Shown piece after piece: positions 1 through 64,000 of a stretch of DNA of 64,000 nucleotides. The notes below the pieces were generated by a model. It saw nothing but the letters and a program-made list of their open reading frames with translations, was not told the origin of the DNA and did no database searches. The stretch covers positions 1,054,001 to 1,118,000 of the forward strand of contig NZ_CP030051.1 in NCBI RefSeq assembly GCF_004114975.1. The letters run 5' to 3'. A program made the position numbers and the translations under genes. The number at the start of each line of letters is the position of its first letter. The first letter of the stretch is position 1. The DNA is from Bradyrhizobium guangdongense. Its GTDB lineage: Bacteria; Pseudomonadota; Alphaproteobacteria; Rhizobiales; Xanthobacteraceae.

Positions 1-525
1 GTGCGCTTCGACAACAACAAGTACTCGGTCGCAGCCAGCGCAGTCGGACGCCCCGTCGAGGTTCAAGCCTATGCCGATCGCATCGTGATCCGTCAGGATG
101 GACGCATCGTTGCCGAGCACCCGCGATCCTTTGGCCGCGGCGATACCGTCTACGACCCCTGGCATTATGTGCCGGTGCTCGCCCGCAAACCCGGCGCCTT
201 GCGTAATGGTGCTCCCTTCAAAGACTGGGTGCTGCCGGCCGCGATCGAGCGGATCCGGCGCAAGCTTGCCAGCACCGACGATGGCAATCGGCAGATGGTC
301 GACATCCTCAACGCGGTGCTGACTGACGGTCTGCCCGCGGTGGAAGCGGCCTGTGCCGAAGCGCTCAGTCACAGCGTCCATTCCGCCGATGTCGTGCTCA
401 ATATCCTGGCCCGTCAACGCGAACCCGCCCCACCGGCCAACATCATGACGCCGGCCGCACTGACGCTCCGTCATGCACCGATCGCCGATTGTGCTCGCTA
501 CGACAACCTCCGGAGGACCATCTGA
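1..525 (+). CDS. istA: IS21-family transposase IstA, C-terminal part (partial)
   Basis: This is the C-terminal 174 residues of the IS21-type DDE transposase IstA, running in from the left edge of the window. The segment has the usual post-catalytic part ([18 protein letters not shown], then a Tyr/Pro-rich stretch [17 protein letters not shown]) and ends in the helical tail. The DDE catalytic domain and the N-terminal HTH lie upstream of the window. The gene ends in TGATG, where its stop overlaps the istB start, the translational coupling normal for IS21. The GTG at base 1 is not a true start. The identification rests on the family-specific tail and on the istB neighbour. Confidence 0.85.
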
Positions 526-1388
526 TGGAACGAACCCAAATCTTCGACCTCATGGGCGAACTCAAGCTCTACGGCATGAAGGCTGCCTTCGACGAGATCA
601 TGGCGACTGCCGTCAAGCGCCAGCACGAACCTCAGCGCATTGTCGGCGACCTGCTCAACGCCGAGATCAACGAGAAGCAAGCCAGGTCGATCAAATACCA
701 GCTCACCATTGCCAAGCTGCCGCTCGCCAAGGACATCGCCGACTTCCAGTTCGACGGCACGCCGATCAATCAGACTCTCGTCAATGATGTCGCTGGCGGC
801 GGCTTCATCGCCCAACAACGCAACGTCGTGCTGGTTGGCGGCACTGGCACAGGCAAAACCCACCTGGCCATCGCCATCGCCAGAAGCTGCATCCGATCCG
901 GTGCCCGCGGCCGCTTCTTCAACGTAGTCGACCTCGTCAATCGCCTCGAGACCGAGACCCGCAACGGACGGCAAGGACGGCTCGCCGAGCATCTGACCCG
1001 GATGGACTTCATCGTGCTGGATGAACTCGGCTATTTGCCCTTCGCGCAGTCCGGTGGCCAGCTTCTCTTCCACCTCGTCAGCCGGCTCTATGAGCGCGCC
1101 TCCGTCATCGTGACCACCAATCTCGCCTTCGGCGAATGGCCGAGCGTGTTCGGCGACGCCAAAATGACCACCGCGCTGCTCGACCGATTGACCCATCACT
1201 GCGACATCGTCGAGACCGGCAACGATAGCTGGCGGTTCAAGAGTCGAGACGACGATCACGCCACCCGCGCTCGTCTCGCCTCCGCTATCCCGGCCAGCTC
1301 CGACGAGACGAGCGCTACCAGCAAAACCCGCCGCACGAAGGGGTCAAAATTGGACGCCGATGAGGGGTCAAATTTGCAGGCCGATTGA
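525..1388 (+). CDS. istB: IS21-family helper ATPase IstB
   Basis: IstB is the AAA+ ATPase that assists IstA in target choice and strand transfer. The 287-residue protein has a Walker A motif ([11 protein letters not shown], about residues 104-114), a Walker B ([12 protein letters not shown]) and a sensor-type segment (VIVTTNLAF), all intact. The start ATG at 525 overlaps the istA stop and is preceded by a ribosome site, CGGAGGA, at 511-517. An earlier in-frame ATG at 489 is less likely because it lies inside istA without such a site. The C-terminal 40 residues run into the terminal repeats of the element, which is common in IS21 members. Confidence 0.93.
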
Positions 1389-1391
1389 CAG

Positions 1392-1589
1392 ATCGTCGGT
1401 GCGACCGCCCTGCTGAGGCATATTCGAAAGGGCCGTCATAAGCCCACACCATGGCTCGCTTCGCTGCTGCAGCGAAAGCCGCCAAAGTTGGTCGCAGTGG
1501 CCTTGGCCAACAAGTTTGCCCGCATCGCTTGGCGCTTGATGATATCGGGCGGCGTGTACAAGCAGCCGGTAGCCGTCATGCCGACTTGA
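1392..1589 (+). pseudogene. IS110-family transposase, 3' remnant
   Basis: Immediately after the IS21 terminus, a frame of 65 codons ending in TGA at 1587-1589 reads as the C-terminal tail of an IS110-family (DEDD) transposase. It contains ALLRHIRKGRHKPTPWL, LLQRKPPKLVAVALANK and ARIAWRLMISGGVYK, the conserved tail of this family. There is no start codon and the catalytic domain is absent. The simplest reading is that the IS21 element inserted into the IS110 gene and the 5' part lies to the left of the IS21 copy or has been lost. Confidence 0.8.
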
Positions 1590-1835
1590 TCTGAAATCGG
1601 CCCGCGAGCAGATTGCTCGGCGGATTTCCCACGAACTTGCAGGACGCAGTAGATGGAAGGACCGATCGGTCGATACGCGCGAGCTTCCGAAGATTACACT
1701 GGCAACAAGAATGTCGCCCATGTGCTTGGAGCGCGCGTAGCGAACACCATCTCGGCCAGCGGGCTTTGTCCGCGCAAACAGGCCGGACATCTGATAGCAA
1801 GCGATCTGGCCAAAAGTCTGCTACAATCCTGACAA

Positions 1836-2579
1836 GTGGGGGCCGTCCACATCTGCAATCTCTACTCCATGACAAAAAATGTCGAGGCGATCCGCCGCCT
1901 GTTCGGCGCCCTGAACAGCGACGTCGGCAACCTGCCGTCCATGCCCGGCATCTTTCCCGATTATCCGGCGCCGATTGTCCGAAACGCAGCCGAGGGGCGG
2001 GAGGTCGTCATGGCGCGGTGGGGCATGCCGTCATCAGCCAAGGCGCTCATGGATGCGACGAAGAAGCGAGCAGAGAAACTCGCGGCGAAGGGCAAGGCCA
2101 TCGACTTCAAGGAGCTACTCCGAATGGAGCCGGATGGCGGCACGACCAACATCCGCAACGTGAACAGCGCGCATTGGAAGCGGTGGCTTGGTCCGGAGAA
2201 CCGCTGCTTAGTGCCGTTCACCTCTTTCAGCGAGTACGACGCGATCGACGGCAAGAAGGTGCCGGTCTGGTTCGCCGCGGACGAGAGCCGGCCGCTGCTG
2301 GCGTTCGGTGGCTTATGGACGAACTGGACATCGGTTCGAAAGGCCAAGGAGGGCGAGGTCAGGATCGACGTGTTTGGATTCCTCACTACGGAGCCCAACG
2401 CAGAAGTTGGCCGCGTCCACCCCAAAGCGATGCCGGTCATCCTGACGACGCCCGAGGAGTACGACGTCTGGATGCGCGCCTCTTGGGGCGAGGCCAAGGC
2501 GCTACAGCGGCCGCTGCCCGATGGCGCCCTGACGATCGTCGCCACGGGCGAGAAGGAAGATCCAGCGCCCGCCGCCTGA
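1836..2579 (+). CDS. SRAP-family (YedK/HMCES-like) abasic-site DNA-protein crosslink protein, start codon suspect
   Basis: SRAP proteins cap abasic sites in single-stranded DNA by a thiazolidine link made by Cys2, exposed once the initiator Met is removed. The core is intact: the N-terminal block CNLYSMTKN, the Asn/Glu region ([15 protein letters not shown]) and the HPKAMPVIL block with the conserved His. However, the codon just before the catalytic Cys is ATC (1851-1853), where family members have ATG. The only in-frame usual start upstream is GTG at 1836, which would add six residues (GAVHI after Met) and bury the Cys. Either the gene starts at the rare codon ATC, with GGGGG at 1837-1841 as ribosome site, or it has lost its proper start. 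SRAP genes often sit near DNA-repair genes, matching the dinB remnant downstream. Confidence 0.8.
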
Positions 2580-2743
2580 GCGCGGGTCAGCGAGCTGCTG
2601 GCACATTGGAATTCGTGGCTGTGCACATGCCGGCGGAATAAGTGGACAAGCGGCTGCTCTAGCGATTTCGAATCACTGCCCTGTGCTAACCGCCGGGAAC
2701 GAAGCGGACGGCACATGGATTCGTCCGGGCGGGAGCGATCTCG

Positions 2744-3016
2744 ATGCTGATGACGAAACAGAGAAGAACGGTGTTTCGGACACTGCACGGCTGGGCGACC
2801 TCGGTGCTGCAGGAAGTCGGCGCCATCCGCGAATGCGAGGAGCACGGCTGGATGCAGGATCGAGCCGACCCGCACGCCCGCGATCGCGCCTATGATATCG
2901 CTCGTCGGGATCCGCCGGCGGGCGTTTCTCCCGACGAAGCCACAGATGCGATCACAGAACTCTTGGATGCCGTCGGCGACGCTTGCCCCGAGTGTCCGCC
3001 CGAGGACTTGGTCTAA
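2744..3016 (+). CDS. Small conserved hypothetical protein
   Basis: A 90-residue, acidic, soluble protein with no signal peptide or membrane segment. It ends in a Cys-Pro-Glu-Cys-Pro segment (DACPECPPEDLV), and the centre (IRECEEHGWMQDRADPHA) looks conserved and alpha-helical. I do not recognise a function; similar short proteins occur beside DNA-repair genes in rhizobia, from memory and not checked. It lies between the SRAP gene and the dinB fragment on the same strand. The start ATG at 2744 has only a weak ribosome site (AGCGATCTCG just upstream); the ATG at 2750 is an alternative. Confidence 0.55.
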   Translation: MLMTKQRRTVFRTLHGWATSVLQEVGAIRECEEHGWMQDRADPHARDRAYDIARRDPPAGVSPDEATDAITELLDAVGDACPECPPEDLV

Positions 3017-3052
3017 GCTGCGACGGCTGGACAGCAATGTCTATAATCCAGG

Positions 3053-3316
3053 ATGGTCCGGTCCGATTCTGAGCAAGGTGATTCGAACACGCCCTACCGC
3101 AAGATCATCCATATCGACATGGATGCGTTCTATACGTCCGTGGAACAGCGCGACAATCCGGACCTGCGCAGAAAGCCGCTCGCGGTAGGCGGCTCGGCGG
3201 AGCGAGGAGTCGTGGCGGCCGCGAGCTACGAGGCCCGCAAATTCGGAGTTGACCTGATCTTCGTCAAGCCGCGGCTCGAGATCTACACAGCCGAAAGCTG
3301 GCGCACCGCGGGATGA
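3053..3316 (+). pseudogene. dinB: DNA polymerase IV (DinB) N-terminal fragment
   Basis: The first residues match the Y-family polymerase palm: [18 protein letters not shown] carries the first catalytic Asp, followed by [24 protein letters not shown] and [12 protein letters not shown]. Normal DinB is about 350-430 residues; this frame stops after 87. About 14 residues are also missing in frame between ARKFGV and DLIFVKP, where relatives have an RSAMP-type segment. The second metal-binding acidic block, thumb and little finger are absent, so it cannot be a polymerase. Homology breaks at about 3290, just before the accessory island, so this is a plausible left junction. Confidence 0.85.
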
Positions 3317-3399
3317 GCACTTGGCCCCTGGGTAGCTATAGATGGCGCTACAGCTTCTCGACACCCTGGCTGATCTCAGTCAGCATGCGGTACGGAAAC

Positions 3400-3909
3400 C
3401 TACGGCTTACCGACAAGGTGGTACACAATCCACACAAAAGTGATCAAAAGCGTATTCGCGAGGTAGATCAAGAAGGACACTACCGAGCTGCCTCTGAATG
3501 GAAGGTTGATCTCCCAATAGGCGAAGCGAAATGGAAGCGGGCCATCTTCGATCTCATACAGAGTATGGCCGCCAAGGTAGCGAAGGAGAAACAACGCCAA
3601 CGCCATAAAAACGAGCACGTAGCAGATGATCAATGATGGATTGGAATACTCATAGAGAACACCGAAGCCGCTCGTCACGGCTGCAACCAAGGTTGGAGCG
3701 AGACCACTGACTTCGACGGCGCCCGTCGTTAGAGCCGCGGCGCGCCTGATGAGAAGATCATGCGCATCTTCCGAGGCCGTCTCGTAGGCCTTGAGATCTT
3801 GCTCAACATTTCGTTCGACGAGCTTCGAGGAAATGGGATTGAAAAGTTCAACGAGGATCGCAAAACCTGGTGGGATGGTTGCTAGAATAGCTGTTGCCTT
3901 CTCCAGCAT
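3400..3909 (-). CDS. Hypothetical membrane protein, third gene of an unrecognised operon
   Basis: A 169-residue protein with hydrophobic stretches near residues 93-113 (LIICYVLVFMALALFLLRYL) and 141-166 (VVSFLIYLANTLLITFVWIV), and a weaker one near the N-terminus, so about two or three membrane helices. The middle (NVEQDLKAYETASEDAHDLL) is helical and acidic. No family recognised. The start ATG lies 2 bases after the stop of the upstream gene (stop complement 3912-3914), so the two are almost certainly co-translated. In an island of effector genes, a small membrane protein with a soluble partner might be a membrane-targeting effector; that is inference only. Confidence 0.6.
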   Translation of the reverse strand: MLEKATAILATIPPGFAILVELFNPISSKLVERNVEQDLKAYETASEDAHDLLIRRAAALTTGAVEVSGLAPTLVAAVTSGFGVLYEYSNPSLIICYVLVFMALALFLLRYLGGHTLYEIEDGPLPFRFAYWEINLPFRGSSVVSFLIYLANTLLITFVWIVYHLVGKP

Positions 3910-3911
3910 CG

Positions 3912-4334
3912 CTACACCGCGTCGATAGTGTCCGCGAACGGGATGTGCGAGGATCGTACTGTATACAGCGGCTTGGGCGGGCCATCGCCAGCCTTTAGTC
4001 GAACGAGCTGGATCGGCTCATTCAGCGAGTTCGGACCCGACGTCCGCTCCAAATAGCACGACAATTTGCCTTCAGTGCCTCCAGCGATGGTGCCATGAGT
4101 CTGATCGGTCCATTGCGAAGCGCTGTAGCCTCCGACCAAGAATTCCAAACTGGTCGTCCCGTTCAACAGCGAGACCTCGACGCTGACCTGTTTCGGACTT
4201 GTGCTGAAATTCTTGACTGTAACGACGTGCCGACAGCCTATCGTTAAAGCATCTATCGAAGTAATTGAAGTGCCTGAATTGTCCAAAACATCGAGTGTGA
4301 CTTGGAATACACCGGTTACCCGAACCGCCTTCAC
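3912..4334 (-). CDS. Hypothetical beta-rich protein, second gene of an unrecognised operon
   Basis: A 140-residue protein without signal peptide or membrane helix. The sequence alternates short hydrophobic strands with Gly/Ser/Thr turns (FQVTLDVLDNSGTSI, VVTVKNFSTSPKQVSVEVSL), suggesting a beta-sandwich. I cannot assign a family. The gene ends 2 bases before the membrane-protein start and begins 47 bases after the stop of the gene at 4382-4975, so all three read leftward as one operon. Confidence 0.55.
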   Translation of the reverse strand: MKAVRVTGVFQVTLDVLDNSGTSITSIDALTIGCRHVVTVKNFSTSPKQVSVEVSLLNGTTSLEFLVGGYSASQWTDQTHGTIAGGTEGKLSCYLERTSGPNSLNEPIQLVRLKAGDGPPKPLYTVRSSHIPFADTIDAV

Positions 4335-4381
4335 CCCTGCCTCCCCACCGCACCGTCTCTTAAACCAGATGCTGATGCCTG

Positions 4382-4975
4382 CTAACTAGGCCTTAGTCTT
4401 CGCGTCTGGATTGCGTTTGTTATCTCGTTGATAAGAACTTTTGCGACATTCGGTTTGAGTTTCATCGTCGCCGAAATTGCATGTTCAATTACAGGACGTA
4501 TCCCCTCGCGGAAGAGAGACTGTGGGACACTTACACCAATGTTTTCTCCGCCTTCTTCAAGAGCGGCAGTCTTGTCGCCCGTGACATTTGCCCAAATGAT
4601 AACTTTGCCAGCTGCCACTGTAAGTTCAGCGCGACATGCACCGAAAGATGGAAGATTGCTCTTTGGAGAAAGAGTTTCCGCAAGCGTTTCACTCATCGGG
4701 CCTAGGTGGATCTCGGTCTTGTCCGGATCCTTCGCTTCAACTCCGTAGGCTTCGAGCGTCGCGCTGACCTTCTGTCCTGCCTTAAGGAGAACAGTTTCGG
4801 TCTCTTCGATGAGGGAGCGGATCTCCTCGCGTCCAACCTGACCACGCCAATAGAGTGAGAGGTCGCCGTTGTAATCAGGGAGGTATACCCCGAGCTGAGC
4901 GGGCGCGCCTTGTTGGGTTGGTGCAAAGTACCGATAACCCGGAGACACGAGATCTCCTCCGCTGGTATCAACCAT
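4382..4975 (-). CDS. Hypothetical protein, first gene of an unrecognised three-gene operon
   Basis: A 197-residue protein when started at the ATG at 4975, which has a strong ribosome site (GAGGGGGCACG just upstream on the minus strand). The frame stays open to 5110, but that extension has no comparable site. The N-terminal half is Gly/Tyr/Pro-rich (SPGYRYFAPTQQGAPAQLG). A central helical piece (REEIRSLIEETETVLLKAG) leads to a mixed alpha/beta C-terminal half ending in the helix ALINEITNAIQTRRLRPS-like tail. No signal peptide, no membrane helix, no known motif. It is promoter-proximal in the operon that includes the membrane protein. Confidence 0.5.
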   Translation of the reverse strand: MVDTSGGDLVSPGYRYFAPTQQGAPAQLGVYLPDYNGDLSLYWRGQVGREEIRSLIEETETVLLKAGQKVSATLEAYGVEAKDPDKTEIHLGPMSETLAETLSPKSNLPSFGACRAELTVAAGKVIIWANVTGDKTAALEEGGENIGVSVPQSLFREGIRPVIEHAISATMKLKPNVAKVLINEITNAIQTRRLRPS

Positions 4976-5379
4976 CGTGCCCCCTCGAGGAACTCCGGGC
5001 AACCGCATCTGTTCCCCCGAACAAGGCGGCATCCGGCCCCAAAACGTCGCAAGCCTACCGATTATCCGACTTTTATGCAACCACACGGAAAAGTGTGATT
5101 CGAATAGCATGCCATATGTTCGTGCTTTGAAAAGACCAAGATCGAGCGAACGCTGGGCAATTTGCTGCCTTTCTTAGCAGGTGGTTGATGCAATCACCCA
5201 CCTGTGTCCGCAGCCAGGGCAGAGCAGCTTATGCCTACGTCGCACTGCGAAATGCTGGCAAAGGTAAGATGTTGGGTCGCCAATGTGGTCGTGCGTGTGC
5301 AACTTCGCCCACACCGATGAGGCCGAACGACTTGGACGCCTGACCAACGGCGCCGCAACACGGTGACATGCATGAGTAC

Positions 5380-6636
5380 TCAGGCGGACAGCGCCTTGGC
5401 CGCGTCGAAGGATACCTTCGCGTGGTGCAGCTCGCGCGCGAGGTCGCGCTTCCAATCACCACAGAGGGAGATGTAGGCGATCCCATCAAAATCCGAGGGC
5501 TTCTCGACATTTCCCTTCAAGAGGGCGGCGACCTTGCTCGGTCCCAATTTGCCAATGAAGAAGCCAAGCTCGAAGACGACATTCTGACGTGCACGAGGTC
5601 GATGCGCACCGCTACCGGCGATCCCGCCCTCATCGTCGGGCGTCATCAAGACAACGGCGAATTCTGCGCCCTCTGACTCTTCCTGAAACTTCGTCAACAA
5701 GTGCCGGCCACCGTTCGGCCGCATGTGAAGAATGACCGGTTGAAGTCCAATCATTCCAAGGAAGAGCGCAACTTCGTTCTTCGTGGCATCGTCTCGCCCG
5801 TGCACAAGAAAGATCTTTGCGTTGGCTGTCGGCAATGTTGGCTTAGGTGTGACCGGCTGAGAGCTCGAGGGGACCATTTTGGCTATGTCCTGCGATGCGA
5901 ATTTTACCCCGAAGGCGCGATAGCGCTTGTCTTGGATATAGGTCTCGAAATCGCCCATGGTCCAATTTTGCGTCAGAGCTTCATTCCCCTCGGCCCACCA
6001 AAACTCCTTGGGGACGTTCCGCGGGCCTGAAGGTTTGTCGTCAATGATAAATTGCTCAGCGCGCGCGCGGATCATGTTCGCGTGGGCGCGCTGGCAGATG
6101 ACCATTTGCGCGGTAATTTTGCTTTCAAATGCCGTCGCCAACAAATGCAAGGCTTGCGCCGCGCTAATCCATTCTTCCTGCGCTTCCATTTTCTCAGCCT
6201 GGGTAAATCGCGATCCCCTTACAAGTCCAATCTCGACATTCCTCAACATGATATCGAGCCGCTGTTGAAAGACAGCCCGATATTGGTGCGTCAGCCGCTG
6301 GTGATCTTGCGGGAAACCGTTCGGTTGTACAACCCCGAGCACAGAATTATTGAGATTTTCGAGGTGTGGGCGCGCCCAACCGATAATCTCGGCCGGAGAC
6401 GTCTGCATGCGCTCAATAAAGTCGAGCAGCGTGCCGTTGGCCTGCTCCATCGCAGACTCATGAAGGTCATCCGCCGCCTTGATTGCAGCAACCAAAATCC
6501 CGTTGCTATGAATTGCAAACGCCTTTATGGCCTCGGCCTTGATGCGGTTCACTTCATCTGCAAGCTTGTGCCGGGTTTCGTGCATGAGCATCGAAAGAGC
6601 CGTATCGAGATCGTTCTTCTTAGGACGCTCAAACAA
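5380..6636 (-). CDS. TIR-like nucleotide-binding effector (PF10137-type)
   Basis: The C-terminal part (about residues 273-405) has the signature of PF10137, the TIR-like domain found in CBASS and TIR-STING effectors: AKIFLVHGRDD, PVILHMRPNGGR, FAVVLMTPDD, RARQNVVFELGFFIGKLG (putative catalytic Glu356) and KPSDFDGIAYI. Relatives cleave NAD+ when activated. The first 270 residues are helical and not recognised; they probably sense or oligomerise. No cyclase (CD-NTase) gene is adjacent, so its trigger is unknown. The start is probably TTG at 6636 (complement CAA 6634-6636) with GGAA upstream; ATG codons 16 and 18 residues in are alternatives. Confidence 0.8.
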   Translation of the reverse strand: MFERPKKNDLDTALSMLMHETRHKLADEVNRIKAEAIKAFAIHSNGILVAAIKAADDLHESAMEQANGTLLDFIERMQTSPAEIIGWARPHLENLNNSVLGVVQPNGFPQDHQRLTHQYRAVFQQRLDIMLRNVEIGLVRGSRFTQAEKMEAQEEWISAAQALHLLATAFESKITAQMVICQRAHANMIRARAEQFIIDDKPSGPRNVPKEFWWAEGNEALTQNWTMGDFETYIQDKRYRAFGVKFASQDIAKMVPSSSQPVTPKPTLPTANAKIFLVHGRDDATKNEVALFLGMIGLQPVILHMRPNGGRHLLTKFQEESEGAEFAVVLMTPDDEGGIAGSGAHRPRARQNVVFELGFFIGKLGPSKVAALLKGNVEKPSDFDGIAYISLCGDWKRDLARELHHAKVSFDAAKALSA

Positions 6637-7171
6637 ATGATTATTCCGTTAGGAAGATGCGTTAGTTCGGCGAACGACTTGAACAGTGGGTCGCTTATGC
6701 CGTTACAGTATCTCAGCCCACTCGATTTATCTCGTCGAGGATCTGCTCAGAGTCGGGCGGGTCTCAAAATTCAATACGCGGTTGCGGTGATAGGCATCGG
6801 TATGTAGCGCCCGAGCCTTCGTGTCGTTCAGGAGAAAGGCTTCGGTCTGCGTGAAATTCGGATTAGCGTTAGAGCTAGGCCTTCCAATCATAGCAAATAA
6901 CCTGAACGGGAAACGCGCGCAGGATCCTGATCGTTGTCCTCCGATCATCAGAGACGAATGTGCGGTCCATATTCCGTTCAAAATGAAATCAATCAAGTTG
7001 GCATTGGACAACTGGCCTTCCGAATTCAGAAGAATGGACGCTGCAGCAAGAGCAAAAGGTGCGCGGCGCTACAGCGACGAGCAATACAAGAACCTAGGTC
7101 TTTAGTCACAAGTGGGGCGGGCGGTACGCGATAACTACGGGCTGCTTTCGCCGTGCTAGTTGGCGTGGCAC
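6637..7171. other. Intergenic stretch without a gene I can support
   Basis: About 535 bases between two TIR genes. Short frames exist on both strands (94 codons each, 6727-7011 minus and 6821-7105 plus) and overlap each other, so at most one is real. Neither has a recognisable motif or a clear ribosome site. The upstream flank of the gene starting at 6636 presumably holds its promoter. Confidence 0.4.
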
Positions 7172-8539
7172 TCACTTGGGGCCATCGACTTCCGGCGGAG
7201 CAATCGGCAATTGCAGCTTCAGCGCAGCCTCGGCATATTTGGCGGCGCTTATCTGGTAATATTTCTGATTCATTTTTGCCATTTCATAGAGTGCTTTCGC
7301 TATTCCTATTAAGTCCATCGGATCTTTCTTCGAAAACTCAAATATCTTGGCGCTGAGTTCGTCCCAGCTCACCTCATCCTTTAGCAGGCCGGACAGCGAA
7401 AATTCTGCATCGGTGGGTACGGCCATCGAAACGTCCATTGGTTTGGAGATTTTTCGAATACTCGCCTGTATTTCGATGCTGCGAAGCTCGTTCTTTATGC
7501 TCGTAACGATATCGACGATAGCGACAAGGTCCTGCTCCGACGCATAAACGTGCTTCAGCAGATCGACGTACAGCTGATCAATCAATTTTCGCCGCGCATA
7601 CCAGCAGGCATTGACCAAGTTATAGAGCATTAGCTCCTCGGGGTTCGCGGTATCGTGAATCCCGAAGATGGGGAGGTCGATAGGAGCTGCCGTGAAGTAG
7701 AATACCAAGCGCGAGGCATCGTTCACTTCCTCATAACGACGAAGGGTCAGGCGATAGAGCTCGTCGGACTGATGAGGTCGCATGAAGCAGCCTTGAGGCG
7801 CATCCTTTTGAATATGTGCTGTCCTTATCATTCTGGCGAGTTCCGGCTCGTAAAGGGACCGCCCGACCCAGTCCTTGGACAAGCCATGCCACCTCCAGCC
7901 GCCGGTCACCGCGTCCTTTCCAAAGAGTGTCTGCCAATTCTGGCTTCCCAGAAGCAAAGCCGGATCCGGGATCAGCTCGCTCTTCAACGCGCCCCAATTC
8001 TTGTCGGAATTTTCGAACTCGATTGAGAAGTTCGGAACGAGATCAAAATTTAGCGCCAAAACATCCGTTTGATGAAAGGCAGAGGAGATTCGCTGCGCAG
8101 CTTCGCGCAGGAATTTCAGATCTATCCCTGGATATATACGCCTGTCTACGTAGAGCTGCCTCAGAAATTCGAACAGGTTATCCTCAGATACCGGTACCGA
8201 TATGTATTCCGTAAGCGGTTTAGGAACGTCAACGCCGGGATCGTGAAGAACGACAATCGACCGTCTGTTGGCGTCTGTAATGGTTGCCTGAAATTGACCA
8301 GCTTCCAGAAGGCAATAGCCCCAATCTTCGTCCTCTCCCGTGTAGAGAAGAATGAAGACGTCAGCGCTCTGGATTGCTGTGGTTATTTCAGGAGTCAGCC
8401 GCCCGCCTTTTGGGAAGGTTTCTGCCAATATGATCTCGATCTTGCTGCCAGAATTGGCTGCGATGAATTGTCCAATCAGGGAGGCGGCACCGCCATCCTT
8501 TGGCATCTTGTGACTAATGAAAATCTTCAAATCGCTCAT
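7172..8539 (-). CDS. TIR-domain protein with long uncharacterised C-terminal region
   Basis: The 455-residue protein starts with a TIR domain (about residues 4-130): KIFISHKMPKDGG, a beta-D-type segment ADVFILLYTGED, and EDWGYCLLEAGQF, where Glu79 is in the position of the NADase catalytic Glu. The remaining 320 residues are mainly helical and show no domain I know. They include an aromatic-rich part (GWRWHGLSKDWVGRSLYEPEL) and a C-terminal helix set (YYQISAAKYAEAALKL). The layout of N-terminal TIR plus unknown sensor fits a single-protein NAD-depleting defence factor; this is inferred from the family. It is a monocistronic leftward gene. Confidence 0.8.
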   Translation of the reverse strand: MSDLKIFISHKMPKDGGAASLIGQFIAANSGSKIEIILAETFPKGGRLTPEITTAIQSADVFILLYTGEDEDWGYCLLEAGQFQATITDANRRSIVVLHDPGVDVPKPLTEYISVPVSEDNLFEFLRQLYVDRRIYPGIDLKFLREAAQRISSAFHQTDVLALNFDLVPNFSIEFENSDKNWGALKSELIPDPALLLGSQNWQTLFGKDAVTGGWRWHGLSKDWVGRSLYEPELARMIRTAHIQKDAPQGCFMRPHQSDELYRLTLRRYEEVNDASRLVFYFTAAPIDLPIFGIHDTANPEELMLYNLVNACWYARRKLIDQLYVDLLKHVYASEQDLVAIVDIVTSIKNELRSIEIQASIRKISKPMDVSMAVPTDAEFSLSGLLKDEVSWDELSAKIFEFSKKDPMDLIGIAKALYEMAKMNQKYYQISAAKYAEAALKLQLPIAPPEVDGPK

Positions 8540-9513
8540 TTTGGTCGCTCCCTCCGTCCCAGTATCATCAGCCTAGCTGAGACATTAACGAGTCCAGTGA
8601 CATCGAGTGATCGGCGAATTAGTCCGCAGTTGCAGCGAAATTGCTACAATGCTGGCCTCTCTCTAAAGTTGCCGTTCGGGACCGGACCGACCGCAACTCT
8701 GTCGCAGAAGCAAACGCGCCTGTCGCGGCTACAAGCGTTGCCAGCAACACATGGAAGCTCACCTTTAGATAGATGGCAACAGAAATTAAACTATTGCGCT
8801 ACCTTGCCTGCCGCAAATGGCGCTGGCGTTGGCTGGGCTGGGTGTGCTTGGCATAGTACGCTCCTGATCTCTTGGTGATTGGAAGGGGTAATTAAGGCCG
8901 CGATCCGCACTCGGTATTCAGCCCTGCAGGATACAAGATCTTTTCGCTCAACAGCTCCGGCGGGGCGGCTGAGCCGTGAGGTTTTTCCGCCAGGAGGCCG
9001 ATGTGCCCGAAATCTAAAGATGCAGGGAGCTGAGTGCGTTTGGATTGGAGCCGAAGATCTCCTGGTCTTGGCATGACGACTCGCTTGGCAAAACAAGCCG
9101 TCACTTTATCAAAGCGGTCATGGTGGTTGCCGCTGTTGGTCTGGGCGGCGAGTACCAGTACCTCGCTGAAGGCGGTTTAGGTGCATGTGCCTGCGCGGCG
9201 AAATACGGGCTCAAGCCAGTCCTTGCGTGTTGTTTTGGATGGCTCTGGCCAGCCAGCTGTCGCGGGCCTCACATGAGTCGCTGGGTCTCCGTACAGGGGT
9301 AGGGATACCCCCCCGGGGGCCGATCTTTTTTTGGATAGAGACACAATTTGCCCCCCGGTCTGACGATTGACCGCCCAAGAAGCACCGCTTTACAGTCCAA
9401 CTTGCGGGAATGGGGCGTTGCAGTTTCCCATTGTCCGCTAGAAAGCCCGCGCAAGTGTTGCCGCTCGGACATCGGCCGGGCGTACCGCCGAAGATCCGGG
9501 AGCGGAAACCCGA
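8540..9513. other. Long divergent intergenic region, no gene recognised
   Basis: Nearly 1 kb between divergently transcribed TIR genes. Only short, mutually overlapping frames are present and none shows a known motif. A G/C homopolymer-rich patch (ACCCCCCCGGGGGCCG, about 9308-9323) is followed by a T7 run and a second run of C. The region should contain promoters for both genes. It may also hold decayed mobile DNA or a small RNA, neither of which I can demonstrate. Confidence 0.4.
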
Positions 9514-10767
9514 ATGCGAATTTTCGTCAGTCACTGTGCAAAGCACGACCCTCGGTCAGCGGTTGTCGTGCAGCGCCTTGTGGATGACTTGAGCGATGGC
9601 GAAGTGCAGCTGGTCTGGGATCGCGATCTACTGGGGGTGGGGGACGACTGGAACGACAAGCTGTTAACCGAAATAGAGTCCTGCGACGGCGCGATCCTCC
9701 TCCTGAGTCTTGCAGCACTCAAGCGTCCGTACGTAGTGATGGAGTGCACAATTCTCGCTCAGCGCAAGCGCCACAGCGAGAAGTGGGGCGGAAATACGTT
9801 TGAGCTGCTATCGGTGCTTGTCGGCGGGCTCAAGCCCGAGGATCTGGCAGACCAGACAAAAAGCCACATGAAGGATCTGGGCCTCGGCAAGTATCAGGCT
9901 GGGGATGACGAGGATCTCGACGCGCTCATCGAGGCGCTGAGAGCGACGCTGGAGCGACTTAAGCTTGTCTATCGCCGAAGCGCGCCGCGCGATTTATTGC
10001 TGAGCGATATCGCTAGGCAGCTGACAAGCAGCAAGCTCGGCTCCGACGCCAAGTTGGCGAACCTCCTGAGGATCGAGCTGCCTGCATGGGTGCAAGCCGC
10101 ATCCGCCGAGGTTCGCGCATTGGCCGTCGCCGCCGCAATGCCCGATAAGAAATTGCGGACTGTCGGTCGCGCCCTCGCAGAGGCAAGAGATGACATTAGG
10201 CAAAAGGATGCTGTCGCCATCGTCGAACGGCTCGCACCGTTCGCCGTACCTAGCGACGCCGCCGCCCGCATTCCATGCGTGGCTCATGACCTGACGAGGC
10301 CGAAGGCATTCGAAATCAATGCCGAGCATCTTGACATAGGTCGATGGTATGCGCGGCTTGCTTATGGGAGCATGCTCGTCACAACCATGACTGAAGTCGC
10401 GAACGCCGACTCCGGCCTCGGCTTCATGCATCTCGTCGAGGAGATCGTCGACGCCGTGATGGAGAAGGTCGACGCCGAAACGCTTGAAGAGGCCCTGGAA
10501 GAACTGAAAGACATCGGCACGCCCTTTTTCGTCCTGATTCCTTGCACGCGGCCGTTGTCGGATGTCGTTTCGAAGGTACATGAGAGGTTTCCGACGATCA
10601 CGCTACTTTTCCTCTCCGGCTCCATGCCGTCGCGACCCCATCCGGTCGCAAACGTCAGCCTGCTCGAACCACTGCTGGAAATCGGTCATGAGCAGACGGT
10701 TCGCAGCAACTACGAAAAGACCATAGAAGCAGTGAGGAAAGCCCATGAAGCCCGCCTCCGCAAGTGA
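9514..10767 (+). CDS. TIR-domain protein, first gene of a TIR-MoxR-vWA-CHAT operon
   Basis: A 417-residue protein with an N-terminal TIR domain (about residues 1-145): MRIFVSHCAKHDP, VWDRDLL, a beta-D strand GAILLLS and RPYVVMECTILAQ with candidate catalytic Glu77. The rest is a helical region (DLLLSDIARQLTSS, then an Ala-rich helix pair) plus a C-terminal alpha/beta piece (TPFFVLIPCTRPLSDVV) that I cannot assign. GGGAG lies about ten bases before the ATG. Its 3' end overlaps the MoxR-like gene by 23 bases, so the two are co-translated. TIR domains of this type usually consume NAD+ or make a nucleotide signal; here the activity would be gated by the neighbouring ATPase and vWA-like proteins. 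Confidence 0.85.
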   Translation: MRIFVSHCAKHDPRSAVVVQRLVDDLSDGEVQLVWDRDLLGVGDDWNDKLLTEIESCDGAILLLSLAALKRPYVVMECTILAQRKRHSEKWGGNTFELLSVLVGGLKPEDLADQTKSHMKDLGLGKYQAGDDEDLDALIEALRATLERLKLVYRRSAPRDLLLSDIARQLTSSKLGSDAKLANLLRIELPAWVQAASAEVRALAVAAAMPDKKLRTVGRALAEARDDIRQKDAVAIVERLAPFAVPSDAAARIPCVAHDLTRPKAFEINAEHLDIGRWYARLAYGSMLVTTMTEVANADSGLGFMHLVEEIVDAVMEKVDAETLEEALEELKDIGTPFFVLIPCTRPLSDVVSKVHERFPTITLLFLSGSMPSRPHPVANVSLLEPLLEIGHEQTVRSNYEKTIEAVRKAHEARLRK

Positions 10768-11719
10768 ACGAACGAGCGCGTTGACGTACCGACCGATCTT
10801 TGATCCGGAGAAACCAGTTGAGGCCGAGTACGGATGCCTCGGCGCGATTTCTCCCTACGGACGGCCCAAGAGCGCAATCCCGTACGTATATCACTTGCCG
10901 GAAATCGCGCTTGCAGTGAACGTTGCGCTCGCGACGCAAAGACCGCTGTTGCTCAGTGGCCGTCCAGGCGCAGGTAAGAGCACGCTTGCTCGCCATGTCG
11001 CCTCGTGCCTGGCCTGGGAATACCAGGAGGAGACGATCACGTCGAGAACTCAGGCGAACGATCTGTTGTGGAAGTTCGATGCGCTTGAGAGGTTGAGCGA
11101 TGCCAGTACGTCCGGGATCGCAGTCCGCGAGGAAGCCTACTATGTGGAACCGGGCGTTCTCTGGTGGACATTCGACCCGGTGTCCGCCTGCAATGCGAGC
11201 CGTCGCAACGCCGGAAAGCAGCGAACTTCGGAACTGGAGAGTATTCGAGGCGTTGTGGTGCTCCTCGACGAAATCGACAAGGCGGAGCCCGATGTCCCGA
11301 ACGACCTCCTTGTCCCCATCGGCGGCGGCGAATTCCATCCGAAAGGACATGACCATCCGGTCCGTGCGCAGAAGAAGCGTCTTCTGTGCATCACGACGAA
11401 TGGTGAGAGAGAGTTGCCGCAGGCGTTCGTTCGCCGCTGCGTAACGCTTTCGCTCAAGCGGCCTTCCGATTCGCAGCTGCGCGACATAGCTGCGAAGCAT
11501 CACCCCGACCTGAAGCCGGAATCACAGCTGCTCGACCAGATTCTCTCGGCGTTCAACACGCTCGAAGTCGAAATGGCTCGCACAAACCGTCGTCCGCCGA
11601 GTACGGCCGAATTCCTCGATGCGGTGGACGCTTGCCGGGCGCTCGATCCGTCGGACGTCGTCGAGCTCGCGCAATTCACGATGCGAAAAATCGTCGAGGT
11701 TCAGGATCGGGACGAATGA
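10745..11719 (+). CDS. MoxR-like AAA+ ATPase of the TIR/CHAT operon
   Basis: The 324-residue protein has a Walker A motif (GRPGAGKST, residues 72-80), Walker B (VVLLDEIDKAEPDVPNDLL, about 171-189), a sensor-1 Asn (LLCITTNGE) and an arginine-finger region (FVRRC). This is a MoxR-type AAA+ ATPase, which in ternary bacterial conflict systems acts as a chaperone-like switch with a vWA partner and an effector. It overlaps the TIR gene at its start by 23 bases and its stop overlaps the ATG of the next gene (ATGA). The architecture is complete and nothing suggests decay. Confidence 0.88.
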   Translation: MKPASASERTSALTYRPIFDPEKPVEAEYGCLGAISPYGRPKSAIPYVYHLPEIALAVNVALATQRPLLLSGRPGAGKSTLARHVASCLAWEYQEETITSRTQANDLLWKFDALERLSDASTSGIAVREEAYYVEPGVLWWTFDPVSACNASRRNAGKQRTSELESIRGVVVLLDEIDKAEPDVPNDLLVPIGGGEFHPKGHDHPVRAQKKRLLCITTNGERELPQAFVRRCVTLSLKRPSDSQLRDIAAKHHPDLKPESQLLDQILSAFNTLEVEMARTNRRPPSTAEFLDAVDACRALDPSDVVELAQFTMRKIVEVQDRDE

Positions 11720-12693
11720 GCATCGATCGAACATCGCTGGGAGATATTGCGCGGATCAAGAAGACCTTGTCTCCGCAAGGCGCAGCCACCTGGAATGCGA
11801 TTCTCGACCTGCTCGGGCTGCCGTTGGAAATGCCGGCCTCTGAAGCCGGTCCGCAACCCGGGAAAGTCGAAGTCCCGAGCAAAGGGGAGGTCGTTCGCCC
11901 GCTCCCCGACACCGACAAGCCGCCGCTCGAGACGAAGCCGCAGACTGCTGCACCGCAGCCTGTCTTTGCTCCCACCGGGGCGATCTCCATCAAGCACCTC
12001 GGGTCATTTGTAAGGCGGCCGGAATGGAGCTCCGACGGAAGGAGGCTCGCTGAATACGACGAGGTCCGCCCTGCTCCGAGCGTGCCTACGCTGTTTTCGC
12101 CCAGACAGGAGCGGTCCCTGATCACCGCCATCGCCCTGGCCCTCGCCGAGACAGGCGAGCTCGATGAGGAGCGGGTAGCCGAGCAGGTCGCTCGGGGTGA
12201 GCCGCTCACAAGGATTCCGCGGCGCTTGCGGCCCACGTCGCATTTCGGTGTGCAGCTTCTCGTCGACCGGGGACCGCGACTTGAACCACTGCGTGATGAC
12301 CAGCGAACCCTGCGCAATGCATTGTTGCGTACAGTCGGTGTCCATCGAATTCAGATGTTGCGCTTTGCCAACTTCCCCGATCGTGTCGGTCCGGGCACGC
12401 CCCGTACATGGCGCCGATACGTGCCGCCCGCGTCCGGGACTGTCGTGCTCGTCATCACAGATCTCGGCCTTGGCCGGCTTGGTGCGATGGAGCGCACGCA
12501 CTCTTTCGATGATTGGACCGACTGGGCAGGCCGAGTGCGCTCCGCCGGGGCCCACCCTGTCGCTCTCGTTCCACACGGCCCGCGCCATTGGCCGAGGAGC
12601 CTGCGACGGCACCTCCGTCTGGTGCATTGGGATCGGACGACGTCTGTCGGCTCGGTTCGCGCAGCCACCGCATTCAAGGGCGCGCCCACTTGA
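11716..12693 (+). CDS. vWA-like/SAV_2336-like partner of the MoxR ATPase
   Basis: A 325-residue protein starting at ATG 11716 within ATGA. It begins with a helix (IARIKKTLSPQGAATWNAIL) and a Pro-rich linker (about residues 50-95). Then come a block resembling the SAV_2336 N-terminal region (LIDRRLRPT-like, FGVQLLVDRGPRLEPL) and a Rossmann-like segment typical of vWA folds (GTVVLVITDLGLG, then DWAGRVRSAGAHPVALVPHGP). The MIDAS Ser/Thr residues are not obvious (VDRG instead of DxSxS), so metal binding may be lost. MoxR plus vWA-like pairs are standard; assignment by context and weak motif, not strong similarity. Confidence 0.65.
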   Translation: MSIDRTSLGDIARIKKTLSPQGAATWNAILDLLGLPLEMPASEAGPQPGKVEVPSKGEVVRPLPDTDKPPLETKPQTAAPQPVFAPTGAISIKHLGSFVRRPEWSSDGRRLAEYDEVRPAPSVPTLFSPRQERSLITAIALALAETGELDEERVAEQVARGEPLTRIPRRLRPTSHFGVQLLVDRGPRLEPLRDDQRTLRNALLRTVGVHRIQMLRFANFPDRVGPGTPRTWRRYVPPASGTVVLVITDLGLGRLGAMERTHSFDDWTDWAGRVRSAGAHPVALVPHGPRHWPRSLRRHLRLVHWDRTTSVGSVRAATAFKGAPT

Positions 12694-15506
12694 ACGAGAT
12701 CGCAAAAGAGCTGGGCGTCCTCGGTATGTTGAACGTCGAAGCACCGGAGGTCGTTCGTCTCGCCGCGGCAGTTTCGATTGCGTCGCGCATCGAGCCGTTT
12801 CTCCTGCGTCGGGCGCGCCTTGAGCTGTGCAGGGGCATGGATGCAGGTGTCGAACTGGAGCTATGGCACAGCGAGCTTGTGCAGGCTCACAGTCCCCGGG
12901 CAATGACCCTGCATCCCAGGTTCGCCCATGAGCTCCAGATCGAGCTGCGCGGGACTGGAAAGATCGACGAGGCCTACGAACTACTCAAGGAGTGCCATAA
13001 AGGTCTTCCCGAGGCGATCCTCCTCGAGGAGGAGATAACGTGGCGAATTCTCCGTGGCGAGATCGCCTCCGAGCGCGTGAAGCAGCTGCTGCGCAGGGCA
13101 ACCGCGTCGCTCGTCGAGGGCGGTCAACCGGAGCTCGCGCATTGGGCTTCGCGATTCCTGACGCGGGCGCCCAAAGAAATCCAGAATCTACCAGAGGCGT
13201 GGGTCTTAAGCTTCGCGGCGAGCTCCCGCCTGGGAGGCGCCCGTGTCCTGCAGTCCGGCGAACCTCCCGCGGGGATCCAAAAGGACGAGCTGCACTGGGC
13301 AATCGCCAACGCCGGTCAAGACGGCACCTTGCACGTTGGCCTCCGGGATGACCGATTGGTATTGTCGCTCGTCGCCCCCAGCGACACCGCGAAGCCCGCG
13401 CATCCCGTTCCGATCCCGTTGACCGATCCGATCATCATCGAAGTCGACGATGGGCAGGCGCAGGGCCCCCAGCTTCACCAGCTTGATCACACCGGGAAAC
13501 AGATTCTCGAGCTTCCCCTTACCGGGCCGACACTGAAGCTGACGACGGTGTCGGGCAACGTGTACGAAGTCGCCGTTCCAGTCGTCGCGGCCGCCAGTGC
13601 TTCGGCGTCTCCGGACTCCCCATCTCCCGGTTCGGAGACCTTCGAAATCGATGAGCCGGCCAGCGTCGATAATCGAGATTTCGAGCTGGAGATCAGCGGC
13701 TCCAACTCCAACACAGTTGGCGACGGCGGGCGCGAATATTATGCAAGAGTCATCAGATCTCCGGCGGGCGGAACGCCGAGATGTCCGGTGAGATTTGCGT
13801 TTTCTGGACCGCAGGCATTGGAGAAGTTACGCAGCGAGCTCGAATATGCTGTTCTTGAGATCGGCGACAAAAATCGCTCTGGTCGGTTGCAACGCGGAGA
13901 AAGCGCGCTGAGAGATTTTGGTCGTGATATTTTCCGAAGTATTTTTATCGATCCGGCACCCATTCGGAACATCTACGCGAGAAGCAAAGGTCTTGCTGCC
14001 CTAAGAATAAGACTTCGAATTGAGTGTCGGGAGTTGGAATGGCTGCCTTGGGAGTACCTTTACGACGAGGAGGAGATGCCGGCTTTCGTGAGCCTTTCGC
14101 GACCAGTCGTTCGCTCTTTCGAGACTCAGGGCACCGTCGCACGAATGGGGGTCAAAGGTCCCTTACGCATTTTGGGCATGATAGCCGACCCAGCAACCAG
14201 CGAGTGGCCGAAGCTTGATGTTTCTAGGGAAAGAGATCGAGTTAACCAGGGCCTTGACAGATTGCAGCGCGAAGGACGCGTTGATTTCCAATGGCTTCCC
14301 GGAGGCACCGGGAAAGACCTTATGAAGAAACTGCTTGAGGGGGACTGGCACGTCTTTCATTTCATCGGACACGCAGGAGTCGAGGCACCTGTTTCCAGTG
14401 AAGACGGCACCCCCGCCAACTTCGACGAACAAAGCTTCATCGTTATGTCTGACGACGATGGTAAGCCCGTCAAGAAATTTGCATCTGATCTCGCGCTCAT
14501 GCTGCAGGGGGCTCGCAGAAGCCTCCGGCTTGTGGTTCTTAACCATCGCGAGAGTACCTGGACCAATGGTGGCTTAAGATTTGGCAACCCTGCGATCGGG
14601 TTAATACGGTCGGGCTGGTTGCCCGCTGTCGTAGCCACGCCATCTTGGATGAGCGACAACGCAGCCATTACAATGTCAGAGGGATTCTACGCGGCTCTTG
14701 CAAGCGGCCGACCTGTTGAAGAGGCCGTTACGCTTGCTCGTAAGTTCATACAAGAGAAATCGAGAGTAGAGTGGGGAATTCCGGTATTGTATATGGGCTC
14801 CGGTGACGGCAAGATTTTCGACATTGCCAGCTCGGTCCTCACGAAGCCGGCTGCAGGCGTAGCTCGCGATGACACGCTCTCGGGCGAAGAGCTAAGTCAA
14901 CGCCGTCAAGAGTTTCTGCTCGATGCATCAAAGGCACAGCAGTCCACGGACGAATTGGAAAGGCTGACCGCGCGCGGTCGAGAACTTCTGCTACATGTCG
15001 GGGATGATCAGGAGCTGGCCGCGCGCGTCGCCAGATTGTACTTCGATCTTGGCACTCTTCAACATCGGCAGAAGGACATAGCAAAAGCCGCGGCCAGCTT
15101 TGCCTATATGCTGCAATTCGACCCCACAAAGCCTGAGTATCGAGTCCGGCGCGCCAATTTCAACGTAACGGTCGGGCTTTACGAAAACGCACTCACTGAC
15201 ATCGCGGAGGCGATCAGACTCGAGCCCGATAATGCAGAGTTCTATTGGATAAAGGGGATTATTTGCATGACAGCTACGGGAGCGGATGACAGCCGCAGCT
15301 ACATCGAGGAAGCGATCAAGTCGTTTGACACGGCTATCTTGATTAAGCCTCTAGAACCAAAATATCTGGCATCGCGGGCTAATGCATATGCTCAGTTAAA
15401 GCGCTATTCCGAAGCCCTTAGCGATATCAACGCAGCGATCGCACTAGCTCCAGAAAATCCCGATCTCGTGACGCTGAAGCTGAAAATAACGAGTGAGATG
15501 AGTTGA
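12690..15506 (+). CDS. CHAT-domain (catalytic Cys missing) protein with TPR repeats, last gene of the operon
   Basis: The 938-residue protein probably starts at TTG 12690, overlapping the previous stop as TTGA, with AAGGG at 12676-12680; ATG 12726 is an alternative. The N-terminal 400 residues are helical then beta-rich and unassigned. A caspase-like CHAT domain follows (about residues 470-740): ELEWLPWEYLYD, then WHVFHFIGHAG with the catalytic His561. The position that carries the nucleophilic Cys in CHAT proteases (usually LNACES) reads LNHRES, so Cys is Arg at about residue 620 and the protease should be dead. The C-terminus has three TPR units (SFAYMLQFDPTKPEYR, AIRLEPDNAEFYWIKG, AIALAPENPDLVTLK). 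It may now be a scaffold or sensor for the TIR effector. Confidence 0.82.
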   Translation: MNEIAKELGVLGMLNVEAPEVVRLAAAVSIASRIEPFLLRRARLELCRGMDAGVELELWHSELVQAHSPRAMTLHPRFAHELQIELRGTGKIDEAYELLKECHKGLPEAILLEEEITWRILRGEIASERVKQLLRRATASLVEGGQPELAHWASRFLTRAPKEIQNLPEAWVLSFAASSRLGGARVLQSGEPPAGIQKDELHWAIANAGQDGTLHVGLRDDRLVLSLVAPSDTAKPAHPVPIPLTDPIIIEVDDGQAQGPQLHQLDHTGKQILELPLTGPTLKLTTVSGNVYEVAVPVVAAASASASPDSPSPGSETFEIDEPASVDNRDFELEISGSNSNTVGDGGREYYARVIRSPAGGTPRCPVRFAFSGPQALEKLRSELEYAVLEIGDKNRSGRLQRGESALRDFGRDIFRSIFIDPAPIRNIYARSKGLAALRIRLRIECRELEWLPWEYLYDEEEMPAFVSLSRPVVRSFETQGTVARMGVKGPLRILGMIADPATSEWPKLDVSRERDRVNQGLDRLQREGRVDFQWLPGGTGKDLMKKLLEGDWHVFHFIGHAGVEAPVSSEDGTPANFDEQSFIVMSDDDGKPVKKFASDLALMLQGARRSLRLVVLNHRESTWTNGGLRFGNPAIGLIRSGWLPAVVATPSWMSDNAAITMSEGFYAALASGRPVEEAVTLARKFIQEKSRVEWGIPVLYMGSGDGKIFDIASSVLTKPAAGVARDDTLSGEELSQRRQEFLLDASKAQQSTDELERLTARGRELLLHVGDDQELAARVARLYFDLGTLQHRQKDIAKAAASFAYMLQFDPTKPEYRVRRANFNVTVGLYENALTDIAEAIRLEPDNAEFYWIKGIICMTATGADDSRSYIEEAIKSFDTAILIKPLEPKYLASRANAYAQLKRYSEALSDINAAIALAPENPDLVTLKLKITSEMS

Positions 15507-15889
15507 GGTCGCAGTGCGGAGAAATTTCGATCACTCATCAACTATGTCAAATCAACTTTGCAGGAATGAATTATCAAGGATGCGAGAGTCCGATGGGACG
15601 GGGGCATGGGTTTCAAAGCCCGCCTCCACCTTCGGCCTGTTGGACGGTCTGCTTTGAGCAAGACCAGGCGGTGAGAATGCCGATCGTGAATCGAGTGCGG
15701 GCAGCTGGACTGCTATCAATCAAGCCGGCGCGCTCACTATGACGTTCAAAGTAGCTTAAGGGCGATGTTCCTCTCAATTCCCAGCGGTTTTTCGCCGGAA
15801 CCGGGGTGATCACAGGAGTCGTTCCGCTCGTGATTCATCGGCTATGGGGGATGCTTCACCATGGGCAATAGGCAACCCCGCACCTGCAT
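15507..15889. other. Intergenic region between convergent genes
   Basis: About 380 bases separate the CHAT-TPR gene from the convergent TIR gene. Frames of 66-79 codons exist on both strands without motifs or ribosome sites. I see no clear hairpin terminator and no repeat. Confidence 0.35.
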
Positions 15890-17485
15890 CTATTTGAAGA
15901 TGCCTTCTGCCCGCAGACGCTCGAAGTCGGCTCGTCTCGCGATCTCGTAATCCAATTTCGATGCTTGAAAGAGGGATTCTGGCAACCGGGCATAAGCTTC
16001 GTTGAATGTCCTCCCTTGCTTCAAGTCTGACAGCAAGCGCCGAAAAGCTGCGACGGTATTTTCACCCCTTTTGCCATACGCCGAAATCAAGTCACACCCG
16101 CTCTCAAATAGTCTTGCTGCATGCTCGGGACACTGCCCGTCAGCATAGCACATGGCTAATGGCGTCATCAGTTGATCAAATGCGGCATCTATGGTGCAGA
16201 GTGGATACCCCTCTTTCTCCCGGGACCGCTCTATGATTACGTCAATTACGTCAAGCGCTTGAGAAATCAGCTCGGGATGAGCCGCCCTTGGGTGGGGCTC
16301 GCTCTTGTAAAACTCAAACGCCGCCTTACTCACCCGTTCGGCTTCTCTCGCGATCCACACACTGTTCGCTCCAGTCGGAGTTTGCTTGAGCAGCGCCTTG
16401 ATGCACCGAGAGGCGAGAGCAAGGCGCTCTCTCGGCGATAAAGAGTCCGAGTTCAAATCGCGACCGGTGCGCACGCGACACTGGATGGCTTCTGGTAGGG
16501 AGGACAAGCAGACCTCATCGAGCCGCCCATGGGCGAAAGTTGACGCGGTCGCGATTGCAAGCAACACCACAGATCGCGCGTGTCCTTCAAGCCTACCATA
16601 GTGCCCGCTGATCCAGCGAAATGCCATGGAGATTACACCAGCATCTCGCTCCGTTGATAGAAAAAATATCAAACGGTCCCTGGCTTGCGGATCTCCTAAT
16701 TCGGCTAGTCGCGCCATAGTGCCGATCGCATTTGCTCTGTTGTCGTTGTTTTTACTCATCGCTGGTTCGAAGCACGCCCTCAATAGCATTGAGCTTAGTC
16801 CAGGCACTGCTTCCAATTCAGACCGGTCCATGCGATCAACTGAGCATCTCATGCTCATCAAGGATTGACAGGGCTCATCGGAATCACGCGTACTAATACG
16901 CCAGGGCAACCCGAGGAGCAGATCTACGTTGCTGAGTTTCTTATTTCCACTCTTCATCACTTCAGCAATGTCGAAGTCAAAGAACTTGCGTGAGACCGCG
17001 GCTTTAACTTCGTCGGGTTCGAAGTCAAACCGGTTGCCTGTTTTGACAAACTCGGCCAACTCTGCAGGATTCTGAAGATCAAAAGCAACGCAGCTTGCCA
17101 AGTTGGCTGGGACGGTTACCTCCGGCTCCATTTTCACTACCAATACCCGTTTGTAACTCCACTCCGTTTCAGCGGCCAATCCGGTAGCAAACTCTGCCGT
17201 CATCCATTCCGACAGAGCAGCCTTAGTGCTCAGACATACAACGATGTAGCGCGCATGAAAAAGGGCATGGCCGATTCTCTCAAGAAGCTGTCCATCGCTT
17301 AGATCCTCATCGCCATTCTCATCCCACCAAAGTGAGAGCCCTAAACCATGCAGGAGTTCAGCTAGTCGATGAACTGCATCCGCGTCCGCGCGCCTGTAGC
17401 TCAAGATGGCATCATATTTGAACACTCTGGCGCCATACCCCGGCTTCCAGGGCGCCGCTCCGATAGATTCATCATCGTATGCCAT
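15890..17485 (-). CDS. TIR-domain protein with helical repeat-like C-terminal region
   Basis: A 531-residue protein. A short leader precedes the TIR domain (about residues 23-150): KYDAILSYRRADADAV, LSLWWDENGDEDLSDGQ, ARYIVVCLSTKAA and SEWMTAEFATGL with candidate catalytic Glu98. The C-terminal 380 residues are helical with HEAT/ARM-like character (NAIGTMARLAELGDPQARDR, RSVVLLAIATASTFAHG), suited to protein sensing. It lies 179 bases downstream of the large TIR-STAND-WD40 gene on the same strand and could be co-transcribed with it. No catalytic defect seen. Confidence 0.8.
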   Translation of the reverse strand: MAYDDESIGAAPWKPGYGARVFKYDAILSYRRADADAVHRLAELLHGLGLSLWWDENGDEDLSDGQLLERIGHALFHARYIVVCLSTKAALSEWMTAEFATGLAAETEWSYKRVLVVKMEPEVTVPANLASCVAFDLQNPAELAEFVKTGNRFDFEPDEVKAAVSRKFFDFDIAEVMKSGNKKLSNVDLLLGLPWRISTRDSDEPCQSLMSMRCSVDRMDRSELEAVPGLSSMLLRACFEPAMSKNNDNRANAIGTMARLAELGDPQARDRLIFFLSTERDAGVISMAFRWISGHYGRLEGHARSVVLLAIATASTFAHGRLDEVCLSSLPEAIQCRVRTGRDLNSDSLSPRERLALASRCIKALLKQTPTGANSVWIAREAERVSKAAFEFYKSEPHPRAAHPELISQALDVIDVIIERSREKEGYPLCTIDAAFDQLMTPLAMCYADGQCPEHAARLFESGCDLISAYGKRGENTVAAFRRLLSDLKQGRTFNEAYARLPESLFQASKLDYEIARRADFERLRAEGIFK

Positions 17486-17664
17486 CGGACCTCCAATTTA
17501 GTAGGGCACCGCATCGAACTTTCAGTTCAGCTGCAGTGGATAAAATGCGCAAAAATGTCGCTCAATCGAAGACCGTTGCACGAGAAACCTACATCTAACG
17601 GCATGATTTTAGCAACGCGAATGCATCGATCATGAATTTGTTCAACATTGCCGGGCATCTCAAG

Positions 17665-20600
17665 CTATCGGCCCGGCGTGGTGCAAGGAGCAGCCGGCGT
17701 GCCGCCGAGATAGTATTCGACCTCGTCTTGCGTCAACGTCCGTCCTGCGGCCGCGCAAGCCACCTGGACTAGGTCATCCAGGCGCAGCCGCCAAAGGCGC
17801 ACCGTGCCGTCGTACGCCCCGGAAACGAGCCAGCGTCCCTCCGGGCTGAATGCGATGTGGGGCACCGAACCTTCATGTCCGCGCAGGGTAACCGGCGCAA
17901 CGCCCGGCTCGTCGGGACGCCATAATCGGATCGTCCGATCCTCCCCGGCGGTGGCGAGCCATCGGCTATCCTGGCTGAAGCCGACAGCCAAGATTCTTCC
18001 GGCATACCCCTTGAGATGCACTACCGGGGAAGTCGCTGGCGCGCGCAGGTCAAGCAAGGCCGCGCTGCCGTCCCAAGACGCGAAGGCCGCCCATCGATCG
18101 TCCGGGCTGAACACGGCGCGGAACACGCGGTCCTTGAAGTCGATCTCGCGGACCAGTTTCGGCGACGCCTCGGGCGCCAACTCCCACAACCGTCCCTTCG
18201 TATCTATGCTGGCGGTGACGGCCCAGCGCCCATCGCTGCTAAGCGACATCTGGTAGACGACGTCGTCATGCGGCAGCCGCACCGGGGTCGCGCAGGGGTT
18301 CTCGCTCGCCAGACTCCAGAGGTAGGCAGCCGTGTCATGAGCAGCGGTCGCCAAGAATTTGCCATCACCGCTGAACGCGAGCTCTCGAACCGAACTTCTC
18401 GGTCGGCAGTGGTGCCGTGGCGTCAGCGAGGGCGTGTCGGCGGAGACGTCCCACAGATCCAGACTCGACCGCTGACCGGCAAAGGTACCGCTGACGAGCC
18501 AGTGGCTGTCGGGGCTGAAACGCAAGGTGCGATCGTCGCTTGATCCCTCTTGAACCATCACCAGCGGGGGCCTCGCGAGGTCGCGCAAGCTCCAAACGCT
18601 GATGCGCCCCTGGTCCTGGCTTTTGGCGGCCATCCAGCGACCGTCGGGGCTGAACGCGATCGAGCGCGCGAACCCCGGCATTGCCAGCATGTGTGGTGGC
18701 GCACGCAGGTTTTGCGTCGACCACAGCACGAGCCGATCGTCACTATCGCTGGACGATGCGATCCATTGGCCGTCCGCACTCACGGCCATGCCCCTAACCG
18801 GGCCGACCGGCGCCCGCAGCACGAGTGGTTCCGGCCCCGGGTCAGGCAGGCTCCACAGGCGTGCCGATTCGCCTTCTCCCCAACTCAGCAAGTAGCCGGT
18901 GTCGACTCCAGGTGAGAAGCGGAGCGCTGCAATCGACAAGTCGTGCCCGCGCAGCGGCATTGCGCGCAGCCCGGGATGCACCAAGTCCCAGAGGTACAAG
19001 CTACCGTCGGCTGCCGCGCTGGCCAGCCAGTGTCCATGGCCGCCGAATCCGACGACCGTTACCGGCCCGCCATGGCCAGAGAGAATAATGGGATTACGTA
19101 GCTCGTCCGGGTCGCCCGCCAAACGCCACAGGCGCACGTCGGTCGAACCAAGGCTGCCAAGCGCGAGCCACCGGCCGTCGGCGCTAATGTCGAGCGTCGT
19201 GATCCAGCCGCCGCCGCTTGCGTAGGTCCCGACCACGCTCGCTGGAGGGGCGGGCTGGGTCAGATCCCACAACTCAGCGACATATCCGTACGCCGCCGCC
19301 AACCTGGTGTCGTCCGCTGAGAAGGCGATGGCCAGGAGCGATGGTTCAGCCAGCTTAGTCTCGGGGACGAGCAGTTTCGGTCCGCGCGCCGCGCCTTGCG
19401 CTGACAGGTCCCATAGCCGCACCGGTGCGACAGAGTTGTCCTTGCAAGCGCCAGTGCAGGTGGTGGCCAACCAGCGGCCCTTAGGGCTGAACATGACCGT
19501 GGTGACAGGCACTTCGTCCCGCCAAGCCGGATCACATGGCGTTTCCTCCGGCCCGTCGGCCAGCCAGCGCCAGAGGCACAGGTGACCCGATTCGGTGCCG
19601 AAGGCGACCCATTGCCCATCGGGGCTCGCGGCCAGCGCACGGATCGCGCCCATTGCCTTCACCGAGATAACGGGGCCGGCGACGGGCGAGGCGGCGTCGA
19701 TCTGCCACAATCGCAACGTGCCGTCGCTCCCGGCGCTGACCAGACGACGGCCGTCCCCGGCGAACACAAGGCCAGCAACGGGGCCGTGGTGGCCAGCAAG
19801 ATCGTGGGCCGCGGAGTGCGGACCCGACGCTGTCAGGTCGTGCAGGCGGACCGATCCATCGGCAGTGCCGATGGCCAGCCAACGCCGGTCTGGCGAGTAG
19901 GCCGCGACCGCCACATCCGTCGTGTGACCATCCAGGGGCATGCCTGTGGCACGTAGTTGCTGGCGTACCCCGTCGATCGCGCCGATCAGGCCGCGTCCGT
20001 CGCTCGGCTGCAACGTCGCCGCATGCACGGCGAGCAGCAGGCTGCGCTGGGGGGCAGACGAGGGGTCGCTGGTATGACGGGCGATAGACTGGACCTGCAC
20101 GACCCGAGACTCGTTGTCTTTGGCGGTCTTTTGCGCAGTCCTCGCCTCTTGCTCCGAATGAAGCGCAGCGGTCGCACTGGTTTGCGCGTGCTGTTCCGAT
20201 TCCCGTGCTTGCAAGAATAGCATTACTGCCCCGGCTGCGATGATGGCCAATACCAAGGCAGCTGCGATCGAACCCCAGGTGATGATTCGCCGCGTCCTTT
20301 CTTTGCGGAGGGTCTCGGCTTCGGCGCGCGCTGTGCTGGCCTGAATGAACGCGCGCTCCTGCGCACTCAGCTGGTTCGGATACTCGATCAACCACCTGCG
20401 CGCGCGACTGAGCTTCAGTCCAGTCAGGAGAGCCGTGGCCTTGTCCGGCTTCGCCGCCTGGTCCCAGTCGCGCAAATCCTGCTCAAGCTGCTGCTTGCCG
20501 ATCAGGAACGCGCGAGCGGAATCCAACCAGGATTTCAGTAGCGGCCATTTGCGCAATAGCGCCTCGTGCGCAACTTCGACCGCGCGCGCCTCGCCGTCCT

Positions 20601-22077
20601 GACGTACGATCAGGAGGCGCGCATTCGCGAGCCGCTCCAGCAACGGTTGAGCTTTGGTCGGCAACTCGTCCAGCCGTGCCGGACGGCGGGCATATTCACC
20701 CTGGTCATTGACGCGCACCATCGCCGGTACGAACGCCTCGCGCAGCGCCACCAGCTCGTCGTCCGCCGGCTCCGCTTCGGCCAGCACCGCGTCGGCAGCC
20801 TTTCGCACCGCGTTTTCCAGCGGCGTGAGCCCCGCCCTTTCGTCGCCGAGCGCATTGTAGCTGTCAAGACTGAGCACCTTGTTCGACGACCGGTCCCAGA
20901 GTTCGCGCAGCGCAAAGGCCAGAAGCGGAAGCGCGTCCTCCGTCGCTGCGTCTCGAGCGGCCTGCTGAACGAAGGTCTCTTCGACGTTGACGCCCGCCAC
21001 CTTCGCCGGCCCCTGGATGATCTGCGGGATGCGTGTCAACGGCATCGGTCCAAGCGAGAATTCCTCAAACCGTGCCGTCAGCTGCGCCGCCGACTGAAGG
21101 CGCCCCAGGTAGTCCGACCTGACGGCCGCGATCGCCATGAACGGCAGGCTCTCGGAGAGCGCCTGGCTGAGAATTTCGAGAAAACGCCGTGCCTCGTCCG
21201 GATCGGCGACACCGAACAATTCCTCCGCCTGGTCGATGGGGATCAGGATCTGCGCTTCGCTTGCGCCCCCTTTAACGCGCAGGTCGTTAGCGAAGTCAGC
21301 GAGCGAGCGCGCGGCGTCGGGACCCAAGAGATCGTCCTTCAGCTTGCGCCAGTCGGCGCCGGACGCCCCGGCCAACGCCACTGCCAGTTCGTCGACCGGA
21401 TGCAATCGCGGTCGCATCGGCGGTGTGACAATCCAATTGCGGCCGGCGCGTTTCAGCCGGGGAACAACGCCGGCCCGCAGCAGGGAGGATTTGCCGGATC
21501 CGGACGACCCGAGGAGCGCGATCAACTTGGCGCCGCCCTGAGCCCGGCGTGCGTCGAGCCGCTCGATCAGGCGGCGGATGTCGTCATCGCGGCCGAAATA
21601 GATCGCAGCATCTTCTTCTTGGAAAGCGAGCAGACCGGGAAACGGCGGGCGATTGGCGTCCCATTTGAAGCCGCCTTGGGCGTCAAGCGCGATCCGCACG
21701 AGCTCGCGCGAGAGCCGTTCGAGCCCGCCCTCGCGATCGCTGAGCAGATTGAGCGCTTGGATGTCGGGCGATATCTGAGCGTCACCAGTCGGTGTCTCAA
21801 TGACAAGGAAGATCGCCTTGCCGAGCGCGCGCGCCTGCGTGAACTCGGCGAAACACCATTTTGAGGCCAGCCAGTTCGGCGTCTGAATGATGATGACGGC
21901 CTGGGACTGCTCGACCTCCCGGTAGAGCGTCTTCTCCCAGTCGGCTCCGGGCGCAATGCCGGCCGTCTTGTCGAAGTCGAGAAACGTTGCCTCGAACCCT
22001 TGGCTCGCGAGCCAGGCTTTCATCCGCGCGGCCGACTCATCGTCGCGGCTCGAATGAGAGATAAATATGCGAGCCAT
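17665..22077 (-). CDS. TIR-STAND NTPase-WD40 repeat protein with a membrane segment
   Basis: An NLR-like protein of 1470 residues, the largest immune gene here. Order: TIR (1-130; MARIFISHSSRDDE, ASKWCFAEFTQAR with catalytic-type Glu78), a STAND NTPase of the nSTAND1/AAA_16 kind (about 145-560; Walker A GSSGSGKSS at 180-188, Walker B ILIPIDQAEELF at 267-278), a predicted membrane helix (588-612, IAAALVLAIIAAGAVML), a helical linker, and about 14 WD40 blades (680-1430) with repeated SPDGRWLA and DGTVRLW signatures. By analogy with STAND receptors, the propeller would sense a ligand, the NTPase oligomerise and the TIR cleave NAD+. The gene is intact and starts with ATG at 22077. The C-terminal tail after the last blade is Cys/Gly-containing. 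Confidence 0.93.
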   Translation of the reverse strand: MARIFISHSSRDDESAARMKAWLASQGFEATFLDFDKTAGIAPGADWEKTLYREVEQSQAVIIIQTPNWLASKWCFAEFTQARALGKAIFLVIETPTGDAQISPDIQALNLLSDREGGLERLSRELVRIALDAQGGFKWDANRPPFPGLLAFQEEDAAIYFGRDDDIRRLIERLDARRAQGGAKLIALLGSSGSGKSSLLRAGVVPRLKRAGRNWIVTPPMRPRLHPVDELAVALAGASGADWRKLKDDLLGPDAARSLADFANDLRVKGGASEAQILIPIDQAEELFGVADPDEARRFLEILSQALSESLPFMAIAAVRSDYLGRLQSAAQLTARFEEFSLGPMPLTRIPQIIQGPAKVAGVNVEETFVQQAARDAATEDALPLLAFALRELWDRSSNKVLSLDSYNALGDERAGLTPLENAVRKAADAVLAEAEPADDELVALREAFVPAMVRVNDQGEYARRPARLDELPTKAQPLLERLANARLLIVRQDGEARAVEVAHEALLRKWPLLKSWLDSARAFLIGKQQLEQDLRDWDQAAKPDKATALLTGLKLSRARRWLIEYPNQLSAQERAFIQASTARAEAETLRKERTRRIITWGSIAAALVLAIIAAGAVMLFLQARESEQHAQTSATAALHSEQEARTAQKTAKDNESRVVQVQSIARHTSDPSSAPQRSLLLAVHAATLQPSDGRGLIGAIDGVRQQLRATGMPLDGHTTDVAVAAYSPDRRWLAIGTADGSVRLHDLTASGPHSAAHDLAGHHGPVAGLVFAGDGRRLVSAGSDGTLRLWQIDAASPVAGPVISVKAMGAIRALAASPDGQWVAFGTESGHLCLWRWLADGPEETPCDPAWRDEVPVTTVMFSPKGRWLATTCTGACKDNSVAPVRLWDLSAQGAARGPKLLVPETKLAEPSLLAIAFSADDTRLAAAYGYVAELWDLTQPAPPASVVGTYASGGGWITTLDISADGRWLALGSLGSTDVRLWRLAGDPDELRNPIILSGHGGPVTVVGFGGHGHWLASAAADGSLYLWDLVHPGLRAMPLRGHDLSIAALRFSPGVDTGYLLSWGEGESARLWSLPDPGPEPLVLRAPVGPVRGMAVSADGQWIASSSDSDDRLVLWSTQNLRAPPHMLAMPGFARSIAFSPDGRWMAAKSQDQGRISVWSLRDLARPPLVMVQEGSSDDRTLRFSPDSHWLVSGTFAGQRSSLDLWDVSADTPSLTPRHHCRPRSSVRELAFSGDGKFLATAAHDTAAYLWSLASENPCATPVRLPHDDVVYQMSLSSDGRWAVTASIDTKGRLWELAPEASPKLVREIDFKDRVFRAVFSPDDRWAAFASWDGSAALLDLRAPATSPVVHLKGYAGRILAVGFSQDSRWLATAGEDRTIRLWRPDEPGVAPVTLRGHEGSVPHIAFSPEGRWLVSGAYDGTVRLWRLRLDDLVQVACAAAGRTLTQDEVEYYLGGTPAAPCTTPGR

Positions 22078-22196
22078 GGGGCGTTTCCCAGTTCTGGACT
22101 CGTTTCACGACCCGATCGTGCGGCGAGCGCCCCAAGACGTCGCCGCTCGACTGACCGAAGTTCTCACACTCGGACCAGGTGGTTTTTGTTCTTAAG

Positions 22197-23606
22197 TCAG
22201 GCCCGGAAGTTAGATGCCTGAACCTGCTGTGCCACGTCTTTCAAGTGCGCCGCGAGGGCATCGGCAATCTTAGTCGGATCACTCCCTGCTCCCGCGATAT
22301 CGTCACCCATCTTGAGAAGTCCCGTTAGCACCGGCAGTACTGGGATCAACACTTTCAACTGCGGCACGAATATCGAGATGACAGGCAAAATGTTCGTAGC
22401 GAGTTGCACGAATACTTCCAGCTGCTTGTTGACGTCAGCAAGCTGGCTGAGATCCACGTTTTTCGGGAGAGTGAGTTGACCGTTCCCGCCCTGCTTAATG
22501 ATTTGGTCGATCTGCAGGGCAGCCCCATTTTTGTGAATTAGACCATCGAGCTGGTTTTTGATCGCCTGCAATTCATTGAGAACATTCAACTGTGGAATAT
22601 GGGTAGTGGATGCATCAGACATTGGTTCTGCTCCTGTTGTATCGAAGAACCAGACGACTTGGCCTTTGCCGTCGAGACCGATCGCCGCCGCTGCCGCCGG
22701 CGTGAGATCAATACCGGCGCCGTTCGTCCGGCGTCCCGACATGTCGGTGCCGGCCTCGGCCTGCGGGCGCGCAGCGGTCATCCAGTAAGGGTCGTTAATG
22801 TTCCAGGGACCAACATCCACGATGGGACACACGACAGATTTGCCGTTTGCCGATACTGTGACTTTAGGTCGCGGCCCGCGAAATTTGAAGGGCAGTGCAA
22901 CGCCCGGATGTTTGGCCCAGTCGGGACCGACGTCGGGGTACGCGACCGGCTGGTCGTCTTGCGGGCCACCAAACACTGTTCCGGTCACAGTGAATTTTGT
23001 GTTCGCGGTTAAGTGTGCGCTGGAATTCGATATCGAAGCTGGCTGTTGTTGTCCAAGCGGCGCATCGGCGTGTCGGTTGAATGTCGCCTGAAAGTGCATG
23101 GGGTCGGGCGTTCCCGAGAAATCCCCTCCCCAAGACCAACCCTCCGCAAGAAATGCATCAATTGCCCAGCGTGGCAGCATTCGACCGTTATCATGCCAGG
23201 GCGCGCCATTTGGGTTCTCCGCGGCGGCGAGGTCGATTGCCGCGCCATAAGCGTGCAATGACAATCGCGACGGGGAATTGACGTTCACGCGGAAATTATA
23301 AGAACCGTCGAACTCGTCTAGGTGTGCTGCCTTGATCTTCGCTGGATCCCGCCCGGCGGATTCCCAGATTGCATTGAGAATACGGGTCAGAGAGTCCTTG
23401 CATTTCTTGTGTACCGTGATCTGGGAGACAGCGCCGCCGTCCGATCGCATCGCCCAGGGCGGTACGATCTTGGTCAAGTTTTCTTGGGCCCATGCCGAGT
23501 TGGCTCGGCCACCAGCTCCGCGCGGGTCGCCGTAGAAATTGTCCAGCTCTCCCGAGATCCATTCGCGCGGCCATTCCTGTTTGGACAACGAGGGAAAGGT
23601 TGGCAT
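22197..23606 (-). CDS. M15-type peptidase with double-psi beta-barrel-like domain
   Basis: With start ATG 23606 (AGGTG six bases upstream) the protein has 469 residues. The frame is open to 23783, but that part resembles a common rhizobial intergenic repeat and has no ribosome site. Residues 118-125 (HAYGAAID) and DPMHFQ (His171) give the zinc ligands of LD/DD-carboxypeptidases of family M15. The next ~105 residues (GTVFGG, VVCPIVDVGPWNINDPYW, GIDLTPAAAAAIG) look like an RlpA/double-psi barrel peptidoglycan-binding domain. The C-terminus has hydrophobic helices (FVQLATNILPVISIFVPQL). No signal peptide. It may be a phage-lysin-like or wall-directed effector in the island. Confidence 0.75.
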   Translation of the reverse strand: MPTFPSLSKQEWPREWISGELDNFYGDPRGAGGRANSAWAQENLTKIVPPWAMRSDGGAVSQITVHKKCKDSLTRILNAIWESAGRDPAKIKAAHLDEFDGSYNFRVNVNSPSRLSLHAYGAAIDLAAAENPNGAPWHDNGRMLPRWAIDAFLAEGWSWGGDFSGTPDPMHFQATFNRHADAPLGQQQPASISNSSAHLTANTKFTVTGTVFGGPQDDQPVAYPDVGPDWAKHPGVALPFKFRGPRPKVTVSANGKSVVCPIVDVGPWNINDPYWMTAARPQAEAGTDMSGRRTNGAGIDLTPAAAAAIGLDGKGQVVWFFDTTGAEPMSDASTTHIPQLNVLNELQAIKNQLDGLIHKNGAALQIDQIIKQGGNGQLTLPKNVDLSQLADVNKQLEVFVQLATNILPVISIFVPQLKVLIPVLPVLTGLLKMGDDIAGAGSDPTKIADALAAHLKDVAQQVQASNFRA

Positions 23607-24319
23607 GTTGGCACCTGCTTGTTCTAGTCCGGACGGGGCAGATCGCTGCCGCGTACTATCGCCTTTCGGGGAGGCTCGGCGCCGTTTCCCCTTGTTTGGA
23701 ATCGAGGTGGACGTCATCCTGAGCAGAAGAGCGAATAGCTTCCGCAGCCAGTGCGACAAATTGAAATCGAGATACTTCGCCATGACCGTCGGGGGCTGCC
23801 AAAATGATTACCGGCGATCGCCGGTGTACCCGCACGCAAGCCGATGCGTGGTTGATAGCGGTCCGACAATGTTACAGTCGTATTTGCATCATATTGCATT
23901 GCGCCCCTCCTATGCGCGGGAGACACCCAGCCTTCGCGCACTTTCAATCGGTACAGCGGCGATCATCTTGAAATAATTCTGTCGTCCCTCAACCCATCCC
24001 TTCAAAGGTAACGAGAACTGCCGTAAAGCATGTGGTGGTCCAGCCACCTTCTCAAATAGCCTACAAGCTAGTTCAGAGGGCTGTTTGTGAAGTATCTCTC
24101 ACTTTCTTGCTTTTTTGCCGGAGGCGAACGAGACCCGAAAGGAATGCAAATAGCTGATCCTACAGCTGCAACGGGGCGAGCAGGACGAGCCAGGGGTCGG
24201 TTGGTCGCCAGCGGCGTTGCTCCCGGTTGCGGAGGGTTTTAACCAAAACGTCCAGCACTTGAGCAAACGGGCGATGGGTCGCTTCGACGCTGCGGACACC
24301 CTTCCGAATCGCGGCCACG
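23607..24319. other. Intergenic region with repeat-like segment
   Basis: About 700 bases with no supportable gene. Around 23711-23760 lies a segment (CGTCATCCTGAGCAGAAGAG) of the type scattered between genes in rhizobia, which makes the upstream extension of the M15 gene doubtful. The remainder has only short shadow frames. Confidence 0.4.
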
Positions 24320-25879
24320 TCAATGCTGTCCGGCTTCGCCTCGCAAGACGCGCACCTTCGCCTGCAGCTCTGGACGCCACTCCGGGTCCGCCATATTCAT
24401 TGCCAGAATCGCTTCGATGTTGTCCGCGGCTTCCGCTGGCGCCCCAAGACGTTCGAGCACGCGCGCGCGTCCCTCTAGGGCGCGGAAGCGCTGCGAGCTC
24501 GATACATCAGCCCAGGCAAGCACGGCCGTGAAATCGTTGCGAGCATCCTCGAGCTTGCCGAGCTTTTCATACTGCACACCGCGATTGAATCGGGCTTGTG
24601 CCGCCGCGCGCGGATGATCCGCTTGCCGCTCGATAACCTGCGTCCAGTCTGCGATCGCCGCCGCCACTTCTCCAACGCTCGTAAAATGGAGCGCGCGATA
24701 GTTAAGCGCGCTCAGTCGCAGGTTGACATCCGGCTGGGAGTCGAGGATGTGCGTGTAGTCGTCGATTGCGCCCCGAAGGGCCTCCGATGTGCCCCGCTTG
24801 GCCTGAAGCACCGCCCGTGTGAATCGATGCACGACCTCATACGCCTTGTCTGGCGCCAATCTGACCGCTTCATCCATATCGGCCACTGCCGAATCGAGGT
24901 CACCTCCCGCGTCGTGCGCTAACGCGCGCGCCGCGTGGAGGCGATCCATGAGATCACCGCCTTGCGCGATCGCCTTGGTCAACAGCGCCACCGCCTCATC
25001 GGTCTCGTTGAAGCGCGCGAGCATGGTGCCGCGACGCAACAACGCGTCGGTGCTCAAGGACTCGATCGCGGGGGATAGTCGTCGTGAGCGCTCGACGATA
25101 AGTTGCATGGCCTCGAGCAGGGCGCGGCACGGGCGGCGGACCGGGCCGTGTCCGTCGTCCTGCAGGCTCCGCAGCGCAGGCTCGGCTTCGGCCCACCAGT
25201 CCTCGATCAACACACGCAGCTGTTCGCGTGTCGCGCTGGCGGTCACCTTGTCCGCAAGCGCATCGAGATTGGGCTCGCGCATGTAGTCATCCTCGTTGAC
25301 GAGCCCGTCGCGCAGCTTGAAGGAGGTTAGCGGTTCGTGGCCGAAAGCCGGCAAGGCATCGAGCACCATGCTTCCGATCGGGTCATGCCGGTTCCGCAAC
25401 TCGGCGATGTTGCACGCAAGCCAGAGCAGCTCGGCGATCGACTCTCCCGCGCTGGTGATCCAGCTATCATTGGGGTCTGTGCCGTGGATTTGGTAGCGAC
25501 AGATCACGTTCAGACCGCCAGGCTCGTCTTCCTCGTACGTCAGAGCCCAACGCAGCAGCACCACCGGAAGCTGAAGGCTCGCAAGCATCTGGAGCTCGAT
25601 GGCGGCTCCCTCGCTCGGCCGGCCATCACGCGGCGGGATCACCAAAACGGCCGAGCACGCGTTCAGCATCACGCGAAGCACGGCCTGATCGACCTCGGGA
25701 GCGCGCCCGTCCGGGGCAATTGCCCGCTCCACCCAGCTCCAGTCTTCATACTCATGCGCGAAGCGCCCCAGCTCCTCAAGACCGTGCTTCACGGCTAACG
25801 CGAACTTCGCTTCGATGGGTTGGCTTTTCGAGAACACGATGAAAACGTCGCGCTTTCTCGGCTGCTGGGAAGTGCTCAT
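24320..25879 (-). CDS. TIR-like domain protein with TPR repeats
   Basis: From ATG 25879 (AGGG eight bases upstream) the product has 519 residues. The N-terminus is a divergent TIR-like/SEFIR-like fold: RDVFIVFSKSQPIE, YEDWSWVERA, ACSAVLVIPPRDG, SEGAAIELQMLASLQLPVVLL, with Glu in the position of the TIR catalytic Glu. A helical linker (residues about 180-330) leads to TPR-like units (DEAVALLTKAIAQGG, DSAVADMDEAVRLAPDKAY, AAIADWTQVIERQADHPRA, DARNDFTAVLAWADV). The layout fits an effector with a protein-interaction sensor. The frame continues 48 residues upstream but the chosen start has the best ribosome site. Confidence 0.72.
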   Translation of the reverse strand: MSTSQQPRKRDVFIVFSKSQPIEAKFALAVKHGLEELGRFAHEYEDWSWVERAIAPDGRAPEVDQAVLRVMLNACSAVLVIPPRDGRPSEGAAIELQMLASLQLPVVLLRWALTYEEDEPGGLNVICRYQIHGTDPNDSWITSAGESIAELLWLACNIAELRNRHDPIGSMVLDALPAFGHEPLTSFKLRDGLVNEDDYMREPNLDALADKVTASATREQLRVLIEDWWAEAEPALRSLQDDGHGPVRRPCRALLEAMQLIVERSRRLSPAIESLSTDALLRRGTMLARFNETDEAVALLTKAIAQGGDLMDRLHAARALAHDAGGDLDSAVADMDEAVRLAPDKAYEVVHRFTRAVLQAKRGTSEALRGAIDDYTHILDSQPDVNLRLSALNYRALHFTSVGEVAAAIADWTQVIERQADHPRAAAQARFNRGVQYEKLGKLEDARNDFTAVLAWADVSSSQRFRALEGRARVLERLGAPAEAADNIEAILAMNMADPEWRPELQAKVRVLRGEAGQH

Positions 25880-26350
25880 AGGAATCACCCTTCTCTCGAG
25901 AATCCCTGGAGTTTCCTCGTGACTACGGCGCCGTGCTGGCAAAAAGAAAGTCCGAAGCCGAACGACGCTGCTGGACGGAAGAGGGCAACGAAAACGGGCA
26001 CAATATCTCTGGCTCCGTGGCAATGGATGACCGCGGAATTACCTGGGACCATTAGTACCTAGCTTTGGGCGGTTTTGAAATCCGACCGGTGGCCACAGTC
26101 GGCCGACGGCTTGGTGCACTGCATGCTGGCCGCTGGAAGGATATCTGGGCCTGAAGAACCTCGAAGTCGGCCAAGGCAGCGACCGACTGCTAACGCGAAT
26201 TGCAACCCGATCGTCAACGACGAACTGCAAAACTTCCGGCTTCTATCTTGCAAACGCACCCGTTCTGGTTTAGACATGTGATTATTTCAGAAGCAACGAT
26301 TTATTGCCAACGTCTCCACGCTGCGGCTCGTCAGCCGGCCGGAGGATACT
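25880..26350. other. Divergent promoter region
   Basis: This 470-base stretch separates the leftward TIR-like/TPR gene and the rightward DRHyd gene and should hold both promoters. GGAGG at 26340-26344 is the ribosome site of the rightward gene. Short frames on both strands show no motifs. Confidence 0.45.
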
Positions 26351-27646
26351 ATGGGTGGTAGCTGTTTTGTGATTATGGGCTTTGGCGAGAAGACCGATTT
26401 CCAGTCGAATCCTCAACGTGTTTTGAACCTAGATAAAACTTACGAAAATATCATCAAGCCAGCAGTGGAAGATGCCGGCCTCACCTGCATTCGCGCCGAC
26501 GAGATCATTCATTCCACCGTCATCGACAAGCCGATGTACGATAATCTGCTCGCGGCGGATCTGGTCGTTGCAGACCTCTCCACGGCGAACGTCAACGCGG
26601 CCTACGAGCTCGGTGTTCGTCACGCGCTTCGGCCGTACCGGACCATCGTGCTCGCGGAGAAGAATTTCAGCTTCCCATTCGATCTCAGTCATCTCAGCAT
26701 TATGAGATACGAACACCTCGGGAAGGATATCGGCGCCAGTGAAGCGAAGAAGGTCACGCGGGAGCTGAAGGAGAAGATCGTTGCGCTAATGGACGATTCC
26801 GAGCCCGATAGCCCGGTCTTTGTTTTCATCCCCTCACTGCAGCCTGCAAGCCTTACCAAGGCGGCAGTGGCCGCCGCCGCACCTACGCCCGAGCGGATCG
26901 ACCAGAACAGCTTCGCCGAATTGCTCGCGAGCTTCCGCGCCGAGAAGGACAGCATCAAGTCGACCGAGGACTGGGCCGCGCCACTGGCCCTTCTGAAACG
27001 TTTGAGGAAGATGCAGCCAGACGATCCCTACATCGTCCAGCAACTCGCACTCGCAACGTACAAGTTCCAACAGCCGGACAAGAAGACATCGCTTGTAAAT
27101 GCCAAGAATATTCTGGCCGCACTCGCGCCGCAGACGTCGAGTGATGCCGAAACTGTAGGACTGTGGGGCGCCATCCACAAAAGGCTGTGGGAAGAGATCG
27201 CGAATCCCCAAGACCTCGATGAAGCGGTTCGGGCTTATGCCAGAGGCTACTACATCAAAAACGACTATTACAACGGCATCAACTACGCATTCATGCTCAA
27301 TGTTCGCGCGTTTCACAGGGCCGGCGATGAAGCTCTGGCGGACCGGGTTCTCGCCCGGCGCATTCGGGCGGATGTTCTGGTTATTTGCGACCAGCTGTTG
27401 CAGATAGAATCGGTCACAGACAAGGAGAAGCCTTTGTACGCTAATCCTGGACTGGGGAGCGACGATCCATTTTGGATTCAAGCAACAAAGGTTGAAGCCC
27501 TGTTCGGGTTGGGTCGGAAGGACGAAGCGGACCTTCTCAAAGCCCAGATCTTTGCCAAAGAACGCGAGAGGCTTGATAAGGCGGGTTGGATGGAAGACAG
27601 CCTAAACGAGCAGTTGAAGAAACTGGGCGCCCTGTTGGTTGCCTGA
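26351..27646 (+). CDS. DRHyd-like (nucleoside deoxyribosyltransferase-related) and TPR-S protein, ASK1 N-terminus-like
   Basis: A 431-residue protein. The first 150 residues have a nucleoside-deoxyribosyltransferase-like fold: CFVIMGFGEKTD, KTYENIIKPAVEDAGL, ADLVVADLSTANVNAAYELGVRHAL with candidate catalytic Glu86. This is the pattern of DRHyd-like domains predicted to cleave nucleotide base-sugar bonds. The C-terminal 250 residues are helical repeats of the TPR-S/TRAFs-binding type known from the MAP3K ASK1 (YARGYYIKNDYYNGINYAFML). The start follows CCGGAGGATACT. A patatin gene begins 34 bases downstream, so both form an operon; the pair suggests a signal-responsive effector module. Confidence 0.82.
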   Translation: MGGSCFVIMGFGEKTDFQSNPQRVLNLDKTYENIIKPAVEDAGLTCIRADEIIHSTVIDKPMYDNLLAADLVVADLSTANVNAAYELGVRHALRPYRTIVLAEKNFSFPFDLSHLSIMRYEHLGKDIGASEAKKVTRELKEKIVALMDDSEPDSPVFVFIPSLQPASLTKAAVAAAAPTPERIDQNSFAELLASFRAEKDSIKSTEDWAAPLALLKRLRKMQPDDPYIVQQLALATYKFQQPDKKTSLVNAKNILAALAPQTSSDAETVGLWGAIHKRLWEEIANPQDLDEAVRAYARGYYIKNDYYNGINYAFMLNVRAFHRAGDEALADRVLARRIRADVLVICDQLLQIESVTDKEKPLYANPGLGSDDPFWIQATKVEALFGLGRKDEADLLKAQIFAKERERLDKAGWMEDSLNEQLKKLGALLVA

Positions 27647-27680
27647 CGAGATCGAAACGCGACAGCAATCGAGGTGACAC

Positions 27681-28853
27681 ATGCCCCATCTCAACAACTG
27701 GCAGGAAAAATTCGCCACCGAACGCCCGCGCCGGCTGCTGGCGCTCGACGGCGGCGGCATCCGTGGCGTGATGTCGCTCGAAATCTTGCGCAAGATCGAG
27801 GAGGACCTGGCGGCGGCCACCGGCAAAGGTGCTTCATTCCGCCTTGGGGATTTCTTCGACTATATCGGAGGCACCAGCACCGGGGCCATCATCGCGGCCG
27901 GCCTCGCGATCGGAAAATCAGTCCAGGAACTGGTCGATTTCTACGTCGAGACCGGGCCTATGATGTTCGAAAAGACATGGTTGATCGGCCGGCTGCGCAG
28001 TTTCTATCAGGCCGACCCGCTGCGGAAAAAACTGAACGAAGTGTTCGGGGATCGCAAGCTCGGCGCCGAAGACCTGCGTTCGCTGCTGCTGGTCGTCACG
28101 CGGAATGCAACGACGGATTCTCCGTGGCCGATCTCCAATAATCCCTTTGCCAAGTACAACGACCGCGGGCGCCCAGATTGCAACCTGCAAATTCCCCTAT
28201 GGCAGCTGGTGCGGGCGAGTACGGCTGCACCGGTCTATTTCCCGCCGGAAATACTGGCCTGGGATGATAGCGACCCGGCAAAAACCTTTTTCTTCGTTGA
28301 CGGCGGTGTCACGCCATATAATGACCCGGCATTCCAGCTGTTCCGGATGGCGACATTGCCGCAGTACCGGCTGAACTGGCCCACGGGCGAGACGAAGATG
28401 ATGCTGATTTCGGTCGGCACGGGTGCGGCTGCGGCGGTCAGCCGCAACCTCAACGCAAGCGGACAATTGGCGCCGGTCAACGCCGCGCATCTCCCCGGCG
28501 TATTGATGGGAGGTGCTGCGATCGACCAGGACATCAATTGCCGTACCGTCGGCCGCTGCGTGTTCGGCGATGTCCTCGACCGGGAGATCGGCGATATGAT
28601 TCCCCGGCGACCCGATCCGCTGACCGGAGATGTCATTCCGCTCACCGAGGATTGCGGCCGCCAGTTCCTTTATGCCCGCTACAATCCCGATGTGAGCCGG
28701 GAGGGCCTCGACGCGCTAGGGCTGAACCAAGTCAATCCTGATCACGTCCAGGCGCTGGACCAAATTGAGTACATCAAGGAGATGCAGTCGGTCGGGAAGG
28801 AATATGCCGCGAAGTTCGTCGACATGGCGCCGTTCCAACGTTTCGTGCAGTAG
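27681..28853 (+). CDS. Patatin-like phospholipase
   Basis: A 390-residue protein with all parts of the patatin Ser-Asp dyad: oxyanion loop DGGGIRG (residues 23-29), nucleophile elbow GTSTG (Ser66), and the Asp motif DGG (Asp207) in FFFVDGGVTPYND. Such enzymes hydrolyse membrane phospholipids and serve as effectors in CBASS (CapV) and other anti-phage systems. GAGGTGA precedes the ATG. It follows the DRHyd/TPR-S gene in one operon, so its activity is probably controlled by that partner; no CD-NTase is present. C-terminal 150 residues complete the usual alpha/beta fold and nothing is missing. Confidence 0.92.
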   Translation: MPHLNNWQEKFATERPRRLLALDGGGIRGVMSLEILRKIEEDLAAATGKGASFRLGDFFDYIGGTSTGAIIAAGLAIGKSVQELVDFYVETGPMMFEKTWLIGRLRSFYQADPLRKKLNEVFGDRKLGAEDLRSLLLVVTRNATTDSPWPISNNPFAKYNDRGRPDCNLQIPLWQLVRASTAAPVYFPPEILAWDDSDPAKTFFFVDGGVTPYNDPAFQLFRMATLPQYRLNWPTGETKMMLISVGTGAAAAVSRNLNASGQLAPVNAAHLPGVLMGGAAIDQDINCRTVGRCVFGDVLDREIGDMIPRRPDPLTGDVIPLTEDCGRQFLYARYNPDVSREGLDALGLNQVNPDHVQALDQIEYIKEMQSVGKEYAAKFVDMAPFQRFVQ

Positions 28854-28882
28854 GGCTCACGAAAGCAAAGCTGACGGGTTAA

Positions 28883-29461
28883 CTATTCCGCCTCAGGCCA
28901 TAACTGCCGCGTGTCCAGCCAATGGATGCGGCCACTCTTGTTTTGCACCTCCTGCATCAGGTGCTGGGTCCCGCCGGGGCCGTCACCACCGACGCCATTC
29001 CACAAGCAGATGAAATCGACCTTCCCGGCGCCGTGACCCTCGGCTACCTGCAGCATCCACTGATTGTTGCGTTCGAACGGACTTTCGTCGTCCTTGAGCG
29101 GACCAAGCTCCTCGGTCGCGATGTGCATCGAGGCCCGCGACTTGGCGGCGAAATAACGCTTGCGCCACTCTGCACCGGCAAAGTTGACGGATTCCGCCAG
29201 AAACCTCTCTTCGTCGAACGGGAGATAGATCGCAAGATTCAATTTCCGGGCCAGCGCGGCCTCAGCGAACAGCAAATCCCCGCCACACGCGCCGCCGCAT
29301 ATCGCGAGATCGCCGGGCCCCGCTGCGATCCGATCGAGCACATCCCCGATCGCCTTGGCGGCAATCGGCTCCTTGTCTGCCGGAAAACGGGGCTTCTTGC
29401 GGCTCGGGCTGTCGATCATGTGGCCGCTGAAAAGTAGCACCTTGCGCGGTTGAGACGCCAT
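28883..29461 (-). CDS. SLOG-superfamily-like protein next to the DRHyd/patatin pair
   Basis: A 192-residue protein with a Rossmann-like core: VLLFSGHMID, then AICGGACGGDLLFAEAAL, a glycine-rich nucleotide-binding loop like that of SLOG/LOG proteins, and LNLAIYLPFDEERFL. The C-terminus is conserved (KVDFICLWNGVGGDGPGG, IHWLDTRQLWPEAE). SLOG domains are predicted to bind or process nucleotide signals in conflict systems. The ATG at 29461 is preceded by GAGGA seven bases upstream. It converges on the patatin gene with a 29-base gap. I recall similar proteins beside DRHyd/TPR-S genes, which supports a functional link; family placement is by motif only. Confidence 0.65.
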   Translation of the reverse strand: MASQPRKVLLFSGHMIDSPSRKKPRFPADKEPIAAKAIGDVLDRIAAGPGDLAICGGACGGDLLFAEAALARKLNLAIYLPFDEERFLAESVNFAGAEWRKRYFAAKSRASMHIATEELGPLKDDESPFERNNQWMLQVAEGHGAGKVDFICLWNGVGGDGPGGTQHLMQEVQNKSGRIHWLDTRQLWPEAE

Positions 29462-29636
29462 CACTGAGTCCTCATCTTGTGCTCAGGAGTTTATCAGCGA
29501 AGCCCCGACATCAGCAGCGCACTATGAGCCAGCGGATATCCTGGCCGGAAATATTATTACTAGCAACGTGGAACATATGCGCTGGACCGATCGTGATGGC
29601 CCGCCGTTGGACCTGTCGGCGAACCGCGAGTATAGT

Positions 29637-29804
29637 CTACGGGTTCTTCGCCCTGATTTTTGGAGGGGGGAACCTGCTGCGCACCTCTTCAAGGTACTGC
29701 GCCAACTCGAGATCCATCACCGACGGCTTATGGCCGATATCCCATGTAGACAAATGCACATCGACAGAGCGCCAGATGTTTTCCCAGCGTGGGTGATGAT
29801 CCAT
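29637..29804 (-). pseudogene. Pterin-4a-carbinolamine dehydratase-like C-terminal fragment
   Basis: The 55-residue frame from ATG 29804 reads DHHPRWENIWRSVDVHLSTW followed by DIG and ELAQYLEEV, matching the C-terminal half of pterin-4a-carbinolamine dehydratase (usual EMNHHPDWxNVYxxVxVxLxTHDxGG pattern). The N-terminal half of the ~95-residue enzyme is not present in a usable form, and the frame upstream overlaps the lysozyme-like gene at 29836. Probably a remnant cut by the arrival of that gene, though a small functional variant cannot be excluded. Confidence 0.55.
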
Positions 29805-29835
29805 TTCACTAATTCGTTTTCTCGCGGAGTGACTG

Positions 29836-30048
29836 ATGGTTTCGTTCCGATCGTTAAAGGAAGGGTACGAGCACAATTGGGCAAATTTGATTGTTCGGAT
29901 GGAGCGAAGGGAACAGGCAACTGCAGCAGCCAATCGGCTTTTGAACGGAAAAGTTATCTATCAACAGATCGAATCCAAGAGCGGCGTGCCTTGGTGGTTC
30001 GTCGGGCTCTTCCATTACAGAGAATCTTACTGCAACTTCAAAACGTAG
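29836..30048 (+). pseudogene. Lysozyme-like N-terminal fragment ending at an in-frame amber codon
   Basis: The 70-residue product (ATG 29836, GGAG six bases upstream) matches the start of a lysozyme-like domain: FRSLKEGYEHNWANL, RLLNGKVIYQQIESKSGVPW, FHYRESYCNFKT. The Glu of the HYRES block is a plausible catalytic acid. The frame stops at TAG 30046-30048, then continues in the same frame (LGNGQALDKTTTIAPKGRGP) into the next gene. Relatives have an aromatic residue (Tyr) at the amber position, so a single base change from TAC or TAT would give this TAG. The fragment is therefore the 5' end of a broken lysozyme-TIR fusion, unless the amber is read through. Confidence 0.75.
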
Positions 30049-30066
30049 CTCGGAAATGGCCAAGCT

Positions 30067-31182
30067 TTGGATAAGACTACAACAATAGCTCCAAAAGGGC
30101 GGGGCCCATTCACCGGCGAAGATGCATTCGTGAATGGCGCCGTCGATGCCCTTACGCTGCAAGGTTTCCCTGCCGCGACTGATTGGAGTATTGCTCGGAC
30201 TTTGTATTGTCTCGAGGGCCTCAACGGCTTTGGCTATCAATCAAGGGGAATAAACTCGCCCTATCTCTATGGGGGATCCAACCTCTACGGCCCGCCCGAG
30301 GCCAGAGGCGGCAAGTTCGTCCGCGATCATGTATTTGATCCGACCTTTGTCGACGCCCAACTCGGTGTTGCCACGATCCTCAAAACTCTCATGGAACTCG
30401 ACCCGTCGGTCGAGTTGGGAGCGTTGCGCAGTTTGTCTCAAGCCGAAGAAACACTTACACAGCGCGCCCCATCCGTCGAGCAATCGCTCAACAATCTCAG
30501 AGCCGATCCCACTCTCGTCGCGCACGGAAGGAATGGGTCGAGACCGAGAGACGCGATTTCTGAATTCCACCAGCAAAGCCGATCGGCGGATAATCGTTTG
30601 ATTTTCGTCAGCTATGCATCACCCGACAAAGATCGAGTCGTCAAATATTATGATTACCTGGTCTCGATAGGATACGACGTTTGGATAGATTGCCGTCGTT
30701 TGAAGGCGGGCCAAAACTGGGACTTCGAAATCAAACGTGCCCTAAATAGGGCAGCTATCATCATTGTCTTCATTTCAAATCAATCCGTAGATCGTCGCGG
30801 CTATGCCCAGCGAGAAATCAAGATCGCGCTGGATAAGGCTGAGGAAAAGCTAATCGACGATATCTACGTCATTCCCGTCCTGTTGAATGACGATGCGCCT
30901 TTACCGGATCAGATTAGGGGCATTCACATCGTCAAGGCCAGCGACCCTAGTTGCGAGGAGCAAATCAAAGATGCGATCTGCCATCAACTCGAACGTTTGG
31001 GAGAAAACATCTTACAAGCCCAACAAAGCGCTAATATCCGTTGGTCGCGGTCTACCCATCGAGAAGTTTGGGATGGTCTCCCCGGGTACGAAATCGAATA
31101 TCAAGTATTGAGCTTTTCTTCAGATCAGTATTCGCACATCTCCGAGATCACAGACGTGATTAACCGAACTTTTCGGAGATGA
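30067..31182 (+). CDS. TIR-domain protein, 3' part of a lysozyme-TIR fusion
   Basis: From TTG 30067 the 371-residue product begins with the second half of the lysozyme-like domain (PKGRGPF, GAVDALTLQGF, LEGLNGFGYQSRGINSPYLY, residues 8-100). A linker leads to a TIR domain (about 177-305): RLIFVSYASPDKDR, YDVWIDCRRLKAGQNW, AAIIIVFISNQSV and GYAQREIKIALDKAEE with the catalytic-type Glu. The C-terminal 60 residues are short helices. The upstream half of the lysozyme domain is separated by one in-frame amber. If translated alone from the weak TTG, the TIR part could still work. Combining a wall-degrading fold with TIR is unusual; the full reading frame would be 29836-31182. Confidence 0.8.
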   Translation: MDKTTTIAPKGRGPFTGEDAFVNGAVDALTLQGFPAATDWSIARTLYCLEGLNGFGYQSRGINSPYLYGGSNLYGPPEARGGKFVRDHVFDPTFVDAQLGVATILKTLMELDPSVELGALRSLSQAEETLTQRAPSVEQSLNNLRADPTLVAHGRNGSRPRDAISEFHQQSRSADNRLIFVSYASPDKDRVVKYYDYLVSIGYDVWIDCRRLKAGQNWDFEIKRALNRAAIIIVFISNQSVDRRGYAQREIKIALDKAEEKLIDDIYVIPVLLNDDAPLPDQIRGIHIVKASDPSCEEQIKDAICHQLERLGENILQAQQSANIRWSRSTHREVWDGLPGYEIEYQVLSFSSDQYSHISEITDVINRTFRR

Positions 31183-31642
31183 CCATGCCAACAGCGGGCT
31201 AGTCGTAAGCTACAATTGTTCCGCTTGTCGCATTTCACCGTCGGAAGAGCGGTCATCCAGCGGCTTCGCCTACTGGGCACGGTCTTGCCGATACAGATAG
31301 CGGTCGAGAAGCGACGGGTCACGAAGTCCCGATTGGGTCAAAGGCTGGCGCGATAGCCAGCATGACGTTGATAGGCGAACGCTGCCGCGATCCGTGTAAT
31401 TCGGCATGCAAAATTTGCAAAACGATGACGTAGTTGCGGTCGATGCTCGGGAGGAAGGTACTCTCGCTGTAGTCGAGCTCTCGCAATCAATACGATTCGG
31501 AGCAGCTATGATGAAGCAATAGCTTGGGCTGGACGTCTCGCAGAGAGAAAGGACCATGTGCCAGCTTGCAATCGCCGAAACGTCGTTCTGAACCGGCGCA
31601 CAGCCCTGCTTACTGCACCCGATCCACCGTCCGAAGCCGTAG
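31183..31642. other. Intergenic region before the IS element
   Basis: About 460 bases with no gene I can support; only motif-less short frames on the minus strand. The right part is interrupted by the IS407-type element, so it and 32911-33243 were once contiguous. Confidence 0.4.
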
Positions 31643-31660
31643 TGACCTGCCACTGAGTTT

Positions 31661-32587
31661 TCATCCGGTGGCGGTTAGAGTCTCGGGGTTTTGTACGCCA
31701 AGTGGCGCGGGTGGAGCAACGGACGATCGGCGGAGCTGGTCGGGGTTGCGCAGCCGATCGTCCGTTGCGGTGAGGTGGGCGGCATAGGCCGCGGGGGTCA
31801 GGTATTTCAGCGACGAGTGAGGCCGCTGGAGATTGCAGTCGGCAACCCAGTTCGCGATCTTGGCGCGAGCATCGTCAAGTTCGAAGAACAGGGTCTCGTT
31901 GAGCAGTTCGTCGCGCATCCGGCCATTGAAGCTCTCGACAAAGCCGTTCTGCATCGGCTTTCCTGGTGCGATGAAGTGCCAGTCGATGGCTGCGTCCTTG
32001 CACCAGGCGAGCATGGCGTTGCAGGTGAACTCGGTGCCATGGTCGGACACGATCATTCCTGGCTTGCCCCGCCGCTCGACGATCGCCGTCAGTTCGCGGG
32101 CCACGCGCCGCCCCGAGATCGATGTGTCCGGAATGGCGCCCAGACATTCCTTGGTGACGTCGTCGACGATGTTGAGAATGCGGAAGCGCCGACCGTTGGC
32201 GAACTGGTCGTGGACGAAATCCAGCGACCAGCGCGCATTGGGCCTCGCCTCGACCAGGATCGGGGCACGGGTCCCCACGGCCTTGCGGCGAGCCCGCCGC
32301 TTGCGGACGGTGAGCCCTTCTTCCCGATAAAGCCGGTAGATCCGGTTGATCCCCGAGGCCTCTCCCTCCCGCCGCAGCAGGACGAACAGCCGGCGGTAGC
32401 CAAAACGTCGCCGCTCGTTGGCGAGGTCACGCAGCCGGCCGCGGAGAGCAACGTCCGGCGGACGGCTGGAGCGGTAACGAACCATCTTCCGATCCGCGCC
32501 CACGATCGAGCAGGCCCGCCGTTCCGACAGGCTCATGACGGCCTGCAGATGCGCGACAGCAGCGCGCTTGGCGGCGGGCCCTACCAT
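31661..32587 (-). CDS. IS3-family transposase OrfB (DDE integrase core)
   Basis: A 308-residue protein with an HTH_21-like start (RFGYRRLFVLLRREGEASG) and an rve integrase core. The three catalytic acids are in SLDFVHDQ, IVSDHGTEF and NGFVESFNGRMRDELLN. It starts inside orfA, seven bases overlapping, at an ATG in the A7 slippery run. OrfB is normally made mainly as the OrfAB fusion by -1 frameshift. Full length for the IS407 group; no stop or deletion seen. Confidence 0.93.
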   Translation of the reverse strand: MVGPAAKRAAVAHLQAVMSLSERRACSIVGADRKMVRYRSSRPPDVALRGRLRDLANERRRFGYRRLFVLLRREGEASGINRIYRLYREEGLTVRKRRARRKAVGTRAPILVEARPNARWSLDFVHDQFANGRRFRILNIVDDVTKECLGAIPDTSISGRRVARELTAIVERRGKPGMIVSDHGTEFTCNAMLAWCKDAAIDWHFIAPGKPMQNGFVESFNGRMRDELLNETLFFELDDARAKIANWVADCNLQRPHSSLKYLTPAAYAAHLTATDDRLRNPDQLRRSSVAPPAPLGVQNPETLTATG

Positions 32588-32847
32588 TTTTTTGAAAGGA
32601 GCTCGCGAAGGGCGGCTGCATCGAGCATCTGCTCGGCAAGAAGCTTCTTCAGCTTCGCGTTCTCCTCCTCCAGGGCCCTCAGCCGCTTGGCCTCGGAGAC
32701 ATCCATGCCGCCGAATTTGCCCTTCCAGTTGTAGATCGTCGCTTCGGAGATCCCGTGCCTGCGAGCCAGATCGGCCGTCTTCGCCCCGGCCTCATGCTCC
32801 TTCAACACCGCGATAATCTGCTCTTCCGTAAACCTTGCTCGCTTCAT
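32581..32847 (-). CDS. IS3-family transposase OrfA (HTH protein)
   Basis: The 88-residue OrfA is a HTH_Tnp_1/transposase_8 protein that binds the element ends: FTEEQIIAVLKEHEAGAKTA, then ARRHGISEATIYNWK as the helix-turn-helix, and a leucine-zipper stretch (LRALEEENAKLKKLLAEQML). It ends in SKKW, encoded on the A7 run used for frameshifting into orfB. Typical of the IS407 group. Confidence 0.93.
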   Translation of the reverse strand: MKRARFTEEQIIAVLKEHEAGAKTADLARRHGISEATIYNWKGKFGGMDVSEAKRLRALEEENAKLKKLLAEQMLDAAALRELLSKKW

Positions 32848-32910
32848 CTGTCCGTCCTTCTTCAGGCCGGACTCTAACTCCTTCTGGAGGAAATACTCAG
32901 TGGCAGGTCA

Positions 32911-33243
32911 GTAGCGTCGAATGCCGCAATGAGGCCGTCGAAAATCGGATCAGAAAACTGATCAAGGACTGCAGGTGGTGACCTCCCCTGATCGACAGCA
33001 GTACATTTTAGTGGTACAAAGAGGGAATTGGGGAGCGTATTAAGTCTCTGATTTTGCTGGTCTCTTGAAGAAGCATGTCCAGTCCGCCCCTGGGCACCAT
33101 TGCTCACCAAAAGCAGAAGATTCCCGTTCAGTGGTGATTTACGGTCGCAATAGCGGCCCACTTTAAGTTGCGTCTTGTTGTCTCCCGGCAACAGCCAGCT
33201 CCCGCGAATCCGGCTATCTTCGTCGATGTCGGAGGGGATCGAG
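32911..33243. other. Intergenic region between the IS element and the porin-like gene
   Basis: About 330 bases with no gene I can support. GGAGG at about 33229-33233 is the ribosome site of the downstream gene. A 105-codon frame on the minus strand has no motif and lies in the presumed promoter region. Confidence 0.4.
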
Positions 33244-33999
33244 ATGAAGAAGCTGCTGCTGGGGGCCTTTGTTGTCGCTGCGTTGAATTTTGCCGGGCCG
33301 GCGTCCGCCGCCGACCTCGCAGCGCGCCCCTACACCAAGGCGCCGCCGATGCCGGTGGCCGCCGTGTATGACTGGACCGGATTTTACATCGGCGCTAACG
33401 GCGGCTGGGGATCAAGCCACAAGTGCTGGGACTTCACCACGCCCGCCGGCGTATTCGTCGCCAACGAGGGGTGCCATGATGCAACCGGCGCCGTTGCCGG
33501 CGGTCAGATCGGGTATCGCTGGCAGGCCAGCAACTGGGTGTTCGGCGTGGAAGCCCAGGGTGACTGGGCGGACCTCAAGGGCTCCAACACCAGCTTGGCG
33601 TTTGCGCCCTTCGTCAACGCTTCGCACGTCCGCGCATTTGGCCTCTTCACCGGGCAGCTCGGCTACGCCTGGAACAACGTGCTGTTCTACGTGAAGGGCG
33701 GCGCCGCCGTGACGGCCGACCGGTTTCATGTCGACACCGCAATCGGCGGGGTGCTGGCGGCGACTGCCGGCAACGACAACCGCTGGGGCGGCGCTGTTGG
33801 TGCGGGCTTGGAATTCGGCTTCGCGCCCGGCTGGTCCGCCGCGATCGAGTATGATCACCTCTTCATGCAGGATCGCCTGATCACGTTCACGGACACGACC
33901 GGCGCCTTCTTCGGCACCGACCGGATTCACCAGGACGTTGATCTCGTGACGGCACGCATCAATTATCGCTTCGGCGGTCCGGTGGTCGCCAAATACTAG
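33244..33999 (+). CDS. Outer-membrane beta-barrel protein, Omp25/Omp31 family
   Basis: A 251-residue precursor with a clear signal peptide (MKKLLLGAFVVAALNFAGPA, cut after about SAA). The mature part shows the rhizobial Omp25/Omp31 pattern: DWTGFYIGANGGWG near the start, alternating strands (QIGYRWQASNWVFGVEAQGD, FTGQLGYAWNNVLFYVKGGA), and the terminal strand DLVTARINYRFGGPVVAKY ending near an aromatic residue. It would form an eight-stranded barrel, with structural or minor-porin role. GGAGG lies before ATG 33244; an earlier in-frame start at 33175 is unlikely because it lacks this and delays the signal peptide. A terminator follows. Confidence 0.92.
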   Translation: MKKLLLGAFVVAALNFAGPASAADLAARPYTKAPPMPVAAVYDWTGFYIGANGGWGSSHKCWDFTTPAGVFVANEGCHDATGAVAGGQIGYRWQASNWVFGVEAQGDWADLKGSNTSLAFAPFVNASHVRAFGLFTGQLGYAWNNVLFYVKGGAAVTADRFHVDTAIGGVLAATAGNDNRWGGAVGAGLEFGFAPGWSAAIEYDHLFMQDRLITFTDTTGAFFGTDRIHQDVDLVTARINYRFGGPVVAKY

Positions 34000-34024
34000 G
34001 TGGACGCCACGCTGACGAAAGAAG

Positions 34025-34048
34025 GGCCGGCTCCTCGCCGGCCTTTTT
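34025..34048 (+). terminator. Rho-independent terminator after the Omp25-like gene
   Basis: A perfect 7-bp stem, GGCCGGC/GCCGGCC, with a 5-base loop (TCCTC) is followed by TTTTT. It sits 25 bases after the stop codon of the porin-like gene and just before the small DUF6916-like gene, so the two are separate transcripts. Confidence 0.88.
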
Positions 34049-34079
34049 CATGGGCAGGACGAAACAAGGAAGAGCGAAG

Positions 34080-34382
34080 ATGGCGCCACCGGTGGATCTT
34101 GCGGCTCTCGCGATCGACGATTTCATCCCGCATCTCAACGCGACCTTCAATCTGCGCAGCGGCGAGGCCCTGGTGGCGCTCCGGCTGGCTCGCGTCGACC
34201 GCGCCGGCGCGAGCGGACGCGCCGGCGGCGCATTCTCGCTGTTGTTCGCAACGGCGCAGGGAGCCTGGTTGCCGCAGGCGATCTATCCTGTCGAGCACGC
34301 AGCATTCGGCACGATCGAGATTTTTCTGGTGCCGATCGGTCCGCTCGACGGCGGCAACGGCTATCAGGCGATCTTCACCTGA
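34080..34382 (+). CDS. DUF6916-like small protein
   Basis: The 100-residue protein (ATG 34080, AAGGA ahead) shows the pattern IDDFIPHLNATFNL, ALVALRLARVD, GAFSLLFATAQGAWLPQAIY and TIEIFLVPIGPLDGGNGYQ. I associate this with DUF6916, a small beta-rich domain often encoded beside tail-collar genes in rhizobia (from memory). The ATG at 34050 lies inside the terminator and is rejected. It converges on the GNAT/tail-collar/adhesin operon and may belong to the same surface system. Confidence 0.65.
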   Translation: MAPPVDLAALAIDDFIPHLNATFNLRSGEALVALRLARVDRAGASGRAGGAFSLLFATAQGAWLPQAIYPVEHAAFGTIEIFLVPIGPLDGGNGYQAIFT

Positions 34383-34436
34383 ACCAAAGCGTCCGGGTTA
34401 GTCGCGGGGGAACATCGCACTTTTTCGTATCACGCT

Positions 34437-34982
34437 CTAATCGGCAGCAGCTGCCGGCGCGCGCCAGCGCATCAGGTCGTATACCCCCTTGTCTTCCTCG
34501 ATCACGAAGCCGAGCCGGCGGTAGAGACGCATGGCCGGATTGAACTTTTCGACATGGATCGACACGTCTTTGCGGGCGCGCGCGGCGTCATCCAGCAAGT
34601 CGCGCAACAACGCCTGGCCAAGTCCCTTGCCGCGATGCTCCGGCAGCAGAGCGATGTCGATGATACGATACTGGCTCGGCCAGCGTTCGACGTAGAGACG
34701 GCCGATGTCGGTGCCGCCGTGCTCGATGATCAACCAGTCGGCATCAGGATAATGCTGCTGATAATGGACGTGCTGGGCCTGGAATTGCTGGCTGAGAAAC
34801 GCATCTTTCACAGCCTGGCTCCAGGGCACGGGCGCAAGCTCTTCGGTGCGGGTCGAGGCGTAGACCCGGGCGAGGAAGGGTAAATCGGTCTCGGCAATGC
34901 GGCGGAAGCGGCATCCGGCCGAGGCCGCGCGCGCCCAGCCAAACATGGGCGCCGCGACTTCGATCGCCGGTGCGTCGCTCAT
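34437..34982 (-). CDS. GNAT-family N-acetyltransferase
   Basis: A 181-residue protein with the GNAT core: FRRIAETDLPFLARVYASTR at the N-terminus, the strand GRLYVERWPSQYRIIDIALL, acetyl-CoA-binding loop PEHRGKGLGQALL (Q/RxxGxG/A), then NPAMRLYRRLGFVIEED. Substrate unknown; protein or small-molecule amines are possible. It is the last gene of a leftward operon with three tail-collar genes and the giant surface protein; the gap to its neighbour is 10 bases, so it may modify one of them. Confidence 0.85.
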   Translation of the reverse strand: MSDAPAIEVAAPMFGWARAASAGCRFRRIAETDLPFLARVYASTRTEELAPVPWSQAVKDAFLSQQFQAQHVHYQQHYPDADWLIIEHGGTDIGRLYVERWPSQYRIIDIALLPEHRGKGLGQALLRDLLDDAARARKDVSIHVEKFNPAMRLYRRLGFVIEEDKGVYDLMRWRAPAAAAD

Positions 34983-34992
34983 GCGGCGTGCC

Positions 34993-35514
34993 CTAGCCCC
35001 GTGGTGGGAAGACGCCTTGCAGCGCGATGCAGAAATTCAGGGTCAGATAGGGCTGCATGTTGTTGTGCGGCAGGCCGCCGCCGGCGATGCCGATGGTCTG
35101 CGGTGACATCGTCACCAGGCTCGCCGCTGGTATATAGGCGTTGCCCTGTGCGGACTTTGCGAAAGAATTGCCGGTGGGCACGTTCGAATTGCCCGGGAAA
35201 TTGGCTGGGGCGCTTTCGACGGCGTGCGAGTGTATGGGCATCTCTGTTTCAAGAAGCGTAACTGTTTCGGTCCCTCCCATCTCACCGAGGTCATGCAGTG
35301 AAAGGCCCGGCCCCTGGCCCGGGTGCATCGGCGCACTTCCCTGCATGTTGGGCAGCTGGAAATTGCTGATGCCGTTGCCGCCATAGGTGGTGCCGAGCAG
35401 GGAAAACAGCGCGGTATTCTGCGAGATCGGAAGCAACTGTCCATCGCAGAAAGCCCAGCCCTTGGGTGGGAAGTTGAAACCGAACATGCGGATTTCCGCG
35501 ACAAACGGATCCAT
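34993..35514 (-). CDS. Tail-collar domain (microcystin-dependent-protein-like) protein, copy 3
   Basis: The 173-residue protein starts at ATG 35514. It begins with the collar signature DPFVAEIRMFGFNFPPKGWA followed by FCDGQLLPISQNTALFSLLG, TTYGGNGISNFQLPNMQG and HPGQGPG, with the C-terminal PHNNMQPYLTLNFCIALQG. These proteins form fibre- or baseplate-like trimers in phage tails, but here three tandem chromosomal paralogues follow a giant surface protein and no other phage genes occur. A small gap (10 bases) links it to the previous copy. Confidence 0.88.
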   Translation of the reverse strand: MDPFVAEIRMFGFNFPPKGWAFCDGQLLPISQNTALFSLLGTTYGGNGISNFQLPNMQGSAPMHPGQGPGLSLHDLGEMGGTETVTLLETEMPIHSHAVESAPANFPGNSNVPTGNSFAKSAQGNAYIPAASLVTMSPQTIGIAGGGLPHNNMQPYLTLNFCIALQGVFPPRG

Positions 35515-35524
35515 CAACGTGCTC

Positions 35525-36028
35525 CTAGGTCTGGCTCGGGAATATGCCGAACAACGAAATGATGAAGTCGACACACAGATAAGGCTGGAAATTGGTGTGC
35601 GGCTGGTCGCCCCCGGCGCTGCCGAGGAACTGCGCCGACATCGCAACAGTGGGTGTGGCGCTCAGGAACTGCTTGACCGCGCCAGATCTGCTCACGAGAT
35701 TGTTCGCCGGGTTCGGCGAGTTGCTGACATCGGTCGAGCCGGCGAAGCTATGGCTGTGCTGGGGGATCTGGTTGGTCGTCAGGGTGACGCTCTCCACCCC
35801 GCCATTCTCGCCGATCTGGAAGCCGCCGCCGACGTGGATAGGAACGCGCCCGCGCAAATCCGGAAGCGCGAATGTGGATTGGCCGTCACCGCCATAAGTG
35901 GTGCCGATCAGCTGGAATAGCGCATCGTTTTCGGAGATCGCCTGGAGCGAGCCGTCGCAAAACGCCCAACCGACCGGCGCGAAGTTGCCGGCGAACATGC
36001 GAATCTCGCCTATGAAAGGTTGTGACAA
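35525..36028 (-). CDS. Tail-collar domain protein, copy 2
   Basis: A 167-residue paralogue of its neighbours: SQPFIGEIRMFAGNFAPVGW, FCDGSLQAISENDALFQLIG, TTYGGDGQSTFALPDLRGRV, a variable middle (SFAGSTDVSNSPNPANNL), and the end PHTNFQPYLCVDFIISLFGI. The variable middle is the region that differs most between copies, as expected for a surface-exposed tip. Gaps of 10-11 bases to both neighbours mark a single operon. No catalytic activity is known for this family. Confidence 0.9.
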   Translation of the reverse strand: MSQPFIGEIRMFAGNFAPVGWAFCDGSLQAISENDALFQLIGTTYGGDGQSTFALPDLRGRVPIHVGGGFQIGENGGVESVTLTTNQIPQHSHSFAGSTDVSNSPNPANNLVSRSGAVKQFLSATPTVAMSAQFLGSAGGDQPHTNFQPYLCVDFIISLFGIFPSQT

Positions 36029-36039
36029 GGGCAGCCCTC

Positions 36040-36546
36040 CTAGGTTTGCGACGGGAAGATGCCCTGCAGGGCGATGCTGAAATTGATGGTGAGGAAAGGC
36101 TGCATGTTCTGATGCGCCTGACTGCCGCCGACACTGCCGACGGTGGCCGTATTGAGTGGGGTCAGGTTCTGTGCAGCTCCGTACAGAAAGTTCGGCGCGG
36201 AATTGGCCAGCACGTTGCCCGCCGGCAAATCAACGGCCCCAGTGCTGCTGCTGGAGGCGTTCGCCTGATGCGTATGCGAGGGCGTTTCCGAAATCGTCAG
36301 CGTGTGGTTCTGCTCGCCGGCCTTCTCGCCGAGAGTATGACCATTGCCCACATGAACGGGAACTCGGCCCTGCAGATCAGGTAAGGCGAAATTGGTCTGG
36401 CCATTGCCCCCGAAGGTTGTGCCCAATAACGAGAACAGCGCCTGGTTCTGGTTGATGGGAATCAACTGTCCGTTGCAGAACGCCCATCCCTTCGGCGGGA
36501 AGTTGAAGGACATCATGCGGATTTCCGCAAGAAAAGGCTCAGACAT
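36040..36546 (-). CDS. Tail-collar domain protein, copy 1
   Basis: A 168-residue member of the same family: SEPFLAEIRMMSFNFPPKGW, FCNGQLIPINQNQALFSLLG, TTFGGNGQTNFALPDLQGRV, HTLGEKAGEQNHTLTISETP, and the end AHQNMQPFLTINFSIALQGI. It is the closest to the giant surface-protein gene, whose stop lies 42 bases upstream on the transcript. Among the three copies this one keeps the central TPSHTHQ segment typical of collar proteins. The operon order suggests that collar proteins and adhesin are made together. Confidence 0.9.
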   Translation of the reverse strand: MSEPFLAEIRMMSFNFPPKGWAFCNGQLIPINQNQALFSLLGTTFGGNGQTNFALPDLQGRVPVHVGNGHTLGEKAGEQNHTLTISETPSHTHQANASSSSTGAVDLPAGNVLANSAPNFLYGAAQNLTPLNTATVGSVGGSQAHQNMQPFLTINFSIALQGIFPSQT

Positions 36547-36588
36547 CTCTTCCCCCCTGCACTACCTGACGTTTTACAATATGTCGTA

Positions 36589-39500
36589 TCAAACGATGAA
36601 GTCGACATGATTTTGCAGGAGGAGCGGCAAATGACCGTCAATGCCGCCCGATGTCGCCAATGATCCGATCTCCGGTGTCGGTAGAGTCCCGAATCCCGCG
36701 GGTCCAAGGGCTACCGGGTGCGGCATGACGTGAGAGACGACATCCGTCACGTGTGTCGATTCTGAATTCGCCGTGAACTGAGAGAAGTCGAAACCGTCGG
36801 CCTTGATCAATGCTTGTTGCCCCGGCAGCCACTGGAAGCCGCCGGACGCTTGCTGGGCCGGTGCGGGCGAGGTGATGCCCACAGACTGGACTGAGGACGC
36901 CGCCGCATTGGCCTGCGCCACTTCGGCGGCGTTCGGCAGCACGCGCTCGCCCGGCGATAGGAAGGCGAACATCAGGTGGCCCTGATCAGCCGGCACAAAC
37001 TGGTCCGAGAGACCGAGTTGCTCGCCCATTTCGTGCATGACTGTCGTGAGCAGGTCCATGTGACCGGCGGCAGCCGTGGTCGGATCGGTGACGAGATGGG
37101 TGCTGCTCACCGCGTGCGCGAACTCGAAATTGTCGAGCGGCGTCGGATCGACGAACCAGCCATGTCCGTCTGCATTGACGTCGATCGTGACGTGCTTCGC
37201 GGTCGACTGACCGAGCCAGCCCGACGTGATGTCAGCGACGTCGTAAGTGACGCTCTGGAGCAGCGCGACCTTGTCCGACGACAGTCCCGCCGCGGCCCAA
37301 TCGGCGATCGTTGCCGCAACCACCTTGTTGAGCTCAGCCTGGGTGAGATGCATCTCGCCGGTGCTGCCGGTCGCGCTCGCCACGCCGCCGTCGGCTGCGA
37401 ACAAGGCGTTGGGGTTCGACGGCGTGATGGTATGTCCGCCATTGTGGCTGCCAGGAATCGCCGACGATCCCGGCGCATTGAGCTCCAGCGTGGAGTTCAG
37501 CGGCGTGTTGCCGTTGTTGTTCCAGGTCGTGTTGGTGTCGGTATTGAAATTCTCGAGATAGAGATGCGAACCGGCTCCGCCGGTGTTCTCGATCACAAAG
37601 GCAACGTTGCCGTTCCCGGCCGTGATGCCCGTCACCGTATTGTTGTGGATGTTGGCGGTCATCGTCGTGGCGTCGTTGGCGTTGACGCCCGGGTTGAGCA
37701 GGATCGCGTTGTTGAAATTGTTGGCGTTGAGGTTGGCCCCCGTCATGTTGATGGTGTTGCTCGCCAAAGTAAGGTCGAGGCTGGCCTTGTTGTTGACGGT
37801 GCCGCCGTCGCCTGCTGCGAAGGCCACAATGGCTGCGTCCTGCCCGGCGTTGTTGATGGTGTTGCCGGTGGCCGAGATCGCAGCGGTGGCATTGTCCTCG
37901 ATGTCGAAGTCGAGCGGGCTGCCGGCGCGATTGGTGGTGCCGGTGTTCGCGATATTGGCGTTGTTGTCGACATGACCGTTGATCACGGCGCTGTTGATGC
38001 CGAAGATCTCCAGGATTGGCCCGCCATAGCCGCTGATGGTGGTGTTGCGGTTGACGTTGAAATTGAGGTGCGCGGTGTCCTGCGCATTCAATCCAATGCC
38101 GCGCGAGGCCACGGTGCCTGCGGTGAAGCTGTTGCCGTTGCCGTTGACGCCGCCGTCGGTGATGTTGACGTTCATCGTCGAGGTCTGGCGGGCGAAGGTG
38201 TCGATGCCGCCGGTCTTCAGATTGGTGAAGGTGCTGCCGGAGACGTTGAGGTTGACCGTCGCAGAGCCCGTGCTGGTCATCTGCAGGCCGTCGGATCCGT
38301 TGGTGGAATCGGCGGTGTTGTGGAAGGTGGTGCCGGTGACGTTGAGGGTCAGAGTGCCGGTGTTGTTGCGGATGTCGACGAGGTTCTCGCCGGCCGTGGC
38401 ATCGCCGGGCACGAAGCCGAAGGTCGAGTTGGTGATGTTCGAGGTGCCGGACAGGTTGAACAGTCGGACGTCGCCCTCGGCCGCATTGTCGCCGAAGCCG
38501 ACGACCGTGCTGTTGCTGAGGGTGAGATCGGAGACGTTCTGGCCGGTGATACCGGTCTGGACGCCGCCTGCGCCCCCGTTGCCGTTCATGCTGAGGTGGT
38601 CGAGCGTCACGCCCGCGACGCTGCTCAGGTTGATACCGCCCTTGGCCGCGCTGTTGAACGTCGAATCGTCGGCATTGTTGACCGTTCCCGCGCCGGTATT
38701 GGGGTTGGTGAAGTTCATGTAGGACAGCGACAGCGCCTTGGTGCTGCTGAGGATTGCGCCTTGGTCGGTGTTCTGGATGGTGCCGCCGGACCCTGCGGAG
38801 CCGGTACCCGTTACCGTCAGGCCGCCATTGCCGGCAGCCGTGCCGGTGTTGTTGAGCACGATACCGTTGGTGCCGCCGTTGGCGCTGATGTCCTGGAACG
38901 TCAGGCCCGAGCTGCCGATATTGGTGTTGACGACGTTGAGCGCGGTACCGGTCGTGGTCGTCAGGTGGTTGGTGCCGGTGACGTTGACCGTGCCGCCGCC
39001 GGTTGCGCTGAACGCGTTGGACGCACCGGTCGACAGGTTGATGCCGCCGCTGAAGTCGAGCGTGGCACCGGTGTTGCTGCTGAGGGCGATGCCGGTGCCG
39101 CCGCTGCTGCTGATGGCACCGGTGAAGGCCTGCGTGCCGCCCGTCATGCTGGAGATCGAGATCGTCGATCCGGTGTTGTCGGAAATCGTGCCGTCATAGG
39201 TGAAGTTCAGCGAGCCGCTGCTGAGCGAGACGTCCGAACCTGTCGCGTTCGAGATCGCGCCGCCATGGGCATGGACGGTGCCGCTGGCGCCGTTGATGAC
39301 GATGCCGTTGGTGCCGCCGCTGGCGGTAATGGAGCCGAAGTCGTAGGTCAGCGCGTTACCGGAGCCGGTGATGCTGATGCCGCCGCCGCTGGTGTTGGTG
39401 ATCACGCCTTGCTTGACGTTGTCGATCGTCGACGTTCCGACATTGGTGCCCTGGAGGGCAAAGCCGCTGGTGTTGCCGAAATCGACGCCCTGGATGTTGT

Positions 39501-42500
39501 TGCCGCTGCCAAGCGTGACTGTGCCGTCGATCACGGCATTGGCGCCGCTGGCGGAGACAAGCGTGACCGTGCCGGCGCCGCCGCTGCCATCGGGCACGAC
39601 CAGGCCCGCGCTCTGGCTGATCAGCTGCTCGTTGTTCTCGAGCGTCAGATTGCCGGTGTAGTGGGCCGAGGAGGTCTCAAGGAAGATGGTGTCGCCCGCG
39701 CCGTCGACGTTGTTGCCGACGCCGCTGTTGGCAAAATGCGTGAGCGTATTGAACGGGTGTTCGGACGAGCCGTCGCCGTCGGTCGCCGCATCGGCGTTGA
39801 CGTACCAGACCTTCGGCGTGGTGACATTGATGGTGATCGTGCCGGTTCCGATGCCGGCGCCCGAGGCGCCCGCGTTCTGGTCCGAAACCTGGTAGTTGAA
39901 CGAATCCAGGCCGGTGTAGCCGACCGGCGCCTTGTAGATGAAGTCGCCGTCGGACTGCATGGTGACGGTGCCGCCATGCGCGGTCGCGATGGTGCCGGCG
40001 ACCACGACCAGCGGTCCGGGACCGTCGACGTCGCTGGCGCCGCTGAGGATGCTCGCGCTGATGGTCTTGTTGGGACCCGTCGTGCTCGGCGCCCCGTCGG
40101 TCGGGTCGTTGACCACAAGGTCGGTGTTGCCGGTGGCGCTGTTGGAGCCGTTGAAGGTGAAGTTGGCTGCGGTCGGCGCGTCGTTGATGCCGGTAACGGT
40201 GACGTGCAGCGTGGCCGTGGAGGTGTCGCCGGCCTGATCCCCATGCAGCGTGTAGGGAACGTCGAATGTGGCGCTCTCGCCGTCCTGCATGTGCTGGAAG
40301 TCGGAGCCGAGATTGACCACGACCTGGTTCGAGCCGTTGACGCTTACGGAAATGTCGGAAAGGACGATGCCTTCGCCGGCCGGTGCGGCCAGATTCGTGA
40401 CGGTGCCAACCGTGACATTGTTCGGCGCGCCATGATCGGCATCGAGCGTATCGTTGGTGAGAACCGTAAAGGCGTGACCCGACTGGTCTTCGGTCATCGA
40501 GCCGCTGTCATCCACTGCAACCGGCACGTCGTTGACGCCGTTGACGGTGACGACGAGGTTGGCCGATGAGGTCTCGCCGGTGTCGCCGGTCAACGTATAG
40601 GGCACGGTGACGGTGGCGTGCTCGCCGGCCGCCAGCTGCTGGAAGTGGGCGTTGTTGAGGGTGACTTGCACCTGGTTTGCGACGATGGACGCGGTCGCGT
40701 CGGTATTGGCGAAGGTCTCGCCGGCCGGGCCGGTGACGGTGATGCCGCCCGCGAGCGTGATCACGTTGGACGCGGTGGAATCCGGGTCCTGGCTGTCATT
40801 CGCGATGACGTTGAACGAGGTCGGCGCATCGTCCTCGGTCATCGTACCAGTATCGGCGACGGCCAACGGCAGATCGTCGGCGCCATGAATCGTGAAGGTG
40901 ATCGTCGCAGTGTCCTGCAGGCCGCCGGTGTCCTGGATCGTGTAGTTGAACTTGTCCTGGATCGTATCGGCCGACGTATGCAGCGCCTGCACCTGCACGT
41001 CAGTCTGGTTGACGCTATAGGTGTACGAACCGTTGCTGTTGAGGTGCAGCGTGCCATGGAGGCCGACCAGGTCCTGTCCGACCGTGCCGGTGCCGGTCGA
41101 GGCACCCTCCGCTCCGGTGTGGACCGCGACGACGGTCAGCGCGCTGCTCGCATCCTCTGCGTCGGTATCCTGGACGGCGCCGGCCGAGCCGGTGCCGAGG
41201 ATGACGTTGCCGGACGGGTTGGAGCCGGGCACCGAATTGTTGGCACCGCCGGCTTCGGTCGCGGAGAGCGCATCGTCATTGGCGACGGGCGGTGTGTTCG
41301 GAATGACGGTGATGGTGAAGGTCTGCTGGCTGGTCAGCGTTCCGTCGCTGGCCTGGACCGTGACGTCGAAGGTCGGGCTGCCGGCGTTGTAGGGGATCTT
41401 GGTGGGATCGGCGACTTTCATCTGGCCGGTGGTCGCATCGATGGTGAAGCCGCCGCCGGAGGTGTCGCCGACCAGCGAATAGGTCACCGCCGGTCCGTTG
41501 ACGTCGATCGACGAGGCCGTCACGCCGACATAGGTGCCGATCGGGGCATTCATCGACACCTGGTTGGCGGTGCCATCGCTATCGACCGGCACCGAGGGTG
41601 CAACGTCTGATACATTGATGGTGAAGCTTTGCGAGCTCGCCAGCGTGCCGTCGCTGGCCTGCGCGGTTACGGTGTAGCTGTGGGTCGGACCCGACGACTC
41701 GAAGTCGATCTTGGTGGAATCGGCGACGGTGACGACGCCGGTGGTCGCGTTGATGGTGAAACCGCCGCCGGAGGTGTCGCCGGTCAGGCTGTAGGTCACG
41801 GCCGGGCCGTTGGCGTCGGTCGACGAGGCGGTGATGCCCACGGTCGAGCCGTTGGCCGCACCTTCGACGATAGCGTTCGCAGTGGCGTCGGCATCGACCG
41901 GGGTCGACGGCGCGACGTCAGCCACGGCGATGGTGAAGGTCTGCGAGCCGGTGAGTGTCCCATCGCTGGCCTGCGCGGTGACGGTGTAGCTGTGGCCTGC
42001 GCCCGAAGATTCGTAATCGATCTTGGTGGGATCGGCGACGGTGACGACGCCGGTGGTCGCATTGATGGTGAAGCCGCCGCCGGAGGTGTCGCCGATCAGG
42101 CTGTAGGTCACGGCCGGGCCGTTGACGTCGGTCGACGACGCCGTGACGCCGACGGTCGAACCGGCAGCCGCGCCCTCGGCGACCGAATTGGCCGCGGCAT
42201 TGCTGTCGACCGGGACTGACGGCGCAACGTCCGTGACGGCGACGGTGAAGCTCTGCGAGCTGGTGAGTGTACCATCGCTGGCTTCGGCGGTGACGGTGTA
42301 GCTGTGGCCTGCGCCCGACGTCTCGAAGTCGATCTTGGTGGAATCGGCGACGGTGACGACACCGGTCGCCGCATTGATGGTGAAGCCGCCGCCAGAGGTG
42401 TCGCCGATCAGGCTGTAGGTCACGGCGGGGCCGTTGATGTCGGTCGAGGACGCCGTGATGCCGACCGTGGAGCCGTTGGCGGCGCCTTCTGCCACCGTGT

Positions 42501-44565
42501 TGGCGGCGGCGTTGCTGTCGACCGGCACGGTTGGCGCGACGTCTGACACGGCGATGGTGAAGGTCTGCGAGCTCGCCAGCACGCCGTCGCTCGCCTGCGC
42601 GGTGACGGTGTAGGCGTGGCCGACCGCGGTCTCGTAGTCGATCTTGGTTGGATCTGCGACCGTAATCACGCCTGTCGTCGCATTGATGGTGAAGCCGCCG
42701 CCGGAGGTGTCGCCGACCAAGCTGTAGGTCACGGCCGGGCCGTTGACGTCGGTCGAGGACGCGGTGATGCCGACGGTCGTACCGGCCGCCGCGCCCTCGG
42801 CAATTGAGTTGGCGGCGGCGTTGCTGTCGACCGGCGTCGAGGGGGCGACGTCGGTCACGGCGATGGTGAAGGTTTGCGAACTGGTGAGCGTGCCGTCGCT
42901 GGCCTGCGCGGTCACGGTGTAGGCATGGCCGGCGGCGCTCTCGTAGTCGATCTTGGTCGGATCTGCGACGGTGACGACGCCCGTGGCGGCGTTGATGGTG
43001 AAGCCGCCACCTGAGGTGTCGCCGATCAGGCTATAGGTCACGGCCGGGCCGTTGACGTCGGTCGACGACGCCGTGACGCCGACGGTCGAGCCGGCGGCCG
43101 CGCCCTCCGCAACCGAGTTGGCGGCGGCGTTGCTGTCCACCGGCGTCGACGGCGCGACATTGGTCACGGCGATGGTGAAGGTCTGCGAGCTCGCCTGCGT
43201 GCCGTCGCTGGCCTGCGCGGTGACGGTGTAGGCATGGCCGGCGGCGCTCTCGTAGTCGATCTTGGTCGGATCTGCGACGGTAACGACGCCAGTGACCGCA
43301 TTGATGGTGAAGCCGCCACCGGAGGTGTCGCCGATCAGGCTATAGGTCACGGCCGGGCCGTTGACATCGGTCGAGGATGCCGTGACGCCAACGGCCGTGC
43401 CGGCCGCAGCACCTTCCGTCACCTGATTTGCAGCGGCGTTGCTGTCGACCGGCGCCGACGGCGCGACATCGTTCACCACGATGGTGAAAGTCTGCTGTGT
43501 GGTCGTGGCGCCGCTCACCGCCTGCACGGTGATGTTGTAGCTGTGGGACGGCCCGCTGGTCTCGAAGTCGATCTTGGTCGGATCGGCGACGGTGACGACG
43601 CCGGTCGCGGCGTTGATGGTGAAGCCGCCGCCGGAGGTGTCGCCGACCAGCGAATAGGTCGTAGCCGGGCCGTTCGGATCCAGCGCCGATGCGGTGATGC
43701 CCACCGTGCTGCCGCCCGCGGCGCCTTCGGCCACCTGATTGGCAGCTGCATTGGTGTCGGTCGGCGCGCCGATCGTCACGTCGTCGACGGCGATGGTGAA
43801 GGTCTGCGAGTTCGACAGCGTGCCGTCGCTGGCCGCAATCGTGACCGAATAGGCGTGGCCTGGCGCGCTCTCATAATCGATCTTGGTTCCGTCAGCGACG
43901 CTGACGATACCGGTGTGCGGGTCGACCTTGAAGCCGCCGCCGGATGTATCGCCGGTGATTGCAAAGGTAACGGCGCCACCATTGACGTCCGTGGATGCCG
44001 CGGTGATGCCGACCGTGGTGCCCGCCGCGGCGCCTTCGGCAACGTGGTTGGCGCCCGCATTGCTGTCGACCGGCGTCGCCGGCGCCACGTCCGTCACGTT
44101 GATGGTGAACGATTGGGTGGAGGTGAGGATTCCATCGGAGGCCTTCACGCTGATGGTGTAGGCATGGCCCGGCGCGCTTTCGAAATCGATCTTGCTTGGA
44201 TCGTTCACGGTGACGACGCCGGTCGCGGCGTTGATCTTGAATCCACCGCCTGAATTGTCACCCACCAGCGAATAGGTGACGGGACCGATCGCGCTCGTCG
44301 CCGACGCGGTGATGCCGACGAGGGTGTTCGCGGCCGCGCCTTCGGCAACGCTGTTCGCTCCTGCGTTGGCGTCAACTGGGGTCGATATCGAATCGTGCAC
44401 CGGGGGCCAGGGCGTGCCGGGCGGGCAGCCGAGATACAGGGCTTTCAGGCCGTAGGTCGCCACGAATGTCGAGGCAGCATCGTCGAGGACGATGTTGCCG
44501 TACGAGTCCAGGTTGAGAGCGGGGCGGGTAATGCCGCCAGAGGTGTAGGCCGGAATGATCGACAT
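36589..44565 (-). CDS. Giant cadherin/VCBS/beta-helix surface protein, 2658 residues
   Basis: Order from the N-terminus: a 60-residue head without a Sec signal; ten cadherin-like repeats of about 105 residues (residues 62-1090; PVDSNAAANSVAEGAAAGST, TYSLIGDTSGGGFTINAATG); three to four VCBS/cadherin-type domains (AVADTGTMTEDDAP, AVDDSGSMTEDQSG, about 1090-1580); a parallel beta-helix of short Asn/Gly/Ser repeats (about 1580-2350); and a C-terminal domain with MHEMGEQLGLSDQF, a metzincin-like site in which two zinc His are Glu and Asp. The very C-terminus (NHVDFIV) ends in hydrophobic residues as in type I secreted proteins. A large secreted adhesin is likely. The start ATG 44565 has TAGGAG upstream. 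No T1SS genes are in the window. Confidence 0.88.
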   Translation of the reverse strand: MSIIPAYTSGGITRPALNLDSYGNIVLDDAASTFVATYGLKALYLGCPPGTPWPPVHDSISTPVDANAGANSVAEGAAANTLVGITASATSAIGPVTYSLVGDNSGGGFKINAATGVVTVNDPSKIDFESAPGHAYTISVKASDGILTSTQSFTINVTDVAPATPVDSNAGANHVAEGAAAGTTVGITAASTDVNGGAVTFAITGDTSGGGFKVDPHTGIVSVADGTKIDYESAPGHAYSVTIAASDGTLSNSQTFTIAVDDVTIGAPTDTNAAANQVAEGAAGGSTVGITASALDPNGPATTYSLVGDTSGGGFTINAATGVVTVADPTKIDFETSGPSHSYNITVQAVSGATTTQQTFTIVVNDVAPSAPVDSNAAANQVTEGAAAGTAVGVTASSTDVNGPAVTYSLIGDTSGGGFTINAVTGVVTVADPTKIDYESAAGHAYTVTAQASDGTQASSQTFTIAVTNVAPSTPVDSNAAANSVAEGAAAGSTVGVTASSTDVNGPAVTYSLIGDTSGGGFTINAATGVVTVADPTKIDYESAAGHAYTVTAQASDGTLTSSQTFTIAVTDVAPSTPVDSNAAANSIAEGAAAGTTVGITASSTDVNGPAVTYSLVGDTSGGGFTINATTGVITVADPTKIDYETAVGHAYTVTAQASDGVLASSQTFTIAVSDVAPTVPVDSNAAANTVAEGAANGSTVGITASSTDINGPAVTYSLIGDTSGGGFTINAATGVVTVADSTKIDFETSGAGHSYTVTAEASDGTLTSSQSFTVAVTDVAPSVPVDSNAAANSVAEGAAAGSTVGVTASSTDVNGPAVTYSLIGDTSGGGFTINATTGVVTVADPTKIDYESSGAGHSYTVTAQASDGTLTGSQTFTIAVADVAPSTPVDADATANAIVEGAANGSTVGITASSTDANGPAVTYSLTGDTSGGGFTINATTGVVTVADSTKIDFESSGPTHSYTVTAQASDGTLASSQSFTINVSDVAPSVPVDSDGTANQVSMNAPIGTYVGVTASSIDVNGPAVTYSLVGDTSGGGFTIDATTGQMKVADPTKIPYNAGSPTFDVTVQASDGTLTSQQTFTITVIPNTPPVANDDALSATEAGGANNSVPGSNPSGNVILGTGSAGAVQDTDAEDASSALTVVAVHTGAEGASTGTGTVGQDLVGLHGTLHLNSNGSYTYSVNQTDVQVQALHTSADTIQDKFNYTIQDTGGLQDTATITFTIHGADDLPLAVADTGTMTEDDAPTSFNVIANDSQDPDSTASNVITLAGGITVTGPAGETFANTDATASIVANQVQVTLNNAHFQQLAAGEHATVTVPYTLTGDTGETSSANLVVTVNGVNDVPVAVDDSGSMTEDQSGHAFTVLTNDTLDADHGAPNNVTVGTVTNLAAPAGEGIVLSDISVSVNGSNQVVVNLGSDFQHMQDGESATFDVPYTLHGDQAGDTSTATLHVTVTGINDAPTAANFTFNGSNSATGNTDLVVNDPTDGAPSTTGPNKTISASILSGASDVDGPGPLVVVAGTIATAHGGTVTMQSDGDFIYKAPVGYTGLDSFNYQVSDQNAGASGAGIGTGTITINVTTPKVWYVNADAATDGDGSSEHPFNTLTHFANSGVGNNVDGAGDTIFLETSSAHYTGNLTLENNEQLISQSAGLVVPDGSGGAGTVTLVSASGANAVIDGTVTLGSGNNIQGVDFGNTSGFALQGTNVGTSTIDNVKQGVITNTSGGGISITGSGNALTYDFGSITASGGTNGIVINGASGTVHAHGGAISNATGSDVSLSSGSLNFTYDGTISDNTGSTISISSMTGGTQAFTGAISSSGGTGIALSSNTGATLDFSGGINLSTGASNAFSATGGGTVNVTGTNHLTTTTGTALNVVNTNIGSSGLTFQDISANGGTNGIVLNNTGTAAGNGGLTVTGTGSAGSGGTIQNTDQGAILSSTKALSLSYMNFTNPNTGAGTVNNADDSTFNSAAKGGINLSSVAGVTLDHLSMNGNGGAGGVQTGITGQNVSDLTLSNSTVVGFGDNAAEGDVRLFNLSGTSNITNSTFGFVPGDATAGENLVDIRNNTGTLTLNVTGTTFHNTADSTNGSDGLQMTSTGSATVNLNVSGSTFTNLKTGGIDTFARQTSTMNVNITDGGVNGNGNSFTAGTVASRGIGLNAQDTAHLNFNVNRNTTISGYGGPILEIFGINSAVINGHVDNNANIANTGTTNRAGSPLDFDIEDNATAAISATGNTINNAGQDAAIVAFAAGDGGTVNNKASLDLTLASNTINMTGANLNANNFNNAILLNPGVNANDATTMTANIHNNTVTGITAGNGNVAFVIENTGGAGSHLYLENFNTDTNTTWNNNGNTPLNSTLELNAPGSSAIPGSHNGGHTITPSNPNALFAADGGVASATGSTGEMHLTQAELNKVVAATIADWAAAGLSSDKVALLQSVTYDVADITSGWLGQSTAKHVTIDVNADGHGWFVDPTPLDNFEFAHAVSSTHLVTDPTTAAAGHMDLLTTVMHEMGEQLGLSDQFVPADQGHLMFAFLSPGERVLPNAAEVAQANAAASSVQSVGITSPAPAQQASGGFQWLPGQQALIKADGFDFSQFTANSESTHVTDVVSHVMPHPVALGPAGFGTLPTPEIGSLATSGGIDGHLPLLLQNHVDFIV
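41302..44382 (-). repeat. Ten tandem 315-bp cadherin-like coding repeats
   Basis: The DNA coding for residues about 62-1090 of the giant surface protein consists of ten head-to-tail units of about 315 bp. Six or seven central units are very similar at DNA level (for example the CGGCCGGGCCGTTGACGTCG block recurs), pointing to recent duplication or gene conversion; the outer units are more diverged. Such arrays can change copy number between strains. Confidence 0.85.
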
Positions 44566-45015
44566 CGGAAAGCTCCTACAACCGGCGTTGCGCCGGTCAT
44601 TGGCTACGTCGGCTAGGCGAGGACGTGTATGAAGCCGTTCACACGCTTGAATTGTTGATCGCGTGATTGAACGTGGAGCGGGCCGGGCCGGCGTCGATCG
44701 GGCCGACGCGGGCGGCGGGATGAAAGTGCTGGCTCAAAAAGCAGATGGTCGGCGGAATCGAGATCGGCCAACATTGCGCAAACGCCTCGTACACAGACTC
44801 GACGCCGCGACCGGGATCAAAAACAAGGTTCAATAAAAAAGGGCGGCGACCAGGAAATTAACGCTTTGGTAACCAACACGTTTAATGGGACTACAACCAG
44901 GAGTCAATGTGGAGAAAATGTTCCCGAAGGGCCTCCTGGCAGCAACGTTAACGTGCTCCCTGAGGGCCTGGCCGTCCGCCAGTTTGCACGAGCTCAGCGG
45001 CCAACAAGCGCTCCC
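44566..45015. other. Upstream region of the giant surface-protein operon
   Basis: About 450 bases between the surface-protein start and the convergent-side end of the LysR gene. It should contain the promoter of the leftward surface-protein operon. A 64-codon minus frame (44639-44833) shows no motif. No terminator hairpin was evident for the LysR gene. Confidence 0.4.
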
Positions 45016-45996
45016 TTAGCGCTGCAATGCGCGCGGCCTACGTTTTTTTGGCCGGCCGGAACGATGCAGGCCCCGCACGTCCTGCTGTTGAAAGAGCTCT
45101 CCGCACAGGTCACGCAACCATTGGTTCGCCGGGTCGTGATGGAAGCGGGCGTGCCAATATTGCTTCACGGTAAAGCCGGCGATCGCCAGCGGGCAATCGA
45201 GCACGCGCAGTCCGTAATAGTGAGCCAGCGTTTCGCCGATGTGCCTCGGCAGGGTGGCGATCAGGTCGGTCGTCCCGACGATTGCGGGGAGCCCCAGGAA
45301 GCCGGGGAGCTCGAGTGCAACGTCCAGGACCATCTGCTGCTCATGCAGCGCGTCTGCGATCAATTGATGCCCGGTGCCGGAGCGAATGAGGACGTGCGCC
45401 TCTCGCCTGAAATCCTTTGTGGTGATGCGGTTGCGGATCCGGGCATGTTTTGCGTTCGCGAGGCACACCCAGTCCTGCGGAAAGAGCGACTGCTGGAAGT
45501 GTCCAGCGTCGAGGTCCGAAATGTAGCCGAGCGCCAGATCGGCCTCGCCGGACTGCAGCATGCGTGGCGTATCGCCGCCGATCTGCGCCGCCTCGATGCG
45601 GATGCCGGGCGCAACGCGCCGAACGTGGGCGAGGATGGCTGGAAGCAGCGTGATGTGGCTCGCATCCGTCATGCAGATGACGAACCGCCGCTTTGCCGTT
45701 GCCGGATCGAACTCGGGGCGAAGTTCGGCCAGACGTCGCAGCATCTCCAACGCCTGTCGGGCCGTGCCGATGAGCGCCTCGGCGCGCGGGGTCGGCAGCA
45801 TCCCCTCTGCTGACCTGATGAAGAGCGGATCGTCCAATTCCTTCCGCAGGCGCGACAGCCAGATCGAAAGGGTCGGTTGGCTTTGACCGAGCTTCTCGGC
45901 TGCCTTGGTGACGCTGCCCGTGGTGAACAATGCGTCGAACAGCCGGAGCAGGCGCGGGTCCAGCAGGTTCGTTTCGGAGGAGGCTTGGAGCTTCAT
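45016..45996 (-). CDS. LysR-family regulator of the shikimate-type operon
   Basis: A 326-residue LysR protein: N-terminal wHTH (LLRLFDALFTTGSVTKAAEK, LGQSQPTLSIWLSRLRKEL), then an effector-binding domain (RRFVICMTDASHITLLPAIL, DLALGYISDLDAGHF). The C-terminal tail is Arg/Lys-rich. ATG 45996 is chosen over TTG 46008, four codons upstream. A 15-bp palindrome with a T-N11-A core (ATTGCGATCTGCAAT, 45995-46009) overlaps the start codon and suits autoregulation. It is divergent from the eleven-gene operon starting at 46100 and probably activates it with a substrate-derived inducer. Confidence 0.88.
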   Translation of the reverse strand: MKLQASSETNLLDPRLLRLFDALFTTGSVTKAAEKLGQSQPTLSIWLSRLRKELDDPLFIRSAEGMLPTPRAEALIGTARQALEMLRRLAELRPEFDPATAKRRFVICMTDASHITLLPAILAHVRRVAPGIRIEAAQIGGDTPRMLQSGEADLALGYISDLDAGHFQQSLFPQDWVCLANAKHARIRNRITTKDFRREAHVLIRSGTGHQLIADALHEQQMVLDVALELPGFLGLPAIVGTTDLIATLPRHIGETLAHYYGLRVLDCPLAIAGFTVKQYWHARFHHDPANQWLRDLCGELFQQQDVRGLHRSGRPKKRRPRALQR

Positions 45997-46009
45997 TGCG
46001 ATCTGCAAT
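45995..46009. promoter_or_regulatory. LysR-type T-N11-A palindrome
   Basis: The sequence ATTGC-GATCT-GCAAT has perfect 5-bp arms and the LysR core T-N11-A. It overlaps the regulator's start codon and lies 90 bases before the divergent operon, a normal place for a LysR operator controlling both directions. Confidence 0.55.
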
Positions 46010-46099
46010 AATGGTTATAAAGATCATAGCATATCCAAATACCTGATGGCCTGCTAGCACGCTTCCAACGCCAATACAGGGCGAGGGAGAGGCGTTCGG

Positions 46100-47044
46100 A
46101 TGAGGATCTGCTTTATCGGAGCGGGAGCCTTGGGCTCGACTATCGGTGGGACGCTGGCGCGTGGCGGAGCCGAGGTCTGGCTGATCGATCCGTTCCAGGC
46201 CCATGTCGACGCGATCAATGCCGGCGGCCTCCGGATGCTGGAGGGCGACGCCGAGACCGTCGTGAAGGTTTCCGCCTGCACCTCCCCGACCGAGGTCGGC
46301 ATTCTGGCGGACCTCGTCATCGTCCTCGTCAAATCCTATCACACGCGCGATGCGATCCGGGCGGCGGCACCGATCATCGGACCGCAGACGGTCGTGATGT
46401 CGCTTCAGAACGGTCTTGGTCACGAGGACATCCTGTCGGAAGAAGTCGGTCGTGACCGGGTCATGGCAGGCAAGACCTATGTCGGCGGCGTGCTGCTCGG
46501 CCCCGGCCATGTTCGCTCCGGGGTCGTCGGCAAAGAAACCATCATCGGCGAGCTCGATGGGCGCCTGACCGAACGCGCGCAGCGAATTTCCGAGACGTTC
46601 AATCGGGCCGGCATTCTCACGCAGCTCAGCGACAACATCCTCGGCACGATGTGGGACAAATTGTTCATCAACGTTGCCGGAGGCGGGATTACCGCCGTGA
46701 CCGGGCTGACTTACGGCGGGCTCTATTCGCTGCCGATCCTGGAAGATTGCGCGCTCGCCGCAATCTCGGAGAGCATCGCGGTCGCGCAGGCAGCCGGCGT
46801 GAAGATCTCGATTGCCGATCCGCACCGGGCCTGGACGATGGCGTCTGCCGGCCTGCCGCTCGAGTTCAAGACATCGATGCTGCAGAGCCTGCAGTCCGGC
46901 AATCCGACCGAGGTCGATTACATCCACGGCTCGGTCGTGCGCTGGGGCGCCAAGCTCAACGTGCCGACCCCGGTCAATTCGACCCTCGTCGCGTTGGTCA
47001 AGGGGCTGGAATACGCCCGCAGCAATTATCCGGGAAAGGCGTGA
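46100..47044 (+). CDS. Ketopantoate reductase (PanE/ApbA)-family protein
   Basis: A 314-residue NADP-dependent reductase: N-terminal Rossmann motif CFIGAGALGSTIGGTLARGG, the LQNGLGHE block, and the C-terminal ApbA_C helix bundle with catalytic-type Lys in the TMWDKLFINV segment and the Asn/Glu-containing block (PTEVDYIHG). True PanE makes pantoate, but this copy lies in a catabolic operon with a CoA-transferase, so it may reduce or oxidise another 2-oxo/2-hydroxy acid. It is the first gene of the operon; the VOC gene starts 4 bases after its stop. Confidence 0.82.
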   Translation: MRICFIGAGALGSTIGGTLARGGAEVWLIDPFQAHVDAINAGGLRMLEGDAETVVKVSACTSPTEVGILADLVIVLVKSYHTRDAIRAAAPIIGPQTVVMSLQNGLGHEDILSEEVGRDRVMAGKTYVGGVLLGPGHVRSGVVGKETIIGELDGRLTERAQRISETFNRAGILTQLSDNILGTMWDKLFINVAGGGITAVTGLTYGGLYSLPILEDCALAAISESIAVAQAAGVKISIADPHRAWTMASAGLPLEFKTSMLQSLQSGNPTEVDYIHGSVVRWGAKLNVPTPVNSTLVALVKGLEYARSNYPGKA

Positions 47045-47048
47045 GACA

Positions 47049-47435
47049 ATGTCGTTGCCCCGCGCATACGTCGAACACGTCGCGATCCGCGTGCCTGACG
47101 TCAACTATCACATCGACTTCTTTCGTGAGGTGCTTGGTCTTGCCATTCGCGACGAGCAACCCGCCGACGGCGCGCGCCCGCGTCAGGTCTGGGTGCTCGG
47201 AAGCGTGCAACTGATCGAGGATCCGCTTTTTGTCGGACCGGAAGGCCGTCTCGCCCATCTCGGCATCATGGTCGACGACTACGACGGCGTGCTCGCCCGT
47301 GCCGCGGCCTGGGGTGCCAAGGCGTTGCCTGCCGGGCCGAACTGGCTCGAACTGCCGGGCGGACTGAACGTCGAGATCCTGCAAGCCAGCGCCGGGGCCG
47401 TGGAAGCGGCCCTGGCGATCAATCCCCGTGCCTAG
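47049..47435 (+). CDS. VOC-family (glyoxalase/dioxygenase superfamily) protein
   Basis: A 128-residue single-unit VOC protein: VEHVAIRVPDVNYHIDFFRE (metal-binding His in HVAIRV), LGSVQLIEDPLF, HLGIMVDDYDGVLARAAAWG and the terminal GLNVEILQ with the Glu ligand. Could be an epimerase, lyase or dioxygenase-like enzyme; the substrate cannot be read from sequence. It is tightly spaced between the PanE-like gene (4 bases) and the MaoC gene (19 bases). Confidence 0.82.
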   Translation: MSLPRAYVEHVAIRVPDVNYHIDFFREVLGLAIRDEQPADGARPRQVWVLGSVQLIEDPLFVGPEGRLAHLGIMVDDYDGVLARAAAWGAKALPAGPNWLELPGGLNVEILQASAGAVEAALAINPRA

Positions 47436-47454
47436 AGTTTGAGGAAGACGCGAC

Positions 47455-47925
47455 ATGACCGATGAGCGCTACTGGGACGATGCCGAGGTCGGTGACGAAT
47501 GCGTCACCCCTTCGGTGACGGTCACCGAAGCGATGGTGAATGCCTATGCCGAATTGACGGGCGATTTCACGCCTGTTCATGTCGACGAGGAATACGCCAA
47601 GACCACACCCTTCCGCACGCGCGTGGCGCACGGGTTGTTTGGCCTGTCGCTGGCCGACGGTTTGAAGACCCGTGCCGACTACCGCTTCCTTCCGGGAATG
47701 TCGCTGGGCTGGACGTGGGATTTCAAGCTGCCGATCAAGCTCGGCGACACCGTCCACGTGAAATTCCGCGTCGGCTCGATGCGCACCACCAAGCGTGATG
47801 GCTGGGGCATCGTGGTGCTGCCTTCGGAGCTGATCAATCAGCGCGGCGAGGTGGTGCAGCTCGGTGAGCATCGGTTGATGATCCCGATGCGCCCGAGGAC
47901 CAGTGCCGCAGGAGAGCAGGCATGA
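47455..47925 (+). CDS. MaoC-family dehydratase/hydratase
   Basis: The 156-residue protein has the hot-dog hydratase signature: TGDFTPVHVDEEYAKTTPFR carries the Asp-x-x-x-x-His active site, followed by RVAHGLFGLSLADGL. It would hydrate or dehydrate an acyl-CoA. The pair with the downstream CoA-transferase (4-base ATGA overlap) suggests the substrate is activated as a CoA ester before this step. Full length for the family. Confidence 0.87.
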   Translation: MTDERYWDDAEVGDECVTPSVTVTEAMVNAYAELTGDFTPVHVDEEYAKTTPFRTRVAHGLFGLSLADGLKTRADYRFLPGMSLGWTWDFKLPIKLGDTVHVKFRVGSMRTTKRDGWGIVVLPSELINQRGEVVQLGEHRLMIPMRPRTSAAGEQA

Positions 47926-49178
47926 CCACGCAAGATCTGCCGCTCCAGAATCTTCCGCTCCAAAATCTGCCGCTCAAAGGCATCCGCGTCATCGACTACA
48001 GCCATTTTCTGGCTGGCCCGTTCATGGGCCGTTGCTTAGCTGCGATGGGCGCCGAGGTCATCAAGGTGGAGCGTCCGAAGCAAGGCGATGCGGGCCGCGC
48101 CCACGGCTATTTCAAAGACGGCCAATCCGGCTACTTCCTGCAGCAGAACATGGGCAAGCAGGGGCTCTGCATCGACCTGCGCGACAAGCGCGGCCTCGAC
48201 ATGATGATGAAACTGGTCGACACCGCCGATGTCTTCATCGAGAACTACCGCCCCGGCGCGCTCGAGCGCCTCGGGCTCGGTTACAAGGCGCTGTCGGCGC
48301 GCAATCCCGGACTGATCTACTGTTCGGTTTCCGCCTATGGCCACACCGGTCCCTATGCCGACCGGCCGGGCTTCGGCCTGATTGCGGAGGCGATGTCGGG
48401 CGCCCTGGCGCAGCTGGGCTCTCCGGGCGAAGCGCCGCCGCTGCTGCGCATGCCACTCGCCGACATGTATACCGGCATTCACGGCGTGGCCGCGATCAAC
48501 GCAGCGCTGGTCGGCCGCGCTTCGTCCGGGCAGGGCCAGCATATCGACCTGGCGCTGTACGACTGCATGGTCTCGATGCACGACTATGCGGTTCAGCGCT
48601 ACTTCCTCTCCGGCGGGTCCGATCTGCCGAAGCAGACCGGCAGCGGTCAGCCTGACTCGACCGTCTACGGAGTCTTTCCGGCCAGGGACGGCAATCTTGT
48701 CATCGCTGCGCAAGTCGACGACGCGTGGCGGCGTTTGGCGAGTCTGATCGGTGGAGACAATTTGGCATCCGACGAGCGCTTCACCACGCCGGCCACGCGC
48801 AACGCCCATTATGCCGAAGCGATGGACATCGTGCGCAACTGGACGCTGTCGCAATCGTCTCGAGATGCCTGTCTCGCGGCCCTCGACGAAGCAGGTGTGC
48901 CGTCCGCTCCCGTGCAGACCATCGAAGAGGTCGTGAAGGATCCGCAGATCCACGCGCGCGGCATGCTGGTCGAGCAGGAACATCCTGTGCTGGGCAAGGT
49001 GACGTTGCCGAACCTGCCGTTCCGCTTCTCCGGGTGTGACACCACGGTGCGGACCCCGGCGCCACTGCTCGGCCAGGACAATCGCCGCATTGCCGCCTCG
49101 CTCGGACTAACGGCCGACGCCGTCGATGCGATGGTGCGCGATGGCGTGTTGTACAACGAAGCTGCAGTGCAGGAGTGA
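47922..49178 (+). CDS. CaiB/BaiF-family (class III) CoA-transferase
   Basis: A 418-residue protein with typical CoA_transf_3 features: KGIRVIDYSHFLAGPFMGRC, MGAEVIKVERP, GDAGRAHGYF, SVSAYGHTGPYADRPGFGLI with a Gly-rich loop, and the catalytic Asp block PLADMYTGIHG. Such enzymes move CoA between carboxylic acids. The N-terminus has a short LPLQNLPLQNLPLKG repeat before the fold. It overlaps the MaoC stop, and the first shikimate dehydrogenase gene begins 3 bases after it. Confidence 0.92.
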   Translation: MTTQDLPLQNLPLQNLPLKGIRVIDYSHFLAGPFMGRCLAAMGAEVIKVERPKQGDAGRAHGYFKDGQSGYFLQQNMGKQGLCIDLRDKRGLDMMMKLVDTADVFIENYRPGALERLGLGYKALSARNPGLIYCSVSAYGHTGPYADRPGFGLIAEAMSGALAQLGSPGEAPPLLRMPLADMYTGIHGVAAINAALVGRASSGQGQHIDLALYDCMVSMHDYAVQRYFLSGGSDLPKQTGSGQPDSTVYGVFPARDGNLVIAAQVDDAWRRLASLIGGDNLASDERFTTPATRNAHYAEAMDIVRNWTLSQSSRDACLAALDEAGVPSAPVQTIEEVVKDPQIHARGMLVEQEHPVLGKVTLPNLPFRFSGCDTTVRTPAPLLGQDNRRIAASLGLTADAVDAMVRDGVLYNEAAVQE

Positions 49179-49181
49179 GCC

Positions 49182-50009
49182 ATGAGCGATCGTTATGCGG
49201 TGATCGGCAATCCGATCGGCTTCAGCAAATCACCGCTCATTCATGGCATGTTCGCCAAGATGACCGGACAGGACCTCGTCTATGAGGCGATCGAGACACC
49301 CCTTGATGGTTTCAGCGATCGGGTTGATCAATTCCGGACCGAGGGGGCCAAGGGGCTGAACATCACTGCCCCGTTCAAGCTCGATGCCTTCGAATACGCA
49401 AACGAGCTTTCCGAGAGCGCCGATCGCGCAGGCGCCGCAAACTGTCTGAAATTCGTCGGCGATCGGATCATCGCCGAGAATTTCGACGGGATCGGCCTCG
49501 TGCGCGACATCACGGTCAATCTCGGCGTCAAATTGGCCGGCCGCCGCGTCCTGATGCTCGGCGCCGGGGGAGCGGCGCGTGGCGCGCTGCTGCCGTTCCT
49601 GCGGCAGGAGCCGGCCGAGCTGGTTCTCGTCAATCGAACGCTGCCGAAGGCCGTCGCATTGGCCGAAGAGTTTGCCGGCTGTGGCCCCCTGATCGTCAGC
49701 GGCTATGCCGAACTGGCCGATCTCACCGAGGGCTATGACGTCGTGGTCAACGCGACATCGGCCAGCCTGCGAGGTGAAATGCCGCCGCTTCCACGCAATG
49801 TCTTCCGCGGCGCGGAGCTGGCGTACGAGCTCGCCTACGGCAAGGGACTGACTCCCTTTCTGCAAGCGGGCCGCGCCGAAGGCGTCGCCAAGCTCGCCGA
49901 CGGCGTCGGCATGCTGGTCGAGCAAGCAGCGGAAGCTTTTGCCTGGTGGCGCGGCGTTCGACCGAGCACGGCGGAGGTCATCGCCGAACTGACCGTTCCT
50001 TTGAGCTGA
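49182..50009 (+). CDS. Shikimate dehydrogenase-family enzyme, copy 1
   Basis: A 275-residue AroE-type protein: substrate block NPIGFSKSPLIHGMF, catalytic Lys in NITAPFKLDAFEYA, conserved Asp/Asn area (ENFDGIGLVRDI), dinucleotide site LGAGGAARGALLP and VNRTLPKA. Normally reduces 3-dehydroshikimate with NADPH. A second, diverged copy follows at 50016, so the two likely act on different or opposite steps (quinate/shikimate oxidation). Three-base spacing to the CoA-transferase gene supports a catabolic role. Confidence 0.88.
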   Translation: MSDRYAVIGNPIGFSKSPLIHGMFAKMTGQDLVYEAIETPLDGFSDRVDQFRTEGAKGLNITAPFKLDAFEYANELSESADRAGAANCLKFVGDRIIAENFDGIGLVRDITVNLGVKLAGRRVLMLGAGGAARGALLPFLRQEPAELVLVNRTLPKAVALAEEFAGCGPLIVSGYAELADLTEGYDVVVNATSASLRGEMPPLPRNVFRGAELAYELAYGKGLTPFLQAGRAEGVAKLADGVGMLVEQAAEAFAWWRGVRPSTAEVIAELTVPLS

Positions 50010-50015
50010 CGCGCG

Positions 50016-50879
50016 ATGTCGAACATGCATCCTAAGTCCAGCTTTCTCGTCGGGTTGATCGGCAGCGGCATCGCGGCGTCCCGCACCCCGCCTATGCACG
50101 AAGCGGCCGCTGACGCCGCCGGCATCCGCTATCTCTACAAGAAGATCGATCTGACCGAGCTGAAGCTCGGCGCCGAAGCGCTGCCGGAATTGCTCACGGC
50201 CGCAAAGCGGATGGGCTTCGACGGGTTGAACGTGACCCATCCCTGCAAGCAGTCGATCCTTCCGCTGCTGGACGAGCTTTCGCCCGACGCGGAGGCGCTT
50301 GGTGCGGTGAATACGGTGGTCATCAGGAACGGCCGAATGACCGGCCACAATACCGACTGGTTCGGCTTCGCCGAGAACTTTCGCCGGAACATGCAAGGTG
50401 CGCCGCTCGGTCGCGTCGTCCAGTTCGGCGCGGGCGGAGCCGGAGCGGCGGTCGCTTTCGCGCTGATGAAGCTCGGCGCGCAGGAACTGACGGTCATCGA
50501 CGTCGACGTGGCCAAGGCGCAGAGCATGGTCGATGGCTTGTCCCCTCGATTTGCAGAAGGGCGCTTGAAGGTCGGCCAGGATGTTGCGACGGCCGTTACT
50601 GGCGCCGACGGAATCGTCAACGCGACACCGATCGGCATGGACAAATATCCGGGCACGCCGCTGCCGATGGCTTTGCTGCGCCCCGATCTGTGGGTCGCCG
50701 AGATCGTCTACTTCCCGCTGGAAACCGCACTGCTGCGCGCGGCGCGCGCCCTCGGCTGCCGCACCGTCGACGGTGGCGGCATGGCGATCTTCCAGGGCAC
50801 CGAAGCATTCCGCCTGTTCACCGGCATCTCACCCGATCCGGACGTCTTCTTCGCCACCTTTGCCTCCCTGGGAGGGTGA
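50016..50879 (+). CDS. Shikimate/quinate dehydrogenase-family enzyme, copy 2
   Basis: A 287-residue AroE-superfamily protein that differs clearly from its neighbour: GLIGSGIAASRTPPMHEAAA (instead of the S-x-S-P loop), NVTHPCKQSILPLLDEL with the catalytic Lys, HNTDWFGFAENF, FGAGGAGAAVAF, and NATPIGMDKYPGTPLP. The ASRTPPMH pattern is what I associate with catabolic quinate/shikimate dehydrogenases, which use NAD. Spacing of 6 bases from copy 1. Confidence 0.86.
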   Translation: MSNMHPKSSFLVGLIGSGIAASRTPPMHEAAADAAGIRYLYKKIDLTELKLGAEALPELLTAAKRMGFDGLNVTHPCKQSILPLLDELSPDAEALGAVNTVVIRNGRMTGHNTDWFGFAENFRRNMQGAPLGRVVQFGAGGAGAAVAFALMKLGAQELTVIDVDVAKAQSMVDGLSPRFAEGRLKVGQDVATAVTGADGIVNATPIGMDKYPGTPLPMALLRPDLWVAEIVYFPLETALLRAARALGCRTVDGGGMAIFQGTEAFRLFTGISPDPDVFFATFASLGG

Positions 50880-50930
50880 CGTCGGGCCGACGGGCGAGCG
50901 GCACGTACAACGCCCGAGAGGAAACGCAAG

Positions 50931-51599
50931 ATGGGCTATACGCTCGATTTCTCCGTGGTTTGGCACGCGATGCCCGCGCTGCTGTGGGGGTGCGTCGGTA
51001 CGTTGGGCCTGGCGCTTGCCGGAATGACGCTCGCAATGCTGATCGGCATCGCCGGCGTCGCGGCGCGCGATGCGGGGGCGGCCTGGTTGCGGGCCATCGT
51101 GATCGGCTTCGTCGAGATCGTGCGCAATACGCCTTTCCTGGTGCAGATCTTCTTTCTGTTCTTTGCGCTGCCGCTCGTCGGATTGAAGCTCAATCCGACC
51201 GCCACCGCCATCATCGCGCTCGGCGTCAATGGCGGCGCCTACGCCATCGAGATCATCCGCGGCGGGGTGCAATCCATTCACAAGGGACAGGTCGAGGCGG
51301 GCTACGCGCTCGGCCTGCACAAAGGACAGGTCTTCCGCTTCATCGTGCTCAAGCCCGCGCTTCGCGCGATCTACCCCTCGCTCACCGGGCAGTTCATCAT
51401 GCTGACGCTGACTTCGTCGATCTGTTCGGCGGTGTCGGCTTACGAATTGACGTCGGTTGCGCAGCGCATCGAAAGCGACACGTTCCGCAGCTTCGAGGTC
51501 TATTTCTCCGTCACCTTCCTCTACCTCGCGATTTCCTGGCTGCTGATGCTGGGTTTTGCGGTCGTCTCCCACCGCTTCTTCTCATATCCGACACGCTGA
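50931..51599 (+). CDS. Polar amino acid-type ABC transporter permease, copy 1
   Basis: A 222-residue inner-membrane permease of the HisMQ/GltJK family: about five hydrophobic helices, the N-terminal gate helix (WGCVGTLGLALAGMTLAMLI) and the EAA motif region (EAGYALGLHKGQVFRFIVLK) that contacts the ATPase. It pairs with the permease at 51610 to form the channel. GGATGAAGC-like ribosome sites are absent, but AAACGCAAG precedes the ATG. The presence in a shikimate-type operon points to uptake of an acidic metabolite, although the family mostly carries amino acids. Confidence 0.9.
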   Translation: MGYTLDFSVVWHAMPALLWGCVGTLGLALAGMTLAMLIGIAGVAARDAGAAWLRAIVIGFVEIVRNTPFLVQIFFLFFALPLVGLKLNPTATAIIALGVNGGAYAIEIIRGGVQSIHKGQVEAGYALGLHKGQVFRFIVLKPALRAIYPSLTGQFIMLTLTSSICSAVSAYELTSVAQRIESDTFRSFEVYFSVTFLYLAISWLLMLGFAVVSHRFFSYPTR

Positions 51600-51609
51600 G
51601 GGGGAGATC

Positions 51610-52266
51610 ATGGCGCCGCATTTTGGTTTGCCGGAGTTCGGCTTCCTGCTGCGTGGGATGCAATGGACGGTGCTGCTGACGCTGGTCGCATTCGTAGGCG
51701 GCTGCACGGCGGGGCTGGCTGTCGCCTTGCTGCGCACCAGTGGTCACAAGGGCGTGGAATGGATCACCCGCATCTACATCGGGATATTCCAGGGCACTCC
51801 GCTGCTGCTGCAGCTTTTCGTCGTGTATTACGGATTGGCGCTCACCGGGCTGAAGCTCGACGCCTTCGTCGCGGTGGCGATCGGTTTCACCGTGAATGCC
51901 TCCGCCTTCCTTGGTGAGATCTGGCGCGGCGCGATACAGGCCGTGCCGCGCGGCCAGACCGAGGCCGCGATGGCGCTCGGGCTGCACTACTCGTCCCGCA
52001 TGCGCGACATCGTGCTGCCGCAGGCAATCCGCATCTCGCTGCCGGCGACCATCGGCTATCTCGTGCAGCTGATCAAGGGAACGTCGCTCGCCGCCATCGT
52101 CGGTTTCATCGAACTCGCCCGCGCCGGTCAGATCGTTTCGAATCAGACCTTCCAGCCGTTGCTCGTCTTCGGCGTGGTCGGCGCCATGTACTTCATCCTC
52201 TGCTGGCCACTCTCATGGTGGGGCAGCCGGATGGAGGCCAGGCTCGCCCTGGCCAATCAAAGGTAG
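51610..52266 (+). CDS. Polar amino acid-type ABC transporter permease, copy 2
   Basis: A 218-residue partner permease: GMQWTVLLTLVAFVGGCTAG first helix, FQGTPLLLQLFVVYYGLALT (pro-rich gate), and EAA loop EAAMALGLHYSSRMRDIVLP. ATG 51610 follows GAGGGGGAG and lies 10 bases after the previous stop; an in-frame ATG at 51556 overlaps copy 1 and lacks a ribosome site. Together with copy 1, the SBP and the ATPase it makes a complete importer. Confidence 0.9.
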   Translation: MAPHFGLPEFGFLLRGMQWTVLLTLVAFVGGCTAGLAVALLRTSGHKGVEWITRIYIGIFQGTPLLLQLFVVYYGLALTGLKLDAFVAVAIGFTVNASAFLGEIWRGAIQAVPRGQTEAAMALGLHYSSRMRDIVLPQAIRISLPATIGYLVQLIKGTSLAAIVGFIELARAGQIVSNQTFQPLLVFGVVGAMYFILCWPLSWWGSRMEARLALANQR

Positions 52267-52312
52267 GCGCACCTGCCCAATCAAGCACAGCCATCACCAG
52301 GAGGAGATACTC

Positions 52313-53140
52313 ATGTTGTTTTCATTCAATCGTCGCCAGCTCGGGAGCGCGCTGCTGGCATTGGCGGCAATCGCCGCCGCAGGCAAATCGCAGGCGGGCA
52401 CTCTGGAAGACGTCAAGAAGAAGGGCGTCGTCGTCATCGGCATTCAGGGCGACAATCCTCCCTGGGGCTATGTCGACAGCTCGGGAAAGCAGGACGGCAT
52501 CGACGCCGACATGGGACGCACCTTCGCTGAATACCTCGGTGTGAAGGCCGAGTTCGTCCCGCTGGCGGTCGCCAACCGTATCCCAGCGCTGACGACGGGC
52601 CGCGTGGACATTCTGTTCGCGACCATGGCCATGCTGCCCGAACGCGCAAAGGCGGTGCAGTATTCCAAGCCGTATGTCGCCAACGAGATCACGCTTGTTG
52701 CTGCCCAGGCGACCCCGATCAACAGCAATGCGGACATGAGCAAATACGTCATCGGGGTTCCGAGGTCCTCCACGCAGGACACCCAGGTCACCAATAGTGC
52801 TCCGGCGGGCACCGAAATCCGCAGGTTCGATGATGATGCGGCCACGATCCAGGCGCTGCTTTCCGGTCAGGTGCAGGCCGTCGGAGCTAACAGCTTCTAC
52901 CCGCAGCGACTGAACGCCGCAAAACCGGAGCTCGGGTTTGAGCCCAAGCTTCACTTTATGGCTCTGTACAACGGCGCCTGCACGCGTCTCGGAGAGAAGG
53001 AGTGGAACGAGACCGCCAACAAGTTCATCGATCAGATCAAGACGAACGGCAAGTTGGCCGGCTTTTACGCCAAATGGATGAAAGCGCCCATGCCGGTCTT
53101 CCCGGACTCGGTCCCCGGCGTTCCCTTCACCGTCCAATAG
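52313..53140 (+). CDS. ABC transporter substrate-binding protein (SBP_bac_3 family)
   Basis: A 275-residue periplasmic binding protein: signal peptide ([20 protein letters not shown], cut near QAG), then [59 protein letters not shown] (the ligand-binding core) and the C-terminal lobe ([11 protein letters not shown]). Belongs to the polar-amino-acid/opine family. The ligand is unknown; the operon suggests a shikimate-type or derived carboxylic acid. GGAGGAG sits eight bases before the start. Confidence 0.9.
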
Positions 53141-53199
53141 CCACCGCAAGCGGCCGACGCGCGATCCGCGTTGGCCGCTTCCCGACTGCGGAGACCAGC

Positions 53200-53946
53200 A
53201 TGCAGGACCAGATCCTGATCGAAATGAAAGGCGTTCAGAAATGGTACGGCGGCTACCAAGCTCTGCGCAACGTCGATCTCAGCGTGCGCAAGGGCGAAAA
53301 GATCGTGGTGTGCGGGCCGTCCGGCTCAGGCAAGTCGACGCTGATCCGCTGCATCAACCGCCTGGAGGCGATCCAGCAGGGCAGCATCGTGGTGAACGGT
53401 CATCGGCTGGACGACAGCATCAAGGCCATCGACGTCGTGCGCCAGGACGTCGGTATGGTGTTTCAGAGCTTCAATCTCTTTCCGCATATGACGGTGTTGC
53501 AGAACTGCACCCTCGCGCCTATGCGCGCGCGCCGCATCGGTAAGACCGAGGCGGAAACGACCGCGCGAAAATACCTCGAGCGCGTGCGCATCGGCGATCA
53601 GGCCGAGAAATATCCGGCTCAGCTTTCGGGCGGCCAGCAACAGCGTGTCGCGATCGCGCGCGCGCTCTGCATGCAGCCCAAGGTGATGCTGTTCGACGAG
53701 CCGACGTCCGCCCTCGACCCCGAGATGGTCAAGGAGGTGCTCGATACGATGATCGGCCTCGCCAACGACGGCATGACCATGATCTGCGTCACCCACGAGA
53801 TGGGCTTTGCCCGCCAGGTTGCCGATCGTGTGATCTTCATGGCCGAAGGCCAGATCATCGAAGAAGGCGCGCCCGATGCTTTCTTTCGCAATCCACAGCA
53901 CGCCCGCACCAGGCAGTTCCTTGGCGAGATCCTCGCCCACCACTGA
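53200..53946 (+). CDS. ABC transporter ATP-binding protein
   Basis: The 248-residue ATPase has Walker [11 protein letters not shown]-loop [11 protein letters not shown], signature LSGGQQQR, Walker [14 protein letters not shown] and switch His (CVTHEMG). The arrangement is that of GlnQ/HisP-type ATPases. ATG 53200 is chosen because the family starts with [13 protein letters not shown]; the reading frame is open further upstream in the SBP tail. It completes the importer with 50931-53140 and precedes the dehydroquinase gene by 13 bases. Confidence 0.94.
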
Positions 53947-53959
53947 ACGGAGTTCTTCC

Positions 53960-54409
53960 ATGAGTCGTCTCGTCTACGTCCTGAACGGGCCCAATCTCAA
54001 TCTGCTCGGCAAGCGCCAGCCCCACATCTACGGTCACGAGACGCTTGCGGACGTTGAGCGGGATTGCCGGGCGCTGGCCGGGGAGCTCGGTCTGGAGATT
54101 CGCTTCCATCAATCCAACAAGGAGTACGAGCTGATCGACTGGATCCACGAGGCGCGCGAGACGGCGACCGGGATCGTGATGAACCCCGCGGCTTTCACCC
54201 ACACGTCGGTCGCCATCCTGGACGCTTTAAACACGTTCGAGGGGACGGTGATCGAGGTGCACATTTCCAACGTGCACAAGCGCGAGGAATTCCGCCACCA
54301 TTCGTTCGTCTCGAAACGAGCCGATGGGGTCATCGCAGGCTTCGGCACCCAGGGTTATCTGCTCGGCCTGCGGCGCGTGGCCAAGCTGCTAGAGGAGAAG
54401 AAGGGGTAG
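53960..54409 (+). CDS. aroQ: Type II 3-dehydroquinate dehydratase
   Basis: A 149-residue type II dehydroquinase: [20 protein letters not shown] (Tyr of the active-site lid and Asn), [17 protein letters not shown], the loop [16 protein letters not shown], and [19 protein letters not shown] with the catalytic His region. It interconverts 3-dehydroquinate and 3-dehydroshikimate. In this operon, with two dehydrogenases and an importer, a catabolic role (quinate to dehydroshikimate) is more likely than aromatic amino-acid synthesis. It ends the operon; an imperfect hairpin with CCCCTTT follows. Confidence 0.94.
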
Positions 54410-54440
54410 CATCGCGTGAGAATCGCATGCGTGCCCCTTT
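54401..54440 (+). terminator. Possible imperfect terminator between convergent aroQ and LysR
   Basis: AAGGGG (54401-54406) and CCCCTT (54434-54439) can pair, with an inner imperfect stem (GCATCGCG / CGCATGC) and T-rich end. It overlaps the aroQ stop codon and touches the end of the convergent LysR gene, so it might serve both. The pairing is imperfect. Confidence 0.4.
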
Positions 54441-55337
54441 CTAACCCACCCGCTTCCTCTGCCCCAGATACCGCAGCGCGAGCTTGATGAAATTGTGCAC
54501 CACCATCGAGGTCTCGTCCTCCCTGAACACCAGGAAGACGTCGGCCGCAGGCGGTGAGGGCCTGATCGGGCGAAATGCGATATCGGCCGTCGTGAAACGC
54601 GCGATCGATTGCGGCACCAGCGCGACGCCGAAGCCCGCCGCGATCAGGCTCGGGATCGACTGCGCGTCGACGACTTGCTGGGATACTTTCGGCAGGAAGC
54701 CGGCATCGACGCAGCACGTCTGCACATAGCGCGCGAAATCGGAGCTGTCGGGGTCCAGGATGACATGCTCCTCCGACGCCAATTCACCGAGCGCCACGCG
54801 CTTGCGTTTGGCCAGGCGGTGGCTGCGGGGTACGGCCAGAACGACCTCTTCGCGCCAGGCCAGCTTGCTGGTGAGGTCGCGTTCGCCGGGAATGCCGCGA
54901 ATGAGCGAGATGTTGGTGGTGCGGTTGAGGAGGGCCGCGATCTGCAGCGCCGGCGCCTGCTCGTGCACCGTCATCCTCACCAGGGGCGCGACCTCCCGGT
55001 AGGCCGCCAGCAGTTCCGCAAGACGGCCGCGCAGGATGGAGCCGGTCGCGCCGAGATCCAGCGTTCCGATCAGCCCGGCGCCGATCGAGCGCACCTCGTC
55101 TTCCGCTGACTTGACCTGCTGCAGGATGGCGCGCCCGCGCAGCAACATCGCTTCACCGGCCTGGGTCAGCTCGACCTTGCGGCTCGTCCTGTAGAGCAGC
55201 TGGGTGCCGAGTTCCGCCTCGAGGGCCTGGATATGCTGGCTGAGCGGCGGCTGCGACAGGTTCAGCCGCCGGGCGGCGGCGGTGAAGCTGCGCTCCTCGG
55301 CCACCGCAATGAAATACCTGACCTGGCGAAGGTCCAT
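54441..55337 (-). CDS. LysR-family regulator of dctA/ureide genes
   Basis: A 298-residue LysR protein: QVRYFIAVAEERSFTAAARR, LNLSQPPLSQHIQALEAELG as the wHTH, then an effector domain (GTLDLGATGSILRGRLAELL, VLAVPRSHRLAKRKRV). It is divergent from dctA. A palindrome with the LysR core (ATAGGGAAACCCTAT, 55336-55350) overlaps its start codon. The layout suggests autoregulation and activation of the dctA-ureide operon by a pathway metabolite. Confidence 0.9.
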   Translation of the reverse strand: MDLRQVRYFIAVAEERSFTAAARRLNLSQPPLSQHIQALEAELGTQLLYRTSRKVELTQAGEAMLLRGRAILQQVKSAEDEVRSIGAGLIGTLDLGATGSILRGRLAELLAAYREVAPLVRMTVHEQAPALQIAALLNRTTNISLIRGIPGERDLTSKLAWREEVVLAVPRSHRLAKRKRVALGELASEEHVILDPDSSDFARYVQTCCVDAGFLPKVSQQVVDAQSIPSLIAAGFGVALVPQSIARFTTADIAFRPIRPSPPAADVFLVFREDETSMVVHNFIKLALRYLGQRKRVG

Positions 55338-55350
55338 AGGGAAACCCTAT
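55336..55350. promoter_or_regulatory. LysR-type T-N11-A palindrome
   Basis: ATAGGG-AAA-CCCTAT has perfect 6-bp arms and contains T-N11-A. It overlaps the start codon of the LysR gene, the same layout as the palindrome at 45995-46009. It lies about 190 bases from dctA. Confidence 0.6.
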
Positions 55351-55542
55351 CAATCGTGTCGTTCTATATATTGGACTTGATGTCGCAGCTGGTCAACGAA
55401 TGACCGATGGAGCTTTGGTCTGCCCGGCAAGCGGCGGCTGGCTCCCTCCGCGGCGGCCTCATGCCGCTGCCAAAGACAACAATGGCGAAAGGCCAGAGCC
55501 GACCACGCCAGACCGACACCAGCCCTTTGAGCGAGGAAAGCC

Positions 55543-56868
55543 ATGCCCAGAATTTTCAAGTCACTCTTCTTTCAGGTCGTCGTCGCACTCGCGCTCGGCA
55601 TCGTGCTCGGGATGGCTTATCCCAGCACTGCAGTGCAGCTGAAGCCGCTCGGCGACGGCTTCATCAAGCTGATCAAGATGCTGGTGCCCGTCATCGTGTT
55701 CTGCGTCGTGGTGCAGGGAATTTCAGCGGCCGGGGACCTTTCGAAAGTCGGCAGGGTCGGCATCCGCTCGCTGCTCTATTTCGAGATCGTCACCACCGTC
55801 GCCCTGATGTTCGGCATCGCGCTGGCCTATTATTTCCAGCCCGGCGCCGGCATGAACATCGATCCCGCGACGCTGGATGCCAAGGCGCTCAGTGGGTTCA
55901 GCCAGACCGCGGCCCAGGTCGCCGGCGGCGGCGTCTCCGAGTTCCTGATGAAGCTGATCCCCGGCACGATCGTCGGCGCGTTCAGCTCCGGCGATGTCCT
56001 GCAGGTCCTGATCGTCTCGATCATGTTCGGCTGTGCGGTCTCGCTGTGCGGCGAGCGCGCCAGGCCGGTCGTCGATTTCATCGAACGTGTGAACGAGATC
56101 ATCTTCAAGATGATGAACTTCGTCGTCCGGCTCGCCCCGATCGGCGTGTTCGGCGCGATCGCCTTCACCGTCGGCAAGTACGGCATCGGTTCGCTCAAGC
56201 AGCTCGGCGGTCTCGTCGGCCTGTTCTATCTGGCGGTGGTCCTGTTCGTGGTGGTCGTTCTCGGCGCCGTCATGCGGCTGTCCGGCTTCAGCCTGTTCAA
56301 GCTGCTCGCGTATTTGCGCGAGGAACTGATGATCGTGCTCGGTACGGCCGCGGGCGACAGCGTGCTGCCGCAGACCATGCGCAAGCTGGAACTGCTCGGG
56401 ATCAAGCGATCGACCGTCGGCCTCGTCATCCCGACCGGCTACTCGTTCAACCTGGATGCGTTCTCGATCTATCTGACCCTGGCGGCGGTGTTCATCGCGC
56501 AGGCGACCAATACCCCGCTTGCCATGGGCGACCTGCTGGCGATTCTCGGCGTCGCCTTGCTGACCTCCAAGGGCGCGCACGGCGTCCCCGGCTCGGCCAT
56601 CGTCGTCCTCGCCGCGACGCTGTCGGCGATACCTGCCATCCCGGCGATTGGCCTCGTGCTGATCTTGTCGGTGGACTGGTTCATTGGTATCGCTCGCGCG
56701 CTCGGCAATTATGTCGGCAACTGCGTTGCGACGGTCGTCGTTGCCTCCTGGGAAGGCGACCTCGATCGCGCCAAGGCCCATCGTATCCTGAACGGTGAGA
56801 TGGTTGCTTCGGGCGAGACCCTGCAGGCCGAGCCTGATGTTGCGGCCGCGCCTGTTGCGGGGTTGTGA
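55543..56868 (+). CDS. DctA-family dicarboxylate:cation symporter
   Basis: A 441-residue membrane transporter with eight or so helices and re-entrant loops: FFQVVVALALGIVLGMAYPS, KMLVPVIVFCVVVQGISAAG, the TAAGDSVLPQTMRK loop (Ser-rich hairpin), and the conserved IPTGYSFNLDAFSIYLTLAA / FIAQATNTPL blocks that bind substrate. Usual DctA reads LDGTSIY where this has LDAFSIY, so specificity may differ. It is followed at 56893 by ureide genes, and may import allantoate-related or C4 acids. GCGAGGAAAGCC lies before the ATG. Confidence 0.9.
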   Translation: MPRIFKSLFFQVVVALALGIVLGMAYPSTAVQLKPLGDGFIKLIKMLVPVIVFCVVVQGISAAGDLSKVGRVGIRSLLYFEIVTTVALMFGIALAYYFQPGAGMNIDPATLDAKALSGFSQTAAQVAGGGVSEFLMKLIPGTIVGAFSSGDVLQVLIVSIMFGCAVSLCGERARPVVDFIERVNEIIFKMMNFVVRLAPIGVFGAIAFTVGKYGIGSLKQLGGLVGLFYLAVVLFVVVVLGAVMRLSGFSLFKLLAYLREELMIVLGTAAGDSVLPQTMRKLELLGIKRSTVGLVIPTGYSFNLDAFSIYLTLAAVFIAQATNTPLAMGDLLAILGVALLTSKGAHGVPGSAIVVLAATLSAIPAIPAIGLVLILSVDWFIGIARALGNYVGNCVATVVVASWEGDLDRAKAHRILNGEMVASGETLQAEPDVAAAPVAGL

Positions 56869-56892
56869 GCGTGGAGACAATTGAGGTTGACG

Positions 56893-57399
56893 ATGGCGAC
56901 AGTTTCGATCGAACCCCTGACCAAGCAGGCGTTCGCTCCGTTTGGCGAAGTCATCGAAACTGATGGGGTGACACCCCTGTCGATCAACCAGGGCTATGCC
57001 AGCCGTTTCAACGACCTCGCCAGCATCGACGTCGCCGCGGAGGGTGGACAGACCAACATCAGCTGGTTTGTCGCCTCGCTGCGTCCGGTGCCGATTGCAA
57101 TTCGCCTGATGGAGCGCCATCCGCTGGGAAGCCAGCTGTTCATGCCGCTTGGCGGTGCGGACTGGCTGGTTGTTGTTTGCTCCGACCCGCGCAATGCCGC
57201 GACCTATCGCGCGTTCAGGGCGACGGGGCAGCAGGGGGTGAACTATGCTCGCAATTGCTGGCACCACCCGCTGCTGGTGCTCAAGGACGCTAGCCCCTTC
57301 CTTGTGGTCGACCGAAAGGGCAAGGGTGATAATCTGGAAGAATATTGGCTGGACGAGCCCATGCAGCTCGACCTGAAGCCGGATCGCCACGAGGCCTAA
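56893..57399 (+). CDS. allA: Ureidoglycolate lyase
   Basis: A 168-residue ureidoglycolate lyase-family (cupin-like) protein: FAPFGEVIETDG, IDVAAEGGQTNISWF, MERHPLGSQLFMPLGGADWLVVV and NCWHHPLLVL, all characteristic. It cleaves ureidoglycolate to glyoxylate and urea in purine/allantoin degradation. ATG 56893 has GAGG upstream; TTG 56881 is an alternative. It lies 24 bases after dctA and 3 bases before the aminohydrolase gene, so it is co-transcribed with both. Confidence 0.9.
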   Translation: MATVSIEPLTKQAFAPFGEVIETDGVTPLSINQGYASRFNDLASIDVAAEGGQTNISWFVASLRPVPIAIRLMERHPLGSQLFMPLGGADWLVVVCSDPRNAATYRAFRATGQQGVNYARNCWHHPLLVLKDASPFLVVDRKGKGDNLEEYWLDEPMQLDLKPDRHEA

Positions 57400-57402
57400 A
57401 CG

Positions 57403-58242
57403 ATGTCATCGCGAACTTATCACATCCCGCAGGGCGGTCTGCCGCCGCAGACCGATCTTCTCAGCGGCCGCGCGGTCTTCACGACCGCATACGCCGTGAT
57501 TCCGGGCAGCGTGCAACGCGATATCGTCATCAGTTACCTGCCGCACTGGGACAACACGCGGGTCTGGGTTCTCGCGCGACCGCTGTCCGGCTTCGCCGAG
57601 ACGTTCTCCCATTATCTGATGGAGATCGCGCCGGCCGGCGGCAGCGACATCCCCGAGCCCGAAAAGGACGCCGAGGGCGCGCTGTTTGTCGTGGGCGGAC
57701 AAGTCGTCCTCAAGCTGGCAGGCAAGGAAAGCGAGCTGACGGCCGGCGGTTTCGCCTATATCCCGCCGGGTTGCGCGTGGAGCCTGCGTAATCGCGGCCG
57801 GGCCCCGGCCCAGCTGCACTGGATCCGCAAGCTGTACCAGCGCGTGCCGGGTTTGGCTGATCCCGAGCCGATCGTGACCAACGAGCAGTCGATCGGGCCG
57901 ACGCCGATGCCTGATACGGAGGGGCGTTGGGCCACCACGCGCTTCGTCGATCCCGCCGACCTCAGGCACGATATGCACGTCACGATCGTGACGTTCGAGC
58001 CGGGGGCAACGATTCCCTTCGCCGAGACGCACGTCATGGAGCACGGGCTGTACGTGCTCGAGGGCAAGGCGGTCTACCGTCTCAATCGCGATTGGGTCGA
58101 GGTCGAGGCCGGAGATTACATGTGGCTGCGCGCGTTCTGCCCGCAGGCCTGCTACGCGGGCGGCCCCGGCCGGTTCCGCTATCTTCTCTACAAGGACGTC
58201 AACAGGCACATGAACCTGCGGCAGGGCGTGCCGCTGATATAG
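57403..58242 (+). CDS. (S)-Ureidoglycine aminohydrolase-like bicupin
   Basis: A 279-residue protein with two cupin domains. N-terminal part: PPQTDLLSGRAVFTTAYAVI, FSHYLMEIAPAGGSD, GGQVVLKLAGKESELTAGGF. C-terminal cupin: GATIPFAETHVMEHGLYVLE carries the metal-binding Glu/His/Glu/His, then YRLNRDWVEVEAGDYMWLRA. It matches UGHY/YlbA enzymes that turn ureidoglycine into ureidoglycolate, the substrate of the neighbouring lyase. Three bases separate the two genes. The annotation is strong; regulation probably by the divergent LysR. Confidence 0.9.
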   Translation: MSSRTYHIPQGGLPPQTDLLSGRAVFTTAYAVIPGSVQRDIVISYLPHWDNTRVWVLARPLSGFAETFSHYLMEIAPAGGSDIPEPEKDAEGALFVVGGQVVLKLAGKESELTAGGFAYIPPGCAWSLRNRGRAPAQLHWIRKLYQRVPGLADPEPIVTNEQSIGPTPMPDTEGRWATTRFVDPADLRHDMHVTIVTFEPGATIPFAETHVMEHGLYVLEGKAVYRLNRDWVEVEAGDYMWLRAFCPQACYAGGPGRFRYLLYKDVNRHMNLRQGVPLI

Positions 58243-58294
58243 GGCGGGTGCGTCGGCTGCGCCCGTGGTCGCCGCCGCGTGTTGCAGCCCGCCC

Positions 58295-60388
58295 TCACCC
58301 CGCCTTGGCCAGATTGGCCAGGCTCGCCGCCAGCTCATCGCTTCGGAATGGTTTTGTCAGCCGCGACAAGTCCGGCGTGATGCCTTCGTTGTTGGCGTAG
58401 CCTGACACGACGAGGATCTGGATCTCGGGATATTGGCTGCGCAGCGCGAGGCCGAGGTCCGTTCCGCTCATGCCGGGCATCAGATGGTCGGTGATAAGCA
58501 GGTCCGGGCGCAGGCCGTCTTTGACGCGCTGAAGCGCATCCTCGGCTGAGCCTGCCTCGACGACCCGGTAGCCGAGCTCGCTCAGCATTTCGGCGGTGCT
58601 CATGCGCACCAGCGGCTCGTCGTCCACCAGCAGTGCCGTGCCGGTGTGCAGCGGACGCAGCTTTGCTTGCGGGGCGGCATCGATCGCGCCCGCGGCCGCG
58701 TGACTGACCGGCAGCCACAATTCGACCGTGGTGCCTGCCCCCACTGCGCTCCTGATCGTCAGGGCGCCGCCCAGTTGAGAGGCAAGGCCATGGACCATCG
58801 AGAGGCCAAGGCCGGTCCCTTGCCCGATGCCCTTGGTCGAGAAGAACGGCTCGACCGCGTGAGCCAGCGTGTCCTCGTCCATGCCGTTGCCGGTATCCGC
58901 AACCGAAATGCAGACATAGGCGCCCGGCACGAGGTCAGAGCCGTGCGCGCGTTCAACCGTGCGGGCCTTGGCCGAGATGCGCAATTTGCCGCCGTCGGGC
59001 ATGGCGTCACGCGCGTTCACGCTGAGATTGAGGATCGCCATCTCGATCTGGTTGGGATCGGCCATGGCTTCGGGCAGCCCGTCCGGCGTGTCCACCGTCA
59101 CCTGGATCTGCGGTCCGGTCGTGCTGGAGATCAGCTCGCCCATGTCGGCGACGAGCCGGCCGATATTGACCGGAACGGGCTGGAGCGGTTGCCTGCGCGC
59201 GAAAGCAAGCAGGCGCTGCACCAGCGTCTTGGCGCGCTCGGCCGCCTGCGCGGCCCCGGCGATCAGGCGATGCTCTCGCTCGCCGCCGATGCCCTTGCGC
59301 TGAAACAGGTCGAGCAGGCCGACGATCGGCGTCAGCAGATTGTTGAAGTCGTGCGCGACGCCGCCGGTGAGCTGGCCCATCGCCTCCATTTTCTGAGCCT
59401 GACGCAGCGCTTCCTCGGCTTTCGCCAGGCGTGCCTGCTCCTCGAGGCGATCGGTCACGTCCATCCCGGTCAGGAATGCGCCGATCCGCGTGCCATTGGG
59501 CGTGCGCAATGCCTCGAACTTCATCTCGTAGACACGGCGATCAAACCTGATGTCGCCGAGTTCCTCGATGGTCGTGAAGCTTTCGCCGGCCAGCGCCCGG
59601 CTCCAGATCGCGGTAGCTGCCGCGAGATGCTCGGGCCGGTCGGCGAGGAATTCCTGCAGGGAATCTCCGACCCTAGGTCGCTTGCCGTAGATGCGCTGAT
59701 ACGCGTCGGAGCAGGACGCGTTGATCGCAAGCCAGCGATAATCGAGATCGAGTGCCTGAATCTGCCCATCCGTGGTTTCCACGATGGTGGCGAGCAGATG
59801 ACGCTCCGCCGCGCGCTCGGCCACGCGCTGCTCGAGCGTCGCGTTCAGCTCCCTGTAGCGTGCTTCACTGGCCCGCAATTGCGTCTCGCCGAGAACACGC
59901 TCGGTCGTCTCCGAGACGATGCAAAGGACGCCGCCGACCGAACCATCATCGTCAGGCACGGCCGAGTAGGAGACATCCCAGTAGCTCGTCTCTCCATAGC
60001 CATGGCGCTCGACGTAGAAGGGACGGTCCTTGGCGGCGAATGTCTTTCTCGTCTTGCGCACGCCCGACAGCAGCGGCTCCAGGTCATCCCACAGCTCGCC
60101 CCAGTTCTCGATGGCGGGCCGGCCAAGGGCGCGGGGGTGATTGGCGCCGATGCCGGGCGCATAGGCGTCATTGTAGAGCGCGATGTAGTCGGAGCCCCAG
60201 AACAGCACAATCTGGGCCTGTGCGGCCAGCAGCATGCCGACCGTCGTTTTCAGGGCCTGGGACCATTGGTGGGGAGAACCGAGCGGCGAGCCCGACCAAT
60301 CGAGGGTACGCATCATCGCACCCAGCTCGCCTCCGTCGGAGAGGAAGCCCACATCGATTGACTGCCGAGCAGTTTTCTCCGACAGCAC
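58295..60388 (-). CDS. Hybrid sensor histidine kinase with PAS domains and a receiver
   Basis: A 697-residue soluble kinase when started at GTG 60388 (AAGGGGG ahead); the frame continues 27 residues upstream. Domains: PAS-like region (WSGSPLGSPHQWSQALKTTV, LFWGSDYIALYNDAYA), a coiled-coil with a second PAS (DGQIQALDLDYRWLAIN), HisKA (MGQLTGGVAHDFNNLLTPIV with the phosphorylated His), HATPase_c (NLSVNARDAMPDGG, FFSTKGIGQGTGLGLSMVHG), and a receiver (LLVDDEPLVRMS, LLITDHLMPG with the Asp). No membrane segments, so the stimulus is cytoplasmic. It lies tail-to-tail with the ureide operon, with no obvious link. Confidence 0.9.
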   Translation of the reverse strand: MLSEKTARQSIDVGFLSDGGELGAMMRTLDWSGSPLGSPHQWSQALKTTVGMLLAAQAQIVLFWGSDYIALYNDAYAPGIGANHPRALGRPAIENWGELWDDLEPLLSGVRKTRKTFAAKDRPFYVERHGYGETSYWDVSYSAVPDDDGSVGGVLCIVSETTERVLGETQLRASEARYRELNATLEQRVAERAAERHLLATIVETTDGQIQALDLDYRWLAINASCSDAYQRIYGKRPRVGDSLQEFLADRPEHLAAATAIWSRALAGESFTTIEELGDIRFDRRVYEMKFEALRTPNGTRIGAFLTGMDVTDRLEEQARLAKAEEALRQAQKMEAMGQLTGGVAHDFNNLLTPIVGLLDLFQRKGIGGEREHRLIAGAAQAAERAKTLVQRLLAFARRQPLQPVPVNIGRLVADMGELISSTTGPQIQVTVDTPDGLPEAMADPNQIEMAILNLSVNARDAMPDGGKLRISAKARTVERAHGSDLVPGAYVCISVADTGNGMDEDTLAHAVEPFFSTKGIGQGTGLGLSMVHGLASQLGGALTIRSAVGAGTTVELWLPVSHAAAGAIDAAPQAKLRPLHTGTALLVDDEPLVRMSTAEMLSELGYRVVEAGSAEDALQRVKDGLRPDLLITDHLMPGMSGTDLGLALRSQYPEIQILVVSGYANNEGITPDLSRLTKPFRSDELAASLANLAKAG

Positions 60389-60554
60389 CGGACCCCCTTG
60401 CGACGCGTGACATGGGCGTCCTTGCCCATTCGAGCCCGGATTTCGAGGACCAGGCACTCGAGCCCCCACAACGTGCGGGGCAGCCCTTCGGTTCCATCGT
60501 GCTGGTTTCGTGCTGCCCTATGCTAATGCTGCCGCGCAACAATGCGAGGTCTGC

Positions 60555-61214
60555 ATGCTCCCCCTTCCGGCCGACATCTTCACTGAGCCCGAGGACGTTT
60601 CTCCCGACAGTCTTGCCAATCTCGGGCCGCTGCGCCGGCTCGCCGGCACCTGGCAGGCGGACAAGGGCATCGACATCAATCCAAAGGCGGACGGGCCGGA
60701 GCGGCGGACCTTCATCGAGCGCATCCGGATGGACCCGATCGATCCGCAGGCCAACGGGCCGCAACTGCTCTACGGCCTGCGCTATCACGTTCACATCAAC
60801 ACGCCGGAAGAAGACATCACGTTCCACGACCAGGTCGGTTATTGGCTGTGGGAGCCCGCGACCGGGCTGGTCATGCAGACGCTGGCGATTCCGCGTGGAC
60901 AGGTGCTGCTGGCCTCGGGCAAGGCGGCGCCGGAGGACAGGAAAATCTCCGTCACGGCGAAGCGCGGCGATACTGCTTACGGCATCTGCTCGACCGATTT
61001 CCTGGAACAGGCATTTCGCACCGACAGCTATCGTTGCGACATCACCCTTAATGACGACAGCAGCTGGAGCTATCTGATCCAGACCGAGTTGTTCGTCCGC
61101 GGCGCCCCGTTCAATCATCACGACAGCAACACGCTTCTGCTGGTCGCGCCGCCCAAGCTTAATCCGCTCGCGGCGATTGTGAACGAGCGTGCCAAGGGTA
61201 ACAGGCCGGCCTGA
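60555..61214 (+). CDS. Nitrobindin/THAP4-like heme-binding beta-barrel protein
   Basis: A 219-residue protein of the FABP-like (THAP4 heme-binding, PF08768-type) family: LGPLRRLAGTWQADKGIDIN, QLLYGLRYHVHINTPEED, VGYWLWEPATGLVMQTLAIP (a conserved block) and the C-terminal NHHDSNTLLL that may supply a His. Nitrobindins bind heme and scavenge nitric oxide or peroxynitrite. GAGGT precedes ATG 60555. It diverges from the kinase gene; the reductase gene begins 22 bases downstream. Confidence 0.8.
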   Translation: MLPLPADIFTEPEDVSPDSLANLGPLRRLAGTWQADKGIDINPKADGPERRTFIERIRMDPIDPQANGPQLLYGLRYHVHINTPEEDITFHDQVGYWLWEPATGLVMQTLAIPRGQVLLASGKAAPEDRKISVTAKRGDTAYGICSTDFLEQAFRTDSYRCDITLNDDSSWSYLIQTELFVRGAPFNHHDSNTLLLVAPPKLNPLAAIVNERAKGNRPA

Positions 61215-61236
61215 GAAGGCGGCGCGGAGAATTGTC

Positions 61237-61941
61237 ATGAAGCCCTACGTCATCTGCCTGATGCACGCGAGCCTCGACGGCCGCACCCATCCGAGCCGCT
61301 GGCGTCCAAAGGGCGCCGGCACCGACTGGTTCGAGAAGATCCATGACGAGCTCGGTGGCGATGCCTGGGTGATTGGCCGCGTGACCGGTTCCGAATTCGC
61401 CAAGGGCCAGCCCTATTCCGAGACGCCGAACCAAAAATTTCCCCGCGAAAACTGGTTCGCGCGACGCGATGCCAAAACCTATGGCGTCGTGCTCGATGCG
61501 TACGGCAAAATCGGCTGGGGCCGCGCTGAGATCGGCGGCGATCCCATCGTCGTGGTGCTGACCGAGAACGTGCCGGATTCGCATCTGGCCGGTCTGCGCG
61601 GCGAGGGCGTGTCCTATATTTTCGCAGGCAGGTCCGAGATCGACCTGGTGCTGACGCTGGATATTCTCAACCGCGAGCTCGGCGTGAAACGTCTGCTGGT
61701 GGAGGGCGGGGGTGTCGCCAATGGTGCGTTCCTGCGCGCCGGCCTGATCGACGAATTCAACCTGATCCTCAGCCCCGCGATCGACGGGGCCAGGGGCGCG
61801 CCCTTCGTGTTCGATTCGACCGAGGCCGACAGTGACAAGCGTGCGCCACTCGCCGCCATGACGCTGGAGAGCACGCGGGATCTCGGCGGGGGCGTACTGT
61901 TGCTGCGCTATCTCATCCAGAACGACGTCACGCGGCGATAG
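61237..61941 (+). CDS. RibD C-terminal/dihydrofolate reductase-like protein
   Basis: A 234-residue protein of the RibD_C superfamily: KPYVICLMHASLDGRTHP, AWVIGRVTGSEFAKGQPY, the cofactor site RLLVEGGGVANGAFLRAGLI and NLILSPAIDGARG. The NADPH-dependent oxidoreductase substrate is unknown. ATG 61237 is preceded by CGGAGA. A 22-base gap from the nitrobindin-like gene and 8 bases to the amine oxidase gene make a likely three-gene unit. No deaminase domain is fused, so it is not a full RibD. Confidence 0.85.
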   Translation: MKPYVICLMHASLDGRTHPSRWRPKGAGTDWFEKIHDELGGDAWVIGRVTGSEFAKGQPYSETPNQKFPRENWFARRDAKTYGVVLDAYGKIGWGRAEIGGDPIVVVLTENVPDSHLAGLRGEGVSYIFAGRSEIDLVLTLDILNRELGVKRLLVEGGGVANGAFLRAGLIDEFNLILSPAIDGARGAPFVFDSTEADSDKRAPLAAMTLESTRDLGGGVLLLRYLIQNDVTRR

Positions 61942-61949
61942 CGAGTTTC

Positions 61950-63221
61950 ATGTCGGACACGCCAGAGCATATCGTCATCGTCGGCGCAGGCGCCGCCGGA
62001 CTGATGGCCGCCCGCGAGCTTGCGCGCGCCGGCAAGCGCGTGACCATGCTGGAGGCGCGCGACCGCTGTGGCGGGCGCATCCATCCGCTTTCCGCAGCGG
62101 AGTTCGGCTACCCCGCCGATGCCGGCGCCGAGTTCGTCCATGGCGAGGCGCCGGTCACGCGCGCCCTCGCTCGCGAAGCCGGGCTGATGGTGCGGACGAT
62201 CGGCGGCGCGCAGTGGAGCTTCGACGGTACGACATTCTCGCGGGAGAATCCGCGCGATCCCCACGACGGCGCGCTTCATGCCGCCGTGAAGGACCTGACG
62301 GACGATCTCACCGTCGCCGACTTCCTGCGCCGGCATTTCGCCGGTCCGGACCATGCGCGCCTGCGGCATGCCGTCGAGCGCATGGTCGAGGGCTATGATG
62401 CGGCCGATCCCGAGCGCGCCTCGATGCTGGCGCTGCGTGATGAGTGGATGAACGAGGGACATCAGGCGCAGGCGCGCATCGACGGCGGTTATGGCGCCCT
62501 GATCGATTTTCTGGCCGGCGCGTGCCGCAAGTCCGGTGCTGCAATTCACCTCGGTGCCGTGGTCACGGCGATCGAGGAGAATGGAAGCAAGGCCGTCGTC
62601 CGATGTGCCGGCGGAGCGGTGCAGATTTGCGATCGCGTCATCCTCACCGTGCCGCTGCCCTTGCTGCGCGAGATTGCGTTGTCCGCAGCCGTGCGGGTGA
62701 AGGCGGCGGCTGCTGACGACATCGGCTTCGGCAGTGTCATCAAGATCCTGCTGCGGTTTACGCGGCCATGGTGGCGCGAGCGGCGCGAAGATTTTTCGGA
62801 CATGCTGTTCCTGCTGTCGGACGAAACGATTCCGGTGTGGTGGACGCGATACCCGGATCAGCATCCCGTGCTGACGGGATGGTTCGGCGGTCCGCGAACG
62901 GCGGAGCTGTCGCATCTCGAGCCGCAAGGATTGATCGACGCCGGGATCTCTTCGCTCGCCGCGATCTTCAGCATTCCGCGCGAGGAGATTGCGCGCGGTG
63001 TTGTGGCGGCTGCAGCGACCAACTGGGCGCACGAACCCTTCGCCCGCGGTGCCTATTCCTGGGCAACGCCGCGGACGCGCGCGGCGCAGGAACGACTGGC
63101 ACGCGCCGACGGCCTGGTGCTGTTGTCAGGTGAAGCGCTCTATCGTGGTCGCGACATGGGAACGGTCGAGGCCGCGCTCGCGAGCGGAGCGGAAACGGCG
63201 GGATTGATCTTGCGCGGATAG
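61950..63221 (+). CDS. FAD-dependent amine oxidase-family oxidoreductase
   Basis: A 423-residue flavin amine oxidase: HIVIVGAGAAGLMAARELA dinucleotide-binding start, MLEARDRCGGRIHPL, a middle substrate domain (GGYGALIDFLAGACRKSG), and the C-terminal FAD signature (SGEALYRGRDMGTVEAALAS). It should oxidise an amine or a polycyclic substrate using FAD and O2. No signal peptide, so cytoplasmic. It follows the RibD-C gene by 8 bases and is ended by a strong bidirectional hairpin. Confidence 0.88.
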   Translation: MSDTPEHIVIVGAGAAGLMAARELARAGKRVTMLEARDRCGGRIHPLSAAEFGYPADAGAEFVHGEAPVTRALAREAGLMVRTIGGAQWSFDGTTFSRENPRDPHDGALHAAVKDLTDDLTVADFLRRHFAGPDHARLRHAVERMVEGYDAADPERASMLALRDEWMNEGHQAQARIDGGYGALIDFLAGACRKSGAAIHLGAVVTAIEENGSKAVVRCAGGAVQICDRVILTVPLPLLREIALSAAVRVKAAAADDIGFGSVIKILLRFTRPWWRERREDFSDMLFLLSDETIPVWWTRYPDQHPVLTGWFGGPRTAELSHLEPQGLIDAGISSLAAIFSIPREEIARGVVAAAATNWAHEPFARGAYSWATPRTRAAQERLARADGLVLLSGEALYRGRDMGTVEAALASGAETAGLILRG

Positions 63222-63226
63222 GAAAG

Positions 63227-63252
63227 AAGGCCCGCATCTTTGCGGGCCTTTT
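63227..63252. terminator. Bidirectional Rho-independent terminator
   Basis: AAGGCCCGCA (63227-63236) pairs perfectly with TGCGGGCCTT (63241-63250) around a 4-base loop; the hairpin has As on the left and TT on the right. It lies between the convergent amine oxidase and His/Gly-rich genes and could stop transcription from both. Confidence 0.85.
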
Positions 63253-63256
63253 CGTC

Positions 63257-63574
63257 TCACCAGCGACTGCCGCCGAAGCTGAAGGTCACGCCGGGACCGC
63301 CGCCGCCATAATAGCCGTAGGGGCCGCCGCCGTAATAACCCTGGTGCCGCGGGTAATAGCCGTAGCCGCGATAGTGCGGCCGATAATAGCCGTGGTGCGG
63401 GCGCCAATGATGATGGCGGTGGCCGTAATGGTTGTGGTGTCGGTGCTGCGCGCTGATGTCGGTCGATTGGCTGGATCGCGCGTTCGGCGCGGCCTTTCCG
63501 CCCGCCGCGTTGGCTGCGGATCCGCCGGCCAGCGCTGCAGCGCCGACAGCCATCGCGACAAAGAGATATTTCAT
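63257..63574 (-). CDS. Secreted His/Tyr/Gly-rich small protein
   Basis: A 105-residue precursor: signal peptide (KYLFVAMAVGAAALAGGSAA, cut near NAA) followed by a low-complexity mature part rich in His (HRHHNHYGHRHHHWRPHHGYY), then Tyr/Gly (YYGGGPYGYYGGGGPG) and ending SFGGSRW. Such exported proteins may bind metals, but no function is established. Transcribed leftward to a shared terminator; the promoter should be upstream of 63574. Confidence 0.75.
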   Translation of the reverse strand: MKYLFVAMAVGAAALAGGSAANAAGGKAAPNARSSQSTDISAQHRHHNHYGHRHHHWRPHHGYYRPHYRGYGYYPRHQGYYGGGPYGYYGGGGPGVTFSFGGSRW

Positions 63575-63684
63575 GTCATCACTCCAGTTGAGATATCGAG
63601 TGACAACAGATGGGCATCGCTCGCGTTCCGGCGAGAGCGGGCGTCGAAACGACGCAGACGATCGAGGTGGCTTTGCGCTGAGGT

Positions 63685-64000
63685 CTATTGTCGCATCGCT
63701 ATCAGCGAGGCGATCACTTCAGTCGTGGTCACGATGCGGGCAAATTCGCCGTTCAGATTCGACAGCGTCATCGCGTGAATGTCCTCGGCCGAATGCATGT
63801 CGCCGTCGGGACCCGTGCGGTCGAACGTCCAGGTCGCGTCGCGCACCAGGCGCGTGTCGAAGCCGAGATTTCCGGCCATCCGCGTCGTCGTCTCCACGCA
63901 ATGATTGGTGGTGGCGCCGCAGATCACGAGCGCGGCGATGTCGCTCGCGCGCAGACGCGCCTCGAGGTCGGTGCCGATGAAGGCGCTATTCACGCGCTTG
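63685..64000 (-). CDS. Isochorismatase-family cysteine hydrolase, partial
   Basis: The visible 102 or so residues are the C-terminal part of a cysteine hydrolase: [32 protein letters not shown] with the catalytic Cys, [33 protein letters not shown]. The N-terminal half (with catalytic Asp/Lys) lies beyond the right edge of the window, so the gene is cut there. Substrates range from isochorismate to nicotinamide; unknown here. Confidence 0.82.

What the first reader, a model, noticed from the sequence alone, without database searches (positions are those of the whole stretch)
9514..15506. Four-gene TIR-MoxR-vWA-CHAT/TPR operon: candidate undescribed immune system
Four rightward genes are translationally coupled: a 23-base overlap, an ATGA overlap and a TTGA overlap. 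They encode a TIR protein, a MoxR AAA+ ATPase, a vWA-like partner and a CHAT-TPR protein. MoxR/vWA/effector triads are known from bacterial conflict systems. Two effector-type domains in one operon, one NADase-like and one protease-like with a degenerate site, is a combination I do not recognise as a named system.
Basis: partly seen in the sequence, partly recalled or inferred. Interest (0 to 1): 0.85.

Follow-up and report, generated by a model that had tools for sequence, protein, structure and literature searches.

The report
TIR-MoxR-vWA conflict operon, TERNS3 type
This four-gene bacterial operon is a real, conserved, immune-like system whose general design was already predicted in print in 2021; what is new here is a captured, fast-changing protease-like end piece that has lost its catalytic cysteine.

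Summary
In detail: TIR (9514-10767), MoxR AAA+ (10745-11719), vWA-like (11716-12693) and CHAT-TPR (12690-15506) overlap by 23, 4 and 4 bases. In 19 of 19 relatives found through gene 3, MoxR, vWA and the gene-4 N-terminus lie together; TIR is present in 18 (the other contig is cut). "Undescribed" does not hold: the layout (5' TIR fused to an alpha+beta third component, MoxR, separate vWA, separate vWA-L-effector gene) is that of the TERNS3 class of MoxR-vWA ternary conflict systems predicted in eLife 2021 (PMC8195603). The helical start of gene 4 is vWA-L: unsplit vWA-vWA-L proteins exist. Identity of the third-component domain with TERNS3 could not be tested. New details: what follows vWA-L varies among at least ten architectures. 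In this clade a Bradyrhizobium-type CHAT-TPR appears captured once and has diverged fast (66-71% identity against 86-93% for vWA-L). The window's copy alone among 58 aligned proteins lacks the CHAT cysteine, while the TIR glutamate is invariant. Antiviral function is inferred, not shown.

The parts
9514..10767 (+). Gene 1: TIR domain (residues 1-150) fused to a ~265-aa alpha+beta third-component domain (residues 153-417)
9742..9744 (+). Glu77, the putative TIR catalytic glutamate
   Evidence: invariant in 18 of 18 and 27 of 27 aligned proteins, window included; catalytic role recalled from TIR families, not tested
10745..10767 (+). 23-base overlap of genes 1 and 2
10745..11719 (+). Gene 2: MoxR-type AAA+ ATPase, Walker A GRPGAGKS (by eye)
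   Evidence: AAA_5 51.2 bits; tblastn to annotated MoxR family ATPases
11716..12693 (+). Gene 3: vWA-like protein, stand-alone
   Evidence: hhalign to CoxE-type vWA of MoxR-vWA operons
12265..12267 (+). Asp184, first MIDAS-type aspartate (LVDRG)
   Evidence: invariant in 31 of 31
12460..12462 (+). Asp249, second vWA aspartate (TDLG)
   Evidence: nearly invariant; by eye 30 of 31, Asn in L003
12690..13589 (+). Gene 4 N-terminal constant region: vWA-L linker (helical part about residues 1-180) and a beta part (about 198-297)
   Evidence: found in all 25 gene-4 proteins aligned; its first ~120 positions are fused directly to vWA in L060 (two proteins) and L061; model pLDDT 84.7
14028..14768 (+). 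CHAT domain (Pfam PF12770) in the variable position of gene 4
   Evidence: 37.1 bits, residues 447-693
14547..14549 (+). Arg620 at the place of the CHAT cysteine (LNHRES instead of LNxCES)
   Evidence: 57 of 58 aligned proteins have Cys here; only the window has Arg
15012..15503 (+). C-terminal TPR repeats (approximate limits)
   Evidence: TPR_9, TPR_2, TPR_16 and others

Best explanation
A TERNS3-type MoxR-vWA ternary conflict system. Gene 1 is the class-defining third component: a TIR NADase-type domain on an alpha+beta module. MoxR (gene 2) and vWA (gene 3) form an ATP-driven chaperone switch that holds a complex in check and remodels it. Gene 4 carries the vWA-L linker, by which it docks on the vWA, plus an exchangeable module, here CHAT-TPR. 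On sensing an invader the switch remodels the complex and the TIR acts on NAD+, as signal or as NAD+ depletion, with abortive-type death the likely outcome. In this copy the CHAT cannot be a normal cysteine protease, so the TIR is the likely enzymatic output and CHAT-TPR a binding, sensing or decaying part. Shown here: gene order, homologies, conservation, variable modules, loss of Cys. Inferred: complex formation, switch action, NAD+ chemistry, defence.
For: Layout equals the published TERNS3 description. Co-location in 19 of 19 relatives for MoxR, vWA and the gene-4 N-terminus, and 18 of 19 for TIR. vWA assignment. Gene 3 + gene-4 N-terminus match the vWA component of VMAP systems (SAV_2336 family, with VMAP-C genes close by in Streptomyces): joined profile P 3.4e-7, prob 93, score 65.5 against a best of 22.9 in 100 column shuffles and 15.9 reversed. 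Unsplit vWA-vWA-L-FGE proteins directly behind MoxR in two other genomes of the same class, P 6.3e-37 against the joined profile. Variable modules after vWA-L. Invariant TIR Glu.
Against: No TERNS3 sequence or model was available, so identity of the third-component domain is not shown. The unsplit proteins cover only about the first 120 of 293 vWA-L positions, match SAV_2336 weakly when taken alone (prob 5.1, P 0.0077), and a fourth one (L062, frame cut at the contig end) gave no match to the gene-4 region. The host is Bradyrhizobium-like, not multicellular, whereas the class is reported mainly from multicellular groups. No functional data.
Confidence: 0.85

Rival explanations
1. A distinct, so far unnamed class of MoxR-vWA system whose third component only resembles TERNS3 in position, fold class and TIR fusion.
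For: The third-component domain has no Pfam match in 18 proteins, none to VMAP-C or to five iSTAND-like or EAD1 proteins, and could not be compared with TERNS3.
Against: Each architectural feature given for TERNS3 in the section read is met.
Confidence: 0.1
2. An iSTAND or iSTAND2 ternary system with a divergent inactive STAND module in gene 1.
Against: No PF19995 match in 18 of 18 at E<=1; hhalign P 0.3-0.7; iSTAND2 is described with EAD, bDLD3, trypsin or cyclase partners, not TIR.
Confidence: 0.04
3. A housekeeping MoxR-vWA maturation chaperone with accessory genes.
For: MoxR-vWA pairs often serve enzyme maturation (section 8 of PMC7159879).
Against: No match to gene 3 in 59 of 59 other related genomes, 35 of them same-genus; TIR in 18 of 19; swapped CHAT, NACHT, NB-ARC and LRR modules; further TIR genes beside the operon.
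Confidence: 0.01

Closest known systems
TERNS3 MoxR-vWA ternary conflict systems (eLife 2021, PMC8195603; section 6 and passages read)
   Same: 5' gene with TIR fused to an alpha+beta third component, then MoxR, a separate vWA, and a separate vWA-L-effector gene; variable effectors
   Different: CHAT is not among the effectors named for TERNS3 in that section (it says the classes overlap with those of VMAP and iSTAND systems); the paper's sequences could not be compared; host here is Bradyrhizobium-like
VMAP ternary systems (eLife 2020, PMC7159879; outline, passages, sections 8, 21, 22 read) with SAV_2336-type vWA component
   Same: MoxR, vWA, vWA-L and C-terminal effector; gene 3 + gene-4 N-terminus align collinearly to SAV_2336_NTERM
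   Different: third component lacks VMAP-C; vWA and vWA-L are split
iSTAND / iSTAND2 ternary systems
   Same: MoxR-vWA core; split vWA-L gene in iSTAND2 and a minority of iSTAND
   Different: no iSTAND match in gene 1
Stand-alone Bradyrhizobium CHAT-TPR proteins (about 605 aa)
   Same: two measured ones are 63.5% and 66.5% identical to gene 4's CHAT part; one lies elsewhere in the same genome (G000:C1:6300381-6302195)
   Different: no vWA-L; CHAT cysteine intact

Membership tests
TERNS3 ternary system | MoxR AAA+ gene | tested here: met
   AAA_5; 19 of 19 relatives
TERNS3 ternary system | separate gene for the vWA domain next to MoxR | tested here: met
   aspartates conserved
TERNS3 ternary system | adjacent gene with vWA-L fused to C-terminal variable effectors | tested here: met
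TERNS3 ternary system | 5' gene, third component with a novel alpha+beta domain | tested here: inconclusive
   position and alpha+beta model agree; no TERNS3 sequence available for comparison
TERNS3 ternary system | direct TIR fusion (commonest partner) | tested here: met
   TIR_2 in 18 of 18 gene-1 proteins scanned
TERNS3 ternary system | role against invaders | not testable with these tools
   prediction in print only; needs phage assays
VMAP ternary system | VMAP-C domain in the third component | tested here: not met
   0 of 18 by Pfam at E<=1; hhalign to 7 VMAP-C regions P 0.27
iSTAND / iSTAND2 ternary system | inactive STAND domain in the third component | tested here: inconclusive
   0 of 18 for PF19995, hhalign none, but PF19995 also missed two EAD1 proteins in the same operon position
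any PADLOC-DB 2.0.0 system | matching component models | tested here: not met
   only cross-matches of parts, best E 9.6e-9 RtcR for MoxR

The most novel reading that the evidence does not exclude
In this class the polarity is the reverse of the published TERNS3 model: the TIR in the constant 5' gene is the fixed effector, and the C-terminal module of gene 4 is the recogniser. The vWA-L junction is a swap point at which ready-made immune modules, such as a chromosomal CHAT-TPR, are captured and then diversify fast, even past loss of catalysis. (PMC10907252 proposed such a reversed polarity for DGR-linked VMAP systems; passages seen.)
Probability: 0.35. Interest if true: 0.65.

Novelty: new member of a known kind. 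Interest (0 to 1): 0.4.

Why it matters
It gives a compact four-gene member, outside the usual multicellular hosts, of a conflict class that I found only as an in-silico prediction. It holds a natural experiment: the TIR active site is fixed while the captured CHAT has lost its cysteine in one member only. That makes the open question of which end senses and which end kills testable with point mutants.

Full report
Observation. Pfam gives TIR_2 for gene 1, AAA_5 for gene 2, nothing for gene 3, and CHAT with TPRs for gene 4. No NCBIfam model reached its cut-off among the rows shown, and PADLOC gave only cross-matches of parts. The window lies in a genome of 8.44 Mb in two contigs. It is Bradyrhizobium-like by inference: its stand-alone CHAT-TPR protein is 94% identical to P0028, a protein named from Bradyrhizobium sp. 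BR13661.

Distribution. A search with gene 3 matched the own genome only among 60 related genomes, 35 of them other members of the genus; a profile search matched 3 of 385 genomes of the class, the own one included. The protein search gave 14 proteins, the window's own included. Two plasmid records, one viral contig and 16 genome loci hold relatives. In these 19 loci MoxR, vWA and the N-terminal part of gene 4 are all present; TIR is present in 18, and the nineteenth (L019) begins inside MoxR. In L020 the vWA match is spread over two ORFs. The loci are from Streptomyces (11 of 19), Asanoa, Corallococcus, Desulfosarcina, two acidobacterial MAGs, a planctomycete MAG, an unclassified bacterium and the viral contig. 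In 17 the order is TIR-MoxR-vWA-gene 4 or, in L019, its visible part; in L009 and L017 gene 4 is divergent, upstream of TIR. In 15 of the 17 collinear loci a start codon overlapping the vWA stop by 4 bases is available. Loci were found through gene 3 alone, so the other genes are independent evidence.

What gene 3 is. By hhalign its 31-member profile matches the vWA proteins of three cyanobacterial MoxR-vWA plasmid operons (prob 94.4, P 8.5e-8; with an Acinetobacter vWA added prob 95.8, P 7.6e-9), and those three hit VWA_CoxE. Asp184 is invariant and Asp249 nearly so. Against this, direct Pfam scans gave only VWA_CoxE at best E 0.0099 in 3 of 31, and a PDB profile search gave no vWA.

What the N-terminus of gene 4 is. 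A region of about 290 residues is shared by all 25 gene-4 proteins aligned (the window's region alone found it in 19 of 19 loci). Gene 3 and this region, joined, match the N-terminal part of SAV_2336-type proteins, which lie close to VMAP-C genes in Streptomyces: prob 93, P 3.4e-7, score 65.5; the reversed profile scored 15.9 and the best of 100 column shuffles 22.9. Separately the two matches are weaker (P 1.2e-4 and 2.1e-3). In two other genomes of the same class three proteins of 1150, 1155 and 1194 residues directly behind MoxR hold vWA, then about the first 120 of the region's 293 profile positions, then an FGE-sulfatase (FGS-type) domain; they match the joined profile with P 6.3e-37. A fourth, cut at a contig end (L062), has vWA and a start of FGE but no match to the region. 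The unsplit proteins alone match SAV_2336 only weakly (P 0.0077). So the helical start of gene 4 is the vWA-L linker of the literature; the beta part (about residues 198-297) is common to the split form. The model (pLDDT 84.7) shows both parts.

What follows vWA-L varies: CHAT (L002, L006, L013, L015, L018 and the window's group), TIR-CHAT (L007, contig cut), NB-ARC-TPR (L003, L010), TPR (L008), TIR-WD40 (L005), TIR-NACHT/AAA-TPR (L012), AAA_16 (L014), LRR (L019, contig cut), nSTAND1 (P0076), nSTAND1-TIR (P0078), NACHT-vWA-L-Schlafen helicase (L009, L017), and no Pfam match at E<=0.001 in L004, L016 and P0077. L011 and L020 are too short after vWA-L and were not scanned.

Known class. PMC8195603 (eLife 2021; section 6 and search passages read) describes ternary systems in which a 5' gene codes for a novel alpha+beta third component, TERNS3, most commonly fused to TIR, followed by MoxR, a separate vWA gene and a separate vWA-L-effector gene. 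The window's operon fits each point. The section gives no TERNS3 accession and the source data were not open to me, so domain identity is untested. In the library held, TERNS3 as a whole word occurs in this paper alone. I found no experimental test of this class (listings; passages of PMC10907252, and PMC10910872; of PMC7159879 the outline, passages and sections 8, 21, 22).

The captured module. Gene 4's CHAT part is 63.5% and 66.5% identical to two stand-alone proteins of about 605 residues, of a kind named from Bradyrhizobium many times. Among 41 related genomes only the own one and one more (G014) gave a near full-length match to P0028. Third-position GC falls from 0.71-0.77 along vWA-L to 0.45-0.63 after it. 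In a tree of 57 CHAT-TPR proteins (P0074 left out) the three vWA-L-fused ones group together (92/84; 91% of bootstrap trees) among stand-alone ones, with long branches; the tool warns that long branches may join falsely. Between these three proteins vWA-L is 86-93% identical but CHAT-TPR 66-71%. The CHAT cysteine is present in 57 of 58 aligned proteins and absent only in the window's.

Mechanism. The published model makes the C-terminal module the effector and the third component the sensor and signal source. PMC10907252 argues the reverse for DGR-linked VMAP systems. Here the constant TIR keeps its glutamate, the swapped modules are largely receptor-like (NB-ARC, NACHT, nSTAND, LRR, WD40, TPR), and one member has lost the CHAT cysteine. 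This leans to TIR as output and module as recogniser. But CHAT, TIR and helicase modules in the same place fit effectors equally, and the lost cysteine may be mere decay.

Verdict. A real, conserved system and a new member of a published predicted class; moderate interest because of the module capture, fast divergence and the testable question of polarity.

Noticed in passing
window 5380-6636 (-), 7172-8539 (-), 15890-17485 (-), 17665-22077 (-): More TIR-type genes beside the operon: CAP12/PCTIR-type TIR (114.6 bits), a TIR_2 match below its cut-off (21.8 bits), a TIR_2 (51.2 bits), and a 1470-aa protein that reads as TIR, STAND-like NTPase and WD40 (by eye only). The region looks like a conflict-gene island.
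   Followed up: partly
window 26351-28853 (+): TPR-S (PF20308) protein followed by a patatin-like phospholipase, a pairing I recall from conflict systems.
   Followed up: no
window 489-1388 (+): IS21-type IstB ATPase gene at the left edge.
   Followed up: no
L060 877-6761 and 13708-19877; L061 4707-11400: Unsplit relatives: vWA-vWA-L-FGE protein behind MoxR, with a trypsin-like (27.7 bits, cut-off 27.6) or calcineurin-phosphoesterase protein upstream of MoxR in place of TIR.
   Followed up: partly
L009 449-5275 and L017 2395-7278: In two Streptomyces gene 4 is divergent and has vWA-L in the middle, between NACHT and a Schlafen group 3 helicase.
   Followed up: partly
L005 134-997; L020 7416-8117 and 9563-10587: The TIR gene's ORF ends early in Desulfosarcina cetonica (287 aa, then a gap before MoxR) and is short in Streptomyces sp. 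DHE7-1, where the vWA match is also spread over two ORFs; possibly broken or misassembled.
   Followed up: no
L003 5396-7465: One of the 18 gene-1 ORFs scanned has a DpdA match (E 1.2e-47), by eye the annotated TIR protein of this Streptomyces plasmid, whose long N-terminus precedes the TIR; a merged neighbour gene or a true fusion.
   Followed up: no
L007 6542-8698: In a Holophagales MAG the ORF of the TIR protein has a long N-terminal extension that reads like a caspase-like peptidase (by eye).
   Followed up: no
L004 1-11385: One relative (77% in gene 3) lies on a contig held in IMG/VR; whether it is a phage was not checked.
   Followed up: no
L002 5753-6640: In a Streptomyces plasmid a DUF4231 gene overlaps the annotated TIR gene start by 4 bases, a possible extra component.
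   Followed up: no
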